Source of the DNA: an uncultured Bryobacteraceae bacterium
GTDB lineage: Bacteria; Acidobacteriota; Terriglobia; Bryobacterales; Bryobacteraceae
Reading direction: 5' to 3'
Assembly: GCA_938027685.1 (NCBI GenBank)
Contig: CALJAM010000008.1
Location: 1 to 64,000 of the forward strand
DNA length: 64,000 bases
This document shows positions 1 to 64,000 of the stretch, in pieces. Positions within the stretch are counted from its first letter, which is position 1, and every line of letters starts with the position of its first letter. Under the pieces are notes generated by a model. The model was not told the origin of the DNA and searched no databases. It saw only the letters and a list, made by a program, of their open reading frames with translations. A program made the translations under genes and the position numbers.

Positions 1-78
1 GAAGAATTCCCGCCCCACGTCTTCATTCAGCAGCCGCCGGCGGTTCTTGCCGAAGACGGCGGGGCTTGAGATCTTTCG
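1..78 (-). pseudogene. Fragment of an IS5-like DDE transposase (N-terminal part)
   Basis: The 26 codons read on the minus strand include AVFGKNRRRLLNEDVG followed by REFF. As I remember the family, this resembles the short segment before the first catalytic Asp in IS5/IS1182-like transposases (pattern VFxKNRxRLLxxDVxxxFF). The rest of the protein would lie to the left of the window. Upstream of position 78 the similarity stops and no start codon is convincing, so this may be the truncated end of an insertion sequence. The match is from memory of the motif pattern only. Confidence 0.4.
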
Positions 79-615
79 TCCAACTCCGGGGCTTGTTGAG
101 AAGTCCTGGCAACCCTATCAACACGGCATGGCTGTGCCCTCCTCGATGCCCCGAAATTCACACTCGCGCCGTAGGCAAGGCGCAGCGTAACCGGGTGCAC
201 GGCTTTGTGACCAAGCTCCCAGCCCGAACAACCACTCGGGCAGCACGTTCGGGTTGGGCTCGACGACCGGCGGTTTTTGACTCCCGAGAAGGGTACGGAG
301 CTAAAGCAGCAGGCGTTGGGGCGGGACGGCCGGCTCGGACAGGGCCGAATAAGAGGGAACGTGTTCAGGAGAGCTAAAGCAGCAGGCGTTGGGGCGGGAC
401 GGCCGGCCGGTTCAAGCGTAGAAGTTGTCGAACCGGCGCGAGGGGCTGACTAAGACCTGGTCAACCAAGGGCCGGATGGCGCGCAAGGGCTGATCGGCAG
501 CGACGCGCTGCGCGAGCGAGACGCAGCCAAAGATCCGGGTTTGCGTGGGGTCGTAACCGCGAATAGAACAGTGATGGCACGAACTGTTCTAACGCACGAG
601 ACCCGGGCGAATTTT
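79..615. other. Non-coding stretch with no recognisable gene
   Basis: I see no convincing coding frame here on either strand. The only structure found is a 37-base direct repeat (separate entry). The stretch lies between a transposase fragment and a degenerate gene copy, which fits an area of old insertions and decay. Confidence 0.5.
298..407. repeat. 37-base perfect direct repeat, two copies 73 bases apart
   Basis: Bases 298-334 and 371-407 are identical. The unit begins GAGCTAAAGCAGCAGGCG and ends GACGGCCGGC. Only two copies exist and the 36-base interval is not repeated, so this is not a CRISPR array. It most likely reflects a local duplication in non-coding DNA. Confidence 0.8.
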
Positions 616-1094
616 TTAACAAACTCCCAGAGCTTCGGCTTCGGCGGTGAAGCACCGCGCGACACTCCGGATGCGGTTGGCCGGACTCTCCGCGCTCGGC
701 CGCACGCCTCTTCGGCGGGCGGCGGGGTTGATTGCCCGAGGCAGCGGTCTGCCGATTCAAGGAGTGCGTAAACCCGCCCACGCACGTCCCGGTCGGAGGT
801 CCGGATCCCCTCCGGGGCCGGCACGATCGCCAGCGACTCCGGTGCTTCTGGAGGCGAAATGCAGGCGGCGGAGACGACGCACGGGGTGGGAACGGACGCC
901 AGGATCCCCACGCCGGATTGCAATTTCTGCCCGGATTGCAATTTCTGCGGAGTCCGCACGATGGCGGTACGGCCGGCGCGCGCCTGCGGGTCGCAGCGCA
1001 GCCCGTTCGCGGCCCAGCGGACCGGGGCGGTCGAAGCCGCACGATCTTGAGCATCGAGGAGGATGACCACGCGCGGGCCGAATTGGGCAAGCAC
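616..1094 (-). pseudogene. Degenerate second copy of the 5' part of the neighbouring glycosidase-like gene
   Basis: Minus-strand translation gives stretches that match the intact Tat-exported protein encoded at 1160-3844, in the same order. TAPVRWAA matches AAPVRWAA, PESLAIVP matches PEALAVSP, and GRVYALLESADR matches GAVYAVLELADR. After a frame change, PANRIRSVARCF matches PANRIRSIARCF. The frame then ends at TAA (616-618), and no barrel-domain sequence follows. It is therefore a truncated, frameshifted paralogue covering only about residues 25-165 of the parent. An 18-base tandem duplication at 913-948 lies inside it. Confidence 0.75.
913..948. repeat. 18-base perfect tandem duplication inside the pseudogene
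   Basis: CCGGATTGCAATTTCTGC occurs twice head to tail (913-930 and 931-948). Being a multiple of three it adds six codons without shifting the frame, as expected from slippage in a sequence no longer under selection. Confidence 0.85.
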
Positions 1095-1159
1095 CCGCGA
1101 AGCAACGGGCCCCGCCCGCCTCCCGCATAATTTGTCGGAGGTTAGGGGTCATCGTCGCC

Positions 1160-3844
1160 TCATGCCTGTCGCACCACGAAGTAGGGTTCCCTGGACAAGG
1201 TGGCATCGAAACCGGGATACAGCAAAGTTCCGGACTGGGTTCGAAGCTCGAAATAGTACAGCAGCGGGTATGGCGACTGGGTATACTCCGCAGGAACGAG
1301 GATGCGGTACCGGTCCCCTGGTCCCTCTGCATCCGCGCTCTGCCACTCCTCAGCCTGGTTGGCGTGCCGGTAGTGCAAGCGCACGGTGCTCGGCTGGTTG
1401 CTTTCCACCACAAGCTCCAAGGCCAGCGGCTTGCCGGGCCGGAAGCCAGAAGGGGGTCTGTGGCGGCAGCGGACCGTGGGACGCGCTGACGGGCTCAGGA
1501 TCTCGCGAATCGCGCGGGAAACCGAATCTCCGGCGGGAGCGCCTGTCTCGGACCGCCCGAGGCGCTTTTCCATATCCGCGATGTCTTCGTCGATGGCGGC
1601 CAGACGGTCGGCCCAGTGGCCGCGCAAGTGAGCCGTCATGCCGTAGGTGATGTCGGCCACGTACACGCTTTTCGCCCGCGCGGCGATGTCCGCCCAGGCC
1701 TCCCGCGCCACCCGGTAGGCCTTCAGCGCCTCCTGGAGAGCTGCGGCTTCGCCGGTCAGCTCGAACACGGCCCACAAGAGAGCCGCGCGGAACTTCCAAG
1801 CGAAGAAGCGGCCCAAGCCCGACTGGATGGCGATATCCGCAGCCCAGCGGCGCATCTCCGCGCCCGCATGGCCCGGCGCGCGGCGTTCGGCTGCCTGCCA
1901 GTGCCGGACGGCAGCCTGGGCGAACCCCTCCAGCCATTGCGCCACCTCCGCCGGGGAGTACCTATAGTCGCGGCGCCCAGCGAGCAACTGCTTGGCGAAA
2001 TCGTCTACGCGCGAGAACAGTTGCGGGTCGAAAGGGCTTACAGCCCCGAAGCGGCGCGGCTGGGGCGTATCGCGGTAGATCTTGTTCTTGGCCTCGTCCA
2101 CGATGGGCATATTGGTGTAAATTTCCGGCCAGTAGGTGTTGTTCGAGCCCGATGCACCGTGCGCAGTCGTGACCAGTAGCAGGACGCGGCTGGCATTCGC
2201 CAGCGACTGCTCGGCCGAGGAAGCCGCCGGCCCGAACTCTCGCGTCAGTTGTCGGCGCCAGCCGTCAGGGTCAGTGTCGGGGTTATAAATCAAGCGGCCC
2301 CACAGGCGGTAGGTATAGTTGAACTTCTGCCAGTCATAGCGCGGATTCAGCGAAGCGTCGGCGTACGCGCAGCGCCCGCCGGTCTTTCCCGATCCCATGC
2401 GGCCCTTGAAGGAAAGCGGCTCGCACCACTCGACGCCGTCGCTGCCGCAGAAATGCGCGCTCCGGCCGTAGCCGGCGGCCGTAGCTGGGTCGCCCCACAG
2501 CAGCACGCGCTGCGTGCCGGGCCATATCCGGTAGAGGATGCCGTAGCGGCGGTCCTCCCGAAGCAGATCGCCGTAACCGTAACGCAGGAAACGGCGGCTG
2601 CCGTTGCTCAGCGAAAAGAACTTGTCCGTCGCTTCGCGGGATTTTTCGAGCTCCCGGATAGCAGCCTGATGATACGGAAGACCCATGTGCTCGGCCCAGT
2701 ACTTCGGGGAGACAACGACCGGCATGCCCGTGGCGAGGGCTACGTCAATCATCCGAAAGTCCATGCCCTTGGCGTGCATGTCAATTTCGATTTGGCGCTT
2801 GGCGCGCACGATACCGTCGAAGACGGTCCTCCAGAAGTCGTAGCTGCCTTCCGGAATGCCGCTTTCGCCGTGGATGCGAAACGTCACGCCGCCGATGGCT
2901 GGACAGGCGTTCAAGATTTCGGCGAGCGCGTCCCGGCAGTAGGCGGCGTGCCGCTCCGGGGTCAGGCCTTCGATTACGTAGTTGGCTTCCGGGCTCTCTT
3001 CCCACTCATACGCGTGAGTCCAGAGTGCAAGCTGAAACCGAAGGCCCCGCCGCGCCGTTTCTTCGCTGATGAAGCGGAGCATCTCCAGATTGCGATCGCG
3101 CTCGGCATCGGGCAAGGGCCGGGCGCGGACGTTGTAACCCGGAGGCGATACCAGAAACGGATAGGCGAAGTAGAAGTACACGTCGCGAAGGTTGCGCGGG
3201 CGGTTGTAGCCCAGGCCCAGCGTCAGGCTGAAGCGGTTGTAGCGGTGCGTGGCCAGCATGGTCAGATAAGCGTGCCAGAAGGCTTTATCGTAGAACCAAG
3301 GCTTATCTTCGACGTCGCTTTCAAAGCAGCGCGCGATACTGCGGATACGGTTGGCCGGTTTTTCGATGCCGGGCTTGACGGCTTCGAGTGCAGCCAAGGG
3401 GTCCTCGGCGTGACGTACGCGGTCGGCCAACTCGAGCACGGCGTACACCGCCCCGCGCGCGTCGCTGCCGCAGGCCAACGTCACGGTTCTGTCGGCCACA
3501 CGCCCCGGGCTAACGGCGAGAGCCTCGGGGTCCGCAGGTGAGGCAAGCCCCGCTCCCTTGAGGATGTTTCGGGCGGTTGCAGATCCGGCGCCGGCGATCA
3601 AGACCACGGCGGCGTCTGCCGGGACCTGGCTTAAAGAATCGCGCTGCACCGCGGCCACCCCGTGCGAACGCAGCGCCTCCTCCAACTCTGCCGCGGCCCA
3701 GCGGACAGGGGCCGCGGCGGCCACGGGGTCGGCCGGATCCAAAACCAAGACGGCCTGTGGGCCGGCAGCGGGGCGCGCTGCCACGGCTGACGCCAGCCCC
3801 GCACCCGAAAGAAACACTCGGCGGCTGAAGCGATGTTCGGACAT
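1160..3844 (-). CDS. Tat-exported glycoside hydrolase-like protein (alpha-glucuronidase-type fold)
   Basis: The 894-residue protein starts at ATG 3844, preceded by AGGGGAA. It opens with a twin-arginine signal (SRRVFLSG, residues about 6-13) and an Ala-rich hydrophobic stretch, so export by Tat is expected. Residues about 30-150 (APVRWAAAELEEAL, GAVYAVLELADR) resemble the small alpha/beta domain that precedes the barrel in GH67 and GH20 enzymes. About 170-480 is rich in barrel-like segments, including WKILNACPAI-type strands and GESGIPEGSYDFW. The C-terminal 100 residues look like a beta-sandwich. The exact family and substrate cannot be fixed from sequence alone. The frame stays open upstream of 3844 into a decayed TonB receptor, but the Tat signal and Shine-Dalgarno mark the true start. 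The gene follows that receptor remnant, suggesting a former uptake-plus-enzyme pair. Confidence 0.65.
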   Translation of the reverse strand: MSEHRFSRRVFLSGAGLASAVAARPAAGPQAVLVLDPADPVAAAAPVRWAAAELEEALRSHGVAAVQRDSLSQVPADAAVVLIAGAGSATARNILKGAGLASPADPEALAVSPGRVADRTVTLACGSDARGAVYAVLELADRVRHAEDPLAALEAVKPGIEKPANRIRSIARCFESDVEDKPWFYDKAFWHAYLTMLATHRYNRFSLTLGLGYNRPRNLRDVYFYFAYPFLVSPPGYNVRARPLPDAERDRNLEMLRFISEETARRGLRFQLALWTHAYEWEESPEANYVIEGLTPERHAAYCRDALAEILNACPAIGGVTFRIHGESGIPEGSYDFWRTVFDGIVRAKRQIEIDMHAKGMDFRMIDVALATGMPVVVSPKYWAEHMGLPYHQAAIRELEKSREATDKFFSLSNGSRRFLRYGYGDLLREDRRYGILYRIWPGTQRVLLWGDPATAAGYGRSAHFCGSDGVEWCEPLSFKGRMGSGKTGGRCAYADASLNPRYDWQKFNYTYRLWGRLIYNPDTDPDGWRRQLTREFGPAASSAEQSLANASRVLLLVTTAHGASGSNNTYWPEIYTNMPIVDEAKNKIYRDTPQPRRFGAVSPFDPQLFSRVDDFAKQLLAGRRDYRYSPAEVAQWLEGFAQAAVRHWQAAERRAPGHAGAEMRRWAADIAIQSGLGRFFAWKFRAALLWAVFELTGEAAALQEALKAYRVAREAWADIAARAKSVYVADITYGMTAHLRGHWADRLAAIDEDIADMEKRLGRSETGAPAGDSVSRAIREILSPSARPTVRCRHRPPSGFRPGKPLALELVVESNQPSTVRLHYRHANQAEEWQSADAEGPGDRYRILVPAEYTQSPYPLLYYFELRTQSGTLLYPGFDATLSREPYFVVRQA

Positions 3845-3853
3845 GGCGTTCCC

Positions 3854-4838
3854 CTGCCAACTCAGTCTGGCGTTCAATTGTACGACACGCATGCCGCCCG
3901 CGATTCCATTGATCCCGCCGAATGTGGGGCCGTCAGTTCCCGCGGCGGAGCTGCCGTAGTTGACGTGGTTGAGCAAGTCAAAGGCGTCGGCGCGGATCTG
4001 CGGGCCCACACGCTCGTGAACTTTGACGGTCTTGCTGAGAGCAAAATCAATCGTCCATGTCGCGGTCTTGCGAATCGTGCCCACGCCCACATTGCCAGGA
4101 CGAACGGCGATGCGGGTTTTTGGGTCCTTCGCGAGCCGGACGAAGCCGGCGCGGCTGATGGACGGAATGGAACGGCGCCCGCCCGCCACGCAGCGCATTG
4201 TCGAATTCTGTTTCCGGTTGTCATCAATTACCGGGCCGCCCACGTAGTCCGGCCGGCGGTGGCGCTGTGAGGCGCGGGATTGCGTAATGGTGAACCGGCT
4301 CCCCGCTACGGGCGCTTGCCATCCCCGAAATGGTCAGTCCCCGAGCACGTGGCGCAGGAAGGGATTGTTCGCAGGCGACAGCCATAGCGGGCCATAAATC
4401 CAGTCGGCCTGGAAGCGGTGCGTGGCGTCACCAGCATTCGGACCCCGATCGGCCCGCGGGTTATGGAATTCTTGAATGTCGACGCTTGCATCCGCGCGGT
4501 AGTATGCGCCGGTGACGCCGCCCGTGACGCCCAGGCCCTTGCCCCAGGTGTAATGAGCGTCGAAGGCGAGCCCTCCGGAGAACCGCTTGCCGATCGAAGA
4601 TTGCCACGCATTATGGATGGTGTTCTGACTGTGGTCCACGTAATAAGGGCCGGAGAAATGACAGTGGGGTCGGGCCGACCCCCGTGAGTCGGCCCGACAG
4701 ATTCACTGGGCGGTGCAGGAGGAACTTCATCCCTCGCACGCTCACATAGCGGGTCCCGAACATCAGCATCTGTCCGAGCGCGCGTTGGATGTTGAGCTGG
4801 TAAGGCACGGCATGGGGTTCGGGAGGCCACGTTCAAGA
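3854..4838 (-). pseudogene. 3' remnant of a TonB-dependent receptor (Oar-like)
   Basis: Three minus-strand pieces in order match the C-terminal barrel of acidobacterial TonB receptors. The first has PYQLNIQRALGQML and YVSVRGMKFLLHRPVNLSGR (4838 to about 4668). The second, in another frame, has NAWQSSIGKRF, FDAHYTWGKGLGV and IQEFHNPRADRGP, and ends at a stop (4334). The third has IRPGNVGVGTIRK-like sequence and LRADAFDLLNHVNYG-like sequence (from 4243 down). The plug domain, signal peptide and regulatory domain are absent. The last piece has lost its stop codon and runs in frame into the downstream Tat-exported gene. Frameshift, internal deletion and 5' truncation all show that it is dead. Confidence 0.8.
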
Positions 4839-4910
4839 GCTTGTTGAACAAAGGCGTTCGCAGAGACCGATGACTTACTCGGATGGGATGAATCAGGGGC
4901 CGGTGAGTCC

Positions 4911-5240
4911 TCAGAGGCGAGTTGCGCCCCGGCCCGGTCGGTCCGCAGCGGGCGTTTCCGGCCGCTTCCGCGCCGCTTGGTCGCCCTGCTTGCGGGCCCT
5001 TACACCGGCTTGCAACTTGGGAAGGCGTCGGAAATGGCAAGCCGACGCGACACACTTTGCCAGCCAGTTCAGCTTCGCCAAGCCGCGCAACCACGCTCGC
5101 TTCAGGCCGGCCACCCACTTCGGCCAGGCAAAAACCCCCTCGCCAATGGCCGTCGCTGCCAGCTCGCTTGGAAGCCTGCGCGGCCGGTAGTCCGCCGCGC
5201 GAGTGCCGTGCCGGCTTTGGGCATCTCTGTGCTGCGTCGC
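4911..5240 (-). pseudogene. C-terminal remnant of an IS5-like transposase
   Basis: The stop-free minus-strand frame contains GEGVFAWPKWVAGLKR, then LRGLAKLNWLAKCVASA and FRRLPKLQAG. This follows the C-terminal pattern of IS5/IS1182-type transposases as I know it: IEExFGWxKxxxGLRK, RGxxKVxWxFxxxAxxYNLxRLPKL, containing the third catalytic Glu region. No N-terminal or middle part is visible to the right, where the frame is closed by TAA at 5241-5243. It appears to be a decayed end of an element that may have truncated the adjacent TonB receptor. Confidence 0.5.
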
Positions 5241-5243
5241 TTA

Positions 5244-5736
5244 CCACCTAGGAGGCCGCAAAAGCTCACTCTGGCGCTTCTCGGTGCGGTACCGTTGGCT
5301 GCCGCAACGCGCAGTGCAATCTGCACGGTCCAGCGCGCGTAGCGAATGGCACTTTCAACGGCTGCCATTCAGCCCCGTCACGGGCGGCCGTGCTCGACAG
5401 GATGTGAAAGGCGCTTCGGGCCTGTCCGGACAAGCCCCTGCTTGCAACGACCGGACAGCGCACTTCCGCTCGCGCGGACTCGGTCAGCTCCGCGTTACTC
5501 CGCTTCGGCCGCCTTTACGCCGGCAGCCGCTGGCCCCATCCCGGCCGAGCGCCCGCTGCGGTTGAGCGTGACGAATTACCACCGACCGGCGGCGAGGCGG
5601 ACTTTCTTGGTGAGTCGGAGGGTTTTGGGGCCGCTCAAGGCCGGAATGCTTGGTATCGGGGCGGACGGTGCGCGGCAAGCACCGAACTAAGCGAGCATGG
5701 CCAACAGGCTCACAACAATGAGAACTTAGGGCAGGC
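5244..5736. other. Intergenic stretch without a recognisable gene
   Basis: No frame here gives a recognisable protein, and I see no clear RNA gene, hairpin terminator or repeat. It lies between transposase debris and the tRNA gene. Confidence 0.5.
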
Positions 5737-5826
<90 letters not shown>

Positions 5827-5946
5827 GTTTCATAAATTAGCGCATCCGGCGGCCGATCGGCAACCCCTTGCAGCCCGCACGACGCGCACCAAGCTCCGAC
5901 GGGCGTCCGGAGAAACCGCGAGAGGCGGCAGGCAGCACTGAGTCCG

Positions 5947-6894
5947 TCACCGGCTCTCCCCGCGTCGTTCGAGCGCCCGCAGCCACTCCTGCAGCTCAGC
6001 GGGAAGCGGCGACTCGATCGTCAACCATTCGCCACTAGCCGGATGCCGGAATCCGATGCGGTGAGCATGAAGGAAGTAGCGGTCCAGGGGCGGCATTCCC
6101 TCCACGCGACGCGGTGCACCGTAGGCGGGATCCCCCACCACCGGATGGCCGACAGCGGCCAAGTGGGCACGGATCTGATGAGTGCGCCCGGTCTTGGGGT
6201 GCACCTCAAGGTAGGTGAAGCCGGGGAATCGACTGAGCACGCGGAATTCAGTGGCCGCTTCCCTGCCCTGCCGCACGCGTGCGCTCATGCGCGTTCGCCG
6301 ATGCGGATCGCGAGCGATCGGAGCCACGATGAGGCCGTGCTCGTCCCGCACCTCGCGATGCACGAGCGCAAGGTAGGTTTTCTCGATTTCGCGAGCGGCA
6401 AACTGGGCTGCCAGCCGCTGGTGTGCCGCGTCGTTGCGAGCCACCAGGATCACCCCGCTGGTAAGCCGGTCGAGCCGATGGACGATGCCGGGCCTTAACG
6501 GGTCGGCCGCCTGCGAGAGCGAACCGTAGCGGGCCAACAACGCGTTCACCAGGGTGCCCGTACGGCGCCCGGCGCCCGCGTGCACGACCATGCCTGCGGG
6601 CTTGTCCACGGCGATGACGTGATCGTCTTCGTAGAGGATGCGGAGGGGGATGGGCTCGGGTTCGGCCCGCAAGGGCGGTGGGGCCACCGGTTCGATTTCA
6701 ATGGACTCGCCGCCCTTCAGCCGGTAGGCGGCTTCCGTGGCTGCGCCGTTCACGCGGACGCGACCGGCTCGAATCCACTGCTGGATGCGTGTACGGCTAA
6801 ACTCCGGGAAGCGCTCCTGCAGGTACTTATCCAGCCGGAGCCCCGCGTGCGACGGCAGCGCCTGGCAGACAATGCTCGAATGGCCCTGCTGCAC
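5947..6894 (-). CDS. rluD: RluD-family 23S rRNA pseudouridine synthase
   Basis: The 315-residue protein has an N-terminal S4 RNA-binding domain (LRLDKYLQERFPEFSR and RVRVNG, residues about 20-65). The RluA-type catalytic domain follows, with HRLDRLTSG (catalytic Asp about 142) and the downstream TGRTHQIRAHL motif. It would isomerise uridines in 23S rRNA helix 69 if it is a true RluD; RluC or RluA specificity cannot be excluded. The start is GTG at 6894. No Shine-Dalgarno is visible, but TATTGT lies 5 bases upstream (6905-6900), compatible with a leaderless transcript. It diverges from sppA. Confidence 0.9.
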   Translation of the reverse strand: MQQGHSSIVCQALPSHAGLRLDKYLQERFPEFSRTRIQQWIRAGRVRVNGAATEAAYRLKGGESIEIEPVAPPPLRAEPEPIPLRILYEDDHVIAVDKPAGMVVHAGAGRRTGTLVNALLARYGSLSQAADPLRPGIVHRLDRLTSGVILVARNDAAHQRLAAQFAAREIEKTYLALVHREVRDEHGLIVAPIARDPHRRTRMSARVRQGREAATEFRVLSRFPGFTYLEVHPKTGRTHQIRAHLAAVGHPVVGDPAYGAPRRVEGMPPLDRYFLHAHRIGFRHPASGEWLTIESPLPAELQEWLRALERRGESR

Positions 6895-6989
6895 GTTTTA
6901 CAATAAGCGCGACCGGGCAATGCACCGGTCCAGGATGGCCTGGCGCAACGAAGCTCGCACGGTCCCGCCAGGTTCGAGGATAGCGAAAA

Positions 6990-8750
6990 ATGAAGCGCAC
7001 GATTGTGAACATTCTGGCTGCCATTGGCGCAGCTACGGTGGCTGCGGTCCTCTTCGCCGCCACCGTGGGGCTGGCCGCGAGGCTGATGCGTCCGGGCGTA
7101 CCTTCGCCCGCCGTGCTCGAGGCGGATCTGGAGACCGCGCTGCCGGAGTACGTCCCGGACGAACCTGTGGCGAAGGCGCTCTTTGGCGAAAAAGCCACGC
7201 TGCGCGACGTGGTCGAAGCATTGGAGCGGGCCGGAGAGGATCGCCGCGTGGTCGGTCTGCTCGCACGAGTGGGAGCGGCGCCGCTGGGGATGGCCCAAGC
7301 GCAGGAGTTGCGCGATGCGGTGCGGCGCTTCCGGGAGCGGAAGAAATTCGCCGTGGCCTTCGCCGAAACATTTGGCGAATTCGGGCCCGGCGGAAACGCT
7401 TACTATCTGGCCGCCGCCTTTGATGAAATCTGGCTCCAGCCTTCGGGCGACCTAGGACTGACGGGCGTGCTGGCGGAAGCCTTTTTCTTGCGGGGAACCT
7501 TGGAGAAGCTGGGCATCACGCCGCGCCTGGACCATCGCTACGAGTACAAGAACGCGATGAACATCTTCACGGAGCGAAAGTTCACCCCGGCGCACCGCGA
7601 GGCGACCGAGCGGGTAGTCAAGAGCTTCGCGTCGCAGATGCTGCGCGGCATCGCGGAGGGCCGGCGGATGACGGTCGAGCAGGTGCGTGCGCTGGTGGAC
7701 CGCGGTCCGCTACTGGGCCCGGAAGCGCTCCAGGCAAAGCTGGTGGACCGGCTGGCCTACCGGCACGAGGTGTACGACAAGGTGAAAGAGCGTGCCGGCC
7801 GCGGTGCGAAAACCATCCCCATCATGCAGTACCTGCAGCGCGCGGGGCGTCCGCACACCAAAGGAAAGGCGATAGCCCTCATCTACGGCGTGGGCGGCGT
7901 ACAGCGGGGCAAGAGCGGCTTCGATCCGGTTTTCGGCGAAGTCGTAATGGGATCCGAGACGGTGGCCGGCGCATTCCGCGCCGCGATTCGCGACAAGGAG
8001 GTCAAAGCCATCCTCTTCCGCATCGACAGCCCGGGCGGCTCGTACGTGGCCTCGGACACCATCTGGCAGGAAACCGTGCGCGCGCGCAAAGCCGGCAAGC
8101 CCGTCATCGCTTCCATGGGCGACGTGGCCGGCTCGGGCGGCTACTTCGTGGCCATGGCGGCGGACAAGATCGTGGCGCAGCCGGGCACCATCACGGGGTC
8201 CATCGGCGTGCTGGGCGGCAAGATGCTCACCACGGGATTTTGGCAGAAACTCGGAATCACCTGGGACGAAGTGCACGAGGGCGCCAACGCTACTTTCTGG
8301 TCCGGCACGTCCGACTACACCCCCGCGCAGTGGGCCCGCTTCCAGTCGTGGCTGGATCGCATCTATGACGACTTCACCACCAAGGTCGCCGAAGGGCGGC
8401 GGTTGCCCAAACAACGTGTGCTGGAAATCGCCAAGGGCCGGATCTGGACGGGAGAGGACGCCAAAGCGCTCGGTCTGGTGGACGAGCTGGGCGGTTTCGA
8501 AACGGCGCTGAGATTGGCCAAGCAGGCGGCGGGCATCCCCGAAACCGAAGACGTGAAGCTCAAGCTGTTCCCGGCCAGGAAGACGCTGCTCGAAGCCATC
8601 GTGGAGAGATTGCGGGGCGCCGAACCCGAACCCGAGCCGGATGCGAGTACGGCCGTTCTCCGGCGCGCGCTGCAGGTGATTCAACCCGCGGCTCGCACGG
8701 TGCGCTCCCTGGCGCCCGCGCGCGGCGTGCTAGCGATGCCCTGGCCGTGA
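6990..8750 (+). CDS. sppA: Signal peptide peptidase SppA, 67-kDa type
   Basis: The 586-residue protein has an N-terminal membrane anchor (residues about 7-30) and two tandem S49 domains, as in the long E. coli-type enzyme. The catalytic pair is visible: Lys187 in YEYKNAMN of the N-terminal domain and Ser382 in DVAGSGGYF of the C-terminal domain. It degrades cleaved signal peptides in the membrane. GAGGA lies 9 bases before the ATG. The gene is followed after 10 bases by galU and then a membrane glycosyltransferase, forming a likely operon. Confidence 0.92.
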   Translation: MKRTIVNILAAIGAATVAAVLFAATVGLAARLMRPGVPSPAVLEADLETALPEYVPDEPVAKALFGEKATLRDVVEALERAGEDRRVVGLLARVGAAPLGMAQAQELRDAVRRFRERKKFAVAFAETFGEFGPGGNAYYLAAAFDEIWLQPSGDLGLTGVLAEAFFLRGTLEKLGITPRLDHRYEYKNAMNIFTERKFTPAHREATERVVKSFASQMLRGIAEGRRMTVEQVRALVDRGPLLGPEALQAKLVDRLAYRHEVYDKVKERAGRGAKTIPIMQYLQRAGRPHTKGKAIALIYGVGGVQRGKSGFDPVFGEVVMGSETVAGAFRAAIRDKEVKAILFRIDSPGGSYVASDTIWQETVRARKAGKPVIASMGDVAGSGGYFVAMAADKIVAQPGTITGSIGVLGGKMLTTGFWQKLGITWDEVHEGANATFWSGTSDYTPAQWARFQSWLDRIYDDFTTKVAEGRRLPKQRVLEIAKGRIWTGEDAKALGLVDELGGFETALRLAKQAAGIPETEDVKLKLFPARKTLLEAIVERLRGAEPEPEPDASTAVLRRALQVIQPAARTVRSLAPARGVLAMPWP

Positions 8751-8760
8751 GGAGACGCCC

Positions 8761-9666
8761 ATGCAGAAACTGATCCGTAGCGCGATCGTACCCGTGGCCG
8801 GGCTGGGTACACGTTTGCTGCCGGCGACCAAGTCGCAACCCAAAGAGATGCTGCCGGTGGCGCGCAAGCCGATCGTGCAGTACGTCGCCGAGGAACTGGT
8901 GGCCAACGGGATCGAGCAGATCCTCTTCATTACGGGCCGCGGCAAGAGCTCGATCGAAAATCACTTCGATCACGATCCCGAGCTCGCCCGGCTGCTCCAG
9001 TCTGCGAACAAGCATGAGCTGATGGAGCAGTTGAACGCCGTAGAGCTCAACGCCAAGTTCTTTTACACCAGGCAGCGCCTGCAACGGGGTTTGGGGGACG
9101 CAGTCCTGTGCGGGGAGAATTTCGCGGGCGAGGAACCGTTCGTCGTGGCGCTGGGCGATTCGATCATCGGCTTGCACGCAAACTCGCAAGCCGTTTCCCG
9201 CATGGCGGAGTTGTTCCACGCAAAGCGCGCCAGTTGCGTGCTGGCCGTGGAGGAGGTGCCGCCGGAGGAAACCGTGCACTACGGCATCGTGGAGCCGGCC
9301 GATGTCGACGGCGACGTGGTTCGCGTGGCGAATCTGGTCGAGAAGCCGGCGCCCGGCAGCGCGCCGAGCAATCTTGCCATCGCGGGTCGGTACGTTTTCT
9401 CTCCGCTGATCTTCGACATGATCCGTCGGGTGCGGCCGGATGCGCGCGGAGAAATCCAGCTCACCGACGCCATCCAATTCATGTGCGAGGAGGGACGCCG
9501 CGTGCTGGCCTTGAAACTTCCTCCCGACGAAAAGCGATACGACATCGGCAACTTTGCCAGTTACTTCGGGACGTTCGTTGAGTTCGCGTTGGCGGATCCC
9601 GAGTATGGCCCCGGCTTGCGCGCCGCGCTGGAACGCCTACTGGCGCGCGCGCCGGTCCGATCATGA
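8761..9666 (+). CDS. galU: UTP-glucose-1-phosphate uridylyltransferase
   Basis: This 301-residue nucleotidyltransferase makes UDP-glucose from UTP and glucose-1-phosphate, feeding envelope polysaccharide synthesis. The N-terminus has the nucleotide-binding loop VAGLGTRLLPATKSQPKEM; VEKP and the AIAGRYVF segment are typical of GalU. Length is normal. GGAG precedes the ATG. The stop overlaps the next start as ATGA (9663-9666), so the two genes are translationally coupled. Confidence 0.95.
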   Translation: MQKLIRSAIVPVAGLGTRLLPATKSQPKEMLPVARKPIVQYVAEELVANGIEQILFITGRGKSSIENHFDHDPELARLLQSANKHELMEQLNAVELNAKFFYTRQRLQRGLGDAVLCGENFAGEEPFVVALGDSIIGLHANSQAVSRMAELFHAKRASCVLAVEEVPPEETVHYGIVEPADVDGDVVRVANLVEKPAPGSAPSNLAIAGRYVFSPLIFDMIRRVRPDARGEIQLTDAIQFMCEEGRRVLALKLPPDEKRYDIGNFASYFGTFVEFALADPEYGPGLRAALERLLARAPVRS

Positions 9667-11066
9667 GCCGCTGGGCGTGGTGGACGGCTCTTGCCCTCGC
9701 CGTAAGCGCGTTTCGACTCTGTCACAGCGGCATTCTCTGGCCCGAGGAGACGTTGCCCCTGGCGGCAGCCGCCCAGATCCTGCACGGACGCGATCTTTAC
9801 CGCGAGGTGTGGTTCGACAAGCCGCCGTTGGCGCCGCTGCTCTGTCTGCTGTGGGGAGCGCAGACCGGTTGGCCGCTTAGGCTGGCCGGCGCGCTCTACG
9901 TCCTCGCGGCCGCTTTCTTCGTCGGAAGGCTGGCGGGTACGCTTTGGGGCGAACGCGAGGGAAGATTCGCTTCCGCGCTCGCGGCCTTCTACCTGACATT
10001 CTGGCTGCCCGCAGCCGTGATCCCGCTGGCTTCGGACCTGCTGATGTTGGCGCCTCACGCCGCAGCCGTCTGGCTGGCCGTCTCAGGGCGCGGATTCTTG
10101 GCGGGTCTGGCCGCAGGCATCGCTTTTCAATCCAACCCGAAGGGGCTCCTGGTATTGGCCGCCTGCATGCTCTTCCAACGTCGCCGGATCCAGCCGATTC
10201 TGACCGGTTTCGTCCTTCCCTCTGCTGCCGTGGTAATTTGGCTCGCTGCACGCGGCGCGCTGGACGACTACTACCGCCAGGTCTGGCAACTGGGCGCAAC
10301 CTACGCACGCGACACGTTCCTGCAAGCGCCGCTCGCCGAAGGGATCTTCAGAACGGGCAACTGGGCAGGCTTTCACGCAGCCCTTTGGATGGGAGCCGTC
10401 TGGTTCTGGCGCCGGGAATCCGGGACCCTCCGCCTGCGATTCGCAATCTGGACGGCGCTGAGTCTGAGCGCTGCGGCTCTCGGATTGCGCTTCTTCCCGC
10501 GCTATTACTTCCTGCCGCTCGTTCCCCTGACGGTGGCGGGAGCGCGCGGACTGGCTCTGCTCGACCGGCGCAAGGCAGCCCTGGCCGCGTTGGCCCTGCT
10601 GGTACCGCTGGTGCGGTTCGGCCCCCGCTATGCGCTATTGGCTGCGGATCTCGCAGCCGGGCGGGAGCATGCCTGGCGTGACCTTGCGCTGGATGGCGAC
10701 AGTCGTCGCGCCGCCGCCTTGATCCGGGAAGGGGCGCAGCCCGGTGAGACGCTCTTCGTGTGGGGCTATCGGCCGGAGCTTTACGTTTACACGCGGCTGC
10801 CGGCCGCCAGTCGCTTCCTCGAATGCCAGCCGCTGACGGGCGTGTTTGCGGACCGCCACCTATTCGAGACGCGCGTCTCGGACGCTGAACTGGCACAGCA
10901 AAGCCGGCGCGAGCTACTCGCCGCTCGACCGACCTGGATCGTGGACGGACTGTCTCCCATCAATCCTGCCTTAGCGATGGATCGCCATCCGGAGCTGCGG
11001 TCCTGGTTGGCCTGCTACCGACTCCAGGCCTCCACCGCCTTCACCCGCATATACCGGCGCCGGTGA
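9663..11066 (+). CDS. Polytopic membrane glycosyltransferase-like protein (GT39/ArnT type)
   Basis: The 467-residue protein is strongly hydrophobic, with about nine or ten membrane segments over residues 5-340. A periplasmic C-terminal domain without membrane segments follows (about 345-467, containing FVWGYRPELYVY). The first loop has acidic residues (PEETLPL, about 28-34) and DKPPLAPLL, as in GT-C enzymes that use polyprenyl-linked sugar donors. The substrate is unknown. Its coupling to galU suggests a role in envelope glycan assembly. It converges with the next gene with only about 30 bases between them. Confidence 0.65.
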   Translation: MSRWAWWTALALAVSAFRLCHSGILWPEETLPLAAAAQILHGRDLYREVWFDKPPLAPLLCLLWGAQTGWPLRLAGALYVLAAAFFVGRLAGTLWGEREGRFASALAAFYLTFWLPAAVIPLASDLLMLAPHAAAVWLAVSGRGFLAGLAAGIAFQSNPKGLLVLAACMLFQRRRIQPILTGFVLPSAAVVIWLAARGALDDYYRQVWQLGATYARDTFLQAPLAEGIFRTGNWAGFHAALWMGAVWFWRRESGTLRLRFAIWTALSLSAAALGLRFFPRYYFLPLVPLTVAGARGLALLDRRKAALAALALLVPLVRFGPRYALLAADLAAGREHAWRDLALDGDSRRAAALIREGAQPGETLFVWGYRPELYVYTRLPAASRFLECQPLTGVFADRHLFETRVSDAELAQQSRRELLAARPTWIVDGLSPINPALAMDRHPELRSWLACYRLQASTAFTRIYRRR

Positions 11067-11099
11067 TGCAAACGCAGCAGGGAGGCGCCGGCGGCGGCT

Positions 11100-13466
11100 T
11101 CATCCCGCGATTTGGCGAGCAGACCGGTAGTCCTTGTTCACAAAGTTCGCCTCGCACGCCTGCCCATCGCGCAAGTGCGCGGCCAGCCGCAACAACCCGT
11201 GCACCGCGACGACCGACCGCAGGCCGGCGTTGAGGCCGCGAGTGGCCTCGATGAGAATCAAAGGACCGAACGCGGTAAAATCATCGCCGCCATAGAGCCG
11301 CCGCAACCGCCGGTGGAAGGTCTTGACGAATTCCTCACCGAACTTGGCCAGCTCGCGCAGGGCTCGCTGCGGCTCGTGCTGAAGGGCGCGCCGAAGACCG
11401 CCTGCGCGCACGCCGAGGCGGACGAGGTGATCGATGAACTGCGCGTCCGCCACGAGCAGCGAGTGGAACAGGCGCGGCGAACGTTCCACGCCGGCTAAGA
11501 TGAAGTCCCGTCGTGAAGGCCGATAGAACCGCGCGGTCTCGGGCTTGCCCGCAGCCAGCAGCAATTGCTCGATGCGGGCCAGCTCCGCCGCGAGCGCCAT
11601 CCCCGTCGAGCGGCGCGCCAAGGCGACGCTCTCGGCGCTCATGATGTCGTAGGCGAAATCGCTGCCCGTCTTGCTGCGGAAGGGGAGCGTGCAACGATAA
11701 ACCACGAGCGGGTAGGCGGCGCCGAGGTTGTCATACCGCGAAAGGTCGCGGAAGTAAGCGAAGGGCAGCCAGGTGCGGAGGGCCTGCTGGACGGCGACCG
11801 ACATCTCGGCGTAGACCGGGCGGAATTCCTGGCTGCGCTCGACGGGCGCAGTCAGCCAAGCGGCGGCGACGGCGCCGGGAACCGAAAAAGACATTTCTAC
11901 CTCGATTTGTTCCGCTTCAGGAAGCAGCGGTTCGAGCCATCGGACGGCATCTTCAAAGTTGTAGGTCAGAAGCAGCGGGATCAACTCCAGCCGCGCTTGC
12001 GCGGGGCCCATGCGTCGGTCGTACGTCCAGGAAAGTTCGAATTGCGTGTCGGTGCGTTCCGGGTGCAGGATGAAGGCGCCGCAAAGGCTCATCGCGCTGC
12101 GGGCGAAGTTCTGCCGCGCTCGTTCGTCCTCGGCTGCAAGGGTATAAACCAGCAGGCGCCCATCCAGCGTGGTCTCGATTCGAACCTGCGACAGCACTTC
12201 GAGCCGCGTGGACCACTGTTTGCGGTCCAGGAAAGGCAGGTGCAGCTCGACCAGCGTGCGACGCCGCAGACCGTGCGACAGGATGGCGGCGTGCAGGCGG
12301 ACGGCGGAGTTCTCCGAGCCCAGCGCGCCGCCGAGCTCGCCGCGGAGGGTTTCCCGGTACGCTCTCAGCCCCGCCTCGGAAAAATCGAACGAGCAGTCCA
12401 GCCAGGCGGCGTCGCGCGTTTCCGTTTGCCGCCGGAAGACGAGCTCTGCGGTCAACCGCTTCTCGAGTGCCTCAAGCGCGCGACTGCACAACTGCTCCAG
12501 CAGGTTGCGGAGACTCCTCGGCGCCTGAGCTGTCAGCGCTTCGATTCCCGGTTCCTGCACATTCCTCTTCAGTTCCCGCAGGATCTGGGTGAGACTCTCT
12601 TCGCTCAGGAGACGGTCAGCCAGGCGAGCAGCCTCCCTGAGGCGGAGGAAAGTCGCCTCCTGTGCGGCCGCTTCGAACAGGCCGCCGGCAATCGCTTCGA
12701 TCCATGCCTCCGCGAGCCATCCGCGCCTCGGCGGCGCCCAGGCCAGATCGTCGGCCAGCTCCTCGAGGCGTTCCATCTCTGCGATGCGCCGAATCCACTC
12801 GCGGAGCTCATTGAAGCGCTCGGTGTCGTCACAGGCGCGCCACAAGAGCTCGGCTGCCGACCGGTCCAGGGTTCGCCAGAACTCGAGCAGCCGCGTGGAG
12901 CGCTCGTCGAAGCGCCCGCGCGTGGCCTTGTCGAGCAGCCGCTCGAAGGCTTCCAGCGGGTGAAGGCCCGTGACCGCAGCCACCAACTCCCCGAACTGCG
13001 GCGCGGCGCCGGGCACGACCTCCGCGTGCACTCGCGCGTCGAAGCCGGCTTGCCTGCGGCCGCTGCGTGTCATCCGCAGACGCACGCGGTCCTCTTCGTC
13101 GCGCCAGACGGCGCACAAGAAGGATCCGACAAGGCAGAGCCGCGCAATTGCAGAAGCGCCCAGGTCCACGGGAAGGCCCACTCGACCTTCGAGCTTGCCG
13201 GGGGCCGCCTCGCCGACCCAGCTCAGAGCGAAGCCCCAGTGGAAGGGGATCTCGGCCCGCAAGTCACCGTCCTTGAGGAAAACGAACAGCCGATCGAGCG
13301 GCAACCGGCGAGGCTCGGCCAGAAGGGCCATGGCGTCGTCCGCGGCGGGCGCGTAACTGCCGTCCTCGGGATTCACGACGAGCACACAGCGCTCGGGCTG
13401 ATTGGAGAGCTCGTCTTGCAGGCGGTCGGACAGCGAAATCAGGGTGGCGACCAGCTTCCGGTTCAT
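11100..13466 (-). CDS. Large protein of unknown function (788 residues)
   Basis: I do not recognise this family. The start is ATG 13466, with GAGGAG 9 bases upstream; an upstream in-frame extension to 13913 is rejected because it overlaps the divergent gene. There is no signal peptide or membrane segment. The composition is rich in Leu, Ala, Arg and Glu. The middle (about 150-400) is predicted largely helical with heptad-like stretches such as ERLEELADDLAW. The C-terminal half mixes strands and helices and carries YGGDDFTAFG near residue 725. The protein is probably cytoplasmic. Neighbours (a membrane glycosyltransferase, a TIM-barrel isomerase) give no clear functional hint. Confidence 0.7.
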   Translation of the reverse strand: MNRKLVATLISLSDRLQDELSNQPERCVLVVNPEDGSYAPAADDAMALLAEPRRLPLDRLFVFLKDGDLRAEIPFHWGFALSWVGEAAPGKLEGRVGLPVDLGASAIARLCLVGSFLCAVWRDEEDRVRLRMTRSGRRQAGFDARVHAEVVPGAAPQFGELVAAVTGLHPLEAFERLLDKATRGRFDERSTRLLEFWRTLDRSAAELLWRACDDTERFNELREWIRRIAEMERLEELADDLAWAPPRRGWLAEAWIEAIAGGLFEAAAQEATFLRLREAARLADRLLSEESLTQILRELKRNVQEPGIEALTAQAPRSLRNLLEQLCSRALEALEKRLTAELVFRRQTETRDAAWLDCSFDFSEAGLRAYRETLRGELGGALGSENSAVRLHAAILSHGLRRRTLVELHLPFLDRKQWSTRLEVLSQVRIETTLDGRLLVYTLAAEDERARQNFARSAMSLCGAFILHPERTDTQFELSWTYDRRMGPAQARLELIPLLLTYNFEDAVRWLEPLLPEAEQIEVEMSFSVPGAVAAAWLTAPVERSQEFRPVYAEMSVAVQQALRTWLPFAYFRDLSRYDNLGAAYPLVVYRCTLPFRSKTGSDFAYDIMSAESVALARRSTGMALAAELARIEQLLLAAGKPETARFYRPSRRDFILAGVERSPRLFHSLLVADAQFIDHLVRLGVRAGGLRRALQHEPQRALRELAKFGEEFVKTFHRRLRRLYGGDDFTAFGPLILIEATRGLNAGLRSVVAVHGLLRLAAHLRDGQACEANFVNKDYRSARQIAG

Positions 13467-13681
13467 CGAACTTGCTCCTCGGGAAATCGTGCGGCGAGAA
13501 GGCCGCCTGGCGGGATGCCGTTTGATTATACTGGCTGCTTTCGAAAAACCGAACTGTACGGGGCGGGACGACGACGCATCCTGCGGGTGCAAGCCCGGCG
13601 GGACCAAGAGATTGCGCTGCGCGTAAAATTTTCGCCGGCGTTTGTGACCGGCCCGGCAGTGCGGTTGCGGGGAGGTCTGAA

Positions 13682-14506
13682 ATGATGACGCGGAGGTGCG
13701 CAATGGTTGTGGCGGCAGGCCTGCCTTTCCTGGCGCAACCGGCGGCGCGCAAGGGACGACTCCGGCAAGCGGTAGCGCGTTGGTGCTTCCGCAACTGGAG
13801 TATCGAGGAGCTGGCGCGGAACGCGGCTGCGTTGGGCATCGAGGGTATCGATCTGATCGGGCCCGAGGACTGGCCTGTGGTGAAAAAGTACGGACTGGTT
13901 CCCTCGCTGGCACCCGGCGGCGGAACCATCGCCGACGGGTTGAACCGCAAGGAAAATCACGACAAGATCGAAGGCGAGCTGCGGCGCAACATCGAGCTGG
14001 CGGCCGCGGCCGGCGTGCCCAACGTGATCACGTTTTCGGGCAACCGGCGCGGTCTGTCCGACCAGGAGGGTCTGGAGAACTGCGTGGCGGGTCTGAATCG
14101 GATCAAAGCCTTCGCCGAAGAAAAGGGCGTCACGGTCTGCTTGGAGCTCCTTAACAGCAAGGTGGACCACAAGGATTACCAGGCGGATCGCACAGCGTGG
14201 GGCGTGGAAGTCGTGCGGCGCGTCAACTCGCCCCGCGTGAAACTGGTCTACGACATCTACCACATGCAGATCATGGAGGGCGACATCATCCGCACCTTGC
14301 GGGAAAACATTCAGTGGATCGCCCACATCCACACCGCAGGCAATCCGGGTCGCAACGAGATCGATGAAACGCAGGAGCTGAACTACCGCGCCATCGCCCG
14401 CGCGATTGCGGACTTGGGTTTCCAGGGGTTCGTAGCGCACGAGTTTGTGCCCCGCCGCGATCCGCTGGAATCGCTGCGTCAAGCGGTCGAGATCTTTACG
14501 GTTTGA
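13682..14506 (+). CDS. Hydroxypyruvate isomerase-like TIM-barrel protein
   Basis: This 274-residue member of the xylose-isomerase-like TIM-barrel superfamily has two carboxylates at the expected places: CLELLNSK (about 150) and AHEFVP (about 258). Metal-site strands are YDIYHMQIMEGD and WIAHIHTAGNPGRNE. These features favour hydroxypyruvate isomerase or a related ketose/aldose isomerase. The N-terminus (MMTRRCAMVVAAGLPFLA) resembles a short Tat-type signal, which would be unusual for a cytosolic isomerase but is common in acidobacterial relatives. GGGGAGG precedes the ATG. Its 3' end overlaps the convergent mreC by 11 bases. Confidence 0.75.
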   Translation: MMTRRCAMVVAAGLPFLAQPAARKGRLRQAVARWCFRNWSIEELARNAAALGIEGIDLIGPEDWPVVKKYGLVPSLAPGGGTIADGLNRKENHDKIEGELRRNIELAAAAGVPNVITFSGNRRGLSDQEGLENCVAGLNRIKAFAEEKGVTVCLELLNSKVDHKDYQADRTAWGVEVVRRVNSPRVKLVYDIYHMQIMEGDIIRTLRENIQWIAHIHTAGNPGRNEIDETQELNYRAIARAIADLGFQGFVAHEFVPRRDPLESLRQAVEIFTV

Positions 14507-15623
14507 CGGGAGGCGGCGGGCTCGGTTTGACGGCGGGAGTCTCAGGCGGCTTAGGCGGGCGCCCGGCCTGGGCGGGAGGCGGGGCCGGCTTCGCCGCGGC
14601 GGACGGGTCCAGATTGAAATCCGGGGGGCGCGCCCCCGGCGCTCCCTCGCCAAATCTGTGGCCTTGCGCTTCACCGATGGCGCGGTAACGCTCGAGGAGG
14701 CGATCGGCATCCGTGGCCGGACCGCGCGGTGCGGCAGCGTCTCCGCCAGTAGCCGGAGGCGAGGGCAACAGATAGATGGGCGAATCAACCGGCTTAGCTC
14801 CGCCCAAGTCCAGGTGGACGCCCTCCAGCACGATCAGGACTTCCTCCAGGCCGCCCTGAAGCCCGCTAGGCGCGACGAAAACCTCCTTGAAGGGATTCCC
14901 GTCTCGGACGACCGTGGTTACGCCGGCGGGCAGACCACGTGGGAAGACGCGATCATCCCCCGAGGTATAGAACCACTCGCCTACTTCCACCTTTTCCTCG
15001 ACCTGGATGTAATCCACCCGGCATGCTCCGTGTCCCTGTCCCTTCAAAACGCCGTGCACTCGGTGCTTCTCGGAGACCACGCCGGCGGCGAAGGTAGGGT
15101 CGGTGACGAGTTGGACCTGGGCGGCAGTCGGAAAAACGGCCACAACCTTACCCACGATTCCGTCGGGCGTGATCACGGCCATTCCCCGCTGCACACCCTG
15201 CGTCGATCCACGGTCCACGAAGACCACCCGTGAGGTCGCACCGACGCCGGCCCCGATGACGCGCGCGGCGAGTGTGCGTGAGGGATTACGTTGCTGGAAG
15301 ACGGCGAGCGCGCGTGCCCGCTCGGCCGTGGCCAGTTCGCTTTTGAGGAATTGGTTCTCGAGCTTGAGCTTGCCCAGCTCGGCCCGCAAACGGCGATTTT
15401 CCTCCACGGCGTTGTGCAGGAAGACATAGGACCGGAACAAGTCCGCCACCGTGCTGCGGACGCCTTCCAGCAGGCGAGCGAATGGGGTCACAGCCGTCAC
15501 GGCCCACACGCGGATGAGCCTGACGTCCTCGTTGCTGCGGACCTGGTACGCAAGCAGCAGCAATTGAGCAAAGATGAGCGCCAGCAGGACAGTTAGGTTA
15601 CGGTAGCGGCTGAGCAGTTGCAT
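14496..15623 (-). CDS. mreC: Rod shape-determining protein MreC
   Basis: The 375-residue protein has a single N-terminal membrane segment (about residues 7-28), a coiled coil (about 60-115, containing ENRRLRAELGKLKLENQF) and a beta-barrel periplasmic domain. The latter shows VFVDRGSTQGVQRGM and VEVGEWFYTSG. MreC links MreB filaments to the cell-wall elongation machinery. The last 110 residues are a Pro/Ala-rich tail ending PPPVKP, longer than in E. coli MreC. It lies 30 bases downstream of mreB on the same strand, so the pair is co-transcribed. Confidence 0.93.
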   Translation of the reverse strand: MQLLSRYRNLTVLLALIFAQLLLLAYQVRSNEDVRLIRVWAVTAVTPFARLLEGVRSTVADLFRSYVFLHNAVEENRRLRAELGKLKLENQFLKSELATAERARALAVFQQRNPSRTLAARVIGAGVGATSRVVFVDRGSTQGVQRGMAVITPDGIVGKVVAVFPTAAQVQLVTDPTFAAGVVSEKHRVHGVLKGQGHGACRVDYIQVEEKVEVGEWFYTSGDDRVFPRGLPAGVTTVVRDGNPFKEVFVAPSGLQGGLEEVLIVLEGVHLDLGGAKPVDSPIYLLPSPPATGGDAAAPRGPATDADRLLERYRAIGEAQGHRFGEGAPGARPPDFNLDPSAAAKPAPPPAQAGRPPKPPETPAVKPSPPPPVKP

Positions 15624-15653
15624 CGGGCGCCCGCGGCTCGCACGCCGCCCGCG

Positions 15654-16685
15654 CTATTCAATGGCGATTTTGCGCAGCAGCCGGAAGTCTTCCAACATTT
15701 TGCCGGTGCCGAGCACGACCGAGGCCAACGGATCTTCGGCGATGGAGACGGGCAGTCCCGTCTCTTCGCGGATCCGGCGGTCCAGGTTCTTCAACAGAGC
15801 GCCGCCGCCCGTCAGCACGATGCCCCGATCGCTGATGTCGGCGGAAAGTTCGGGCGGCGTCCTCTCCAACGCCACCCGGATGGCGTTCATGATGGTGGCC
15901 ACGCACTCCGACAGCGCTTCGCGAATCTCGCTGTCGTCAATCGTGATCGTCTTGGGCACCCCTTCGATCAGGTTGCGCCCCTTGATCTCCATGGTGAGCG
16001 GCTTGTCCAAGGGGTAGGCCGAGCCGATCTGGATCTTGATCTGCTCCGCGGTGCGCTCGCCGATCAGCAGGTTGTACTTGCGCTTGAGGTACTGCATGAT
16101 GGCGTCGTCCATCTCGTTGCCGGCCACGCGCACCGAGCGTGAGTACACAATGCCGGAAAGCGAGATGACGGCAACGTCCGTGGTGCCCCCGCCGATGTCG
16201 ACGATCATGTTCCCGCAGGCCTGGGTGATCGGCAGGCCCGCTCCGATCGCGGCGACCATCGCCTGCTCGACCAGGTACACTTCGCTGGCTTTGGCGCGAT
16301 AGGCCGAATCGATTACCGCGCGCTTTTCCACTTGTGTGATCTCGCAGGGAACGCCGATAACGATCCTCGGGTGCACGAGCATCCGCCGGCCGTGCGCCTT
16401 CTGGATGAAGTAGGTGAGCATCTTTTCGGTGATCTTGAAATCGGCGATCACCCCGTCTTTCATGGGCCGGATGGCGACGATGTTGCCGGGCGTTCGACCC
16501 AGCATCTCTTTGGCTTCGCGACCGACGGCTTCCACCTCTCCGGTGACCTTGTTGACCGCCACGATGGAGGGTTCGTTGACGACGATGCCCTTGCCGCGCG
16601 CATAGACGAGCGTGTTGGCCGTGCCGAGGTCGATGGCCAGGTCGGAGGAGAAAAGGCTGAACAGCGAGCGGAAATTCATTCCCAT
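15654..16685 (-). CDS. mreB: Rod shape-determining protein MreB (bacterial actin)
   Basis: The 343-residue actin homologue has all ATPase signatures: phosphate 1 [14 protein letters not shown] near the N-terminus, phosphate 2 [16 protein letters not shown] (about 165-180), and the adenosine motif [14 protein letters not shown] (about 290). It polymerises under the membrane and positions cell-wall synthesis. The start may be ATG 16685 or 16679. There is no clear Shine-Dalgarno; TATGCT sits 9 bases before the first ATG (16700-16695). It lies 70 bases downstream of cmr6 on the same strand. Confidence 0.97.
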
Positions 16686-16705
16686 CAGAAGGTTAGCATA
16701 GAAAG

Positions 16706-16734
16706 CGCCCGCTGTTCAAAGAAGGCCACGGGCG
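16706..16734 (-). terminator. Weak hairpin between cmr6 and mreB
   Basis: A 6-bp perfect stem (CGCCCG with CGGGCG) closes a 17-base loop and is followed on the minus strand by CTTTCT. It could end the Cmr transcript before mreB, but the loop is long and the T-tract short. It overlaps the place where an mreB promoter would be. Confidence 0.25.
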
Positions 16735-16755
16735 ATTGGTCCTGGCTCGGTCCTC

Positions 16756-18168
16756 CTACTCAGCCAGACCCAGGATCTTGATCAGGTTGCCCTGCTGTTG
16801 GATCCGAAGGCTGACGTTTTCCAACGATTTGCCGGAACGCAAGATCCCCGCTCGCTGCTCTCCCAACGCTTGCAGCAGCTCCTGCGCTGCCTTGCCCCCG
16901 AGCGGCGCACTGCGTAGGTTGCCCCGGACGGCGGAGATGCTTTGGTCACTCGGGTTGTACTTCAGGGTAGCGCCCTGCCAGACGGTCTCAGCCGGCCACC
17001 CGGTCTGCTCGGTAGGCCGGCCCCGGCTGGGGCCTGCCGAGATTTTCGCCCCGACCGCGGTCTCCATGCGATCCGTTGCGGGGGCCTGCTGCACCGCTTT
17101 CATCGCTCCGTAGCCCACCGCCGTCTTGGCGCCGAAGCCGAGCCACCGGAAGGCGTGCTCGAAGGCGGCTTCCAGCAACCCCTTCCAACGGTCACCCTCG
17201 GCGAGATCCGGCGCGGTCCGTTTCAGGTGCGTCGTGTCGCAAGTTACGCAGAAAACGAAACGCGCACCGGGCGGCACGGTCAGGAAGCAGATGGGGTTGG
17301 GCTGACCGGAATCGTGCGGAGACTGAACCCGCGGCTGCTGTTCTCGCGAGGACTGCTCCCCATTGCCCTGCTTCTGCTGGTAGTAGTGGGTGTAATGGGG
17401 CGTCATGATCTCGACCAGCAGACTCTCGCCCTTGATCTGCGGGATCACGTCCCAGAAGGCAAGTGCGCCGCGCAGATGCTCCTGCTCACCCTCCGCGGTC
17501 TCGCGCCCGAACAGCACGTCGAGCATGGAGAGTTTGAGCGGCGGTTGTTCGGGATCGCGCCGGAGCGGCCAATCGTAGCGGGGCTCCTCGCTCCAACCTT
17601 TGGGGTCGCCCCAGATGCCTTGGGCTAATTCGCGCGCCGCCTGGCGCAGGACGCCCTTGACTCCGCTGCCCGGCAGGTAGGGCAGTCCGTACGGATTGAG
17701 GAAAGCGAAGCCGTTTTCGAGCGGATGCTCGTTGCCCAGGCCGGTGGTGAAGGGAGCCACGGCCTGGGCCTCCAGCCTGAGGTATCCGGCCCGCCCCAGG
17801 GTTCGACACAGACTTTCCTGCCGTTGCAGCAGAGCCCGCATGCGATCCCTGTCGCCGGCGGACAGCTGCGCTACGGTCTTCCAGGCCGAGCGAGCGCCGT
17901 GGTCGTTCTTTTCCCACAGACCGGGCAATTGCCCGTCCTTGAGCAGCTGCGCAATGACTTCGTCCATACCCCAGCGTTGCAGGAGCGCCGAGATTTGCTG
18001 CCCCTTCTTGCTCTTGGCTGCCGCCATATTCTTCACTTCCGTCTTCTGATCGTCGCGGCTGGTCCACACCGGTAGCAGGAGGCCAAACCTCAGAGCGGGC
18101 GAGGCAGCACGCAAGTTAGCCTCGCTTAGGTGACGTCGGAGATAGTCGGGAACAGCAGCGACCGGCAT
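16756..18168 (-). CDS. cmr6: Type III-B CRISPR RAMP protein Cmr6
   Basis: The 470-residue Cas7-like subunit sits at the end of the Cmr backbone. The RAMP signature is clear: GLGNEHPLENGFAFLNPYG followed by LPYLPGSGVKGVLR (about residues 145-175). The C-terminal FRWLGFGAKTAVGYGAM is the Gly-rich strand typical of Cmr6. The start is ATG 18168, with GGGAGGTT upstream, 5 bases after the cmr5 stop; a longer in-frame extension is rejected. The protein is longer than archaeal Cmr6 (about 340), mainly through an N-terminal helical extension and a C-terminal segment. Confidence 0.93.
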   Translation of the reverse strand: MPVAAVPDYLRRHLSEANLRAASPALRFGLLLPVWTSRDDQKTEVKNMAAAKSKKGQQISALLQRWGMDEVIAQLLKDGQLPGLWEKNDHGARSAWKTVAQLSAGDRDRMRALLQRQESLCRTLGRAGYLRLEAQAVAPFTTGLGNEHPLENGFAFLNPYGLPYLPGSGVKGVLRQAARELAQGIWGDPKGWSEEPRYDWPLRRDPEQPPLKLSMLDVLFGRETAEGEQEHLRGALAFWDVIPQIKGESLLVEIMTPHYTHYYQQKQGNGEQSSREQQPRVQSPHDSGQPNPICFLTVPPGARFVFCVTCDTTHLKRTAPDLAEGDRWKGLLEAAFEHAFRWLGFGAKTAVGYGAMKAVQQAPATDRMETAVGAKISAGPSRGRPTEQTGWPAETVWQGATLKYNPSDQSISAVRGNLRSAPLGGKAAQELLQALGEQRAGILRSGKSLENVSLRIQQQGNLIKILGLAE

Positions 18169-18173
18169 GCAAA

Positions 18174-19450
<1,277 letters not shown>

Positions 19451-20635
19451 TCACTCCTGCTTCATCCATTCCGCCAGCCAGATGCGGTTGAATCCCTCCG
19501 CTCGCCGGACGGGATCCAGGTAGAATTCCGACCACAAACCTGCGCCGGCCAGCGCCCGCAAGTCATCGGCGCGCGCTTCCAGCTCGTCGAACCAGTAAAC
19601 GCTGCCTGCCGGCGCCACGCGGAGTGCAGGCTTGGGGCGCTCGCGCGCCACGTCCCAACCTGAAATCCATTCCGCGCGCGGCACGCACGCCGCCACCAGC
19701 CGCGCCCGGACGCCGTTGAGCTCGAAGCGCCATTGGCCATCGGATTGCTCGACGCCCGGAGGCAACCAGCCGTCGGCGAAGACGCCCGGCGTGGCGAGAA
19801 TCATCCGGCAGCGACGTGCGCGCGCGATCGCCTCGTAGTCGGGCTCAGGGAACGAATATTGCGCGAGGTCGTGTACGACCATGGCCCGGCCGTCCCCGCC
19901 CACGCGCAACATGCGGCCCGGCGCCTTCTCGCAGCCGGCAAAGCCCACCAGAAAGCCGGCCTGGAATCCGTTGGCGCCACCTTGCCATTTGCCCAGCGTC
20001 ATCGCCACGGCCTCCGCCGTAAACAGGCGACCTTCCCAGGCGCTGCGCTTGTGCGGATCGAGCCCTACCCCCACGCGCGGGTCGGGTTGCCAAAGCTGGG
20101 CGGTGTGGACCAGATCCTTCCCGCTGGGCAAGCGACCGGCAAGGTACGCCTGGAGCGCGGCCTCGGTGAGCCAATAACCTGCCTCGGGTTTGGCCCGGCG
20201 CTTTTGCACCAATACGGGGTGCAGCGGGAGCTGGTAGGAATCGAGCAGCCCGGCCTCGGGCAAGCGCACGGGACGCAGGGCGCCTACCGCCAGCATGGAT
20301 TTCTCGTCCCGCGTGATGACCAAGTCCGCGGGCGGGGCCACCAACGCCTCGACGCGGCAGTCGGGGAAGCGGCGGGCCAGGTGGAAAGCCAACAGGCGGA
20401 AGCTCCCCGGTTGGTCGGGTGTGCCGATGGTCGGATGCGTTATTCGGCCCTGCGCGAACGCCGCCAGATCCACGCCGTCGTCCACCAGAACGCGGGTACG
20501 CAGCGCACCGGCGATCACCGAGGGCCACGGCGGTACGTGGCTATCCCCGTAACAACCCGGATCGCCATAGCCCTTGTTTCCGCGCAGGAAAAGCACGTCC
20601 ACAGGCTCCAGGAAGCAATAACGAACCGAACTCAC
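19451..20635 (-). CDS. cmr3: Type III-B CRISPR RAMP protein Cmr3 (Cas5 family)
   Basis: The 394-residue Cas5-like subunit binds the 5' handle of the crRNA and contacts Cas10. The start is GTG 20635 (residues VSSVRYCFLEPVDVLFLRG), with GGAGG 6 bases before it and a 4-base GTGA overlap with the cmr2 stop. An open frame runs 890 bases further upstream inside cmr2, but it is a shadow. DVLFLRGNKGYGDPG and PPWPSVIAGALRTRVL mark the N-terminal RAMP domain. GGDGRAMVVHDLAQ lies in the C-terminal half. Confidence 0.93.
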   Translation of the reverse strand: MSSVRYCFLEPVDVLFLRGNKGYGDPGCYGDSHVPPWPSVIAGALRTRVLVDDGVDLAAFAQGRITHPTIGTPDQPGSFRLLAFHLARRFPDCRVEALVAPPADLVITRDEKSMLAVGALRPVRLPEAGLLDSYQLPLHPVLVQKRRAKPEAGYWLTEAALQAYLAGRLPSGKDLVHTAQLWQPDPRVGVGLDPHKRSAWEGRLFTAEAVAMTLGKWQGGANGFQAGFLVGFAGCEKAPGRMLRVGGDGRAMVVHDLAQYSFPEPDYEAIARARRCRMILATPGVFADGWLPPGVEQSDGQWRFELNGVRARLVAACVPRAEWISGWDVARERPKPALRVAPAGSVYWFDELEARADDLRALAGAGLWSEFYLDPVRRAEGFNRIWLAEWMKQE

Positions 20636-23600
20636 TCGGCACCTCCTTCGCGCACCTGCCGTTGCTCGCGGGCCAGAAAGTCGGCCACGCAGAGGAAGTG
20701 GGTCAGCCACTGTTTGGGACTCGGCCGGCGCAGGGCCTCTCCAGCCAGCCGCGCCGCCAGCTCGGAAGCCTTCTTGGCCGCTTCGCCTCCGCTCTGTCGT
20801 TTGAGCTGGTAGGCCAGCATGGCTTCGAGCATCGCCGCATCCGGCCTGCCGTTCGTTTCCGGCACGTGATCGAGCCAGTCGAGGGCCAGGAATACGGCCC
20901 GCCGGGAAACGTCGGGATCTGCGAGAAAATCCCGCAGCTGTTCCAACAGGCGCAGCGGCTCGCCCCAGTCCAGCGAAACTTCCAGCTTGCCGCCCGAACG
21001 CTTGATGACAACGATGTGGATGGCGTCCCTGTCTTTGAGCGAGCCCGGCCTCCCATCGACAGGGCGCCGGTACCGTTTGGCTGCCCCTTCGGCCTCGCGC
21101 AACTCGCGCAGCACGAACGAGAGCGGCGCCTGATGATGTGCGATGACCACGCCGCAGGAAGCCGTGGCGCGCGGCCCCATCGTGCGCATCAGCCTGCCGT
21201 TCAGCCAGGCGAAGCCGCCCTTGCAGATCAGTTGCGAGGCTTTTTGATTGCGCAACGCTTCCCAATCCCTCTGCTCGTCGTCTGCGTACGAGCCGCTGTA
21301 GGCTCCGCGCAGCCGCGCGGCGGCCCGCAGGACCTGCGCGACGGGCAGCATCGCCAGCACGTCGTCGCCGCCGGCGTAAATTACGCGCCCCGCATGCTCC
21401 TCTTCCACGATGTGCGGTACGACAATTTGCGAGAAATCGTTCAGCGCCGATGAAATGGCCATATGCCGATTGGGCGAGACCGGTCTTGACTGTCGGGCGT
21501 AGGGCTCGAGCACGCTCTTCCACTGCGGTATCTCGAACGCTTCGCGAACTTGGGGGTGAAAACTCTGGAGGAAGGTGATCGCGGTCGCAGCCTCGCCGGA
21601 GAGGATGGCGCCCATGCGGTCGCCGTCCATGAGCAACAGGCCGTAGTACGTCTCGATGCGCGATTGCTTTGCCTCGCCCTCTTCGCGCGCCAGCAACCTG
21701 CGCACCCAGCGTCCCGCCTGCGTGTAACGGTTTTCGTCCTCCGAGTCGCGGGCCGCATCGAGCGCTGCGGGCACCTTTCGGGCAATCGGCAAAAGGGGAT
21801 GCTTGTTGTACTTATTCACGATCCGGCGCGGCAGGGCGACGTCTCCGATGTCCCTTTGCCCGAGCCACTCCCTGAGCTCCGCAGGCATCGCCTTGCCTTC
21901 GCGAGCGCTCTCGAGCCACCGCTCCAGTTGAGCCGCCAAGGCCATCGTGTGCGTGGAAACTACGAACCGATCGGTAATCCCGCCCGTCTCCTCCTTTACC
22001 TCTTCGGCGAACAGCTCCGGCCACAACCTCTTGATCGCCGGCAGCGCACTGAGATGCTCTCCGTCTTTGGCCAACGCCGGCCGGCGGTGGGCGATCTTGG
22101 CCCAGAGCGTTTCGACGTGAAGATTCGAGTCGAACCCTTCGCTCTCACTGCTCTTGCGGCGACCGCGGGGCACGGCCAGATGCGTTCGGTCCGTCGTCAA
22201 CCATTCGCATTCTCCACTCAACGTGCAGCGCCATCCTTCCTGTCGGCTCTGTTCGAACGGACGCACGCTCTTGGCCGCCGCCAGCAAGCGCTCGGTCAAC
22301 TCGAAAACGGCGGGGTAAAGGACGCCGGGATTCGGGGCGTAAAAGACCGCACCGTCCGGCAGGTCCAGTTCTTTCGATAGGATCTTCCATGCGGACGTGG
22401 CCAGGAAACCGGCATGCTCGCCCTCGTCGACGCCGTAAAACGGCGCCATGGCTTTCTTGAGCGGCTCTATGTCCGGATCGCGCTGCTTGAGCGGGTCTCG
22501 CGGCGGACAAAGCGCGAAGGAGGCCGCGGCCCAGTGAACCTCGGGGAAGTTGCGCAATTGCTCGCGCATCTGTTGGTAGGCGGGCACGCTGTCGTCGCGG
22601 GCTGCCTCGGGCAACTTCGCCCCGGCCACTTCGAGCAGACGGTCCACCACGCGCAAGCCTAGCTCGAGGGTCCACTTGCGAACGCTTTGGCTGCACTTTT
22701 CAGCCAGCTCCCGCACGCGGTCGGCGGGAACGATCGCGACAAAGCGGTTGGGCAGGGCGGCGGCGAACAGCGGATTGGCGTCCGGCGGCCGGTTGCGCCA
22801 GGCGCAGCGTGCGAAAAACTCGGCGGGCAAGCCCATGCGATCGCGCAGCCAGAGGTCTACCTGCGCGATGCCGCGCAACCGGGGGTAAACGACGGCGTCC
22901 GGTCCCAGTTCCTCGCAGAGCGGCCTGGCGGCTTCCCAAGTCATGCGCGCCAACAGGTGCGAACCCGCCCACAAGTCCTCCGTCTTGCGTGCGGCCTGGA
23001 TGAAGCTCTGCACGGGACCGATCGAAAAAACCAGCAGAGCGGCCTGGCTTTCCCGGCTTGCGGCAAAGGCGCCCGCGAAGGCCGAAACCAGATCCAGATG
23101 GTCCCAGATGGTGTGATCGGGCACGCGCGTATCGGCGGGCAACAGCTTCCACAGCTCGCCCAGCTTGCCGTGGCCTCTCTCCTCGACCAGCTCGGGGCCG
23201 AAACGCCAAAGCGCCAGAGCCAGCCTACGCCAGTCGACCGAGCCTGGCTCGCCGAGGCCGCAGCGCTCGATCAAATCGGCGAAGTGCGAGAAGCTGCGAT
23301 GCTTGATGTCGTCGAGGTCGGTCCCGGACAAGCCGCCAGGCAGACGATACTCGTGACCGCTGAGCGGGTGGATCAACACGGGTTGCGCATGCCAGCGGAC
23401 CTGGGCCCAGTCCGCCACGGCGAAGGTCTTCTTTTCGCCTTGTGCGCTGGTCACCGTGAACTGTTGCAGGGGCCACTGCGGCCGGTCCGCAGCCGCAGCC
23501 CACCAGTCGGCTCGTTGGAGCATGCGATAGATGTCGGACGGTATGCCGTCGCGAAACACCTTGTTCGAGAGGGCATCCTGCCTATCGCCGGCGATCCTGT

Positions 23601-23754
23601 CGCTCTGGATTTCGAGCTGCCCCAGGAGCCGGGCGAGTGCGGCCGAAGTCCCGCCTTCGTGCCCGGCGGGATCCCGCAATAGCACCAGCGCCTTTTCAGC
23701 CGGATCGTGAATCCGGGCCGCGACCTTGACCTGCCAAATGACGTCGTTCGCCAT
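20632..23754 (-). CDS. cmr2: Type III-B CRISPR large subunit Cmr2 (Cas10)
   Basis: This 1040-residue signature subunit starts at ATG 23754 with AGAGGTGA upstream, 5 bases after the cmr1 stop. An N-terminal His16-Asp17 (RIHDPAEKAL) marks the HD-like region. The D1 and D2 palm domains follow, and the second palm carries an intact GGDD (residues 795-798, YAGGDDVLAMLP). In characterised systems GGDD makes cyclic oligoadenylate from ATP when target RNA is bound, so signalling to a CARF effector is predicted. It is longer than P. furiosus Cmr2 (about 870). No CARF gene is in the window. Confidence 0.96.
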   Translation of the reverse strand: MANDVIWQVKVAARIHDPAEKALVLLRDPAGHEGGTSAALARLLGQLEIQSDRIAGDRQDALSNKVFRDGIPSDIYRMLQRADWWAAAADRPQWPLQQFTVTSAQGEKKTFAVADWAQVRWHAQPVLIHPLSGHEYRLPGGLSGTDLDDIKHRSFSHFADLIERCGLGEPGSVDWRRLALALWRFGPELVEERGHGKLGELWKLLPADTRVPDHTIWDHLDLVSAFAGAFAASRESQAALLVFSIGPVQSFIQAARKTEDLWAGSHLLARMTWEAARPLCEELGPDAVVYPRLRGIAQVDLWLRDRMGLPAEFFARCAWRNRPPDANPLFAAALPNRFVAIVPADRVRELAEKCSQSVRKWTLELGLRVVDRLLEVAGAKLPEAARDDSVPAYQQMREQLRNFPEVHWAAASFALCPPRDPLKQRDPDIEPLKKAMAPFYGVDEGEHAGFLATSAWKILSKELDLPDGAVFYAPNPGVLYPAVFELTERLLAAAKSVRPFEQSRQEGWRCTLSGECEWLTTDRTHLAVPRGRRKSSESEGFDSNLHVETLWAKIAHRRPALAKDGEHLSALPAIKRLWPELFAEEVKEETGGITDRFVVSTHTMALAAQLERWLESAREGKAMPAELREWLGQRDIGDVALPRRIVNKYNKHPLLPIARKVPAALDAARDSEDENRYTQAGRWVRRLLAREEGEAKQSRIETYYGLLLMDGDRMGAILSGEAATAITFLQSFHPQVREAFEIPQWKSVLEPYARQSRPVSPNRHMAISSALNDFSQIVVPHIVEEEHAGRVIYAGGDDVLAMLPVAQVLRAAARLRGAYSGSYADDEQRDWEALRNQKASQLICKGGFAWLNGRLMRTMGPRATASCGVVIAHHQAPLSFVLRELREAEGAAKRYRRPVDGRPGSLKDRDAIHIVVIKRSGGKLEVSLDWGEPLRLLEQLRDFLADPDVSRRAVFLALDWLDHVPETNGRPDAAMLEAMLAYQLKRQSGGEAAKKASELAARLAGEALRRPSPKQWLTHFLCVADFLAREQRQVREGGAE

Positions 23755-23759
23755 TGCGG

Positions 23760-24950
23760 TCACCTCTCGACACGTTGCAATTGCACGGCGGTCAACTGCG
23801 GGGCAACCCGCTGCAACCATGCGGGATCCTCCACCCGGGCCTTGTAGTGCCGATCGTCAGCCGGCTTGCACAGTGCGTCCAGCAACCAGTGGACCTGCTC
23901 CCAGACACTCTGTAGTGGCGCGCCTTGAGGCGCGAAGTCGGAAGGCGGCGAACAGGGCACATGGAAGATGACGCCAACCAATTTTCCAGGATGTCCCGGC
24001 GCCGGCCGCACCTTGAAGCGGAGGCTATTGGGCAGGCGGAACTGCTTGCCCCACTTTTGACAAACGTGGTTGGTGACAGGATACGCCAGCCAGTGACGCT
24101 TTTCGGGTGCCTGATGAGGCGCGGGCGTCGAGAAGGGAAACTGAGTGCGAACGGCCATCCGGATCAAGGCGAGCGTACGCATGACCTGCTTCCAGTCCGT
24201 GGAGGGTTGAGCAGTCTGCCAGACCAGCGGTCCCTTCTGGTCGGCCCCGACAGCGTGGGGCCAGTCGCAAGTCAGCGCCTGTTTCCAATCCCGGACGGGA
24301 ATCTCGAACTTTTGGGGCCAATCGCCGGTCTTCCGGTCGAGAACGAACGATCCCCAACCATTCCGGCTCCGGCCGCCGACGGAGCCGTACAGGTGCATGA
24401 GGAAGAGAGCGTACTGGACGAGCTCCGACTGGTCCTCGGGCATGGCGACGTCGAACCGGGCCTCTTCCCCGGCGTCGATTGCCGGTGCCCGCTGGAGCTT
24501 CGTAACCCACTGTTGCCCTTTTTTCTCGATCCCCAACGGCCCGTAGCCCAAGTACAGATGGGGCCCGATGGAGGAATCGACGTTACGAATGCTGACTTCA
24601 GGATGCTTGATGCTCGACGCCTCGCGATTGGTCCAGTCGCGCAATCTGCCCTCGCGCCACCCGTCGAGCCTCAACCGCACCTTGCTTCGCTCGGCCGCCA
24701 GTTTTTCCTTGCCGTTTTCGCGCCTGGTCAACCAGGCATTGCCGAACAAACGGCCTTCCATTTCGCGCATCTCGCGCACGTCGAAATCGAAGTCTTTCGC
24801 GGCCGCATACGCCACGCGCCACCACTGGCGCAGCAAAGCCTTGAAAGGCGGCGTCCGCCAGCGTCCTTTTTGCTCGGCGTCGCCGAGGAATGCCGGCGTC
24901 AGGAACCGGACTATGAATTGATGGCTTTTGTACGAAAACCCTCGGTTCAT
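23760..24950 (-). CDS. cmr1: Type III-B CRISPR RAMP protein Cmr1
   Basis: The 396-residue first gene of the operon encodes the Cas7-like cap subunit that contacts the crRNA 3' end. The N-terminus has FIVRFLTPAFLGDAEQKG and TPPFKALLRQWWRV, the classic Cmr1 signature in which the RAMP loop reads FKALLR-WWR. Further in, YLGYGPLG and SRNGWGSFVL are present. It diverges from a TonB receptor gene across a 310-base control region. The whole operon is tightly spaced, with gaps of -4 to 12 bases. Confidence 0.95.
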   Translation of the reverse strand: MNRGFSYKSHQFIVRFLTPAFLGDAEQKGRWRTPPFKALLRQWWRVAYAAAKDFDFDVREMREMEGRLFGNAWLTRRENGKEKLAAERSKVRLRLDGWREGRLRDWTNREASSIKHPEVSIRNVDSSIGPHLYLGYGPLGIEKKGQQWVTKLQRAPAIDAGEEARFDVAMPEDQSELVQYALFLMHLYGSVGGRSRNGWGSFVLDRKTGDWPQKFEIPVRDWKQALTCDWPHAVGADQKGPLVWQTAQPSTDWKQVMRTLALIRMAVRTQFPFSTPAPHQAPEKRHWLAYPVTNHVCQKWGKQFRLPNSLRFKVRPAPGHPGKLVGVIFHVPCSPPSDFAPQGAPLQSVWEQVHWLLDALCKPADDRHYKARVEDPAWLQRVAPQLTAVQLQRVER

Positions 24951-25260
24951 GGCGTCTTAATCCCGGCTGATGGTAGCACACGCACAACACATTTGCGCAT
25001 GTGGAAAGCTTGCCGGCTCGGGCATGCGTTCCGGCGAAGCGGCCGCGGTTCGTTGAACGATCCCCCGCATCGCGAGTCCGACGCCGGACCGCCCGACCCG
25101 AGCCTGGCGAACTTGCCCAACCGGCGCACCCTCCGTTAGACTGAGGGGAAGTCAGCCCCCAGCGGCGGGAGTCGCACGACCTTGGGCATACGTAGGCAAG
25201 GTCGCAGTGCCTTGCTCCGCGAGAAGGGCTGCGAAGAGCTGCAGGAGGTTGTGAAACGAA
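24951..25260. promoter_or_regulatory. Divergent control region between the Cmr operon and a TonB receptor
   Basis: This 310-base gap has no convincing gene and must carry both promoters. Reading toward cmr1, TGCTACCAT (about 24975) resembles an extended -10 element but has no good -35. A short palindrome CACAT-TTGCGC-ATGTG lies at about 24989-25004. For the receptor, GGAGGT precedes the ATG by about 11 bases. No CRISPR repeats or leader are visible here. Confidence 0.4.
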
Positions 25261-28200
25261 ATGAGAAAACTAACGACGGTTGCCGGTTGTCTCGGAGTCG
25301 CCCTGTTGTTGTTGGTTACGGCCGCTCCGTCTCAAACCATTTACGGCTCGCTGGCAGGCACCGTCTACGATCCGAGCGGGGCCGTGATACCCAGCGCAAG
25401 GGTCGTGATCAAAAACCTGGATACCGGCATCAGCCGCGAGGTGGTGACCGATGAGCAAGGCTATTGGCGGGCCCCGTCGCTGCAGGCAGGCCGGTACTCG
25501 GTGGAAGTTTCGGTAGCCGGCTTCGAGACGCTCGTGCGTGCTCCCCTGCTGGTGGAATCCGCAGTGGAACGAAGGGTGGACCTGACGCTGAAGCCCAGCG
25601 CCACCAGGGAAGTGGTCACGGTGTACGAAGAGTCCCCGCTGATCGAAGCCACGCGCGCGCAGATCAGTCGGGGCGTCGAGACCCGGCGCATTCTCGAGCT
25701 GCCCGGCGGCAACACACTGAACGGCCTAGCGTTGTTGCAGCCGGGCGTGACGCCGAACGATCAGGGCCGCCCCGGGGCGGGCTTTGTGGTGAACGGCGCG
25801 CGTACGCGATCCAACAACTTCATGATCGACGGCGCCAACAACAACGACCAATCGCTGATGACGCCGAGGCAGTCGGTTGCGCCGGAGGCGCTGGGTGAAT
25901 TTCGCATCATCACCAATAATTTCTCGGCCGAGTTCGGGCGGAACGCGGGATCCGTCGTTCAGCAGGTGACCAAGTCCGGCACCAACGAGTTCCACGGGAT
26001 TGCCCGCTGGTCGTGGTTGGGCAATGGTTTGAACGCTCTTACCACGGCGCAGCAGCGCACCTTCAACGCCCAGAAAGCCGCCGGCCGGAGCGATTACGAT
26101 GCGCTGCGGCGAGCGCGCGGGGTTTTGGTGCGCAACCAGGCGCTGGCCAGCGGGGGTGGGCCGATCCTGCGCAATCGGCTGTTCTTCTTCACCTCCTACG
26201 ACTTCGACCGCCGTCGCAGCACCGCCATGCCCATCGCGATCACTTTCAGCCCGGAGGCTTATCGTCTGCTCGAGGAGCACAAACACCTATTTGCCCCCGG
26301 CACCGTGGACTTCCTGAAGGCCACTTACCCCGTGGCCAACGACCCCACGCCGCAAGGGAGCGTCTCGGTCCGCTTGCCCGACGGCCGCATCCTAGTCCTG
26401 ACCCGCCAGCAATACAGCCGCGGCCAAGGGCAAGCTCTATCGTACGGCCGTGACATCCACCGCGGTTTGATGAAGATCGACGCCAGGGCTTCGGACAACG
26501 ATAACCTGTCGGTCCGCTACATGGTGGACGATGACTTCGACCCCGGCACACCGGCGGCTCTGCCGGTCAACCAGTTGGGCACCGCGGGACGCAATCAGAA
26601 TGCAGCCCTGAACCACGTGCGCGTGTGGGCGCCCAATATCAATAGCGAGGCTCGCCTCGTCTACGCACGCCGCAGCTTCCATTTCCCCGAGAACTTCCCG
26701 GCGCAGTTCAGCATCAGCGGATCGGGCCTGCCCACCATCGGCAACCAGAATTTCCCGCAATACCGCACGGATAACCTGTACGAGGCCACCAACAACTGGT
26801 ACTGGATGCGTAGCGCCCACACCATTCGCTTCGGCTTCAACTACATGCAGTACCGGTTGAACTCTTTCTTCGCTCCCGCCACCCGCGGCGTCATCACTTA
26901 TCCAAGCCTGGAGGACTTCCTCTACGACCGGCGCGGCGAGTTCAGCCAGTACGCGGGAACCGGCTCGGTGCCCGCACGGACCCACGAGTTCCAGGGCTTC
27001 TTTGCCGATGACTGGCGGGTGACTGACACGGTGACTCTCAATCTGGGCGTCCGCTACGAGTTCACCAGCGCACCTTTCGGTTTCTTCTCCGACGCCAAAG
27101 CGGATATCAACAACTGGGCGCCGCGCTTCGGCTTCGCCTGGTCGCCGCGCCGTTCCGACGGCCTGCTGGGAATGCTCTCGGGCAACGGCAAGCTGGCCAT
27201 CCGCGGCGGTTATGCGGTCTCTTACGACCAGGTGTTCCAGAACATCCTGCTCAACAACTCTCGCAACTTCCCGCGCGGCGTCACCGTCTCGCTCACCAAT
27301 TTGACCGGCGCTCGCCTGTGGGATCCCGCCAGCCGGCCGGCGCCGCCAACTCCTGACGACTTCATCCGCTTGGGCGGGAATCCGAACCTACTGCCGGTGC
27401 GCCTGTTCTCGCCCGGCAAGCGCATCGGTCAACCATACTCGCAGCAATATTCGCTGGGCATCGAGCGTCAGTTTTTCGGCAATTACGCGTTCAAGCTTTT
27501 CTATGTGGGTACGCGCGGAATCCGGCTGGTAAGGGAGGTCGAGTCCAACATCGGCTTTTACAAAGCGGCCGTGGACGCCAACCCTTCCGTCTACGCCGGC
27601 ATCCTTCCCACCCTGCAGCCCACGACCGTGGGCGGACAGCCCGCATACCGCCGGGATCCGAGCCGAGGCTCGATTTTGGTGGGTGACGGCTTCGGCCAGT
27701 CCACCTACCACTCGATGCAGGTCACCGTGGAAAAGCGGTTCGCCCGCGGGCTCCAATTCGAGGCCAATTACACCTGGAGCTCGTTCATCAACGACACCGA
27801 CGACATACTCGGCGGCCAGGCGAATCGTACGCTGCCCTCGGTGCCCTTCAACCATCGCCTCGACCGGGCACGATCCGGCTTTGACCAGCCGCACCGCTTC
27901 GTGGCGAACTACATCTATCAGTTGCCTGATTTCGGCTTCCAGCGCGGCGTCGCCAACCGCATCTTCGCGGGCTGGCAGGTTAGCGGCATCACGACTATCA
28001 ACACGGGCTCACCCTACAGCATCCTGAACGCCAACAATGCTCTGGGAATTCTGCCCGGCCAGATTGCGACGATCCACGCTTCGCAGCGTGCGGGCTACAA
28101 TCCCACCGGGGCACCTCGGACGGCCACCGCGCCCAACGTCGCCAACCCGCGCTGGATCGCTTATCCCGCGAATTCGGGGCTCATCGGGGCGGGCGCCAAC

Positions 28201-28443
28201 ACCCAGCGCCTGGGCACCACCAACAACTTTGACATGGCTCTGGTGAAAAACATCCGCACCTTCTCCGAAAGCCAGTCCTTGCAACTACGCTGGGAAGTCT
28301 TCAACGTGTTTAATCACCGAAACTTCAACCAGATCCCGGCCAACACGGTCAGCGCCAATACACCGCAGGAGACCTTCCAGAATCTTGGCTACACGAACGT
28401 GGCAGGACGGGAAATGCTGTTTACCGTCCGCTACATTTGGTAA
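25261..28443 (+). CDS. TonB-dependent receptor with carboxypeptidase-regulatory N-domain (Oar-like)
   Basis: The 1060-residue outer-membrane protein has a signal peptide (about 1-25, ending PSQT) and an Ig-like regulatory domain (about 28-110, AGTVYDPSGAVIPSARV). A plug with FMIDGANNNDQS and a 22-strand barrel ending in an aromatic residue (FTVRYIW) follow. Members of this acidobacterial family import plant-derived glycans or peptides; the substrate is unknown. It is monocistronic, followed by a hairpin at 28461-28494, and diverges from the Cmr operon. Confidence 0.88.
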   Translation: MRKLTTVAGCLGVALLLLVTAAPSQTIYGSLAGTVYDPSGAVIPSARVVIKNLDTGISREVVTDEQGYWRAPSLQAGRYSVEVSVAGFETLVRAPLLVESAVERRVDLTLKPSATREVVTVYEESPLIEATRAQISRGVETRRILELPGGNTLNGLALLQPGVTPNDQGRPGAGFVVNGARTRSNNFMIDGANNNDQSLMTPRQSVAPEALGEFRIITNNFSAEFGRNAGSVVQQVTKSGTNEFHGIARWSWLGNGLNALTTAQQRTFNAQKAAGRSDYDALRRARGVLVRNQALASGGGPILRNRLFFFTSYDFDRRRSTAMPIAITFSPEAYRLLEEHKHLFAPGTVDFLKATYPVANDPTPQGSVSVRLPDGRILVLTRQQYSRGQGQALSYGRDIHRGLMKIDARASDNDNLSVRYMVDDDFDPGTPAALPVNQLGTAGRNQNAALNHVRVWAPNINSEARLVYARRSFHFPENFPAQFSISGSGLPTIGNQNFPQYRTDNLYEATNNWYWMRSAHTIRFGFNYMQYRLNSFFAPATRGVITYPSLEDFLYDRRGEFSQYAGTGSVPARTHEFQGFFADDWRVTDTVTLNLGVRYEFTSAPFGFFSDAKADINNWAPRFGFAWSPRRSDGLLGMLSGNGKLAIRGGYAVSYDQVFQNILLNNSRNFPRGVTVSLTNLTGARLWDPASRPAPPTPDDFIRLGGNPNLLPVRLFSPGKRIGQPYSQQYSLGIERQFFGNYAFKLFYVGTRGIRLVREVESNIGFYKAAVDANPSVYAGILPTLQPTTVGGQPAYRRDPSRGSILVGDGFGQSTYHSMQVTVEKRFARGLQFEANYTWSSFINDTDDILGGQANRTLPSVPFNHRLDRARSGFDQPHRFVANYIYQLPDFGFQRGVANRIFAGWQVSGITTINTGSPYSILNANNALGILPGQIATIHASQRAGYNPTGAPRTATAPNVANPRWIAYPANSGLIGAGANTQRLGTTNNFDMALVKNIRTFSESQSLQLRWEVFNVFNHRNFNQIPANTVSANTPQETFQNLGYTNVAGREMLFTVRYIW

Positions 28444-28460
28444 AGCTCGACTGCACCCGG

Positions 28461-28494
28461 GTCCGGCGGGCGCCCCGTGGGTCGCCCGTCGGAC
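28461..28494 (+). terminator. Hairpin downstream of the TonB receptor
   Basis: GTCCGGCGGGC and GCCCGTCGGAC form an 11-bp stem with one G-T wobble around a 12-base loop, 18 bases after the stop codon. No T-tract follows, so it would be a non-canonical or Rho-assisted terminator. Confidence 0.45.
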
Positions 28495-29342
28495 CGCCGC
28501 GTTCCAGTCTCCGCTCCTGCTGATACCTGTCGCGCAGCCGACCACGCCTCTATCATGCGGCATCCTCTCTCTTTCCTCCGCCCCGCGATGGAAAGTTGCG
28601 CGTGTAAAAGCGAGGAGGGTATAAATCGCCTTCTGCAGAACGACTGCAAACATAGCACTATGGTTTCCACCGATTGACCAAAACGACCCCGATTCGAATG
28701 ACGGCGAAACTCCGTAACCTGCTCGATAACCTCAGGGGGAGGTTGCAGGAATCAGTTGAAAACTTTGCGGCAAATTCCGGCCCGGCCGCGCGCAATACTG
28801 CGTTTAGGTTCCCGGCGTTCGGCGAGAGCGGGGGCACCGCCCGCGCAACAGACCGGAGGCCTAGTGCTCCCGCAGCAACTTTCCTACAACAACGACAGCG
28901 AGCTTGCGGCATTCACGGGCTCGCCGACATCTGATGGAACGGGGGCGCGCACGTCGAGCCGGTGGGAGTCCGCGCCGGCGAGACTCGGGGACCGCCGCGC
29001 TGCGAGGACCGCGAGTAAGACCTGGGCCGTAGGTGTGCAGGGCTAGTCAGCGGAGGCCGATGTGCGGCAGATGCTCATCCGACGAGGTGTAACACGACAG
29101 CGCAGACCGGAAAAGCCTTTCAAGGGCGCGTACGCGCGCAATCGTCGGCTGATGCTCTGCGCGTCTGATGGGGTGACGAACGCCGGAGCCCGGAGTCGCC
29201 TGAAGCTCAGTTCGCCCCGTCGCGACCTCGTCGGCCGATCGGGCTCGCGCATTCGATCCGCGCCTATGCGGTCGTCCGGTGTAGCGGGTCAACCTCACGG
29301 CTCCCTGCGCGCTCGGCAGCGTGCGCACGCAGTCGCCCGAAG
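28495..29342. other. Long intergenic stretch with one promoter-like site and no recognisable gene
   Basis: About 850 bases lack a recognisable protein or RNA. TTGCGC (28596-28601), an 18-base spacer and TATAAA (28620-28625) make a good sigma-70-like promoter on the plus strand. A short frame beginning MTAKLRNLLDNLRGRLQES starts downstream at about 28698. It has no Shine-Dalgarno and no family I know, so I do not call it a gene. A transcript of unknown role could start here. Confidence 0.4.
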
Positions 29343-29384
29343 ACGCCGCTACCCGCAGGCGTCACGCGGGTGGCAAGGCGGCGT
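29343..29384 (-). terminator. Nested hairpin after the FAD oxidoreductase gene
   Basis: Outer arms ACGCCGC/GCGGCGT (7 bp) enclose inner arms ACCCGC/GCGGGT (6 bp). The structure starts 48 bases past the stop of the last gene of the minus-strand catabolic set. There is no T-tract. Confidence 0.4.
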
Positions 29385-29431
29385 TTCCCGCCCCAGGGCG
29401 AGCAGCCAGTCGGGCGGCGCTCGCGGCACGC

Positions 29432-31432
29432 TCAAGCGTAACAGCGGATTTCGAACACGCGGGCCAGGGGGTCGCCGTTGGTGGCGAGGACGCGCAGACG
29501 TACGGCCTCGAGCTCAACGGGTTCGAACTGGTGGCGTCGTAACCGATAGAAGTTGCCACGGACGGCGGCCAGCTCGCGCCAAGCGCCGCCGGGAATTCTC
29601 CCCTCCAGGAGGTAGTCCCGCACGGTCTCCGGCTGCGGCCCCCGAATGATGTTGCGATTGACGGAGGCCTGCGCGGAGAGCGTCAGCATGCGCTGGAAGC
29701 CGGTGTCGAAGGTGATCTGCACTTCGCGGACGCGCTGCGGGCGCTCGAAGTCCAGCTCGATCCAAGCCTCGTTGCCTTCCACCGGCGCGGCCCAGTGATG
29801 CACCTCCACCTTGCCCTCCCCCAGTGGGTAATCCCGCGTGTGCCCGTCGATGACGTTAACGGCGCGGGCCTCGCCCGCTTGGGCCGAGGCAGTAAGCCGC
29901 GCCCGGCGCGCCAGGTCGTCCGGATCTTCGTTCACGACGCCGCGAATGGTCTGGTCGTCGCGCAACAACACCTGCTGGAGCCTGCGCAGAGCGGCCTTGT
30001 CCTGATAAAGCTGCCGAGGCGTCAGATTGCGCTCCAGGCAGAGGGCCGCCGCGGTGCCGACAGCTTGCCCCACCACGGCGCAGGTAGCCATGACGCGCGT
30101 CGAGCTGAAAGCGACGTGCGAGCAACTGATGTTGCGACCCGCCATGAACAGGTTCGCCACGTTGCGGCTGTAAAGCGAGCGGAGCGGGATGTTGTAGACG
30201 GAGGGCGTGGCGACGGCCACGTTGGGCGCAAGATCGGATCGGTCGAATCCTTGCGGAGGGTGATCGTCCATGGGCCAGCCGCCGATGGCGACGGCATCAT
30301 CGAATCGGCCGCCGTTCATCAGGTCGTGCTGCGTGAGGATGTAATCACCCACTACTCGGCGGCTGCCGCGTTTGCCCGGGATCATGCCGATCCACTCCAG
30401 CGCCCAGGCCGCGCTGGAGGGATGGTCGCCGGAGTTCTTGATGTAGTCCCATACGCCCAGGGCAATCGAGAGCAGTTCGAAGCGGATGCGCTCGTGGTCG
30501 CGAATGATGTCCCGGTCGCCGCCCCAGGCGATCCACCAGTAACCGTATTCCCAGGAAGTGATGCGGCGCATGCGCAGGTGCTCGCGGGTGATCTTGCGGG
30601 CCCAAGCCGGGGGCGTGAACGGCATGGGGCGGTCATAGTGACGCGCGGTGAACAGCACGCTGGAGCCTAAGGTGAGCGAGTCCGGCGCTTCGTACGCCAG
30701 CGATTCGCCGAATTCGCTCCGACTCTCGCGCCCGACGCGCATTTCAGCGCCCGCCTCGAGCGCGAGGCGACTGTCGCCGGTCGCGTCGCAGAAGAATTTG
30801 GCGCGGATGCGGTAGATCTGCTCGCTGCGATCGCAGCGGGCCATTACCAGCTGGATGCGGTCCCCCTGCCTGCTCGCCGCGAAAACCGTGGTATCGAGCA
30901 GCAACGTGATATTGGGCTCGCTGATCACCTTGTCGTAGAGCAGCAGATCCCAGAGCTCCCAACTGCGCTGCGGATTGCCCACGGCGTCGGCCAACCGCAG
31001 TTCTTCGAGAATACCGCCTTCGCGCCAACCGGGGTGCCGGGAGTTGGCGCCCATGACATGCATGCGGACCTCGGAGGAGGAATTGCCTCCCAGCCGTGAA
31101 CGGTCCTGCACGAGCACCACGCGCGCGCCGTGCCTTGCCGCGGCGATGGCCGCGCAAACGCCGGCCAGCCCACCCCCTGCGACCAGAAAGTCCGTCTCCA
31201 GCTCGACCAGGCGCATGTTCGGCTCGCCCGTTGGACGGGCGCCGGAGTCGCGTCGGGGCGACAGGGCGTCCAGGCGCGCGCGAATGTCTTCGACGGAAGC
31301 AGGCTGATAGGGCGCAGGCGGCAGCCGGTCCGCCAGTACGATGATCGAGTAGCCCGTGAACGGCAGCGCACTTAGAAAGGTCCTGCGGTTCATGGCGTTC
31401 TGATTTGGCGCGTTCGATGCGTCATGCGACAT
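29432..31432 (-). CDS. Exported FAD-dependent oxidoreductase with C-terminal discoidin-like domain
   Basis: The 666-residue protein starts at ATG 31432, with GGGAGG 8 bases upstream. NRRTFLSALPF (about 15-25) resembles a Tat signal. A Rossmann fold for FAD begins at DFLVAGGGLAGVCAAIAA (GxGxxG about 86-91), and DRSRLGGNSS follows. The next part up to about 540 is typical of the FAD-dependent-oxidoreductase family found beside sugar catabolism genes. The last 110 residues (WIELDFERPQRVREVQITF) look like an F5/8-type carbohydrate-binding sandwich. The reaction is unknown. It is last in the minus-strand set, 146 bases after the dehydratase gene. Confidence 0.75.
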   Translation of the reverse strand: MSHDASNAPNQNAMNRRTFLSALPFTGYSIIVLADRLPPAPYQPASVEDIRARLDALSPRRDSGARPTGEPNMRLVELETDFLVAGGGLAGVCAAIAAARHGARVVLVQDRSRLGGNSSSEVRMHVMGANSRHPGWREGGILEELRLADAVGNPQRSWELWDLLLYDKVISEPNITLLLDTTVFAASRQGDRIQLVMARCDRSEQIYRIRAKFFCDATGDSRLALEAGAEMRVGRESRSEFGESLAYEAPDSLTLGSSVLFTARHYDRPMPFTPPAWARKITREHLRMRRITSWEYGYWWIAWGGDRDIIRDHERIRFELLSIALGVWDYIKNSGDHPSSAAWALEWIGMIPGKRGSRRVVGDYILTQHDLMNGGRFDDAVAIGGWPMDDHPPQGFDRSDLAPNVAVATPSVYNIPLRSLYSRNVANLFMAGRNISCSHVAFSSTRVMATCAVVGQAVGTAAALCLERNLTPRQLYQDKAALRRLQQVLLRDDQTIRGVVNEDPDDLARRARLTASAQAGEARAVNVIDGHTRDYPLGEGKVEVHHWAAPVEGNEAWIELDFERPQRVREVQITFDTGFQRMLTLSAQASVNRNIIRGPQPETVRDYLLEGRIPGGAWRELAAVRGNFYRLRRHQFEPVELEAVRLRVLATNGDPLARVFEIRCYA

Positions 31433-31578
31433 CTGCACACCCTCCCGGATTTGTATCGTTCCGAGTTCTTGCGAGCCCTTGCTGCAGCGAACGTGTTTGC
31501 GGCCGACCCGCTGTGCAGGAGCCGCACACGGCGCAGGCCGGTGCGTTTCCGCCGTGCTGCCTTGCGGCCTGCGGTCCT

Positions 31579-32787
31579 TCAAGCCGGCCATGCATCGCGC
31601 AGCAGCTCATCCAGTTTCACCTCCGCGCCCAGACCCGGGGCTTGCGGCACGGCGTAGCCGGCATTTTCGAACGCAAGAGGCGTCACGAGGTACGCGTTAG
31701 CGATCTCCAGGACGTGCGGGTTGTATTCGCACATCTCGCATTCGGTGACGGCGGCCGCGAAGTGCACGGCGGCCGCGATCTGAGGCCCGAGAGCGATGCT
31801 GACGTGGGGGACGATCGCCGCCCCGAGCCGGGCCGCGGCGCGGGCGATGCGCAAGGCTCCGGTGAGCCCGCAACGCCCGAGGTCCGGTTGGAAAACGCTC
31901 GCCAGACGCTCGCGCAGGAAAGCGTCGAGCTCGAACAGCGTTCGGTAGCTCTCGCCGACGGCCACGCGGAGATGAAACTCGGCCGCAAGCCGGCGGTAGG
32001 CATCGAGCTCATCGGGCGGGAACGGGCATTCCAGCCAAGCCGGCCTCCGGCCTTCCAGCTCGCGCAAGAAAGGCTCGTCCGCGGGCAGATCCAGACGCCA
32101 AAGGGCGTCCACGGCCAAGGCCGCGCGGCCGGCGACTCTCACGGCTAGCGTGTCGAGCCACGCCAGGAAGTCCTCGCGGCCCCGGTCGAAAAAGACCTTG
32201 ATCAGGGGAAAACCCGTGCGGCCGGCTTCATCGGCTGCGGCCAGCTTCGCGGCGGCATCGGCGCCGGCAAGACCGCTCAGATAGGCGGCAACGCGCGTGC
32301 GCGCCTGCGGTCCGGCAAGCATCCGGGCCACCGGCGTTCGCCGGAGCTTGCCCGCGAGATCCCACAAGGCGAGATCCACCCCGCTGATGGCGTCGAGCAT
32401 AAAGCCAGATGTCTGCCCCCGCACGCGCATGGTGCGGTACATCCGCCACCAGAGCTCCTCCACGGCCTCCGGGCCGCCATCGAAACGCTCCGCCTCGAGG
32501 ACGGGGGCGAGCAGGTCCTCGATGATAGTCGCCGCCACACGCGGCGCCACGGGGGCTTGCGCCTCACCCCAGCCGACCGTGCCGTCGTCCAGCTGCACGC
32601 GCACCAGCACGGTCTCGAAGTTTTCCGAGTACAGAGCCGGGTAGACTGCGGACCAGCGGTAGGCTCCCGCCTTGCGGCCGAGCGCGGTGGGAGATCCCGC
32701 GGTGCCCTTGGCACCCGCGAAATCGCGGGGCAGGCGGAGCGGAAAGGCTTCCACGCTGCGGATCACCGGCGGCGAGGAAAGCGGCAT
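31579..32787 (-). CDS. Mandelate racemase/muconate lactonizing enzyme family dehydratase
   Basis: This 402-residue enolase-superfamily enzyme starts at ATG 32787, 4 bases after the SDR stop. An N-terminal capping domain (about 1-130) precedes the barrel. Lys197 (LIKVFF) acts as base. Asp227 (VDALWRL), Glu253 (WLECPFPPDE) and Glu279 (VAVGESYR) are at the positions of the three metal ligands. IVPHVSIALG offers a C-terminal His. Such enzymes dehydrate sugar acids to 2-keto-3-deoxy acids or, in some branches, cyclo-isomerise them. The adjacent SDR and DHDPS-like aldolase support a sugar-acid route. Confidence 0.85.
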   Translation of the reverse strand: MPLSSPPVIRSVEAFPLRLPRDFAGAKGTAGSPTALGRKAGAYRWSAVYPALYSENFETVLVRVQLDDGTVGWGEAQAPVAPRVAATIIEDLLAPVLEAERFDGGPEAVEELWWRMYRTMRVRGQTSGFMLDAISGVDLALWDLAGKLRRTPVARMLAGPQARTRVAAYLSGLAGADAAAKLAAADEAGRTGFPLIKVFFDRGREDFLAWLDTLAVRVAGRAALAVDALWRLDLPADEPFLRELEGRRPAWLECPFPPDELDAYRRLAAEFHLRVAVGESYRTLFELDAFLRERLASVFQPDLGRCGLTGALRIARAAARLGAAIVPHVSIALGPQIAAAVHFAAAVTECEMCEYNPHVLEIANAYLVTPLAFENAGYAVPQAPGLGAEVKLDELLRDAWPA

Positions 32788-32791
32788 TTCG

Positions 32792-33568
32792 TCATTCCTG
32801 CCAGCGCCGCGCCAGCAGCGCGCCGCCATCGATCACGTAGGTGCCACCGGTGATCCAGGAGGCCTCATCAGAGGCCAGGAAGAGGACCAGCCGCGCGACG
32901 TCGTCCGGCGTCCCGAGCCGGCCCAAAGGATGCCGCCGGCGATTGAGTTCGCGCGCTCGCACGGGGTCTGGATGCCGATCGAAGGAAGCTTGCAGCATGG
33001 GCGTGTCCACGGAGGCAGGGCAGACGCAGTTGACGCGGACGCCATCCTCGGCCAACTCGAGCGCCGCCGTGCGCGCGAGCGTGATCAGCGCACCCTTGGA
33101 AACCGCGTACGCCGACATGCCGGGCGCACCTACGATGCCGGTGATCGAGGCGATCAGCACGACCGAGCCGTGGCGTCTTTGCCTCATCGCGGGGACGAAG
33201 GTCTGCATCAACAGGTACGCCCCGAAAACATTGACGCGTTGGATGCGCTCGAATTCTGCGTAAGGAGTCGAGAGCGTGTCCAGGAAAGCGGTGACCGCCG
33301 CCGAATGCACGAGCACCGAGGGATCGCCCAACTCACGCCGCACGTTTTCGGCCGCGGCGTTTACGCTTTCAGCGTGACTGACGTCGCCGCAGTGCCACAC
33401 GAGACCGTCCTCTTCAGGGCCCCTTTTCACGTCGAGGGCGGCGACGCGGGCGCCTTCTGTGACAAGTGCGCGAGCCACGGCCAGGCCGATGCCGGAGGCC
33501 GCCCCGCTCACCACGGCGACCCGGCCCTGAAAGCGCTGCGCCGGGCGTGTGCGGACGATCTCTTGCAC
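32792..33568 (-). CDS. Short-chain dehydrogenase/reductase
   Basis: The 258-residue classical SDR has the NAD(P) motif GAASGIG at residues 22-28. Asp46 (AALDVK) suggests NAD preference. The catalytic triad is Ser141 (LIASITG), Tyr154 and Lys158 (SAYAVSKGA). The C-terminus ITGGTYVIDGG is typical. In this gene set it probably oxidises a free sugar to the lactone or acid, as do L-fucose, galactose or rhamnose dehydrogenases. It starts 4 bases after the GntR stop. Confidence 0.88.
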   Translation of the reverse strand: MQEIVRTRPAQRFQGRVAVVSGAASGIGLAVARALVTEGARVAALDVKRGPEEDGLVWHCGDVSHAESVNAAAENVRRELGDPSVLVHSAAVTAFLDTLSTPYAEFERIQRVNVFGAYLLMQTFVPAMRQRRHGSVVLIASITGIVGAPGMSAYAVSKGALITLARTAALELAEDGVRVNCVCPASVDTPMLQASFDRHPDPVRARELNRRRHPLGRLGTPDDVARLVLFLASDEASWITGGTYVIDGGALLARRWQE

Positions 33569-33572
33569 GGCG

Positions 33573-34274
33573 TCACCCCGAGGGCCCGTTCGCGCCCGCT
33601 CGAGCCTGCCGGCTCTCGATGGCCGTCAGCAGGGAGTCGCGCGCGCGGGAGATGTGCCGGCGCAGCGCCTCGATCAACCGGGGAAGGTCGCGGGCCTCCA
33701 GCGCGGAGAGGATCGCACGGTGCTCCCGCGCCTCCTGAGCCAGGCGGACCGGCCATTGCTCATCCGCCGCGTGTATGCGCGCAATCTGAATGTGCGCGTG
33801 AAGGCTTTCATAGAGTTCACGCAGCCGCCGGTTGCCGCCGGCCTCGATCAGCAAGAGATGGAATTCGGAGTTGCAACTTTCGTGCTCCCGTTGATCCGCT
33901 CGGCTGCGCACGGGTCGCGCCATTCTTTTCAGCAACTCCCTCATGCGGCGCAATTGCTCCCGTGTGATGCGATCGACGGCGAGCTCGGCCGCAAGACATT
34001 CCAGGGCGCACCGCACGTCGAAGGTCTCCCGGACGTCGGAGGGCGAGACGCCGGCCACAAAAGTCCCGCTGCGCGGGCGGACCTCGACCAGGCCCTCGGC
34101 AGCCAGCAGGTGCACGGCCTGGCGGACCGGAGTCAAACTGACGTCGAGTTTTGCAGCCAGATCGGCCGCATCCAGTCGCTCGCCCGGCCGTAAAACCGCG
34201 TTCAGTATGGCGTCCTTCAACGCGTGATACACGGCATCCACCGTCCGTTCACGTTTCAGGCGAGTCAGCGCCAT
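33573..34274 (-). CDS. GntR-family transcriptional regulator (FCD domain)
   Basis: The 233-residue protein starts at ATG 34274, with AGAGGAAC upstream. An N-terminal winged helix (about 10-75, LAAKLDVSLTPVRQAVHLL and RSGTFVAG) is followed by an all-helical FadR-C domain (about 80-215) that usually binds a sugar acid or other carboxylate. Its position inside the gene set suggests that it controls it, responding to a pathway intermediate. No clear GntR operator was found upstream of the first gene. Confidence 0.88.
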   Translation of the reverse strand: MALTRLKRERTVDAVYHALKDAILNAVLRPGERLDAADLAAKLDVSLTPVRQAVHLLAAEGLVEVRPRSGTFVAGVSPSDVRETFDVRCALECLAAELAVDRITREQLRRMRELLKRMARPVRSRADQREHESCNSEFHLLLIEAGGNRRLRELYESLHAHIQIARIHAADEQWPVRLAQEAREHRAILSALEARDLPRLIEALRRHISRARDSLLTAIESRQARAGANGPSG

Positions 34275-34297
34275 CGTCGGTTCCTCTTCTAGCGGCG

Positions 34298-35449
34298 TCA
34301 AGGCGCCAGTATCGCCTTCAGCATATCAGCGCCGACACAGCCTTCGAGCCGTTTCATTCGCACCTCGCCGCGTGACTCGGTAAAGCTGAATCGCCCTAAG
34401 TTATTCCAGCCCGCCGGCCCGGAGGAAAAATCCAGGCGGCTGCGGTGGACCCTTCCCGACGCTTCGACCTCCACTTCCGCCGCACCGCCTTCCATCGGCT
34501 GGTAATTCTTATAAATCGAGAGTTCGTAAGAGCCCGGCCCGGGCAGCGATAACCGCCATCGGGCGACGGCGCCCTCCGCGCAGGATCTGCGCCAGCCGGC
34601 GTCCGAGTAACCCCCGCGATGCACTGCCATCCAGACGCCAGACTGCGAGTACTCGGGATCGGCGTCGTCCACGTAGAGATCGCGCTGGTACACGGCTGCG
34701 TGTTCGACCAGCATTTCACCCGGCAAACGGGAATCGTCTACCGGGCCAGCCAGGCGGGTGTGGGCGATGGCGGTCAGCCACAATTGTATCCGGTCATGTT
34801 CGCCTTCGCTCGGCGGATACGGGAGCACGCAACGCAGATCGCCGTCGATATAGAAGCGGACCTCCGATTCCGTCCACTCGAATCCGTAGTTGTGAAAGTC
34901 GGCTGTCGCGTCGAAACCGAGCGGCCCGCGGTAGACGCCGGGCGTGCACGTCGAGCTGCGATTCCAGCCCGGTCCGCGCCAACGGATCAGACCCATGTGG
35001 CCTTTAGTCGGCAGATCGGAGTCGAACTCGATCGCGTCAATTTCCGTGCGAATGGCGGGGGCGTAGGTTGTCTCGGCGGCGCCATACATGGCCCAGACCG
35101 ACTGGTGCCACCCGGCTCCTGCATGCATTCTTACGCGCGCTTCGAAGTAACCGTAGCGGAAACCGGCACGGCTGATCACGCCCCCGCCGGTATAATTCTT
35201 GCCGCGGTGCTGTTCGCGGCGCAGCGCGATGACGAGCCGGCCGTCGCGCAGGAAGACATTCTCCGGGCGTTGCGAGCTGTCGGCCTTTACGTCGGTGCGG
35301 TACATCCAGCGCGTCTCGTCCAGACGTTCTGCCGTAAATTCGTCGACGAAAACCGGGCGGTAGCCGGGGGGCGGATACGAAGGCTCGAGCGCAGCGATCG
35401 CCGCGCTGAAGATGCAGGCAGCAATCGGCGGAAGGATCCTAGAGACCAT
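34298..35449 (-). CDS. Secreted GH16-family hydrolase with C-terminal sandwich domain
   Basis: The 383-residue protein starts at ATG 35449, overlapping the aldolase stop by about 11 bases. It has a signal peptide (about 1-20). The GH16 catalytic signature EIDAIE lies at residues 136-141, with nucleophile Glu136, Asp138 and acid/base Glu141. Flanking blocks GYFEARVRMHAGAGWHQSVW and FHNYGFEWTESEVRFYIDG are typical of GH16. Residues about 265-383 form a separate beta-sandwich like golvesin/xanthan-lyase C-terminal domains. GH16 members cleave beta-1,3/1,4-glucans, agarose, carrageenan or porphyran. A galactan target would fit the sugar-acid genes but is not proven. Confidence 0.88.
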   Translation of the reverse strand: MVSRILPPIAACIFSAAIAALEPSYPPPGYRPVFVDEFTAERLDETRWMYRTDVKADSSQRPENVFLRDGRLVIALRREQHRGKNYTGGGVISRAGFRYGYFEARVRMHAGAGWHQSVWAMYGAAETTYAPAIRTEIDAIEFDSDLPTKGHMGLIRWRGPGWNRSSTCTPGVYRGPLGFDATADFHNYGFEWTESEVRFYIDGDLRCVLPYPPSEGEHDRIQLWLTAIAHTRLAGPVDDSRLPGEMLVEHAAVYQRDLYVDDADPEYSQSGVWMAVHRGGYSDAGWRRSCAEGAVARWRLSLPGPGSYELSIYKNYQPMEGGAAEVEVEASGRVHRSRLDFSSGPAGWNNLGRFSFTESRGEVRMKRLEGCVGADMLKAILAP

Positions 35450-36374
35450 GACGCAACGGCGCCACCTCGGAAGCGGGCGCCGCCTCCCATGCAGTCTCCA
35501 CCCAACGGCGAAGCCTTTCGAGCTCGCGCAGCCCCTCGGCATCGAGCTCCGCGGTGGGAGGCCGCACGCAGGGCGAGCGGATGATGCCGCGGGCGGCAAG
35601 ATTATGCTTGGCTGCGGAAACGCCGAGAGCGGGCTGAAGCTCGTAGCGGATTAACGGCAGGATGTGCACGAAGAGGCGCCAGGCCGCCTCGCGCCGGCCC
35701 TCTTCCAGCCACCGCCAGATGCGAACAAAGTGCGGAATCATGTCGGAACTCGGCATCACGCCGCAGGCGCCGCGTTCGAACTCCTCGACGAGAAACTGGC
35801 CGTTGAGCCCGCCGAGAAGCCGCGCCCCCGGCGCCCGGGTTGCAATGGCGGAGATTTTCGGGGCCGTGGGCGGCGCTTCGATCTTGGCGTAACGGACGCC
35901 TTCGATCTCGCGCAGCAGACGCGCAATCAGGTCCGGCGACATCGAGACCTGGGTCACGAGCGGCGCATCCTGCACCAGTACGGGGATGCGCACAGCCTTG
36001 CCGACGGCCTCGTAAAAACGAAAGATGCCGTCCTCGCCCGTGCGCAGCAGGTACGGGGGCAAGACCATGAGGGCATCTGCGCCGAGGTCCTGGGCCTCCC
36101 GGCAACTTTCCGCCGCGGCGTGCAGTCCGGTGTGCCCGGCCGCGACAACCAGAGTCACGCCATCGCCGACCTCGCGGCGGATCAGCTTCAGCAGCGTTCG
36201 GCGCTCCTGCTCGTTCAAGGTATAGCCTTCGCCGGCCATGCCGAACAGCGCCAGCCCGTCGGCGCCCGCCTCCAGCAAGTGGCGGACGAGCGAGAGCTGA
36301 CTGTGCAAGTCGAGGCTCCCGTCCTCGTGAAACGTCGTGCAAACGACCGGGATTACGCCTCTCAGTGTTTTCAT
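35439..36374 (-). CDS. DHDPS/N-acetylneuraminate lyase family aldolase
   Basis: This 311-residue class I aldolase starts at ATG 36374, with GAGGG upstream. Lys164 (RYAKIEAP) is the Schiff-base lysine and Tyr108 (LPPYLL) the conserved tyrosine. GMAGEGYTL (45-53) is the carboxylate-binding loop. It is unlikely to be lysine-pathway DapA: its partners are an SDR, a sugar-acid dehydratase and a GntR regulator, so cleavage of a 2-keto-3-deoxy sugar acid to pyruvate is the likely role. Confidence 0.85.
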   Translation of the reverse strand: MKTLRGVIPVVCTTFHEDGSLDLHSQLSLVRHLLEAGADGLALFGMAGEGYTLNEQERRTLLKLIRREVGDGVTLVVAAGHTGLHAAAESCREAQDLGADALMVLPPYLLRTGEDGIFRFYEAVGKAVRIPVLVQDAPLVTQVSMSPDLIARLLREIEGVRYAKIEAPPTAPKISAIATRAPGARLLGGLNGQFLVEEFERGACGVMPSSDMIPHFVRIWRWLEEGRREAAWRLFVHILPLIRYELQPALGVSAAKHNLAARGIIRSPCVRPPTAELDAEGLRELERLRRWVETAWEAAPASEVAPLRHGL

Positions 36375-36415
36375 GCGTCCCTCGATCTTACCGGCGGCCG
36401 CCGATCTTTTGGGGA

Positions 36416-36439
36416 GGCGGGACCGCTGCGCCGCCCGCC
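36416..36439 (-). promoter_or_regulatory. Intercistronic hairpin between TonB receptor and aldolase genes
   Basis: GGCGGG/CCCGCC arms lie inside larger imperfect arms GCGGCCG (36394-36400) and CGGCCGC (36447-36453), filling the 80-base gap. On the minus strand the inner stem is followed by CTCCCCAAAA, not a T-tract. It may lower downstream expression or protect the receptor mRNA. Confidence 0.35.
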
Positions 36440-36454
36440 CGCAGATCGGCCGCT

Positions 36455-39400
36455 TCAAAACTGCAATTTGAACCCGAACTGGATGATCCTGGCATCGCGC
36501 GCGGACGTAATGGTTCCGAAGCTCGCGCTGGCGTTCCTGCCGTCCGGACCCGGGCTGAACCCGGCTGCGGGCCGACCGAGGTTGACGTGATTGGTGAAGT
36601 TGAACGCTTCCGCGCGGAATTGCAGGTTCACTCTCTCCTTCACCCCAGTGTTCTTGATCATGGAGACGTCCCAGTTCAGCGTCGCGGGATTGCGAACGTC
36701 GGGGAGCGTGCGGCCCACCTGCCCCATGGTGAAGGGAGGCGGGTTGTAGAACACGTCGGTGTTGAACCAGCGCTTGGTTGAACGCCGGCTACGCGGGAGC
36801 TTGGCCGAAGCGGTGGCATTGGGCCGATTCGCCTGATAATTGCTCGCCCCACTGACGATCACCGGAGTTCCGGTCTGCATGACGCCGATGGCGTTGACCT
36901 GCCAGCCCGCTACGATCCGCTGCCATAGCCGGTTGGAGGGAGACAGCCGCTTGCCGGGACCGAAGGGTAGCTCGTAGATGAGGCTCACGACCGCGCGCTG
37001 GGAAACATCCAGCGGGTCGATGGCCCGCGCCAGGCGACGATTGTACAAACCATCCTGAAAACCTATATCGTTCTGCTCGAGGTTCCAGTTGACCGGAGTG
37101 TTCAGGCTGTCGCTGATGGTCTTGCCCGCCGTGTAAGCCAGACTCGCGAAGAATCCTTGGGCGAAGCTGCGACGGACGTTGATCTGGAGCTGGTGAGCGA
37201 TGAAATTGCCCATTTGCGGGTTGTAAATACTCACGGCGTTGTAATACGGGAAAGCCATGAGCAGACGCTCGCGGGTCAGCGTGCGGCCTCCCAGGCCGCC
37301 GGGGATGATTCCGGCCCACGGGTTGGGCAACGGATCGAACAGGCTCAGCCCGAGTTGCGCGCGGATCTTCGGGTCGACCTGGTTCAGGTTGTAACCGGCC
37401 GAGATGAAGCGATTGCCCTTGTTGCCGGCGTAGGTCACGTCGAAGAGCCAGCGGCCGAACTGTTGCTGGAGGCCGGCGTTCCACTGCTGGTTGAGGGGCG
37501 TGCGTCCGTCGTCCTCGGTCCAGGAAGCCGACTGGCCGAGCAGAGCACTAGGCCCGGCTGCGGCCCCCGGTGCTTCCATGGGCGGATAGGGGAATCCGGC
37601 CGCGAACTTGAAGGCGGGGCGACCAGGTTCACTGGTAACGTAACTGGTCGTGGTCGAGGAGAACAGTTGCGTGTTGCCGAAGAAATCCCGGTAAAAGATG
37701 GCCGGGTAATAGATACCGTAACCGCCTCGGAACACGGTCCGCCCGTTGCCGAAAAGATCCAGGGCGAAGCCGAAGCGCGGACCGAAGTCTCGGTAGTCCT
37801 CCTTGCGGAAGGAGCGCGGCTGACCGTCGCGTCCCGCGTATACGGTAACGCCGGGCATGCCGGTGCGCGGCTCGCGGGCCACAGGATCGAAGCTGATATG
37901 GCCGTCGTGGCGCTCGACCGGCTTCTTCTGGAAGTCATAGCGCAGTCCAAGATTGAGGGTCACCCGGCGTCTTATCTTCCAATCGTCCTGCAAGAACCAG
38001 CTCAGCGAATGGCCTACGAAGGTATTGCCTGTGATGCGGTCGCAAGAGGCGCCGGTCACGTCGCCGAGCAAGAACTGAGCAAGATCGGAGCCCGTGCCCG
38101 CAGGCCGCTGCGGATTGGTAGTGAGACCCGAAAAGGAGAAGTTGCCTGAAAGGGCCGAACCTTGTTTGTTGCTGCCTTGCAGCAGGCGTAGGTTGACGCC
38201 GAACTTCATGGTGTGGCTGCCGGTGACCTTGGTCACCATATCCTGAATGTCCCAGTTCAGCGACGCGCGCGTGCCGTAAGCCTGACCGCCGATGGTCCCG
38301 AAACCGAAGTTGATCTGCGGGAACTGCTCGGGCGGGACCACGGGCGGAAGACCGAGTTTACGCGGCCAGTCGCGGCCGCCGTTGACGGCGCGGAAGGTGA
38401 AAAACTGACGTGAGATTCCAACGCGCAGATTGTTGATCAATGTGGGCGAGAACGTGTGCGTGTCTGCAAGCATGGCGTTGCGGTTGGTCTGGTTGTCGCG
38501 GCGGTCCTGGCCTACGGTGGGATCGGTGAAGAAGTTGGTGCCGGCGTTGGGCGGAGGCGAGAAGGTGTCGTGTTCGGCTTCGCTGTAGCGCAAAAACATC
38601 GAGTTACGGTCGCCGAAGCGGTGGTCGAGGCGCAGGTGCATCTGCGTCCAGTCGGTTTTCTGGAGCCCCACGTTCTGGAAGTTCTGCGCCTGGGTGTAAG
38701 GATTGATGGGGGGCTTGTTCGGCTCGGGCCAGAAGGCCAGGATCTTGGGAGTGATGGGATCGAAGCGCGTGCGCGGAACCTGGTTGCCGGGGAAGAGGTC
38801 GCGAATCTGTCCGGCGCCGGCCGGGTTGGGTCGTGTGGTCTGGGGATCGTAAACGGGGATCAGGACCCCCGAGGCGGTATACCAGTTACTGAAATCGCCC
38901 TGGCGCCAGGATGCAATGGGTACGGTGGCGATGTTAGGCCAGCTCCGACGAAGCAGGTACTGCTCCCAGTTAAAGAAGCCGAAGGTGCGATTCCGGATGA
39001 AGGGCCCGCCCAGTGAAGTTCCGTACTGGTTATAGCGCAAGGGGAGCTTGCTGAGGGCGTAGGTATTGCGGGCGTCGAATTTGTCGTTGCGCACGAACCA
39101 GTAGGCGGTGCCGTGCAGTTCGTTGGTGCCGGATTTGGTCACGAGGTTGATCGCGCCCCCGGCGGTGAATCCGTACTCGGCCGACATCGTGCCGCTCTGC
39201 ACCTTGAACTCCTCGACCGCGTCGACCGCCAGCGGGACGGCGACTTCTCCGATGTAACTCAAAGTATTGTTGTTGCCGTCCAGCATTTGCGCGTTCATCG
39301 AGTTGGGGCCGCCGTTGATCGAAATCGAGGAAAGGCCGATCCCGCGGTCCCCGAAACCGGATTGCAGCGGGCCGGAGTTGGCGACGACGCCCGCGGTCAG

Positions 39401-39892
39401 AAGGGTCAGAGCCAGAGCACTGCGCCCGTTGAGCGGCAGTTCCTGAACGCGACGGTTCTCGATGACCTGGCCCAGGGTGGCGCTGCCGGTGTCGACCAGG
39501 GGCGTCTCGGCCACCACCTCTACGGTCTCGGCGAGTTGCCCGATTTCCAGTTGCAGATTGATCTCGGCGCTCTGGTTGACCTGCAAACGAACGCCGCTGC
39601 GGACGGTTTTCTTGAAGCCCTGCATCTCCGCGCTGACGGTGTAAGAGCCTACGGGCAGGCCGGGCGCCGAATAGTAGCCGGTCTCGGTGGTCTGGGTTCG
39701 AAAGACCGCGCCGGTCTGAACGTTGACGATCTCGATGCGGGCGCCGGAAACCACCGCGCCTTGAGGGTCGGTCACGACGCCGAAAATGGAGCCCGTTCCC
39801 TGTTGCGCGAGCCCGGGCTGCGAAAGGACCGCCGCGGCGGCCAGCGCCGTCAGGCGAGCGATCAGGTTGAAGGGACGGGTATGGGGTTGCAT
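36455..39892 (-). CDS. TonB-dependent receptor with carboxypeptidase-regulatory N-domain (Oar-like)
   Basis: The 1145-residue protein starts at ATG 39892, with GGGAGGAGG upstream. It has a signal peptide (about 1-29, ending GLAQQ), a regulatory Ig-like domain (GVVTDPQGAVVSGARIEI, about 38-110), a plug (QMLDGNNNTLSY) and a barrel closing with FGFKLQF. It leads the catabolic gene set (80 bases before the aldolase gene), so it likely imports the oligosaccharides released by the GH16 enzyme. It shares a control region with the divergent gene at 40035. Confidence 0.88.
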   Translation of the reverse strand: MQPHTRPFNLIARLTALAAAAVLSQPGLAQQGTGSIFGVVTDPQGAVVSGARIEIVNVQTGAVFRTQTTETGYYSAPGLPVGSYTVSAEMQGFKKTVRSGVRLQVNQSAEINLQLEIGQLAETVEVVAETPLVDTGSATLGQVIENRRVQELPLNGRSALALTLLTAGVVANSGPLQSGFGDRGIGLSSISINGGPNSMNAQMLDGNNNTLSYIGEVAVPLAVDAVEEFKVQSGTMSAEYGFTAGGAINLVTKSGTNELHGTAYWFVRNDKFDARNTYALSKLPLRYNQYGTSLGGPFIRNRTFGFFNWEQYLLRRSWPNIATVPIASWRQGDFSNWYTASGVLIPVYDPQTTRPNPAGAGQIRDLFPGNQVPRTRFDPITPKILAFWPEPNKPPINPYTQAQNFQNVGLQKTDWTQMHLRLDHRFGDRNSMFLRYSEAEHDTFSPPPNAGTNFFTDPTVGQDRRDNQTNRNAMLADTHTFSPTLINNLRVGISRQFFTFRAVNGGRDWPRKLGLPPVVPPEQFPQINFGFGTIGGQAYGTRASLNWDIQDMVTKVTGSHTMKFGVNLRLLQGSNKQGSALSGNFSFSGLTTNPQRPAGTGSDLAQFLLGDVTGASCDRITGNTFVGHSLSWFLQDDWKIRRRVTLNLGLRYDFQKKPVERHDGHISFDPVAREPRTGMPGVTVYAGRDGQPRSFRKEDYRDFGPRFGFALDLFGNGRTVFRGGYGIYYPAIFYRDFFGNTQLFSSTTTSYVTSEPGRPAFKFAAGFPYPPMEAPGAAAGPSALLGQSASWTEDDGRTPLNQQWNAGLQQQFGRWLFDVTYAGNKGNRFISAGYNLNQVDPKIRAQLGLSLFDPLPNPWAGIIPGGLGGRTLTRERLLMAFPYYNAVSIYNPQMGNFIAHQLQINVRRSFAQGFFASLAYTAGKTISDSLNTPVNWNLEQNDIGFQDGLYNRRLARAIDPLDVSQRAVVSLIYELPFGPGKRLSPSNRLWQRIVAGWQVNAIGVMQTGTPVIVSGASNYQANRPNATASAKLPRSRRSTKRWFNTDVFYNPPPFTMGQVGRTLPDVRNPATLNWDVSMIKNTGVKERVNLQFRAEAFNFTNHVNLGRPAAGFSPGPDGRNASASFGTITSARDARIIQFGFKLQF

Positions 39893-39976
39893 CAAGTCCT
39901 CCTCCCTTGGCTGCGATTTCTCATCGCGGCGATGTCCGCATGATGCCACACGCCGGCCGCCATGTCAAGGGGCCGA

Positions 39977-40001
39977 AATCTGAAATTTCTGATTTCAGAT
40001 T
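39977..40001. promoter_or_regulatory. Perfect 10-bp palindrome, probable operator
   Basis: AATCTGAAAT, a 5-base spacer TTCTG, and ATTTCAGATT form a perfect inverted repeat. It is AT-rich within a GC-rich genome and lies between two divergent genes. Its right arm touches the -35 box of the promoter for the 944-residue protein, the classic place for a repressor site. The binding protein is unknown. Confidence 0.6.
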
Positions 40002-40028
40002 GCAGTCGGCGGGCGCTCATGCTAGAAT
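40000..40028 (+). promoter_or_regulatory. Sigma-70-type promoter for the 944-residue protein
   Basis: TTGCAG (40000-40005), a 17-base spacer, and TAGAAT (40023-40028) lie just before ATG 40035. Transcription would start at or next to the ATG, so the mRNA should be leaderless; no Shine-Dalgarno is present. Confidence 0.6.
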
Positions 40029-40034
40029 CCAGCC

Positions 40035-42869
40035 ATGCCGTATTGTCGGCTCGCACTCTGGGCGGCCCTGGCTTGCGTCGGGCCGGCCGCCGAGAAGGTC
40101 CACGAGTTGGCCAACGCGCGCTACCGCCTCACCGCCGGTCCGGTCCTGCGCATTGCGCGGATCGATCAGGGAGGGGCGATGCGGGAGCTCGTCCCGCAAC
40201 TGGAAGTGTTCTTCACGGACTCCGACCCCGGCTACAACATGCTCAATCGGCTACGCGAAGAGGTCACCGCAACCGCGGCCTGGAAGCTTGCGGGAAAGGG
40301 GGAACCGGAGGCGGACCTCTACCGGGCGGCCAAGCCGTTCGTGCTGCGCGCCTCCTCCTGGGCCGCTGAGGGCATGCGGGCCGTCCGTTATCGCTTCCCT
40401 CCTCAGCCGGAGTTCGAGGTTTCGCTGCTGGTCGAGCTGGCGGAGGGCACGCAAGCCCCGATCTTTCAGCTGGAGCTGACGCCGCATCGCACGGGCTGGT
40501 TCTCCGTCGGCCTGGCCATGCTCGGAGCCGAGGAGGCTGCGGATCAGGAGTTCCTCTTCCAGCCCTTGGTCTGGCAGTGGAAGCGCTTCCCGGCCCGTTC
40601 CTATCTCACGCCCGAGCATTTCGCGAACACCCCCGCCGTCTTTCGGACGCGCGAAGGGGTCACCGAAGGGCTCGCGGCCGATCCGGGCGAAATTCCTTAC
40701 CGTTTCGCCACCGCTGAGAATTCGCGCTTCGGGCTGGTGTTACGGGAGGGCAGCGGACGCTGTCGTCCCAGCCTGTTCGCGCCCATTCTCGGCGGCGCAG
40801 AATCCTTCCGCAAGGCAGGCGAGGCCTACCGTTTTCGGGCCCGGTATGTGCTGAGCGCGGGCGGCTGGTATGCCGGGGTCAGCCACCTCCTGCGCGACAT
40901 TCTGGGCTACCGCAACGAGCGCCGCAACGCGACTCATTCGCTGAATGAGACTCTGGAGAACATGATCGCTCTGGGTATGGACGATGTCTACTCCGGCTGG
41001 ATCGAGGAGTTGCGCGGCTTCGACTATCGCTTCGACGTACCCGGCACCGTGAAGGTCGTCTCGGCGCTTCACCCTCTGGGCATCGCACTGATCACCGGCG
41101 ACCGCGAGATCTACCGCCGTCGCGCGCGCCCCCTGATCGAATACGTGCTTTCGCGGGAGAAGTATCTGTATGCCGTGAGCGAGGAAATCACCACGCAGAG
41201 TCCCTCGCACTTCCTTCGCGGTCCTTGCGTGGAGCTGGGCGAGCTTGCGAGCCTGCACCGCATGATGCCCGCCTCGGAGGTGTTCCGGCGCGAAGCCGAG
41301 CGCGTTTTCGGCCGCCCGCGCGCCCTCAACCTGAATACGATGACGGGCGGCGGGTCCTGGCAGGACGAACTGGCGATGTACCGCATCACGGGCGACCCTG
41401 CGCGGCTCGAGCGCGCCCGGCGGGGCGCCGACGAGCACATCCGCAACGAGATCGAACGCCTCCCGCAGGACTTCAATACCAACCCCGCGTTGCGCGATAA
41501 GCAGGCGTGCTTCTACACGGATTACGGTCCGCGCTGGTTCGATCTTTTCGAGCTCTATGAAGAGACGCAGGATCGTAAGTATCTCGAGGCCGCTGCCGTG
41601 GGCGCCCGCGCGCTGCTGCTTTGGCTTCGCTCGCATCCTTTTGCGCCTGCGGAAGCCATTACGGTGAATCGCGGCGGTCGGGTCCCGGGCGTTTTCGCCT
41701 GGCGCCGCGTCAGCCAGAGCGAGCGGGTCCCGTTCGAATCCACGAGTTACGTCCCGGAGCAGCGGATTCCCGCTTGGCGAACGTCCCTGGTCGGCTTACC
41801 GCCCGAGCAGGGCTATACTTACAACAACGGCGGACCTATCATGCTGACCCATCACGCCGCCTGGTTCCTGCGCATCGCTGCGTTAACCGGAGATTCCCTG
41901 CTCGCCGACGCAGCCTATAATGCGATACTCGGGCGGTACGCAAACTTTCCGGGATACTATTTCCGCTCGCTTGAGACTAACGTCTATCAGTTACCGAATT
42001 ATGCCCGCCGTCCCTATGACGAGATCAAGTACAACGCGATTTTTTATAACCATATCTGGCCGCATATTGCGCTGCTGGCGGACTTTCTCGTCAGCGACGC
42101 CTTTTACCGTTCGCGCGGCGAGATCGACTTTCCCTCGGCCTACGCGCCCGGTTACGCCTTCCTGATCAGCAAGGTTTACGGACACGCGCCGGGCCGCATC
42201 TACCGGGACCGCGGCCTCTGGTTATGGTTGCCGCGCGGGGCCGTGCGCTTCTCGACCACGGCGGTCAATCACTTTTTCGCCACGGGCGAGCGCGGCCTGT
42301 ATCTGGTCCTCATGAACACCGAGGATCGGTCAATTCGCACTTCGGTGCAGTTGAACGCAGACGTGATTCCCTATGACGCGGATCGCGACTATCCGGTGAC
42401 GGCGCTGAGTCACGAAGGCGCCACAGCTATCGGGCGGATGCGCGAAGGCTTTTTCGAGGTTACTGTCCCGGCGCAGGGGCTGGCGGCTCTGAGAATCGAG
42501 GACCTGCGCGCCGAAAATCCTTTGGTGCGTGCCCGCCGAGACGTCCGAAGCTCACCCGGCGCCAAAGGCTACCTGCGCCAGAGTTTCTCCGAACCGGCGC
42601 TCGGCACGGTCACCGCCATGCTGCTTAACTTGGTGAGCGATTACGCCGACCTGTATGTTTACACGGACGCCACCGAGAAGCAGGCGGCACGCATGCGCCT
42701 GGTCTGGCGCGCGGACGCGGCGGGGGAGGAGGCGATCGAGGATGCATCCTATCCTTATGAATTCAGTCTCCGGCTGAAGGACCCCTCGGCACCGGTTCGC
42801 TTCCGGCTCGAAGCCCGAGCGCCGGACGGAAGCTGGAAGCGGACGCCCGAGATGGAGCTCAGGAATTGA
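40035..42869 (+). CDS. Large exported enzyme-like protein of unknown family
   Basis: I do not recognise a specific family in this 944-residue protein. The N-terminus (about 1-19) could be a short signal peptide. Residues about 20-260 look like a beta-sandwich. About 290-700 are helix-rich with Trp/Tyr-rich loops (TMTGGGSWQDELAMYRITGD, YTNNGG-type loops and HHAAWFLRIAALTGDSLLADAAYN), as in (alpha/alpha)6-barrel glycosidases and polysaccharide lyases. About 720-944 appear to be further sandwich domains. A role in glycan breakdown is an inference from this layout and from the ExuT-like transporter that follows. It may be controlled by the palindrome at its promoter. Confidence 0.6.
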   Translation: MPYCRLALWAALACVGPAAEKVHELANARYRLTAGPVLRIARIDQGGAMRELVPQLEVFFTDSDPGYNMLNRLREEVTATAAWKLAGKGEPEADLYRAAKPFVLRASSWAAEGMRAVRYRFPPQPEFEVSLLVELAEGTQAPIFQLELTPHRTGWFSVGLAMLGAEEAADQEFLFQPLVWQWKRFPARSYLTPEHFANTPAVFRTREGVTEGLAADPGEIPYRFATAENSRFGLVLREGSGRCRPSLFAPILGGAESFRKAGEAYRFRARYVLSAGGWYAGVSHLLRDILGYRNERRNATHSLNETLENMIALGMDDVYSGWIEELRGFDYRFDVPGTVKVVSALHPLGIALITGDREIYRRRARPLIEYVLSREKYLYAVSEEITTQSPSHFLRGPCVELGELASLHRMMPASEVFRREAERVFGRPRALNLNTMTGGGSWQDELAMYRITGDPARLERARRGADEHIRNEIERLPQDFNTNPALRDKQACFYTDYGPRWFDLFELYEETQDRKYLEAAAVGARALLLWLRSHPFAPAEAITVNRGGRVPGVFAWRRVSQSERVPFESTSYVPEQRIPAWRTSLVGLPPEQGYTYNNGGPIMLTHHAAWFLRIAALTGDSLLADAAYNAILGRYANFPGYYFRSLETNVYQLPNYARRPYDEIKYNAIFYNHIWPHIALLADFLVSDAFYRSRGEIDFPSAYAPGYAFLISKVYGHAPGRIYRDRGLWLWLPRGAVRFSTTAVNHFFATGERGLYLVLMNTEDRSIRTSVQLNADVIPYDADRDYPVTALSHEGATAIGRMREGFFEVTVPAQGLAALRIEDLRAENPLVRARRDVRSSPGAKGYLRQSFSEPALGTVTAMLLNLVSDYADLYVYTDATEKQAARMRLVWRADAAGEEAIEDASYPYEFSLRLKDPSAPVRFRLEARAPDGSWKRTPEMELRN

Positions 42870-43014
42870 CGGACGCGGCCAAGACCGGGATCGCTCGGAA
42901 TCGCCCGCGACCGGGCCCGACTCACTCACGGCGGGTGCGTCGAACCTTCAGCCGGGAGGTCGGTCCTGCGCAGGTTTGCTTCACAGCGCGCAGACGGACG
43001 CACGCCCGAACCGC

Positions 43015-44259
43015 ATGAAACGCCGGATCCCTCACCTGCGCTGGTGGATCACGGGCCTGCTGTTTGCCTCTACGGTGATCAATTACGTGGACCGGCAGAC
43101 CCTGTCCATCCTGGCGCGCACGATCCAGAACGAACTGGCTATGGACGACCTGGATTATGCGCACGTGGTCCAGGCGTTCCTGCTGGCATACACAGTGGCT
43201 TACCTTCTCGCGGGCCGCGTCACGGACTGGCTGGGAACGCGCGCCTCGCTCGCTTTATTTCTCGGATGGTGGTCGCTGGCCAACATGGCGACGGGCCTCG
43301 TGCGCAACGCGTACCAGCTTGGGCTGTGCCGGTTTTTGCTGGGACTGGGAGAGGCGGGCAATTACACGGCGGCGCCCAAAGCGGTCTCGGAGTGGTTTCT
43401 GCCCAAAGATCGTGGGCTCGCCGTGGGCATTTACACCGCCGGAGCCATGGTCGGCGCCACCATTTCTCCGCCCCTGATCAGTTGGCTCGGCGGCACGTGG
43501 GGATGGCGGGCGGCCTTCTTCGCGACGGGCGCCCTGGGCTTGTTGTGGTTGATCCCGTGGTGGTGGCTTTACCGTGAACCGTGGCGGCACCCGCGCATCA
43601 CGGCGGAGGAGGCCGCGCAAACTCCGGCCCGGCCGGCAGCCGCGCAATGCCAAGGCTCGGGCTGGAATCTCTGGAAGGAAGCCTTCTCCAGCCGAGCGGC
43701 ATGGCTGTTGATGTCCGCGCGTCTGCTCACGGACCCGGTCTGGTACTTTTACCTTTTCTGGTTCCCGAAGTATTTAATGGATGCACGCGGGCTGACATTG
43801 TCCGGCGTCGGCAAGGTAGCCTGGGTGGTCTATTTGGCCGCCGACCTGGGTAGCGTGATCGGCGGCGCGTTGTCCGGCCGCCTGATCCGGCGGGGCGACC
43901 GTCCGGTGGCGGCGCGCCTGAAAGTCATGGGCGGGGCGGCGCTCCTGGCGCCGCTGGGGGCCCTGGTGGCTTTGCGGCCGCCGCTGGAAATTGTGCTGCT
44001 GCTCGGCGCGCTGGTCAGCTTTTGCCATCTCACCTGGCAGGTCACCCTCACCGCGCTGGCCGTGGACCTGTTCCCCTCGCGCATCGTCGCGACCGTGTTC
44101 GGGCTGATCGCGGCGGGCAGCGGCTTGGGCGGCCTGCTGTCGACCGACGCCGTCGGCCGGCTGGTCAGTGCTTACTCATACGCGCCCGTGTTCGCCCTGA
44201 TGGCGCTGCTTCATCCCTGCGCGTTTGCGGTGGCGCGCAACGTGAAACGCAACGGCTAA
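43015..44259 (+). CDS. MFS transporter, ExuT/anion:cation symporter-like
   Basis: The 414-residue inner-membrane protein has twelve hydrophobic segments. NYVDRQTLS in the first helix and the loop motif GRVTDWLGTR between helices 2 and 3 are typical of the ACS family that imports hexuronates, galactonate and related sugar acids. FLLGLGEAGNYTAAPKAVSEWF in helix 4 strongly supports ExuT-like function. The ATG at 43015 has no clear Shine-Dalgarno; an in-frame TTG at 42976 would add 13 residues. It follows the 944-residue gene by 145 bases and ends in a hairpin. Confidence 0.82.
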   Translation: MKRRIPHLRWWITGLLFASTVINYVDRQTLSILARTIQNELAMDDLDYAHVVQAFLLAYTVAYLLAGRVTDWLGTRASLALFLGWWSLANMATGLVRNAYQLGLCRFLLGLGEAGNYTAAPKAVSEWFLPKDRGLAVGIYTAGAMVGATISPPLISWLGGTWGWRAAFFATGALGLLWLIPWWWLYREPWRHPRITAEEAAQTPARPAAAQCQGSGWNLWKEAFSSRAAWLLMSARLLTDPVWYFYLFWFPKYLMDARGLTLSGVGKVAWVVYLAADLGSVIGGALSGRLIRRGDRPVAARLKVMGGAALLAPLGALVALRPPLEIVLLLGALVSFCHLTWQVTLTALAVDLFPSRIVATVFGLIAAGSGLGGLLSTDAVGRLVSAYSYAPVFALMALLHPCAFAVARNVKRNG

Positions 44260-44262
44260 GCT

Positions 44263-44292
44263 CGCGGTCGGACTCCTCGGGTCCGACCTGCG
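44263..44292 (+). terminator. Hairpin terminator after the MFS gene
   Basis: GGTCGGAC and GTCCGACC form a perfect 8-bp stem with a 7-base loop, extended by CGC/GCG across a one-base bulge. It begins 3 bases after the stop codon. No T-tract follows. Confidence 0.5.
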
Positions 44293-44391
44293 GAGGGCCG
44301 AGATCCACCGGGCCGGTAAGATGCGCCTCCGCCAGTCGGCGCCCCGATGGGCGCAGAATGGGCTGGTGCCGCACGCGTTTGAGTAGTAGTA

Positions 44392-47300
44392 TTGTCTCAG
44401 CGAGCGGAGTGGAGGTCCGCAACCAAGAAACACGTAGCGCACATTTGGACGGTCCTGCTTAGTTTCAGCCTGGCCGCCTCAGGGCAGACCAGGGGAACGA
44501 TTTCCGGAGTCGTCACCGATCCGGCCGGCGCCAGTATTCCCAACGCCAAGGTGCGGGTGGCTGCACCGTCCATCGGGCTGGCGAGGGATACGCTGACGAA
44601 CGAGAGCGGCTATTTCACGGTGCCCTCGCTGCCCGCCGGCCTTTATGACGTCACCGTGGAGGCGCCGGGATTCAAGTCGTTGGTGAGGTCCGGTCTCCGT
44701 CTCGACGCCGACACCGTGCTGAGCCTTGCGCTGACGCTGGAGATCGGGCAGGTGACGGAACGCGTAGAGGTGACCGGGGAAGCGCCGATGGTGGAGACTG
44801 CCCACGGAGAGATCTCGCGCATGGTGACCCGACAGCAGCTTCAGAATTTCGCTCTCCCGGGACGCAATCCCTTTTACATGCTTGGCATCATGCCGGGCGT
44901 GGTCAGCCGGTACGGCAATTTCATGACCGACTTCCGCGGCGGCTCCTACTCGATGGGCGGACTCCAGATCAACGGGCAGCGCAAAGACACGAATTTCATC
45001 AGCGTGGACGGCGTCAACAACGGGAGAACCCGAGACGGGGTGCAGCAGAACAACATTTTGGGCGTCGATTTCATCGAGGAAGTCAAGATCCACACCACAC
45101 ACTATGCGCCCGAGTTCGGTCGCAACACGGGAGCGCAGATCCACTTTGTGACGCGCCGCGGCACGCAGGATTTCCACCTATCAGCCTACGAGTTCTACTT
45201 CAGCGACACGCTGGCTGCCTGCCCCTACGTGGTAGGATGCGCGGCAAAGCCGCGCATCCGGTATCACAACTACGGGTACACGCTGGGCGGCCCCATTTTC
45301 ATTCCCCGCCGATTCAACACGGATAAGACACGACTGTTTTTCTTCATTGGTCTGGAGGGCCGCTACAATTCGGGTTCCAACCAGAAGCTCTCCACAGTGC
45401 CCACAACCCGGGAACGCGCGGGCGACTTCAGCGCCAGCGCGCTGAAGCCCCTCGATCCCGATACCAAAACGCCTTTCCCAGGCCATATCATTCCGGCTTC
45501 GAGAATCAGCACGCTGGGTAAGGCGCTGCAAAAGATTTATCCGGATCCGAATTACTCAGGACCCGGCGGGAACTACTACGCTTTCCGCAGCCAGCCGACC
45601 GAAAGCTGGGATCAGATCTACCGTATCGACTACAACATCAAGCCGAGTTGGAATCTCACCTTCCGGGCCATGCCGGGAATCCAGGATTTCACTTCCTGGT
45701 TCGATAACACAGGCAACAACATCCCGCTGTTCCGGGTGAACCGAAAGCGGTACGGCGACAATTACGTGCTCACGCTGAACACCACGCTCAATCCGACGAC
45801 CGTGAATGAGCTCAGCTTCGGCTATTCCGCCTACCGAGAAGGCTTCAGGATCCTCGACGACGGGGTGAAGCGCTCAACCTACGGCATCAACTTCCCGCCC
45901 CTGTTCGCCATCAACAACCCGACGCGCATCCCGAACGTGAGCATTACGGGGTATACGGGCATCGGCTCGGGCAATATCAGCAAGGTGCGCACACCGACCT
46001 TCATCCTGCGCGAGAACTTCAGCAAAATCATGGGCTCACATGTCTTCAAGGCGGGACTGTACTGGGAAGCGATGAACATGAACGAGCTGAACAATCCCAA
46101 CGACAACGGCTCGTTCTTGTTCGGGCTTACGGCGGCGAATCCGCGAAATTCGGGCAATCCCTGGGCCAACGCACTGCTGGGCAACTTCGACGCCTATTCG
46201 GAAACCGGCCCGCCCGTGCAGACCGTGTACAAGGCTTATGATCGTGAGTTCTACGTACAGGACAACTGGCGCGTGCACCGCCGGCTTTCCGTGGAGTACG
46301 GCCTGCGCTGGGCCTTTATCTCGCCCTGGGGCGCAAAGTGGAACAACGTGGTGGCTTTCATGTCCCATTTCTGGGATCCGGCCAAAGCGCCGCAGGTGGC
46401 CGTCAACGGCGCACTGGTGCCGGGCACCGGCGACCCGTACAACGGCCTTGTGCTTCCGGGCAGCGGATTCCCCGAGTCTGCCAGGGGCCGCGTGGCCGTG
46501 TTCGACGATCCGGCGGTGCGCGCTCTGTTCCGCGGCATTCCGTCGAAATTCCATCCGATCCGCAAGAACAACCTCCAGCCGCGGCTCAGCTTCGCCTGGG
46601 ACGTGCTGGGGAACGGCCGGCTCGCCCTGCGCGCAGGCGCGGGCGTGTTCCATTCAGTTACCGGCATAGCGTACTCCGGCTGGTATCTGGGCGCCAGGGC
46701 GCCGCTCACACTCAAGGCGACGGTGACCAACGGACACGCCGACAATCCGGGCAGCGGCGTCCTAAGCACGACGCGCTTTCCCATCAACGCCGGCGCGCTG
46801 CCAGGAGAGTATGAAATACCGACCATGTACAACTACAGCTTCGGCATCCAGACGGTGGCGCCATGGAGCACGCAGCTCGATATCAGTTACGTGGGCAATT
46901 CCGGCCGCCACCTGTCCTTCGCCAGACCGCTGAACTTTCTGACTCCGCAGCAACAGGCGGCTCACCAGGGCACCGACCTGCGTCGCTTCTACCCCTACCG
47001 CGGCCTTGGCAGCCTGACCATGGTGGAGCCCTCGGTGACTTCCAGCTACAACTCACTGCAACTGGCAGCCCGGCGGCGCACTGGGCAACTTACCTACGCC
47101 GTCTCGTACACCCTGGGTAAGATCATCGGCTTCGGCAACGAGGGTATCGCGAGCGGCATGCAGGATCCGCTCAACCTGCGTGCGGAGCGCTCCGAGCTGG
47201 AGGAAAGCCGCCGCCATTGGCTGGTGATCAGCCACACCTGGGATCTCCCCTGGCACAGAAACCAGCGCGGCTGGATAGGCCGGATTGTCGGAGGCTGGAG

Positions 47301-47721
47301 CGTTTCGGGGGTCTGGACAATCGCCACGGGGCGCCTTTTCGGCCCCACCGTCACCGCGGTGGCGCGGGGCGTAGCCACCCGGCCGAACGTAGTCGGCGAA
47401 TGGTATCTGCCGCCGGAGCAACGCACGCTGTTCCGATACTTCCGGACGGAAGCGTTCGCACGGCCGCCCGACTGGACGTACGGCAACGCGGGCAAGTGGA
47501 TCATCCGCGGCCCGGGCTCCTTCGACCTGAGCGCGTTCGCGCTGAAGGATGTGCGGATCCTCGAACAGATGCGCGTGCAACTCAGGCTGGAGGCCTTCAA
47601 CGCGATGAACCACATGAATCTGGAGAGCATCAACACGCAGCTCGGGCACCGCGCCTTCGGGCAGGTTACGGGCGTGGGCGCGCCGCGCTACCTGCAGATC
47701 GGCGCCAAGCTGTTGTGGTAG
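44392..47721 (+). CDS. TonB-dependent receptor with carboxypeptidase-regulatory N-domain; start codon unclear
   Basis: The protein of up to 1109 residues has a hydrophobic signal (WTVLLSFSLAASGQ), a regulatory domain (SGVVTDPAGASIPNAKV), a plug (FISVDGVNNGRT) and a barrel ending LQIGAKLLW. The start is odd. The only conventional in-frame option is TTG 44392, which has no Shine-Dalgarno and would add charged residues before the signal. A strong GGAGGT lies at 44411-44416, and 8 bases later the frame reads AAG-AAA-CAC (44425), where ATG would give a normal signal peptide. A start-codon mutation or a non-standard start should be considered. Confidence 0.8.
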   Translation: MSQRAEWRSATKKHVAHIWTVLLSFSLAASGQTRGTISGVVTDPAGASIPNAKVRVAAPSIGLARDTLTNESGYFTVPSLPAGLYDVTVEAPGFKSLVRSGLRLDADTVLSLALTLEIGQVTERVEVTGEAPMVETAHGEISRMVTRQQLQNFALPGRNPFYMLGIMPGVVSRYGNFMTDFRGGSYSMGGLQINGQRKDTNFISVDGVNNGRTRDGVQQNNILGVDFIEEVKIHTTHYAPEFGRNTGAQIHFVTRRGTQDFHLSAYEFYFSDTLAACPYVVGCAAKPRIRYHNYGYTLGGPIFIPRRFNTDKTRLFFFIGLEGRYNSGSNQKLSTVPTTRERAGDFSASALKPLDPDTKTPFPGHIIPASRISTLGKALQKIYPDPNYSGPGGNYYAFRSQPTESWDQIYRIDYNIKPSWNLTFRAMPGIQDFTSWFDNTGNNIPLFRVNRKRYGDNYVLTLNTTLNPTTVNELSFGYSAYREGFRILDDGVKRSTYGINFPPLFAINNPTRIPNVSITGYTGIGSGNISKVRTPTFILRENFSKIMGSHVFKAGLYWEAMNMNELNNPNDNGSFLFGLTAANPRNSGNPWANALLGNFDAYSETGPPVQTVYKAYDREFYVQDNWRVHRRLSVEYGLRWAFISPWGAKWNNVVAFMSHFWDPAKAPQVAVNGALVPGTGDPYNGLVLPGSGFPESARGRVAVFDDPAVRALFRGIPSKFHPIRKNNLQPRLSFAWDVLGNGRLALRAGAGVFHSVTGIAYSGWYLGARAPLTLKATVTNGHADNPGSGVLSTTRFPINAGALPGEYEIPTMYNYSFGIQTVAPWSTQLDISYVGNSGRHLSFARPLNFLTPQQQAAHQGTDLRRFYPYRGLGSLTMVEPSVTSSYNSLQLAARRRTGQLTYAVSYTLGKIIGFGNEGIASGMQDPLNLRAERSELEESRRHWLVISHTWDLPWHRNQRGWIGRIVGGWSVSGVWTIATGRLFGPTVTAVARGVATRPNVVGEWYLPPEQRTLFRYFRTEAFARPPDWTYGNAGKWIIRGPGSFDLSAFALKDVRILEQMRVQLRLEAFNAMNHMNLESINTQLGHRAFGQVTGVGAPRYLQIGAKLLW

Positions 47722-47999
47722 CGACTCACAAGACTCATGGGTGCGCCTTGCGTTATCGCCCGGGCCTGGGCATCTCATGATCCAAGGCGGGAGGGCGTAA
47801 CTCCGGAGTAAGTCGGACAATGCGCGGCGGCGCAAATCGCCCGCCACAGGCGCACAGGGATTTGCAGGCGGTGCAATTCGACCTTACCGCAGCAGGGGCA
47901 CAGGGAGGGAGCTGCGCCGCAGATTCGACGAAGCGACCCCGCCTTCTTTTAGCATGGCCTGGTGCATGCGGCTGCCTTCTCGCCGCCTTTCAAAGGTGC
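47722..47999. other. Intergenic stretch between convergent genes
   Basis: This 278-base gap separates the TonB receptor from the convergent dehydrogenase gene. I see no recognisable gene, repeat or strong hairpin in it. Confidence 0.5.
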
Positions 48000-49052
48000 T
48001 CACCGCGGCTGAGGCGCGATTGGAGCTAGTGCCGCAAGGATCGCGTCAGTCATCTGGCGCGTCGTAAGGCGGCCGCCCATATCCGGGGTGCGCACCGTAG
48101 GATCGCTCAACGCGGCGCGCACCGCCCTGCGGATGGCCTCCGCGGCTGCGCTCTCGCCCAGCCACTCCAGCATCATCGCGGCGGAAAGGATCGTGGCCAC
48201 AGGATTCGCAATCCCCTGGCCCGCGATGTCGGGCGCCGAGCCGTGGGCGGGCTGAAAGACGCCGTGCCGATCGCCGATATCGGCCGACGGCGCCATCCCC
48301 ATGCCGCCCACCAACCCCGCAGCCAGATCCGAAAGAATGTCGCCGAACATGTTCTCGGTCACGAGGACGTCGAATCGCTCCGGCTCGCGCACCAGCAACA
48401 GCGCGGCGGCATCCACATAGAGGCATTCGGTCGCCACCTCCGGAAACTCTCGCGCGACCTCGTGAAAGATTCGCCGCAAGAAGGCCATCGAGGGAAGCAC
48501 ATTGGCCTTGTCGACCAGGGTCAACCGCTTCCGGCGCCGCATCGCCTGGCGAAAGGCGGCCCGAAGGATCCGCTCGGCCCCCCTGCGCGTGATGCGCAGC
48601 GTATCCTCCACGCAGTCCGAGGCGGGATCGGCCGGCCGCAGGCGCCCCGCGAACAGCCCTTCGGTGCTTTCCCGCACCAACAGCAGATCGATGCTGCCGG
48701 CCGTGCGGTTGCGCAGCGGCGAATCCTGGGGATGGAACAGGTAGACGGGCCGCAGTCCGCAGTAAAGATCCAGCCGCTCGCGCAAATCCAGCTGCGGGGT
48801 GATCTCCAGCCCGTCGGGCCGGCGCACCTCCGGCAACCCCATGGCGCCCAGCAGAATCGCATCGAACTGGCGCAGGCGATCGAAGACCGCGGGCGGCAAC
48901 GGGTCCCCGCTGCGCAGATACTGGCCGGCGCCGACCGAGAACTCCTCATAGCTCAGCGCGGGCGCCACCGCCTCGAGCACGCGCACGGCCTCGGCGACGA
49001 CTTCCGGACCAATGCCGTCGCCCGGCAGCAGGGCGATGCGGTAGGCCTTCAT
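48000..49052 (-). CDS. Isocitrate/isopropylmalate/tartrate dehydrogenase family protein
   Basis: This 350-residue NAD(P)-dependent beta-decarboxylating dehydrogenase begins [19 protein letters not shown]. The substrate and metal motif [21 protein letters not shown] and [15 protein letters not shown] are family hallmarks. It could be LeuB, but its partner is a GH5-like protein and no leu genes are near. A tartrate/malate-type dehydrogenase acting on a sugar-derived acid is as likely. The ATG overlaps the upstream stop as ATGA (49049-49052), so the two are translationally coupled. Confidence 0.82.
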
Positions 49053-50125
49053 TCGCCGGTCATCTCCTTCAGCAAGGCGAAGAACTGCCGCTTGCGCTCG
49101 GTGTTGATCCCCCAGTTCACCGGCGGGCACTGGTAGCCGTCACGGTAATTGCTCTGCCCGGGATCGAAATAGCCCCAGGAGGCGTACTCGGAGACCGCCG
49201 CGATCATGTTGTTATAGGGCTTGTCGAAGTCGAAGTGGTCGTCCTCGTTGAACAGGATGGGCATGGGACGGTAGCCGGGAACCTGGCGCGCCTGGCGCAC
49301 CATCTCGGCGATGCGACGCGGATCGCCGACCCCGTTGCCGTGCAGGAGCAAAAAGTCCGAGACCGCCACCACGTTGGGCCGCGGCACCGTGCCGCCGCCG
49401 TAACTGGTCCCCACCAGCAAGCGCCGTCCCCCGACCCGGATGCTCTTGGCCAGCTCGATCAGCTCGTGAACCCGGGCAGCCTGGAGGATCGGGTGATCGT
49501 AGCGGACGTTGCATTCGTTGTTGACCTCCAGCAGAACATGGCGATAGCCCTTCTCCAGGATCCAGCGCACGGCGTTCTCCAGAGCGCGCCGTACGGCGTC
49601 TTCGTCCTTGAGCCGCTGGTCCTGCCCGAAGTAAAAGACCCCGACGATGGGCGCCATGCCCAGCTCGTCGGCCCGATCGAGGATGCGCTCCAGGCGCGCC
49701 ATGTAGTCGGGCCGCAACGAGCCGTCGGCTTCGATGGCGCTGTTGTGCCAAGGTTGCTCTTTCGAGTAACCTTCCGGGCTGCCGCCCTGCAGGTTGATCG
49801 TGAAACTCAGCAGGCCGTGGCGCCGCCACTCCGGCATGGCCGCGAGGAATTCCCGCGTATTGCGCTCCGGATCCCAGACGCCGGTGTCCGGATAGGCCCA
49901 GCGCGACCGCGTGGCCGGATTCAGATCGTCGAAAATCCCCTGCACAAGACGCGCGTTCATCAACAGACCCTGGATCTTCATGCCCCGGTAGTAGCGGCCG
50001 GCATAAGTGGGCCTGCCATTGATCAGGAACTGCTCGCCCTCGATCGAAATTTCCGTCCGGCGCGCCGGCGCGATCATTGCGAACGGCAGTGCCGGAGCAA
50101 GGCCCATCCATTGTCTGCGGTTCAT
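49049..50125 (-). CDS. GH5-like glycosidase-type TIM-barrel protein
   Basis: The 358-residue protein starts at ATG 50125, with GGAGGA 9 bases upstream. MNRRQWMGLAPALPF is a Tat-like or short signal sequence. The barrel carries two candidate catalytic glutamates in GH-A clan positions: Glu204 in LLEVNNECN (strand 4, the Asn-Glu pair) and Glu294 in PILFNEDDHF (strand 7). This supports a retaining glycoside hydrolase related to GH5, though I cannot assign a subfamily. The coupled dehydrogenase downstream suggests a shared sugar-acid or glycan pathway. Confidence 0.68.
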   Translation of the reverse strand: MNRRQWMGLAPALPFAMIAPARRTEISIEGEQFLINGRPTYAGRYYRGMKIQGLLMNARLVQGIFDDLNPATRSRWAYPDTGVWDPERNTREFLAAMPEWRRHGLLSFTINLQGGSPEGYSKEQPWHNSAIEADGSLRPDYMARLERILDRADELGMAPIVGVFYFGQDQRLKDEDAVRRALENAVRWILEKGYRHVLLEVNNECNVRYDHPILQAARVHELIELAKSIRVGGRRLLVGTSYGGGTVPRPNVVAVSDFLLLHGNGVGDPRRIAEMVRQARQVPGYRPMPILFNEDDHFDFDKPYNNMIAAVSEYASWGYFDPGQSNYRDGYQCPPVNWGINTERKRQFFALLKEMTGE

Positions 50126-50671
50126 GATGCGCGATCCTCCTGAGCCGGATTCACGGCCGGCTTCGCCGTCTCCGGCGCGCCGATGGCCCGGGCTTGCGAC
50201 GGCAGCGCCGCGGACGGGAGCCGTATTTTGCAGCATAGGACAAACGGTCGCGCTCTCGCCTGGCCAACATTCATTTCACCTTTATCACGAGCGAACCGCC
50301 TCTCAGGTTGGCGTACAAGGCTCCCAATGAACTGCGCGCCACCGGACTAACTCGGTCGGCGGTCAAATCTGAGCGGAAACCTCTCGGCGCCCGAGAAGGA
50401 GCATCGCTACGACACTTACCTCGGCAAGACCAACAGAGGCATTTCGAGCAGGCGGATTGGGCTCTTTGGGAATACCGGCCGCGCGGTCACGCCTGTTGCA
50501 GCACGGACTCAGATTCGCAGTAGCGCTTTCCGCTGCCCGGGAGAGCTGCTGTCTGGAAGCGCTGAGAGAGTTCTTTGCCGCACGAACCCTGCCGCTCGCG
50601 ATCAGCGCCGCCCGGACACCCCGGTCGGATCCCCCGGCTTACCCCCGCGCGAGGCGCGGCCCGCGCTGAAA
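50126..50671. other. Intergenic stretch of about 550 bases with no confident gene
   Basis: It includes the promoter region of the GH5-like gene. A plus-strand frame open from 50351 contains HRYDTYLGKTNRGISSRR but has no usual start codon near its beginning, no Shine-Dalgarno and no family I know. It may be a decayed gene. No RNA gene is evident. Confidence 0.4.
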
Positions 50672-51172
50672 CTATGCCCCAGACGGGATCCGGTCAGGCT
50701 CTTCGCCGGACCTTCCGGCCTGAAGGCGCTCGGCGAGCGCTTCCAATCGGGCGCTGAGCGAGTCGACCCGTGCGATCAGATTCTGGATTTCCTCCCGCGT
50801 GGGCAACCCCGCGCGGTGCAGCAGGCGTGCGACTTTCTCGTCGAGGAATTCCTCGCCTCTGCGCGCGAGGTCCCGCGCGCGGTCGCCGAGTTCACGCGCG
50901 CCCCTTTCGAGACGCCCCGCCGCGCGGCCGAGCCTGCGGCCGAGAGCTTCCAGCCGCTCGCGCGCCTGCGGCTCGGCCCGCTCGCCCTTCTCCACGAGGG
51001 CGCGAAAAAAGCGCGAGCCGCCTTCGCTCACGGCTACGATGGCGCCCAAGGCTGCCAGCGCCAGCAGACGCGCGCCCCGCGCGAGGTCCTCTTCCGTGCG
51101 GCGAGGCTCACCCTCCGCGTTCGGTTCTTCGCGAACGTCGCGCTCGTCGTCCAGGCGAGTCTCCTCGGTCAT
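50672..51172 (-). CDS. Phasin-like polyhydroxyalkanoate granule-associated protein
   Basis: The 166-residue, highly charged helical protein starts at ATG 51172 (GGAGGTGA 5 bases before it). Long Arg/Glu-rich amphipathic helices (about 35-130) surround one hydrophobic stretch (LLALAALGAIVAV). LPTREEIQNLIARVDSLSARLEAL-type sequence near the C-terminus is the PhaI/PhaF signature (LPTREEIQNL, ARVDSLSARLEAL). It lies directly after phaR, overlapping its end, which supports a role on PHA granules. No PHA synthase is in the window. Confidence 0.78.
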   Translation of the reverse strand: MTEETRLDDERDVREEPNAEGEPRRTEEDLARGARLLALAALGAIVAVSEGGSRFFRALVEKGERAEPQARERLEALGRRLGRAAGRLERGARELGDRARDLARRGEEFLDEKVARLLHRAGLPTREEIQNLIARVDSLSARLEALAERLQAGRSGEEPDRIPSGA

Positions 51173-51177
51173 ACCCA

Positions 51178-51597
51178 TCACCTCCGTGGTTCCTCCAGCG
51201 CCGCCTCGAGCCGGTGGGCCAAAGCCTCCAGCTGCGCAAGGCGCTCTCGGACCCGTTCGACTTCCTCGCGCAACTGCCGGATCCCAGCCACTCGTTCGAG
51301 CGAGGCCGCCACCAAACGATCCAACCGCTGTTCGATTTCCGCCGCCGTCGAGCTGAGCAGCCGTTCACCCCACCGCACCCACTCGTGCAGGGCTTCGCGC
51401 GGTAGGGGAGGCCGGTCGCCTTCGAGAATGATCTTAGCCAAGGTCTGCGCGGTGATGTCCTCGCCCGTGGAGTTCTCCACTACACGGACTTCATGTCCCC
51501 GGCGGATCAGCAAAGCCAAATCGTGAAGAGAGACATAGGCCTTGGCCTGGGTGTCGTAGAGCTTGCGGTTGTCGTAGCGTTTGATGAGGCGGCTCAT
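51178..51597 (-). CDS. phaR: Polyhydroxyalkanoate synthesis regulator PhaR
   Basis: The 139-residue protein has the N-terminal PHB/PHA accumulation DNA-binding domain (RLIKRYDNRKLYDT, then YVSLHDLALLIRRG and GEDITAQTLAKIILE, residues 3-60). A coiled-coil C-terminus (about 85-135) could bind granules or oligomerise. In known systems PhaR represses phasin genes and is titrated away by PHA granules. The coupled phasin-like gene downstream fits that circuit. Confidence 0.92.
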   Translation of the reverse strand: MSRLIKRYDNRKLYDTQAKAYVSLHDLALLIRRGHEVRVVENSTGEDITAQTLAKIILEGDRPPLPREALHEWVRWGERLLSSTAAEIEQRLDRLVAASLERVAGIRQLREEVERVRERLAQLEALAHRLEAALEEPRR

Positions 51598-51728
51598 GAC
51601 GCGGCGCGTCAGAGGAATCCACTCCCTTTATAACGCACCGCGTCAAGCCCGGTCAAGTCCTTTAACGCCTGTCTCGGCGCGCCGGTCAGGCGACGCGATT
51701 GTCCGGACGGCCCGGCTCCGAGGGTCTC

Positions 51729-52823
51729 CTATTGCAGCTTGCCCCGGCCGGCCACTTCCCAGACCGCCTCGACGCGATCCCCCCGCACGCCGTACATCTT
51801 CTCGTGCAGGTTGACGGCGGTGCAAATGTGGTTGGGTATGATGCGCAGCCTGTCGCCTACGGCCAGCTCGACGCCCGCTTTACGCGCGTCGAGGTAACCG
51901 TGCTCTTCGTTCATGCGCGTGAAAACGGCACCGGGAGCTTCCAGCACGTAACCGAAGCTGGGCTCGGGCGAGGGCGCCAACCGATCCGAGGAAAACGTCT
52001 TCGAACCGCCGTCCACAATGACCTGGCCGGGTCGGCTGGTGGAAACCACCGTAACCAGGATGGAGGCCGCGCAGTCCTCCGGCTTGCACGCGCCCGCCAG
52101 CCAGGTGTTGCGGTCGTTGAAGATATAAGTGCCGGGGCGGATTTCGGTAAGAGCGCGAATGCGGTGGGAATGATAGAGCGTGGGGGTCGAGCCGCCGCTG
52201 ACCACGCGCGGCGGCAGGCCTTCGCGTCGTAGCCGCTCGATCACGCTGTTGAGCAAGCGGTCCAGCTCTTCGATCTGGTTCAAGCCGTCGTTGTCGAGCG
52301 AGCGGATGTGTCCCGGGTAAAAGCCGATCCCCTCGTAGCTCAGATAGGGCAGGCGGAGGAGACCACGGATGAACTCCACCAATTCATCACCGGGAGTGAC
52401 GCCGGTGCGTCCGAGCCCCACGTCCACCTCGGCCAGGACACCGAACTCCACGTGTGCCTCGCGTGCCGCGTCGGAGAGCTGCCGCGCCGCGTGAAGGTTA
52501 TCCAGCATCACCGTGACGCGCGTGCGTCGTGCGACGGCGGCGAGCCGCTCCAGCTTCGATCGGCCGATGATGGGATAGGCAACCAGCAGGTCGGGCGGGT
52601 CCGCTCCGAGCATGACTTCCGCTTCGCCCACTTTGGCCACGGTGATTCCGGTTGCGCCCAGCTCCAGTTGCCGCCGGGCCAGCTCGGGGACCTTGTGGGT
52701 CTTGGTATGGGGACGCAATCTCAGGTCGTGCGCCCGCGCGTACTCGGCGGCGCGACGCAGGTTGCGCTCCATGACGTCTAAGTCCACCAGCAGGGCGGGG
52801 GTGTCGAGCTGGCGGATGAACAT
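51729..52823 (-). CDS. D-threonine aldolase/D-serine dehydratase-like PLP enzyme
   Basis: This 364-residue fold-type III PLP enzyme starts at ATG 52823, 20 bases after the upstream stop. LDTPALLVDLDVMERN and RPHTKTHK (Lys41, the PLP lysine) open the alanine-racemase-like barrel. The C-terminal PNHICTAVNLHEK supplies the His-x-Cys metal site of the DSD1/DTA family. It would cleave D-threonine-type beta-hydroxy amino acids to glycine and an aldehyde, or dehydrate D-serine analogues. It is third in a small operon. Confidence 0.87.
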   Translation of the reverse strand: MFIRQLDTPALLVDLDVMERNLRRAAEYARAHDLRLRPHTKTHKVPELARRQLELGATGITVAKVGEAEVMLGADPPDLLVAYPIIGRSKLERLAAVARRTRVTVMLDNLHAARQLSDAAREAHVEFGVLAEVDVGLGRTGVTPGDELVEFIRGLLRLPYLSYEGIGFYPGHIRSLDNDGLNQIEELDRLLNSVIERLRREGLPPRVVSGGSTPTLYHSHRIRALTEIRPGTYIFNDRNTWLAGACKPEDCAASILVTVVSTSRPGQVIVDGGSKTFSSDRLAPSPEPSFGYVLEAPGAVFTRMNEEHGYLDARKAGVELAVGDRLRIIPNHICTAVNLHEKMYGVRGDRVEAVWEVAGRGKLQ

Positions 52824-52842
52824 GGGCCGACTCAGAATATCG

Positions 52843-53481
52843 TCAGCGGAAACGGACGGAAAGCCTGCCTGCCGGGCCATGGTACACGAGCTCCAGATTC
52901 TTGGGCTTGTGCTTGCCCTCGAGCAGGAAATACAGCAGGCCGCTGACAGGCCCGCTCGCTTCGCCTTCCGGCAGCGCTTTATCCTTCAGAAGCTTCAGCA
53001 GGGGGTCGCCGGGTGCTTTGGAGTCTTCGCGAGCGGCGGCTTCGATCGTACTCTCGGAAGCATTGCCGATGACGGCGGTCTCGCCTCCGAGACGTCGCGG
53101 CGGTCCCGGCCAGCCGCCCCAGACTGGGCCGGGATTCTCGGCCATCATGCCTCCGCTCCCTTTTGTGGAGACCACCAGCACGCCGCGCCCCGCCACCTGG
53201 CTGGCTGCCAGCGGCGGACACTTCTGCCCGTCCCTGTCGCTGCGGAGCAGAAAATCGTCGGCGAAGAGGGCAATGGGCTCGCCGGTCCCGGGCGTGACCT
53301 CCAAGCGCACGACGGTGTAGTAGCCGCCCAGGTCGGTGCCCAGCTCGCGGCGCAGCGTGGCGGCGTCACCGTACAGCCAGGCGCGAATGCGAATTTTTTC
53401 GTTGGCCGCCTCGCCGGCCGGCGGTGTTTTCTCGGCGGCGGCCAGCGCGCCGCACACCAGCAACGCGAAGAGGAATCTCAT
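52843..53481 (-). CDS. Secreted protein of unknown function
   Basis: The 212-residue protein starts at ATG 53481 (ATGA overlap with the upstream stop). A clear signal peptide ([16 protein letters not shown]) is followed by a beta-rich domain (about 25-100, [12 protein letters not shown] and [12 protein letters not shown]) and a Gly/Pro-rich stretch ([14 protein letters not shown]). The C-terminus ([21 protein letters not shown]) has further strands. The shape recalls small periplasmic beta-sandwich proteins, but I know no family. Confidence 0.7.
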
Positions 53482-53819
53482 GGAATGCCCACCCCAATTA
53501 TACGCTTGTTTCGCTTTCTGCGTCGGCAAATCAGCAAGGCCGCCGCCAGGGCCTCGTTCGCCGTAAGCGCAGCATACAGCGGGAGGGCCGCACGGTTCCG
53601 ATTGTGAGCCTCATGCGGACGGCGGCGAGCGATGGCCGTGAAAGCCCGCGTCATCCCGCACAGCGGGCACGTTCGTCCGCCGGGATGTTCGCGGCGGCAC
53701 AGCTCGGCCGCCGCGAACAGGCTCCGCTCGGGCAGCACCCAAGGGGCGACGATCACCGGCAACAGCAATGCGCTCACCGTCAGCCACGCCGCCCAAAGAG
53801 CCCGCCGCACGGTCCCCAT
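53478..53819 (-). CDS. DUF2752-type small membrane protein
   Basis: The 113-residue protein has two hydrophobic segments (about 8-28 and 80-97). [10 protein letters not shown] (about 51-60) is the Cys-containing motif of DUF2752. The function of this family is unknown. It is the first gene of the three-gene operon with the secreted protein and the PLP enzyme, coupled through an ATGA overlap. It diverges from the Gfo/Idh/MocA gene. Confidence 0.72.
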
Positions 53820-53867
53820 CGCGTCCGTCGAGCGATTCTAGCAAGCGCGGCTTACAATCGTAACGCT

Positions 53868-55088
53868 ATGCACACCTTGAATCGCAGAACGTTCCTGAAA
53901 GGTACGGCGGCAGCGACCGTCACGGCGCGCGGGTATTCGCAGGTTGCCGGCGCGGGCGAGCGCCTGCGCATCGGCGTCATCGGGTGCGGCGGCATGGGCA
54001 CCGCCCACATGCGGGCCCTATTGAAAATGCGCGACACGGACAACGTGGACGTTCTCGCCGTCTGCGACGTTTACGAAAAGCGCCTCCGGCGCGCCGTCGA
54101 ACTCACCGGTGCAAAACCCCACAAGGACTATCGCCGCCTACTCGATGACCCCAACATCGACTACGTGGTCATCGCCACGCCCGAACACTGGCACTACCAG
54201 ATGGCCATGGACGCAGCCGAGGCGGGCAAGCACATTTACCTGGAAAAGCCCATGACGCAAACCGTCGAGCAGGCCCGCAAGCTTGTGGCTCGCGTCGAGA
54301 AGACGGGCGTGAAACTGCAAGTCGGCGTGCAGGGCATGTCCGACGATTCCTACGAGACCGCACAGAAGTACGTCAAGGCCGGCGTGTTGGGCGACGTGGT
54401 CATCGCGCAGATCGATTACTCGCGGAATTACCGCAACGACTTCTGGACCGGCGCGCCCGACCCCGACGTGCGGCCGGGCGAGAATCTGGACTGGAAAGCG
54501 TGGCTCGGGCCGGCGCCCAAGCGACCTTTCGATCCGGACCGCTTCCTCCACTGGCGGCGCTACTGGGACTACTCGTCAGGCATTGCGAGCGACTTGTTCA
54601 TTCACCGTGTCACGCGCATCATCAAGGCGCTGGACCTGAAGTTTCCCGAGCGCGGCGTGGCCTGCGGCGGCAAGTGGCACTTCCGTCAGAGTCCGGCCGA
54701 AGTGCCCGACACGTTCAACATCATGCTCGACTATCCGGGCGGTCCCACCGTCCTGCTCATCTCCTCGCTGGCCAACGATACGCCGGTGGATCACGTGCTG
54801 CGCGGCCACAAAGCGACCCTGCATTTCACGCGCACCGGCTTTGTCATCCGTCCGCAGAGCCTTTACGCAAAGGAGACGAAGGAAATCGTGCATCAGAAGA
54901 CCGGCGGCGAAGACATCACGCTTCACCATCGCAACCTGATCCGCGCCATCCGGCTGGGCGAAGCGCTGAAATGCGATTGCCGGCTGGGCTACTACGCCGT
55001 GGTCGCCTGCGCCATGGGGGTGGAATCTTTCCGCCGGCAGAAGTATGTCCGCTGGGACGCGCGACGGGAGCGGATCGTCCCAGCCTGA
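53868..55088 (+). CDS. Tat-exported Gfo/Idh/MocA-family oxidoreductase
   Basis: The 406-residue protein has a twin-arginine signal ([15 protein letters not shown], about 4-18). The Rossmann domain begins [15 protein letters not shown], and [11 protein letters not shown] holds the conserved EKP lysine. A C-terminal alpha/beta dimerisation domain includes [19 protein letters not shown]. Family members oxidise or reduce sugars and cyclitols with bound NAD(P). ATG 53868 has no Shine-Dalgarno, and TACAAT lies 9 bases upstream (53853-53858), suggesting a leaderless mRNA. Confidence 0.9.
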
Positions 55089-55194
55089 AGCCCTCCGGGC
55101 CCGCTTAGCGTCAGGCCTACCGGTTTTCTCGGCTTCACAGAGATGGAAACTGAAGCGAAAAGAAGCGAGTCCGCTTGACGGCAGGCCCGCCGGC

Positions 55195-56046
55195 TCAGGG
55201 CTGGGATGGCGGGGCTTTCTTCCGTTTGGGCGGCTCGGGCAGCGCGGCCACGCGACGCTTGATGCTTTGAAACTCCTGGGGGTCGCCCTTGGTGTAGGGG
55301 CCGGCAGGCAAATACTGGAGTTCGGCTTGCACGGCCTTCACGCGGTTGCCAGGGTTCGGATGGCTGGAGAAAAACTGAAGCGCACGGGGGCCGCCGGAAG
55401 CCTCCAGTTTTTCGAAGAAGCGCGCCATTTCGACGGGGTCGTAGCCCGCGCGCGCCATGATTCGCGTGCCGAGCAGATCGGCGTCCCTCTCGGCATCGCG
55501 CGAATATTTCAGCAGGACCGAGTTAGCCCCGAGACCCACGCCCAGTTGCGCCACCTGCCCCCACAGGGAACCCTTCCGTTCCGCGGCCCAGACCGCCAGC
55601 AGCGCCGGCAACTGGATGAGGTTCGCCTTGGAAAGCTGGTTGGTGCCGTGACGCAGCGCCACGTGGGCGATCTCGTGAGCCATCACGCCCGCCACTTGCG
55701 CCTCGTTATCGGCCGCTTCGAGCAGTCCCGTGTGCAGGTAGGTCGGACCGCCGGGCAGGGCGAAGGCGTTGATCGTCTTATCGTGCACGATCTTGAAGCT
55801 GTAGGGGAAGCCCGCTGCTTCCGGCGTCGAGGCCAGTTTTTTACCGATGCGTCGGACGTAACTTTCCAGTTCGGGGTCGTTGACCACGGTGACCTGCTTT
55901 TCGATCTCGGCGGCTGCTTCCCTGCCGAGCTGAATGTCCTGCTCGCGGCTGAACAGATTGAAGCCGGGGCGCAACGGCCGCGGGCCCTGAGCGAAGAGCC
56001 CGGCGGTTACCAGCAGGATGACAAGTGCGATCGAGCGCCGCCGCAT
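55195..56046 (-). CDS. Secreted M48-family zinc metalloprotease
   Basis: The 283-residue protein has a signal peptide (about 1-19). The catalytic HEIAH is at residues 124-128 within VMAHEIAHVALRHG. SRDAERDADLLGTRIM supplies the third zinc ligand Glu, and FSSHPNPGNRVKAV is the downstream M48 motif, as in BepA/YcaL-type periplasmic proteases that police outer-membrane protein assembly. The C-terminus is a Lys/Pro-rich tail without TPR repeats. Confidence 0.9.
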   Translation of the reverse strand: MRRRSIALVILLVTAGLFAQGPRPLRPGFNLFSREQDIQLGREAAAEIEKQVTVVNDPELESYVRRIGKKLASTPEAAGFPYSFKIVHDKTINAFALPGGPTYLHTGLLEAADNEAQVAGVMAHEIAHVALRHGTNQLSKANLIQLPALLAVWAAERKGSLWGQVAQLGVGLGANSVLLKYSRDAERDADLLGTRIMARAGYDPVEMARFFEKLEASGGPRALQFFSSHPNPGNRVKAVQAELQYLPAGPYTKGDPQEFQSIKRRVAALPEPPKRKKAPPSQP

Positions 56047-56290
56047 GGGAGCAACTCCTTCGTCTCCAGTCTACGCGGGGCAGCCTGGAGCTGCCAACCG
56101 GAACTTGGGCTCGGTCGACACGGCTTGGCGGAGGCAGTCGGAGTCTGCGCCCTGCTGCGGGCGACGCGTCTTGACCACCCGATGGCGGGCCTGCCGGCGC
56201 GGTCCCTTGCGCATTCGGCTGCGCGCCCCACTGTCGGCGAGGACCCGCTGCGGTAGACTCAAACGATTCAGCGCAGCCCGGGAGGCGAAA

Positions 56291-56692
56291 ATGCTCAAAG
56301 GATTCCGCGATTTCCTGTTGCGAGGCAATGTGGTGGATCTGGCTGTGGCCGTCGTCATGGGCGCGGCCTTCGGCAACGTCGTGAACGCCTTTGTCAAAGA
56401 CCTGCTTACGCCGCTGATTGCGGCCTTCGGAGGGCAGCCGGATTTCTCCGCCCTGAAGTTCACCATCAACCGGAGCCAGTTTCTGTATGGTGATTTCCTG
56501 AACGCGGTGATCTCGTTCGTGCTGGTGGGCGCCGCGGTGTATTTCTTCGTCGTGACGCCGATGAACGCCGTCGCCGCGCGTACGCGAGCGGAGAGGCCGG
56601 CGCCCCCGGCGACAAAGTCCTGTGCGGAATGCCTGAGCGAGATCCCGCTGGCGGCGCGCCGCTGCGCCTACTGCGGCCAGCCGGTCGTTTGA
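56291..56692 (+). CDS. mscL: Large-conductance mechanosensitive channel MscL with zinc-ribbon tail
   Basis: The 133-residue protein starts at ATG 56291, with GGGAGG upstream. N-terminal FRDFLLRGNVVDLAVAVVMG enters the pore helix. The second membrane helix is NAVISFVLVGAAVYFFVV. It releases osmolytes on hypo-osmotic shock. The C-terminal helix is replaced or followed by a four-Cys ribbon (CAEC at about 112 and CAYCG near the end), which differs from E. coli MscL and suggests a metal-binding cytoplasmic cap. Confidence 0.93.
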   Translation: MLKGFRDFLLRGNVVDLAVAVVMGAAFGNVVNAFVKDLLTPLIAAFGGQPDFSALKFTINRSQFLYGDFLNAVISFVLVGAAVYFFVVTPMNAVAARTRAERPAPPATKSCAECLSEIPLAARRCAYCGQPVV

Positions 56693-56836
56693 AACTGCAA
56701 ACGCTGCACCCCTGCCGACGCTCTTGCACGCAACGGATGCGCGGTCGGGCGAGGCCGCGTTCGGGATCTCAGCCTGTTTTCAACAAGTTGCGTTGCGGCT
56801 CGCCGATTGCCCTATTCATGGGCGGAGGTTGACACC

Positions 56837-57070
56837 ATGAAACGCATGATCCTGACATTGATGACGGCCGCGATGCTGACGGTGGCTTCCGGCCCGATCC
56901 TGGCTCAGCAGGCGCCGACTCTGCCTTGCCCCGACTGCCCCACCGGCGGCGTGCCGAAGAAGGACGGCACCGGTCCGGGCCTGAAGAAAGGCAACCGGAC
57001 CGGCCCGCAGGATGGCAGCGGTCCCATTCACACGCCGCCCAATCAGGGCCGCCGGGCCGGCCGTCGGTAG
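56837..57070 (+). CDS. Small secreted Gly/Pro-rich protein
   Basis: The 77-residue protein starts at ATG 56837, with GGAGGT 7 bases before it. A signal peptide (about 1-24, ending ILAQQ) is followed by LPCPDCPTGG, which has a Cys pair. A Gly/Pro/Lys-rich low-complexity tail (KKDGTGPGLKKGNRTGPQDG) ends RRAGRR. I know no family. The Cys pair and Gly-rich repeats suggest a small extracytoplasmic structural or metal-binding protein. Confidence 0.6.
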   Translation: MKRMILTLMTAAMLTVASGPILAQQAPTLPCPDCPTGGVPKKDGTGPGLKKGNRTGPQDGSGPIHTPPNQGRRAGRR

Positions 57071-57083
57071 CCCGAACCGCCAG

Positions 57084-57119
57084 GGCCGCGAGCGTGACGC
57101 GCGCTGTCCGCTCGCGGCC
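57084..57119. terminator. Bidirectional terminator hairpin between convergent genes
   Basis: GGCCGCGAGCG and CGCTCGCGGCC form a perfect 11-bp stem with a 14-base loop. It sits 13 bases after the stop of the small secreted protein gene and directly against the stop (57120) of the convergent carboxypeptidase gene, so it can end both transcripts. It has no T-tract. Confidence 0.7.
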
Positions 57120-59522
57120 TTACCTGCCTTGCGCGGAAAGGGCGAGTGCGTTGAACAGCAGCTTGAAGCTCTGCCAGCTCTGGCCCCGGTACTGCGGACG
57201 GAGGCCGAATACGATCACTCTCCCTTGCCCTAGCGGGCACTCCAGCAGAGCAGCCTTGCCCGCCAGATGCTTCTCACCCAGCAGCCATCCGGAAGCCAGC
57301 AGTTGCTGGGAGGGGTAGCGCGCGATCACGCGCGCGGGAGAACCTGCCCGAATTTCCCAGGCAGGGCTGTGCTCCATCCAGATCGGAATCTCGGCGGGCA
57401 AGCCGTAGGCCAGCGGATGGGTCGTATCCAGCGTGACGTTCAGCAGCGAACCGGGACAATAGAATTCGTTCGGGGAAAGATTCCGCAAAGCCCGTTCAAC
57501 AGGGAGGCCGAATTTCTCGACTGCGAAGTCGGAGGCGCGGTTCAAAAAAATGAGCGTACCGCCCTGCATCGCGAACTCGCGTAGAGCATCGACGGCCTTC
57601 TCGCCGAGGCCGCCCGTGAACTCTTCCGGCATCGAGCCGGGCTTGAAACCGTTCTCCATCGTGGAGGGAGGCTGGTCAGGAAAGACAATCGCGTCCAGTC
57701 TGGATCGCAGGTTGCCGTCGGCGAAGTCGCGGTTCCGCAGGCTGGTGTAGCGGAAGCCGAACTGCTCGAGTACCCAACGTGTCCAGCCTTCATCCATGTT
57801 GGGCACGTGACTCTTGTAGAGTCCGATGCGTGGCGGCGGAATTTCCAGCCACCCGGATGCAGCCGGGGAAGTGCGAAAGTCGCCGGTCACGCGCTCGCGC
57901 CAGAGGCTGCGTCCCGCGGCCCACGCGCGCGCTGCCTCCATCCAGCTCCTGCTGTCGGATGCCGGAAGCACAGCCGCTGCGGTCGGACGCGCTTGAGAGA
58001 AACGGAATTCGCGGGCCCTCGTATAAGGGACGTTCACCGCTTCCACCAGCTCGAATACGTCGACGCCGAGCAACAGGGGCAACGTGTGCGCCGTTACGTC
58101 GTAGGGGCGCTTTGGCGGTCCTCCGGGATATTGCCGCAGATCGGGGTAACGCTGGCGTTCGAGCAGCGTCTTGGCAAAGCTGCTGTAGGGTTGCGCCATG
58201 CGCACCAAGTAGCTGCCGGCCGGGTAGCGTCTGCCCCCGGCTTCGAACTCGCGCTCGGCGCGTTCCACTTCGACCATACCGAAGTCGAGCGTCTCCAGCA
58301 GCTTTACGGCGGCCGTGGGATCGCGCTGCACGGCAGGAATCGCGAAGGCCCAGGGCGAGCTTCGCGCACAGGCGCGCTCGCCGATGCGGTAGAAGTTGCG
58401 CAGCAGGTCCTCACGGCGCAGAGCAGCCTGGTAGAGCAGGGATTCGAACGCCACAAGCTGGTAGTCGACAATGTCGCGCAGCCGCCACGTACCGCCCGTC
58501 CAGGGCTCGACGTAGTTCCAGCTCATGCGTGCGGGTTGGGCCGCACCGCCCGCTTCCGCGGTTGTCGCCACGAGCGGCGTGGCGATGCGCACGCTGGCGG
58601 ACTCGGAAAGAATGCGCAGGCCGCCGTGATAGGCCTGGTAATGCCGGCTGGGGGACCAGAAGTCGTACATGGCGTTGACGATCACGCCTGTCTTGCCGGC
58701 CGCGGTCAGATCCAGCGCCATCCCCATGCCGTAGGCATTGCACTGCTGCACAATCAGAGGATCAATGTTGGGATCGATGGGGTCTATCCAAGGCGGTACG
58801 AACATGCGCGGGCCCGAGGGCCCCATCTGGTGCACGTCGTACACGATGTGCGGATGCCAGACGTTGTGCAGCTTCTCCACCGTCAGACGGGTTTCGGCCT
58901 GCGTGAAGAAGTACCAGTCGCGGTTGTTGTCGTGGCCGGTATATTTCTGGTAGAGCTCGGGGGGCGACGTGCCTTCGTAAGGCGTGCCCAGCGTCCTGCG
59001 ATACCAACGCGTCACCAGGTCCAGCCCGTCGGGATTGAGCGAGGGCACCAGCACGAGAATGACGTTTTCCAGAATGGCGCGTTGTCGGGGCCGGTTTTCC
59101 GTGAGCAGTTTGTAGGCGAACTCGACCGCGGTGTGCGTAGAGGCGATCTCGGTGGCGTGGATCGAGCAGGTGATCATCACCACCGCCTTGCCCTCGGCGA
59201 TGAGCCGCTCGGCCTCGTCACGGCTTGTCCGACGCGGGTCGGCCAGCTTCTGCTGGATCCAGCGGTACCGCTCGAGATTGCTCAGCGTGCGGGGCGCGGC
59301 GATCAAGGCGGCCACGAACGGGCGACCTTCGGTGCTCTTGCCCAGCAGCTGGAGTCGCAGCCGGTCGGAGTTGCGCTCCAGCGCCTGAAAATAAGCCACC
59401 ACGCGGTCCCAATCGAGCACCGTGCGATCGGCGCCCATCGGATGCCCGAAGTGGCTTTCAGGAGTAGGGACGGCGGCCGGCGCGACAAGCACGGCCGCCA
59501 GTGCAAGGGCGACTCTCAGCAT
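57120..59522 (-). CDS. Secreted M14-family zinc carboxypeptidase-like protein
   Basis: The 800-residue protein starts at ATG 59522 and has a signal peptide (about 1-18). The peptidase domain (about 30-330) carries the zinc ligands His122 and Glu125 (CSIHATEIAS) and His231 (VYDVHQMG). VPSLNPDGLDL is the substrate-side motif. The long C-terminal part (about 340-800) includes a Rossmann-like glutamine-amidotransferase-type fold (LDAIVFPDQP, GGTLIFLNRASDFAV), known from other long bacterial M14 proteins. It is coupled to the isomerase gene by a 7-base overlap. Confidence 0.82.
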   Translation of the reverse strand: MLRVALALAAVLVAPAAVPTPESHFGHPMGADRTVLDWDRVVAYFQALERNSDRLRLQLLGKSTEGRPFVAALIAAPRTLSNLERYRWIQQKLADPRRTSRDEAERLIAEGKAVVMITCSIHATEIASTHTAVEFAYKLLTENRPRQRAILENVILVLVPSLNPDGLDLVTRWYRRTLGTPYEGTSPPELYQKYTGHDNNRDWYFFTQAETRLTVEKLHNVWHPHIVYDVHQMGPSGPRMFVPPWIDPIDPNIDPLIVQQCNAYGMGMALDLTAAGKTGVIVNAMYDFWSPSRHYQAYHGGLRILSESASVRIATPLVATTAEAGGAAQPARMSWNYVEPWTGGTWRLRDIVDYQLVAFESLLYQAALRREDLLRNFYRIGERACARSSPWAFAIPAVQRDPTAAVKLLETLDFGMVEVERAEREFEAGGRRYPAGSYLVRMAQPYSSFAKTLLERQRYPDLRQYPGGPPKRPYDVTAHTLPLLLGVDVFELVEAVNVPYTRAREFRFSQARPTAAAVLPASDSRSWMEAARAWAAGRSLWRERVTGDFRTSPAASGWLEIPPPRIGLYKSHVPNMDEGWTRWVLEQFGFRYTSLRNRDFADGNLRSRLDAIVFPDQPPSTMENGFKPGSMPEEFTGGLGEKAVDALREFAMQGGTLIFLNRASDFAVEKFGLPVERALRNLSPNEFYCPGSLLNVTLDTTHPLAYGLPAEIPIWMEHSPAWEIRAGSPARVIARYPSQQLLASGWLLGEKHLAGKAALLECPLGQGRVIVFGLRPQYRGQSWQSFKLLFNALALSAQGR

Positions 59523-60280
59523 GGGCGGATCAGCTCCATCCAGAGGGCTCGGTACCAGCGCAAGAAGCGCTCCGGTTCCCTGCTCTCCTGCGCCTCGCAA
59601 AGCGTGTAACGGTCGTAGCCGGTCTCCCGGAGCAGCCGGAACAGCTCGCGCCAGGGATAATGCGGTGAGGCGAGCTCGTTGATGTGCACGTTCTTCAACC
59701 AGGGTCGCAGACGCTGGAAGCTTTCGCGGATCGAGCCGTTGACGATGTCGGTGGCGTTCGAGTTCCAGCAGACGCCCACGGCTTCGTGGCGCGTTGCCTT
59801 CATGATCTGCTCGATCACCGCGGGATCGGAGGTGTCACGGCCGTGGACTTCCAGCCAAATCTCGACGCCGCGGCCGCGCGCGTACTCACCGAGCTCACGC
59901 AGCGCCTCGGCAATGTTGCGGATGGTCGTCTCGCGCGGGACCTCCTTGGGGAGCGCGTTGGGACGCACTTTCACGCCCCAAGCGCCGGTGTCGTGCGCCA
60001 GATCGACGAACTGTCTGCCCGTCTCCAGGTTTTTACGTCGCACCTCCGGGTCAGGGGAATGGAATTCGCAGACGGTTCCGTAGCTCAACAAGCGCACTTT
60101 GCTGCGGCGGAAGCGATCGCGCACGCGCGCCCGCTCCTCAGGCCCCAGCGACGGCTCTACGCCGTGCTTGTGGCCGGTGCGCAGCTCGACGGCTTCGAAG
60201 CCAATCGTTTCCAATTGCTGAATGATGGTTTCCAGGTCCCAATCCTTCAAGACGTTGTAAGTGACGGCTCCCAGACGCAT
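59516..60280 (-). CDS. Sugar phosphate isomerase/epimerase-like TIM-barrel protein
   Basis: The 254-residue xylose-isomerase-like barrel starts at ATG 60280 with AGGA close upstream. The metal-site residues sit in EIWLEVHGRD (Glu about 142, His 144), GVCWNSNATD, VHINELASP (His about 199) and LCEAQES (Glu about 230). The substrate is not evident. Similar proteins act on inositols, tagatose/psicose or sugar acids. It lies between a CE15-like esterase and the M14 peptidase in one operon. Confidence 0.8.
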   Translation of the reverse strand: MRLGAVTYNVLKDWDLETIIQQLETIGFEAVELRTGHKHGVEPSLGPEERARVRDRFRRSKVRLLSYGTVCEFHSPDPEVRRKNLETGRQFVDLAHDTGAWGVKVRPNALPKEVPRETTIRNIAEALRELGEYARGRGVEIWLEVHGRDTSDPAVIEQIMKATRHEAVGVCWNSNATDIVNGSIRESFQRLRPWLKNVHINELASPHYPWRELFRLLRETGYDRYTLCEAQESREPERFLRWYRALWMELIRPC

Positions 60281-60332
60281 GAGCATCCTCGCTCGGCGAT
60301 GAATGCCCATTGTAGCCGAAGGGGCGAACGCC

Positions 60333-61622
60333 TCAGCGCCGCCCGGCTTTCAGGTGCCGGTCGGCGAAGTTCAGGTATTGCTCCCAGTCGTAGGCCGTAA
60401 TGTCATGCTTGCCCGCGCGCACGTGGTAGGCGAGCGTGTCCATGATGGGCTTTCCCACAGGCGGCATTTCGGCGAGTTCCGGTACGGGCCGGCCGAGCAG
60501 CCGGTAAACAGGCGCTGCGTGGACCACGGCGAGGAACTCGCCGCGCGGGTCGGCCCACCGGTCCTCCTCGGCGCTGGCCACATAGACCGGCCGCGGTGCG
60601 ATGAGTGCGATCAGCATGTGGGCGTCGACGGGCAGATCGTCTTCGCGATGGTCGAACTTGCGAAAGTTGCGACAGAACCAGTGCGGGAAGCGGGCGTTAA
60701 GGTGATGGATCTGCTCTCCGAAACGACGACGGGTGATGGCCGCTCCGCCCTCACCGGAGTCGTTAGAAACGGCCATGGCGAAACGCGTGTCCTGCGCTGC
60801 GGCCCACAGCGCGGTCTTGCCCAGACGCGAGTGGCCGATGAGGGCGACGCGCCGGGCGTCGATTTCGCGGTCGGTTTCCAGGTAATCGAGGGCCCGGCTT
60901 AGGCCCCAGGCCCAGGCGCCGATGGCGCCCCATTCATCGTCAGCCGGCTCCGTTTGGCCGCGGCGAAAAAACAGCGGGCGCACGCCGTAGCGCATGCCGC
61001 CCTCGAAATCGGGTTCGATGTCGCCATAGTAGGCGGTGGCCAGGCCGTAGCCACGTTGGAGGATCCGCTCGAGAGGCCAGCGTGAGGCGTTTGCGCCGCG
61101 CGTCGTCTCGGGAGCGGTTTGTTTGATCCAGGTCTTCTGTCGGGGATCCTGGATCCACACCTCGGCCAGACGGATCGCGGGGTCCGGGTGGATGGCGTGA
61201 TTGCCCCTGAAGTTGAGGCCCAGAAACACGGGCACGGGCCGCGTAGCGCGGGCCGGTAGGTAGACGAGCAGATGCATCCTTGGGCCGGTGGGGTCGTTCG
61301 AGAAGAAGATGACGATCTGCTTGCGCACGGCGCGCCCGCCCAGGGCGTTGCGGTCGGTCTCGAGGGTCTGCGCGCGCAGCCGAACGCGGGGCGCCGGGCA
61401 CCGTCCGTGAACCCAGGTTTCAAACAGGCGCAGGATCTCCGGGCGGCGCTTGCCGAACCACTCCTTGCCGTCCGCCACCCGGCGACCGTCAGCAAAGAGG
61501 AGGGGATCGGGCAAAACAAATTTTGGAACTTTTGTTTCATCGTAGTTCACGTCCGCGGGCTGCGCCGCTGCCGCGGCCGCCAGAATCGGGGCGAAAACGG
61601 CGAGAAGGTGCGACGCACGCAT
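60333..61622 (-). CDS. CE15-like glucuronoyl esterase, secreted
   Basis: The 429-residue protein has a signal peptide (about 1-21) and an alpha/beta-hydrolase domain. The nucleophile Ser265 lies in GHSRLGK, the CE15 consensus G-C/H-S-R-x-G-K. LGLNFRGNH (134-142) forms the oxyanion loop. FPHWFCRNF holds the catalytic His expected of CE15. These enzymes split ester bonds between 4-O-methyl-glucuronic acid in xylan and lignin alcohols. It heads the three-gene minus-strand operon and points to plant cell wall use. Confidence 0.85.
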   Translation of the reverse strand: MRASHLLAVFAPILAAAAAAQPADVNYDETKVPKFVLPDPLLFADGRRVADGKEWFGKRRPEILRLFETWVHGRCPAPRVRLRAQTLETDRNALGGRAVRKQIVIFFSNDPTGPRMHLLVYLPARATRPVPVFLGLNFRGNHAIHPDPAIRLAEVWIQDPRQKTWIKQTAPETTRGANASRWPLERILQRGYGLATAYYGDIEPDFEGGMRYGVRPLFFRRGQTEPADDEWGAIGAWAWGLSRALDYLETDREIDARRVALIGHSRLGKTALWAAAQDTRFAMAVSNDSGEGGAAITRRRFGEQIHHLNARFPHWFCRNFRKFDHREDDLPVDAHMLIALIAPRPVYVASAEEDRWADPRGEFLAVVHAAPVYRLLGRPVPELAEMPPVGKPIMDTLAYHVRAGKHDITAYDWEQYLNFADRHLKAGRR

Positions 61623-61694
61623 GTTGCCTCCCGGGCGAAGTGCCTAGGTTACCAAAGGATCGTTCGGAGGGAAGCGCCGGGGTCGGACTGCCGC

Positions 61695-62396
61695 TCAGCC
61701 GGCGCGTCCGCCGGCGCGGTCCAGTACCAGCACGGGCGCTTTCGCCTCGGCCTGGGGGCCTTGTCTGGGCCGCGCCGGATGGGCAAATCCCATCTGCGCA
61801 AGGTTGCCGCTGCGTAAGCCGTAGAGCGCCAGCTCGTATCGGTCCTTGACGCCCAGCTTGCGGTAGAGCTTGGAAAGGTACACCTTGATGGTGCCCTCGG
61901 AGATGCCCAACGCGTAGGCGAGTTCCTTGTTCTTGTAACCCTGCGCAAGCAGGTTGACCAGTTGCGCCTCGCGACGGCTGAGCGGCACCACTTCGGTTTC
62001 GTCCAGCCGGGCGCCCAGGGCCTCCTCGAACCAGTACTCGCCGGCGGCCACCCGCTGCAAGCATTTGATCATGACGTCGGGGCTGAGCGTTTTGCGGAGT
62101 ATGCCGTGCACGCCCAGACGGATCGTCTGGTAGGCAAGCTCGAGCGGGATGGCTCGCACCCAGAGAATGATGCGGACCTCGGGTGCGCGGCGGCGTACGT
62201 CACCCAAAGTTTCCAGTGTGATTTCCTCGTTGAGATCGACCAAGGCCAGATCGGGTTTTGTGGAGGAAAGCGTTTCGGCCAGCAAAGCCGATGCGTAGCA
62301 AATTCCCACCAGGTCGAATTCGGCGACCGAGGACATGATGGCGGCAAAGCCTTTCGCCAGCACGGGCTGATCGGTATAAAGAAGAACGCGCGTCAT
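61695..62396 (-). CDS. NarL/FixJ-type response regulator
   Basis: The 233-residue protein starts at ATG 62396 (GGAA upstream); an upstream in-frame extension is rejected. A receiver domain (about 1-120) has phospho-acceptor Asp54 (LALVDLNEE). The LuxR-type helix-turn-helix (about 145-205) contains LSRREAQLVNLLAQGYKNKE and GISEGTIKVYLSKLYRKLGV. The tail is Ala/Arg-rich. No histidine kinase is adjacent. The first receiver strand (MTRVLLYTDQ) lacks the usual acidic pair, so phosphorylation may be atypical. Confidence 0.87.
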   Translation of the reverse strand: MTRVLLYTDQPVLAKGFAAIMSSVAEFDLVGICYASALLAETLSSTKPDLALVDLNEEITLETLGDVRRRAPEVRIILWVRAIPLELAYQTIRLGVHGILRKTLSPDVMIKCLQRVAAGEYWFEEALGARLDETEVVPLSRREAQLVNLLAQGYKNKELAYALGISEGTIKVYLSKLYRKLGVKDRYELALYGLRSGNLAQMGFAHPARPRQGPQAEAKAPVLVLDRAGGRAG

Positions 62397-62882
62397 GCTC
62401 GCTTCCCGCCTTTCCGCGCCGGGCGCCAACTCCCGGACTACGCAGCCGTCGATGCCCGCATCATAGCAGAACTTTTCGCCGAAGGCCAGGGAAAAATTCG
62501 TGAATGAGGGTAGAAAATGAGCCCCCCTTTGCTGGGACCATAACCGGGTACGTAGGCCGGGACTAGCCCAAGTTATGGAACCGTTCAGCCCATGACGTAG
62601 GGGTGGTACCAGCGGTTTCATAACTGCTCGAGGGTCGATCGCGGCACCCGCAACAGCGCGCAAGCGCTCGCATATTCGTACGTTTATGGCCTCTTCTGGC
62701 ACCGGTCCGGGATGCCGATCCCCTTCGAATGTCACCGCGGGGGTTAATTTCGTACCGGGCCGTCTGGATCGGACCGCTCACCTCTCTGGTTAACTTACCC
62801 TCCCTTCTTTTTACGGGATTGGCCCTAAGGCGCTCAGGTCTTACCCTCAAGCGTGTACACCTTGGCGATGCGCAGGATGGTG
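62397..62882. promoter_or_regulatory. Control region between the response regulator and PilZ genes
   Basis: This 486-base divergent gap has no gene. It holds three related 12-base sites with consensus RGTTATGRWMCC: GGTTATGGTCCC (minus, 62545-62534), AGTTATGGAACC (plus, 62571-62582) and AGTTATGAAACC (minus, 62625-62614). The second and third also form a 13-bp inverted repeat (62571-62583 with 62613-62625, one wobble), and the first can pair with the second instead. This looks like a set of operators or an alternative-hairpin switch. I see no c-di-GMP riboswitch consensus. Confidence 0.5.
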
Positions 62883-63278
62883 ATGAGCAGCCCGCTTTAT
62901 CCCGGAATTGAACGCAGGGGCCATCCCCGTCTGGCACTGGACCTGATTTGCCACCTCCAGTCCTGCACCACCACGCACTGGAAAGCGGCCGGTCGCACGG
63001 TCAACATCAGCCGCAGCGGCGTGCTGGTCGAGCTGGAACGGGCTCGGACTGCTCCGAGCCCTCCCCCACTCGGCAGCCGATTGCGCGTAGATATCGAACT
63101 GCCTGCGAGGCGAATCCTGCGCTGTCGTGGGCGCCTTGTACGCGTGGTGGACTCACAGGGAAACGGCACGCTCCTGGCGGTCGCCGTGGAGCGGATGGAG
63201 TTCCGGGACCACGCCCGTAAGCCGGTGGGCGGAATTCAAAGGGCCCGTTGGAGTGAGGTCGGAGGCTTGTTGATGTGA
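62883..63278 (+). CDS. PilZ-domain protein
   Basis: The 131-residue protein starts most likely at ATG 62883, which has AGGA 5 bases upstream; in-frame ATGs at 62868 and 62877 are alternatives. The c-di-GMP-binding motifs are visible: RRGHPR (RxxxR-type) near residue 10 and NISRSGVLVEL (D/NxSxxG) near 42. It would be a single-domain receptor that signals to motility or envelope functions. It is followed after 20 bases by a membrane protein gene that may be its partner. Confidence 0.8.
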   Translation: MSSPLYPGIERRGHPRLALDLICHLQSCTTTHWKAAGRTVNISRSGVLVELERARTAPSPPPLGSRLRVDIELPARRILRCRGRLVRVVDSQGNGTLLAVAVERMEFRDHARKPVGGIQRARWSEVGGLLM

Positions 63279-63298
63279 CGCCTGCGGAGAAAAGCCCG

Positions 63299-64000
63299 AT
63301 GACGAGGAAAGCAGGTCGCATGGTCATGGCTTTTTTCCCGTCGCTGACGGACGCGGCCTTCATCCTGCCGCTGATCTTTCTGTACCTGCGGCTCGAGGGC
63401 GCGCAGACCCTGTTGGGTGACGGGGACACGGGCTGGCACTTGCGCACCGGCGAGTGGATCCTGGCCAATGGGCGCGTCCCGGACCGCGACCTGTTCTCGT
63501 TCACCAAGGCCGGAGAGCCTTGGTACGCCTGGGAGTGGCTCTGGGACGTCCTCTTCGGCTGGCTGCACTTGCACTGGGGATTGGGCGCCGTCGTTTTCGC
63601 CAGCAGTCTTGTGCTCGCGTTGACGTTCGCGCTGCTGTTCCGCCTGGTGCGACGCGCCTGCGATCACGAATTCATCGCCATCGCGCTGACCATCACCGCC
63701 TGCGGCGCTTCCGCCCTGCACTGGCTGGCGCGCCCTCACCTGTTCACCCTGCTGTTGCTGGTCATCCTCCTTTCGATTCTCGAGCGGGCACGCGAGGGAA
63801 GGAGTCGGCTGCTGCTATGGATTCCCCTGCTTATGATCCCTTGGACGAACCTGCATGGGGGCTTTATCGCGGGCATCATGGTGGTTGTTGCGTATGCCGC
63901 GGGTGAAGCAACGGTCTGGTTGGTGAGTGCGGACCCCGAGCGCAATCGCGCCGCTCTTGCGCGCGCCCGACTCTACGCGTGGACGGCGGCCGCTGCGCTG
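63299..64000 (+). CDS. Polytopic membrane protein, 3' end beyond the window
   Basis: The first 234 codons are present; ATG 63299 has GGAG 9 bases upstream. Hydrophobic helices cover about 10-30, 95-118, 125-150, 155-172 and 178-205. The first loop carries DGDTGWHLRTGEWIL and FSFTKAGEPWYAWEWL, acidic and Trp-rich like GT-C glycosyltransferases of the ArnT/PMT type. The same topology is seen in a common group of acidobacterial membrane proteins of unknown function. Whether it is a glycosyltransferase cannot be decided without the C-terminal part. Confidence 0.6.
   Translation, partial: MTRKAGRMVMAFFPSLTDAAFILPLIFLYLRLEGAQTLLGDGDTGWHLRTGEWILANGRVPDRDLFSFTKAGEPWYAWEWLWDVLFGWLHLHWGLGAVVFASSLVLALTFALLFRLVRRACDHEFIAIALTITACGASALHWLARPHLFTLLLLVILLSILERAREGRSRLLLWIPLLMIPWTNLHGGFIAGIMVVVAYAAGEATVWLVSADPERNRAALARARLYAWTAAAAL

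Follow-up and report, generated by a model that had tools for sequence, protein, structure and literature searches.

A putative GntR-controlled glycan-to-sugar-acid locus in an uncultured Bryobacteraceae bacterium

In a 64,000-nucleotide stretch of DNA from an uncultured Bryobacteraceae bacterium (hereafter the window), we delineated a locus of a known kind in a new combination, and we consider it somewhat more probable than even that a GntR regulator controls here the conversion of a glycan to sugar acids. Gene content and order, recurrence, conserved residues and a conserved promoter word are seen in the sequence itself, and they form the starting point for the scheme proposed below.

Whatever this scheme says of substrates, of reactions and their location, of export or of GntR binding is predicted from sequence. 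The glycan would be cut by the GH16 hydrolase and HYP944, and oligosaccharides would be taken up by the TonB-dependent receptor, and sugar, still bound to the glycan or already released, is probably oxidised outside the cytoplasm by an exported FAD enzyme. An aldonate or its lactone would be provided by either the SDR in the cytoplasm or the FAD enzyme in the periplasm, and the sugar acid would cross the inner membrane via the MFS transporter. Dehydration by the enolase-family enzyme would then give a 2-keto-3-deoxy acid, for which a second dehydration by the DHDPS-family enzyme seems more likely than cleavage to pyruvate. Both operons would be controlled by GntR bound to a palindrome, with the sugar acid or the keto acid probably serving as signal.

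A more far-reaching joint reading, to which we lend tentative credence at most, would combine periplasmic oxidation of the glycan, or of oligosaccharides from it, by a Tat-exported FAD_oxidored enzyme with relatives tetherable by a dead GH16 fold, import of the acid by an aldonate-type MFS transporter, its breakdown through a new reaction of an enolase-family/DHDPS-family pair, HYP944 as founder of a new carbohydrate-active enzyme family, and one GntR operator across several acidobacterial genera and classes. If true, it would amount to glycan utilisation by an undescribed route. The promoter word, the decayed-GH16 fusions and the recurring partners offer testable handles on the role of FAD_oxidored proteins in glycan loci, and equally on the enzyme pair and HYP944.

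Gene content and boundaries

All seven open frames between 29432 and 39892 lie on the - strand, and the family name that the original prediction had given to each is backed by Pfam (Table 1). The starts of the DHDPS (36374), GH16 (35449), MR (32787) and FAD (31393) genes were corrected with homologues. Gaps between the first six genes are short (80, -11, 23, 4 and 4 nt), and 185 nt separate the FAD gene from the preceding enolase-family (MR) gene; the FAD gene may have its own promoter. The sequence confirms all seven genes, and comparison with relatives shows that most of them form part of one unit.

Table 1. Features of the locus, with positions in the window
Feature	Position	Strand	Basis
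TonB-dependent receptor, CarboxypepD_reg/OMP_b-brl_4 type, 1145 aa	36455..39892	-	Pfam; same-family receptors in relatives' loci
DHDPS-family protein, probably 2-keto-3-deoxy-acid dehydratase, 311 aa	35439..36374	-	Pfam; best solved relative; diagnostic Gln and KxE Glu
GH16 hydrolase, Golvesin_C domain at its C-terminus, 383 aa	34298..35449	-	Pfam; EIDAIE motif; profile
GntR/FCD regulator, 233 aa	33573..34274	-	Pfam; 16/21 relatives' loci
SDR dehydrogenase, 258 aa	32792..33568	-	Pfam; two distant loci with relatives at 53-54%
MR-subgroup enolase-family enzyme, predicted aldonate dehydratase, 402 aa	31579..32787	-	Pfam; conserved residues; profile
FAD oxidoreductase, FAD_oxidored and F5/8-C-like domain, 653 aa	29432..31393	-	Pfam; twin-arginine N-terminus
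HYP944, 944 aa, signal-like N-terminus	40035..42869	+	Homologues; no Pfam match
MFS transporter	42976..44259	+	Pfam, NCBIfam; 19/21 relatives' loci
Palindrome AATCTGAAATTTCTGATTTCAGATT, probable GntR operator, between divergent operons	39977..40001	.	Half-site word recurrence

The unit extends past these seven genes, as the range first reported omits the divergent partners HYP944 and MFS. The route had been called self-contained, which is not supported: the inner-membrane transporter lies outside that range, and neither a lactonase nor an aldehyde-handling enzyme was seen among the locus genes. The top NCBIfam model for the MFS protein is a D-galactonate transporter (210 bits, under its cut-off of 395). 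A further receptor at 44392-47721 was excluded from the unit because the sister locus (L087) has no counterpart after its MFS gene. No SusD match was found among the window genes scanned, which sets the locus apart from Bacteroidetes-type (SusC/SusD) polysaccharide utilization loci.

Recurrence in relatives and the divergent promoter

Among 21 relatives, a DHDPS gene lies within about 10 kb of the MR orthologue in 20, an MFS gene in 19 (including the G002 MFS gene, taken from L087), a GntR gene in 16 and a receptor of the same family in 13 (including the G044 receptor, taken from L081). GH16, SDR and FAD genes are rarer (1/21 each), and HYP944 likewise occurs in 1/21; for GH16, SDR and HYP944 this is the MR locus of the sister genome, whose FAD gene stands on another contig adjoining a different receptor. 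By these comparisons, the conserved MR-DHDPS-MFS-GntR-receptor neighbourhood is more than chance, and the FAD enzyme is only loosely linked to the locus.

Two genomes from other classes, G437 and G185, likewise combine receptor, SDR, GntR, DHDPS, MFS and HYP944, and the FAD enzyme joins them in G437. There, DHDPS-HYP944-GH88-GntR is divergent from receptor-FAD-SDR-MFS-enolase-family gene; in G185, GntR-MR-DHDPS is divergent from receptor-GH31-GH2-SDR-HYP944-GH88-enolase-family-MFS. A genome of the same class as the window (G364) has FAD, receptor, GH31, GH16, HYP944 and MFS. The receptors of the three distant loci belong to the same family at 36-47%, and SDR relatives at 53-54% were found in two of these loci, compared with 1/21 among near relatives. 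In the genome collection, 16 of 80 loci of MR relatives contain a DHDPS relative (15 loci plus L104), one of them a Flavobacteriaceae glycan locus with a FAD gene directly upstream.

The divergent promoter carries a 25-nt palindrome, probably the GntR operator. Six other loci carry its half-site word at promoters of core genes, which argues against separate regulation of the genes, the finding that the original prediction had named as speaking against it. The word occurs 6 times in 27 upstream segments versus 0.09 expected, having been chosen from the window, the source of two of the six matches. It is also found in the divergent promoters of G437 and G185 and is missing from G364. Segments without the word (22/27) include the receptor or GntR promoters of L044, L078 and L081, and two of eight intergenic copies are not at core genes (L030, L047). 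Over 26 pooled loci, it was seen 14 times versus 8.1 expected under a first-order model: the word is not rare overall; what is rare is finding it upstream of core genes. In 23 further loci, three copies lie away from such promoters, two of them in L177 and one in L084; promoter-like sites numbered 4 versus 2.5 expected, which is not above chance. Taken together, the locus genes are probably under shared control.

The enolase-family and DHDPS-family enzymes

Residues D241, E267, E293, D316 and H342 of the MR protein are invariant in 16/16 aligned proteins (16 of 22 orthologues), and we take them to be the three metal ligands and the Asp-His dyad of the enolase superfamily MR subgroup. With ligands and dyad all present, the sequence places the protein in this subgroup, and the original grouping of uptake, GH16, SDR and an enolase-family enzyme in one unit stands. 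Mandelate racemase proper has a second Lys in its KxK motif, which is also missing from some sugar-acid dehydratases; the motif reads K-x-F or K-x-Y in 21/21 close rows, and mandelate racemase was rejected on the missing Lys. No sugar-acid dehydratase equivalog was reached in NCBIfam, where galactonate dehydratase scored best (118 bits, cut-off 311). The best solved relatives are 4h1z and 2ppg, whose molecule names give no reaction and whose third KxK residue is Ala, compared with Phe in the MR protein. Since DauB (5olc, 3.9e-44) and the 3,6-anhydro-L-galactonate cycloisomerase 5xd7 (9.4e-35) fall far below 4h1z (9.5e-87) in the profile, a 3,6-anhydrogalactonate cycloisomerase (DauB, ACI) was rejected as well. 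The protein is predicted to be an aldonate dehydratase.

In the DHDPS protein, K192, Q163 and E194 are equivalent to Lys171, Gln143 and Glu173 of L-2-keto-3-deoxyarabonate dehydratase, whose diagnostic residues are the Lys, Gln for Tyr and the KxE Glu (PMC9795676, available part). All 36 of 36 aligned rows carry the KxE Glu and have Gln at the position of the aldolase Tyr, and the profile favours this dehydratase (4.6e-59) over the YagE aldolase (3.4e-34). A type I KDG-type aldolase of the YagE kind was rejected, as the Schiff-base Lys is present but the catalytic Tyr is replaced. The best solved relative is the Azospirillum dehydratase (7c0c, 3fkk; PMC9795676, as far as its available part goes), with which the protein shares all three residues. 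Unlike that enzyme, it probably has Asn for the second catalytic Glu (Glu200 aligns with Asn219, next to an alignment gap) and retains a GxxGE-like motif, and it is paired with an enolase-family dehydratase. Its probable function is dehydration of a 2-keto-3-deoxy acid, not aldol cleavage.

The originally predicted cleavage of a 2-keto-3-deoxy acid to pyruvate is accordingly not supported, the Tyr being absent, with pyruvate still a possible product. True aldolase action after the aldonate dehydratase, giving pyruvate and a small aldehyde, would agree with DHDPS family membership in general, the GxxGE-like motif and PPY in most close rows, and an aldehyde dehydrogenase elsewhere in the genome whose closest match is lactaldehyde dehydrogenase, at a score below cut-off; besides, none of four scanned aldehyde dehydrogenases reached the alpha-ketoglutaric semialdehyde cut-off. 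Against the Gln, the Glu and the profile, we judge this route rather unlikely. We are similarly doubtful of an oxidative pentose-type route, in which an L-arabinonate-like acid from an arabinose- or galactose-containing glycan would yield alpha-ketoglutaric semialdehyde and then alpha-ketoglutarate. The diagnostic Gln and Glu speak for it, as do MR-DHDPS loci of other phyla whose scanned genes include SGL lactonases (L097, L099, L103, L107) and 2-keto-3-deoxygalactonokinases (L092, L099), several with SDR genes nearby. The probable Asn at the Glu200 position, the failure of the four aldehyde dehydrogenases scanned, out of the genome's five, to reach a semialdehyde dehydrogenase cut-off, and the more beta-glucanase-like GH16 argue otherwise.

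Glycan-directed proteins and comparison with known systems

The GH16 protein (Pfam 57 bits, cut-off 22) has an intact ExDxxE motif, EIDAIE, and an N-terminus resembling a signal peptide. Its solved relatives point to beta-glucanases rather than carrageenases. In NCBIfam, the models for kappa-carrageenase and beta-glucanase give similar scores, each far under cut-off. The SDR possibly oxidises freed sugar; KduD was rejected as its identity, the KduD model not being in the best 25 of 230 listed.

HYP944 is a large, probably secreted protein and a possible glycan hydrolase or lyase. Its homologues show weak six-hairpin-glycosidase similarity, and 6/12 family members weakly resemble GH127 (E up to 1; best 1.3e-6). 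GH127 has a catalytic Cys, and membership was ruled out because no window Cys column is conserved over 11 rows (the split sister dropped). Structure prediction from four sequences was too poor (mean pLDDT 41.4). Among six distant HYP944 places, two lack a window partner and one has a weak receptor match only. GH88 genes adjoin HYP944 in two of the six, the other four being incompletely scanned, which would suit a uronate lyase acting on an acidic glycan, with the SDR handling the unsaturated uronate product. We hold this to be improbable, as no GH88 was found among the window genes scanned and the homologues weakly match hydrolase families, with no lyase family seen in the match list; the model (mean pLDDT 41) is too poor to use here.

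The originally suggested galactan and 3,6-anhydrogalactose substrates fare worse. A galactan, agar or carrageenan route through anhydrogalactonate cycloisomerase could draw on the co-occurrence of GH16 and enolase-family genes, the near-equal NCBIfam scores and the GH127 similarity, GH127 acting in the carrageenan system (PMC5698469, available part). Nevertheless, DauB and the L-enzyme stand far down the MR profile list, 2-keto-3-deoxygalactonokinase (DGOK) was not found in the genome, the GH16 profile favours beta-glucanases and HYP944 lacks the conserved Cys, so that we regard this route as very improbable.

The FAD enzyme has a twin-arginine type N-terminus and is probably exported. Two relatives (G029 and G516) have a 36%-identical FAD protein fused to a GH16 fold without the catalytic motif, and because of this fusion such enzymes probably act on glycans. 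FAD_oxidored proteins occur in glycan loci of two phyla, where to our knowledge they have been given no function. The earlier suggestion that the enzyme works outside the cytoplasm gains support from this recurrence and the fusions, and stays a prediction; the structure predicted from two sequences (mean pLDDT 35.1) was too poor to use.

Literature searches combining FAD oxidoreductase, polysaccharide utilization, mandelate racemase and dihydrodipicolinate, or arabinogalactan, galactonate/arabinonate and TonB, gave no match, and no description of this gene set was met in the available text of the papers found, including PMC6336799 and PMC11778176. According to the available part of PMC5698469, the Zobellia carrageenan regulon with dauABCD likewise combines a regulator, a transporter and an enolase-family enzyme in a locus for glycan use. 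Unlike it, the present locus has no SusD among scanned genes, no close DauB relative and no 2-keto-3-deoxygalactonokinase found in its genome, and has an additional FAD enzyme and HYP944. E. coli-type sugar-acid operons (rhamnonate, xylonate), as far as the available part of PMC12445098 describes them, comprise a regulator, transporter, dehydratase and aldolase; shared with our locus are the regulator, transporter, acid dehydratase and a DHDPS-type or similar enzyme, which here is without the aldolase Tyr. The regulator is of the IclR type in those operons and GntR/FCD in this locus, which adds the outer-membrane receptor, GH16, HYP944 and the flavoprotein.

The gene set and predicted glycan cleavage

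All seven frames of the run from receptor to FAD lie on the minus strand, bearing out the same-strand set of the original prediction, and with homologue-corrected starts the gaps along the run are 80, -11, 23, 4, 4 and 185 nt. The corrected start of the gene for the FAD_oxidored protein (FAD), at 31393, opens its frame with a twin-arginine motif, which, as judged by eye, stands near the N-terminus in 11 of 12 compared FAD proteins, the twelfth (L088) having a later start in the gene call used. The unit extends beyond the range first reported, into the divergent HYP944 and MFS genes, while the observation of the gene set stands; with the transporter outside that range, the proposed self-containment of the route is not supported. 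HYP944 gave zero Pfam or NCBIfam matches at E 0.001 and its family conserves no Cys; weak GH127 matches (best 1.3e-6) were found in 6 of 12 family members, with zero for the window protein itself. In the sister genome the HYP944 gene is broken into two overlapping frames, through a frameshift or else a mistake in the assembly.

Coordinates of the features discussed (window positions, or loci of compared genomes where an L-number is given)
Feature	Position	Strand	Remarks
Seven-gene run	29432-39892	-	receptor, DHDPS, GH16, GntR/FCD, SDR, MR, FAD (transcription order)
HYP944 and MFS transporter genes		opposite direction to receptor	HYP944, 944 aa
Palindrome AATCTGAAATTTCTGATTTCAGATT	39977-40001		between receptor and HYP944
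TTGACA site	39968		promoter-like
FAD-GH16 fusion, G029	L089:8984-11428
FAD-GH16 fusion, G516	L221:9364-11880
Sister HYP944 gene	L028:17261-18796		with L087
Sulfatase gene, G020	L079:5486-6847
Glucuronyl-esterase-like gene	60333-61622		GCE_fung
Cas10/Cmr2 and RAMP-family genes	16756-24950		type III-like

Uptake and cutting of a glycan are supported by the presence of the receptor and by the intact ExDxxE motif of GH16 (EIDAIE). The best profile match of GH16 was a 'GH16 family protein' (6xof, 5.4e-23), endo-1,3-beta-glucanases or laminarinases matched at 1e-17 and below, and kappa-carrageenase (1.2e-13) and porphyranase (6.9e-13) were weaker; as beta-glucanases thus outrank both galactan enzymes, the suggested likeness to galactan degradation is not supported. 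A glucuronyl-esterase-like gene lies about 13 kb past the end of the second receptor, and no result links it to the unit.

Predicted sugar-acid and flavin enzymes

The metal ligands and the Asp-His dyad of the MR-subgroup enolase-family protein (MR) are kept in all 16 aligned rows, which argues for the predicted acid dehydration step, and K-x-F/Y replaces KxK in 21 of 21 close rows. MR falls under every NCBIfam equivalog cut-off, and its best solved relatives are structures without a named reaction. The closest relative of the DHDPS-family protein is L-2-keto-3-deoxyarabonate dehydratase, which, according to PMC9795676, is set apart from aldolases by Gln at the Tyr position and by Glu two residues past Lys. 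All 36 rows retain both features (the window and its relatives supply 20 and the collection 16, with the partial copy from L044 and the duplicate L081 set aside). A further Glu of the dehydratase is seemingly Asn in the window protein. Gln at the aldolase Tyr does not support a route ending in pyruvate, and the conserved residues favour a second dehydration. Against this speaks the missing alpha-ketoglutaric semialdehyde dehydrogenase: five aldehyde dehydrogenases were found in the genome, all of them outside the locus, and none of the four scanned reached the cut-off for that substrate, two passing cut-offs for other aldehydes and one being nearest lactaldehyde dehydrogenase, under cut-off. 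The genome's one KDPG-type aldolase lies away from the locus, and 2-keto-3-deoxygalactonokinase was not found in the genome. Pyruvate and alpha-ketoglutarate are both candidate end products.

FAD relatives occur in 12 of 60 genomes. The same-family receptor adjoins FAD or lies one gene away in G017, G020 and G044, the sister FAD adjoins a different receptor, and this receptor was not labelled in any further FAD locus retrieved, a set that includes some short loci and lacks the G024 copy. A sulfatase gene immediately follows the receptor-FAD pair of G020. G029 and G516 each encode a FAD_oxidored protein, found via a partial GH16 match, whose reading frame runs on uninterrupted into a GH16 fold; the FAD parts share 36% identity with the window FAD over 417 aa and are preceded by about 180 unassigned aa, and the apparent stop of the G516 fusion coincides with the end of the match. 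The loci of four other members of this FAD subfamily showed no GH16 match. ELGIVE and EVRVAQ stand in place of EIDAIE in the fused folds, a loss of the catalytic motif as would be expected of a binding module. The fusions, which belong to a different subfamily, provide evidence for an action of flavoproteins of this kind on glycans.

Recurrence in near and distant genomes

An MR orthologue (E 1e-60 or better) was present in 21 of 60 relatives searched, and loci of 17.5-20 kb around it contained DHDPS (20/21), MFS (19/21, taking the copy of sister genome G002 from L087), GntR (16/21) and the same-family receptor (13/21). SDR, GH16 and HYP944 were each found in one locus, that of the sister, and FAD in one (G044, whose receptor and full-length FAD were read from L081); all these counts are lower bounds because contig ends truncate some loci. 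PSCyt2/PSD1 and DUF1501 genes are typical of Planctomycetes. Such proteins of G040, the only genome on which the Pfam names PSCyt2/PSD1, DUF1501 and FGE-like were assigned, were matched in 12 of 21 loci, G040 included, with its FGE-like protein matched in 11 of those 12 and its second enolase-family protein strongly matched in 10. GntR-DHDPS-MR-MFS and the receptor make up the catabolic core, and the surrounding partners vary by lineage. L033, L034, L036, L038, L039, L041-L043 and others hold receptor, MFS, GntR, DHDPS and MR alongside PSCyt2/PSD1, DUF1501, FGE-like and second enolase-family genes.

HYP944 relatives were found in 5 of 395 other genomes sampled from the phylum, at six places, three of which hold the window's partners. 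In G437, from another class, DHDPS-HYP944-GH88-GntR diverges from receptor-FAD-SDR-MFS-enolase-family gene, and in G185, likewise from another class, GntR-MR-DHDPS diverges from receptor-GH31-unassigned-GH2-SDR-HYP944-GH88-enolase-family-MFS; the MFS-adjoining enolase-family genes of both resemble the second such gene of the relatives (36-38%) more closely than that of the window. G364, from the window's class, holds FAD, receptor, GH31, GH16 (35%), HYP944 and MFS (40%), with zero matches to GntR, DHDPS and SDR in the stretch read. Partners were absent at two of the remaining places, and the third gave a weak receptor match.

Among 80 listed loci of MR relatives, drawn from 531 confirmed candidates in the genome collection, at least 16 hold a DHDPS relative, mostly adjacent to the MR relative, and at least three from Actinobacteria (L093, L095, L097) hold HYP944 homologues; DHDPS was not found in L095. 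Among the loci listed, the closest one with a named source comes from an Acidobacteria bacterium, at 50% identity. The homologues in L093 and L095 end in a Golvesin_C domain, as does the window GH16. FAD immediately precedes DHDPS and MR in L104 (Flavobacteriaceae), where SusD, sulfatase, GH2 and GH43 genes also occur. Scanning of single genes placed SGL lactonases in at least four MR-DHDPS loci of the collection and 2-keto-3-deoxygalactonokinases in at least two.

The divergent promoter and a neighbouring locus

The palindrome occurs once in the window at up to 3 mismatches and in 0 of 100 shuffles, and the sister carries a similar one at the same position. The window palindrome lies just upstream of a TTGACA site, promoter-like sites in the search being no more numerous than by chance. 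Of 27 core-gene upstream segments, five (those of the window, the sister, G005, G032 and G006) carry the half-site word TCTGAAAT/ATTTCAGA of the palindrome and 22 lack it; it occurs six times in all, two of them the window's own, against 0.09 expected. The word also recurs in the divergent promoter of G437 and in the GntR/receptor promoter of G185, a locus fetched after the word was defined; it is absent from G364, where GntR was likewise not seen. Recurrence at relatives' core-gene promoters supports the predicted shared control of the unit, and we take the palindrome with its half-site word as a putative operator that GntR would bind.

Elsewhere in the window, a direct-repeat search of 9000-30000 found one two-copy repeat family only and no CRISPR array, and a Cas10/Cmr2 gene is flanked on both sides by RAMP-family genes.
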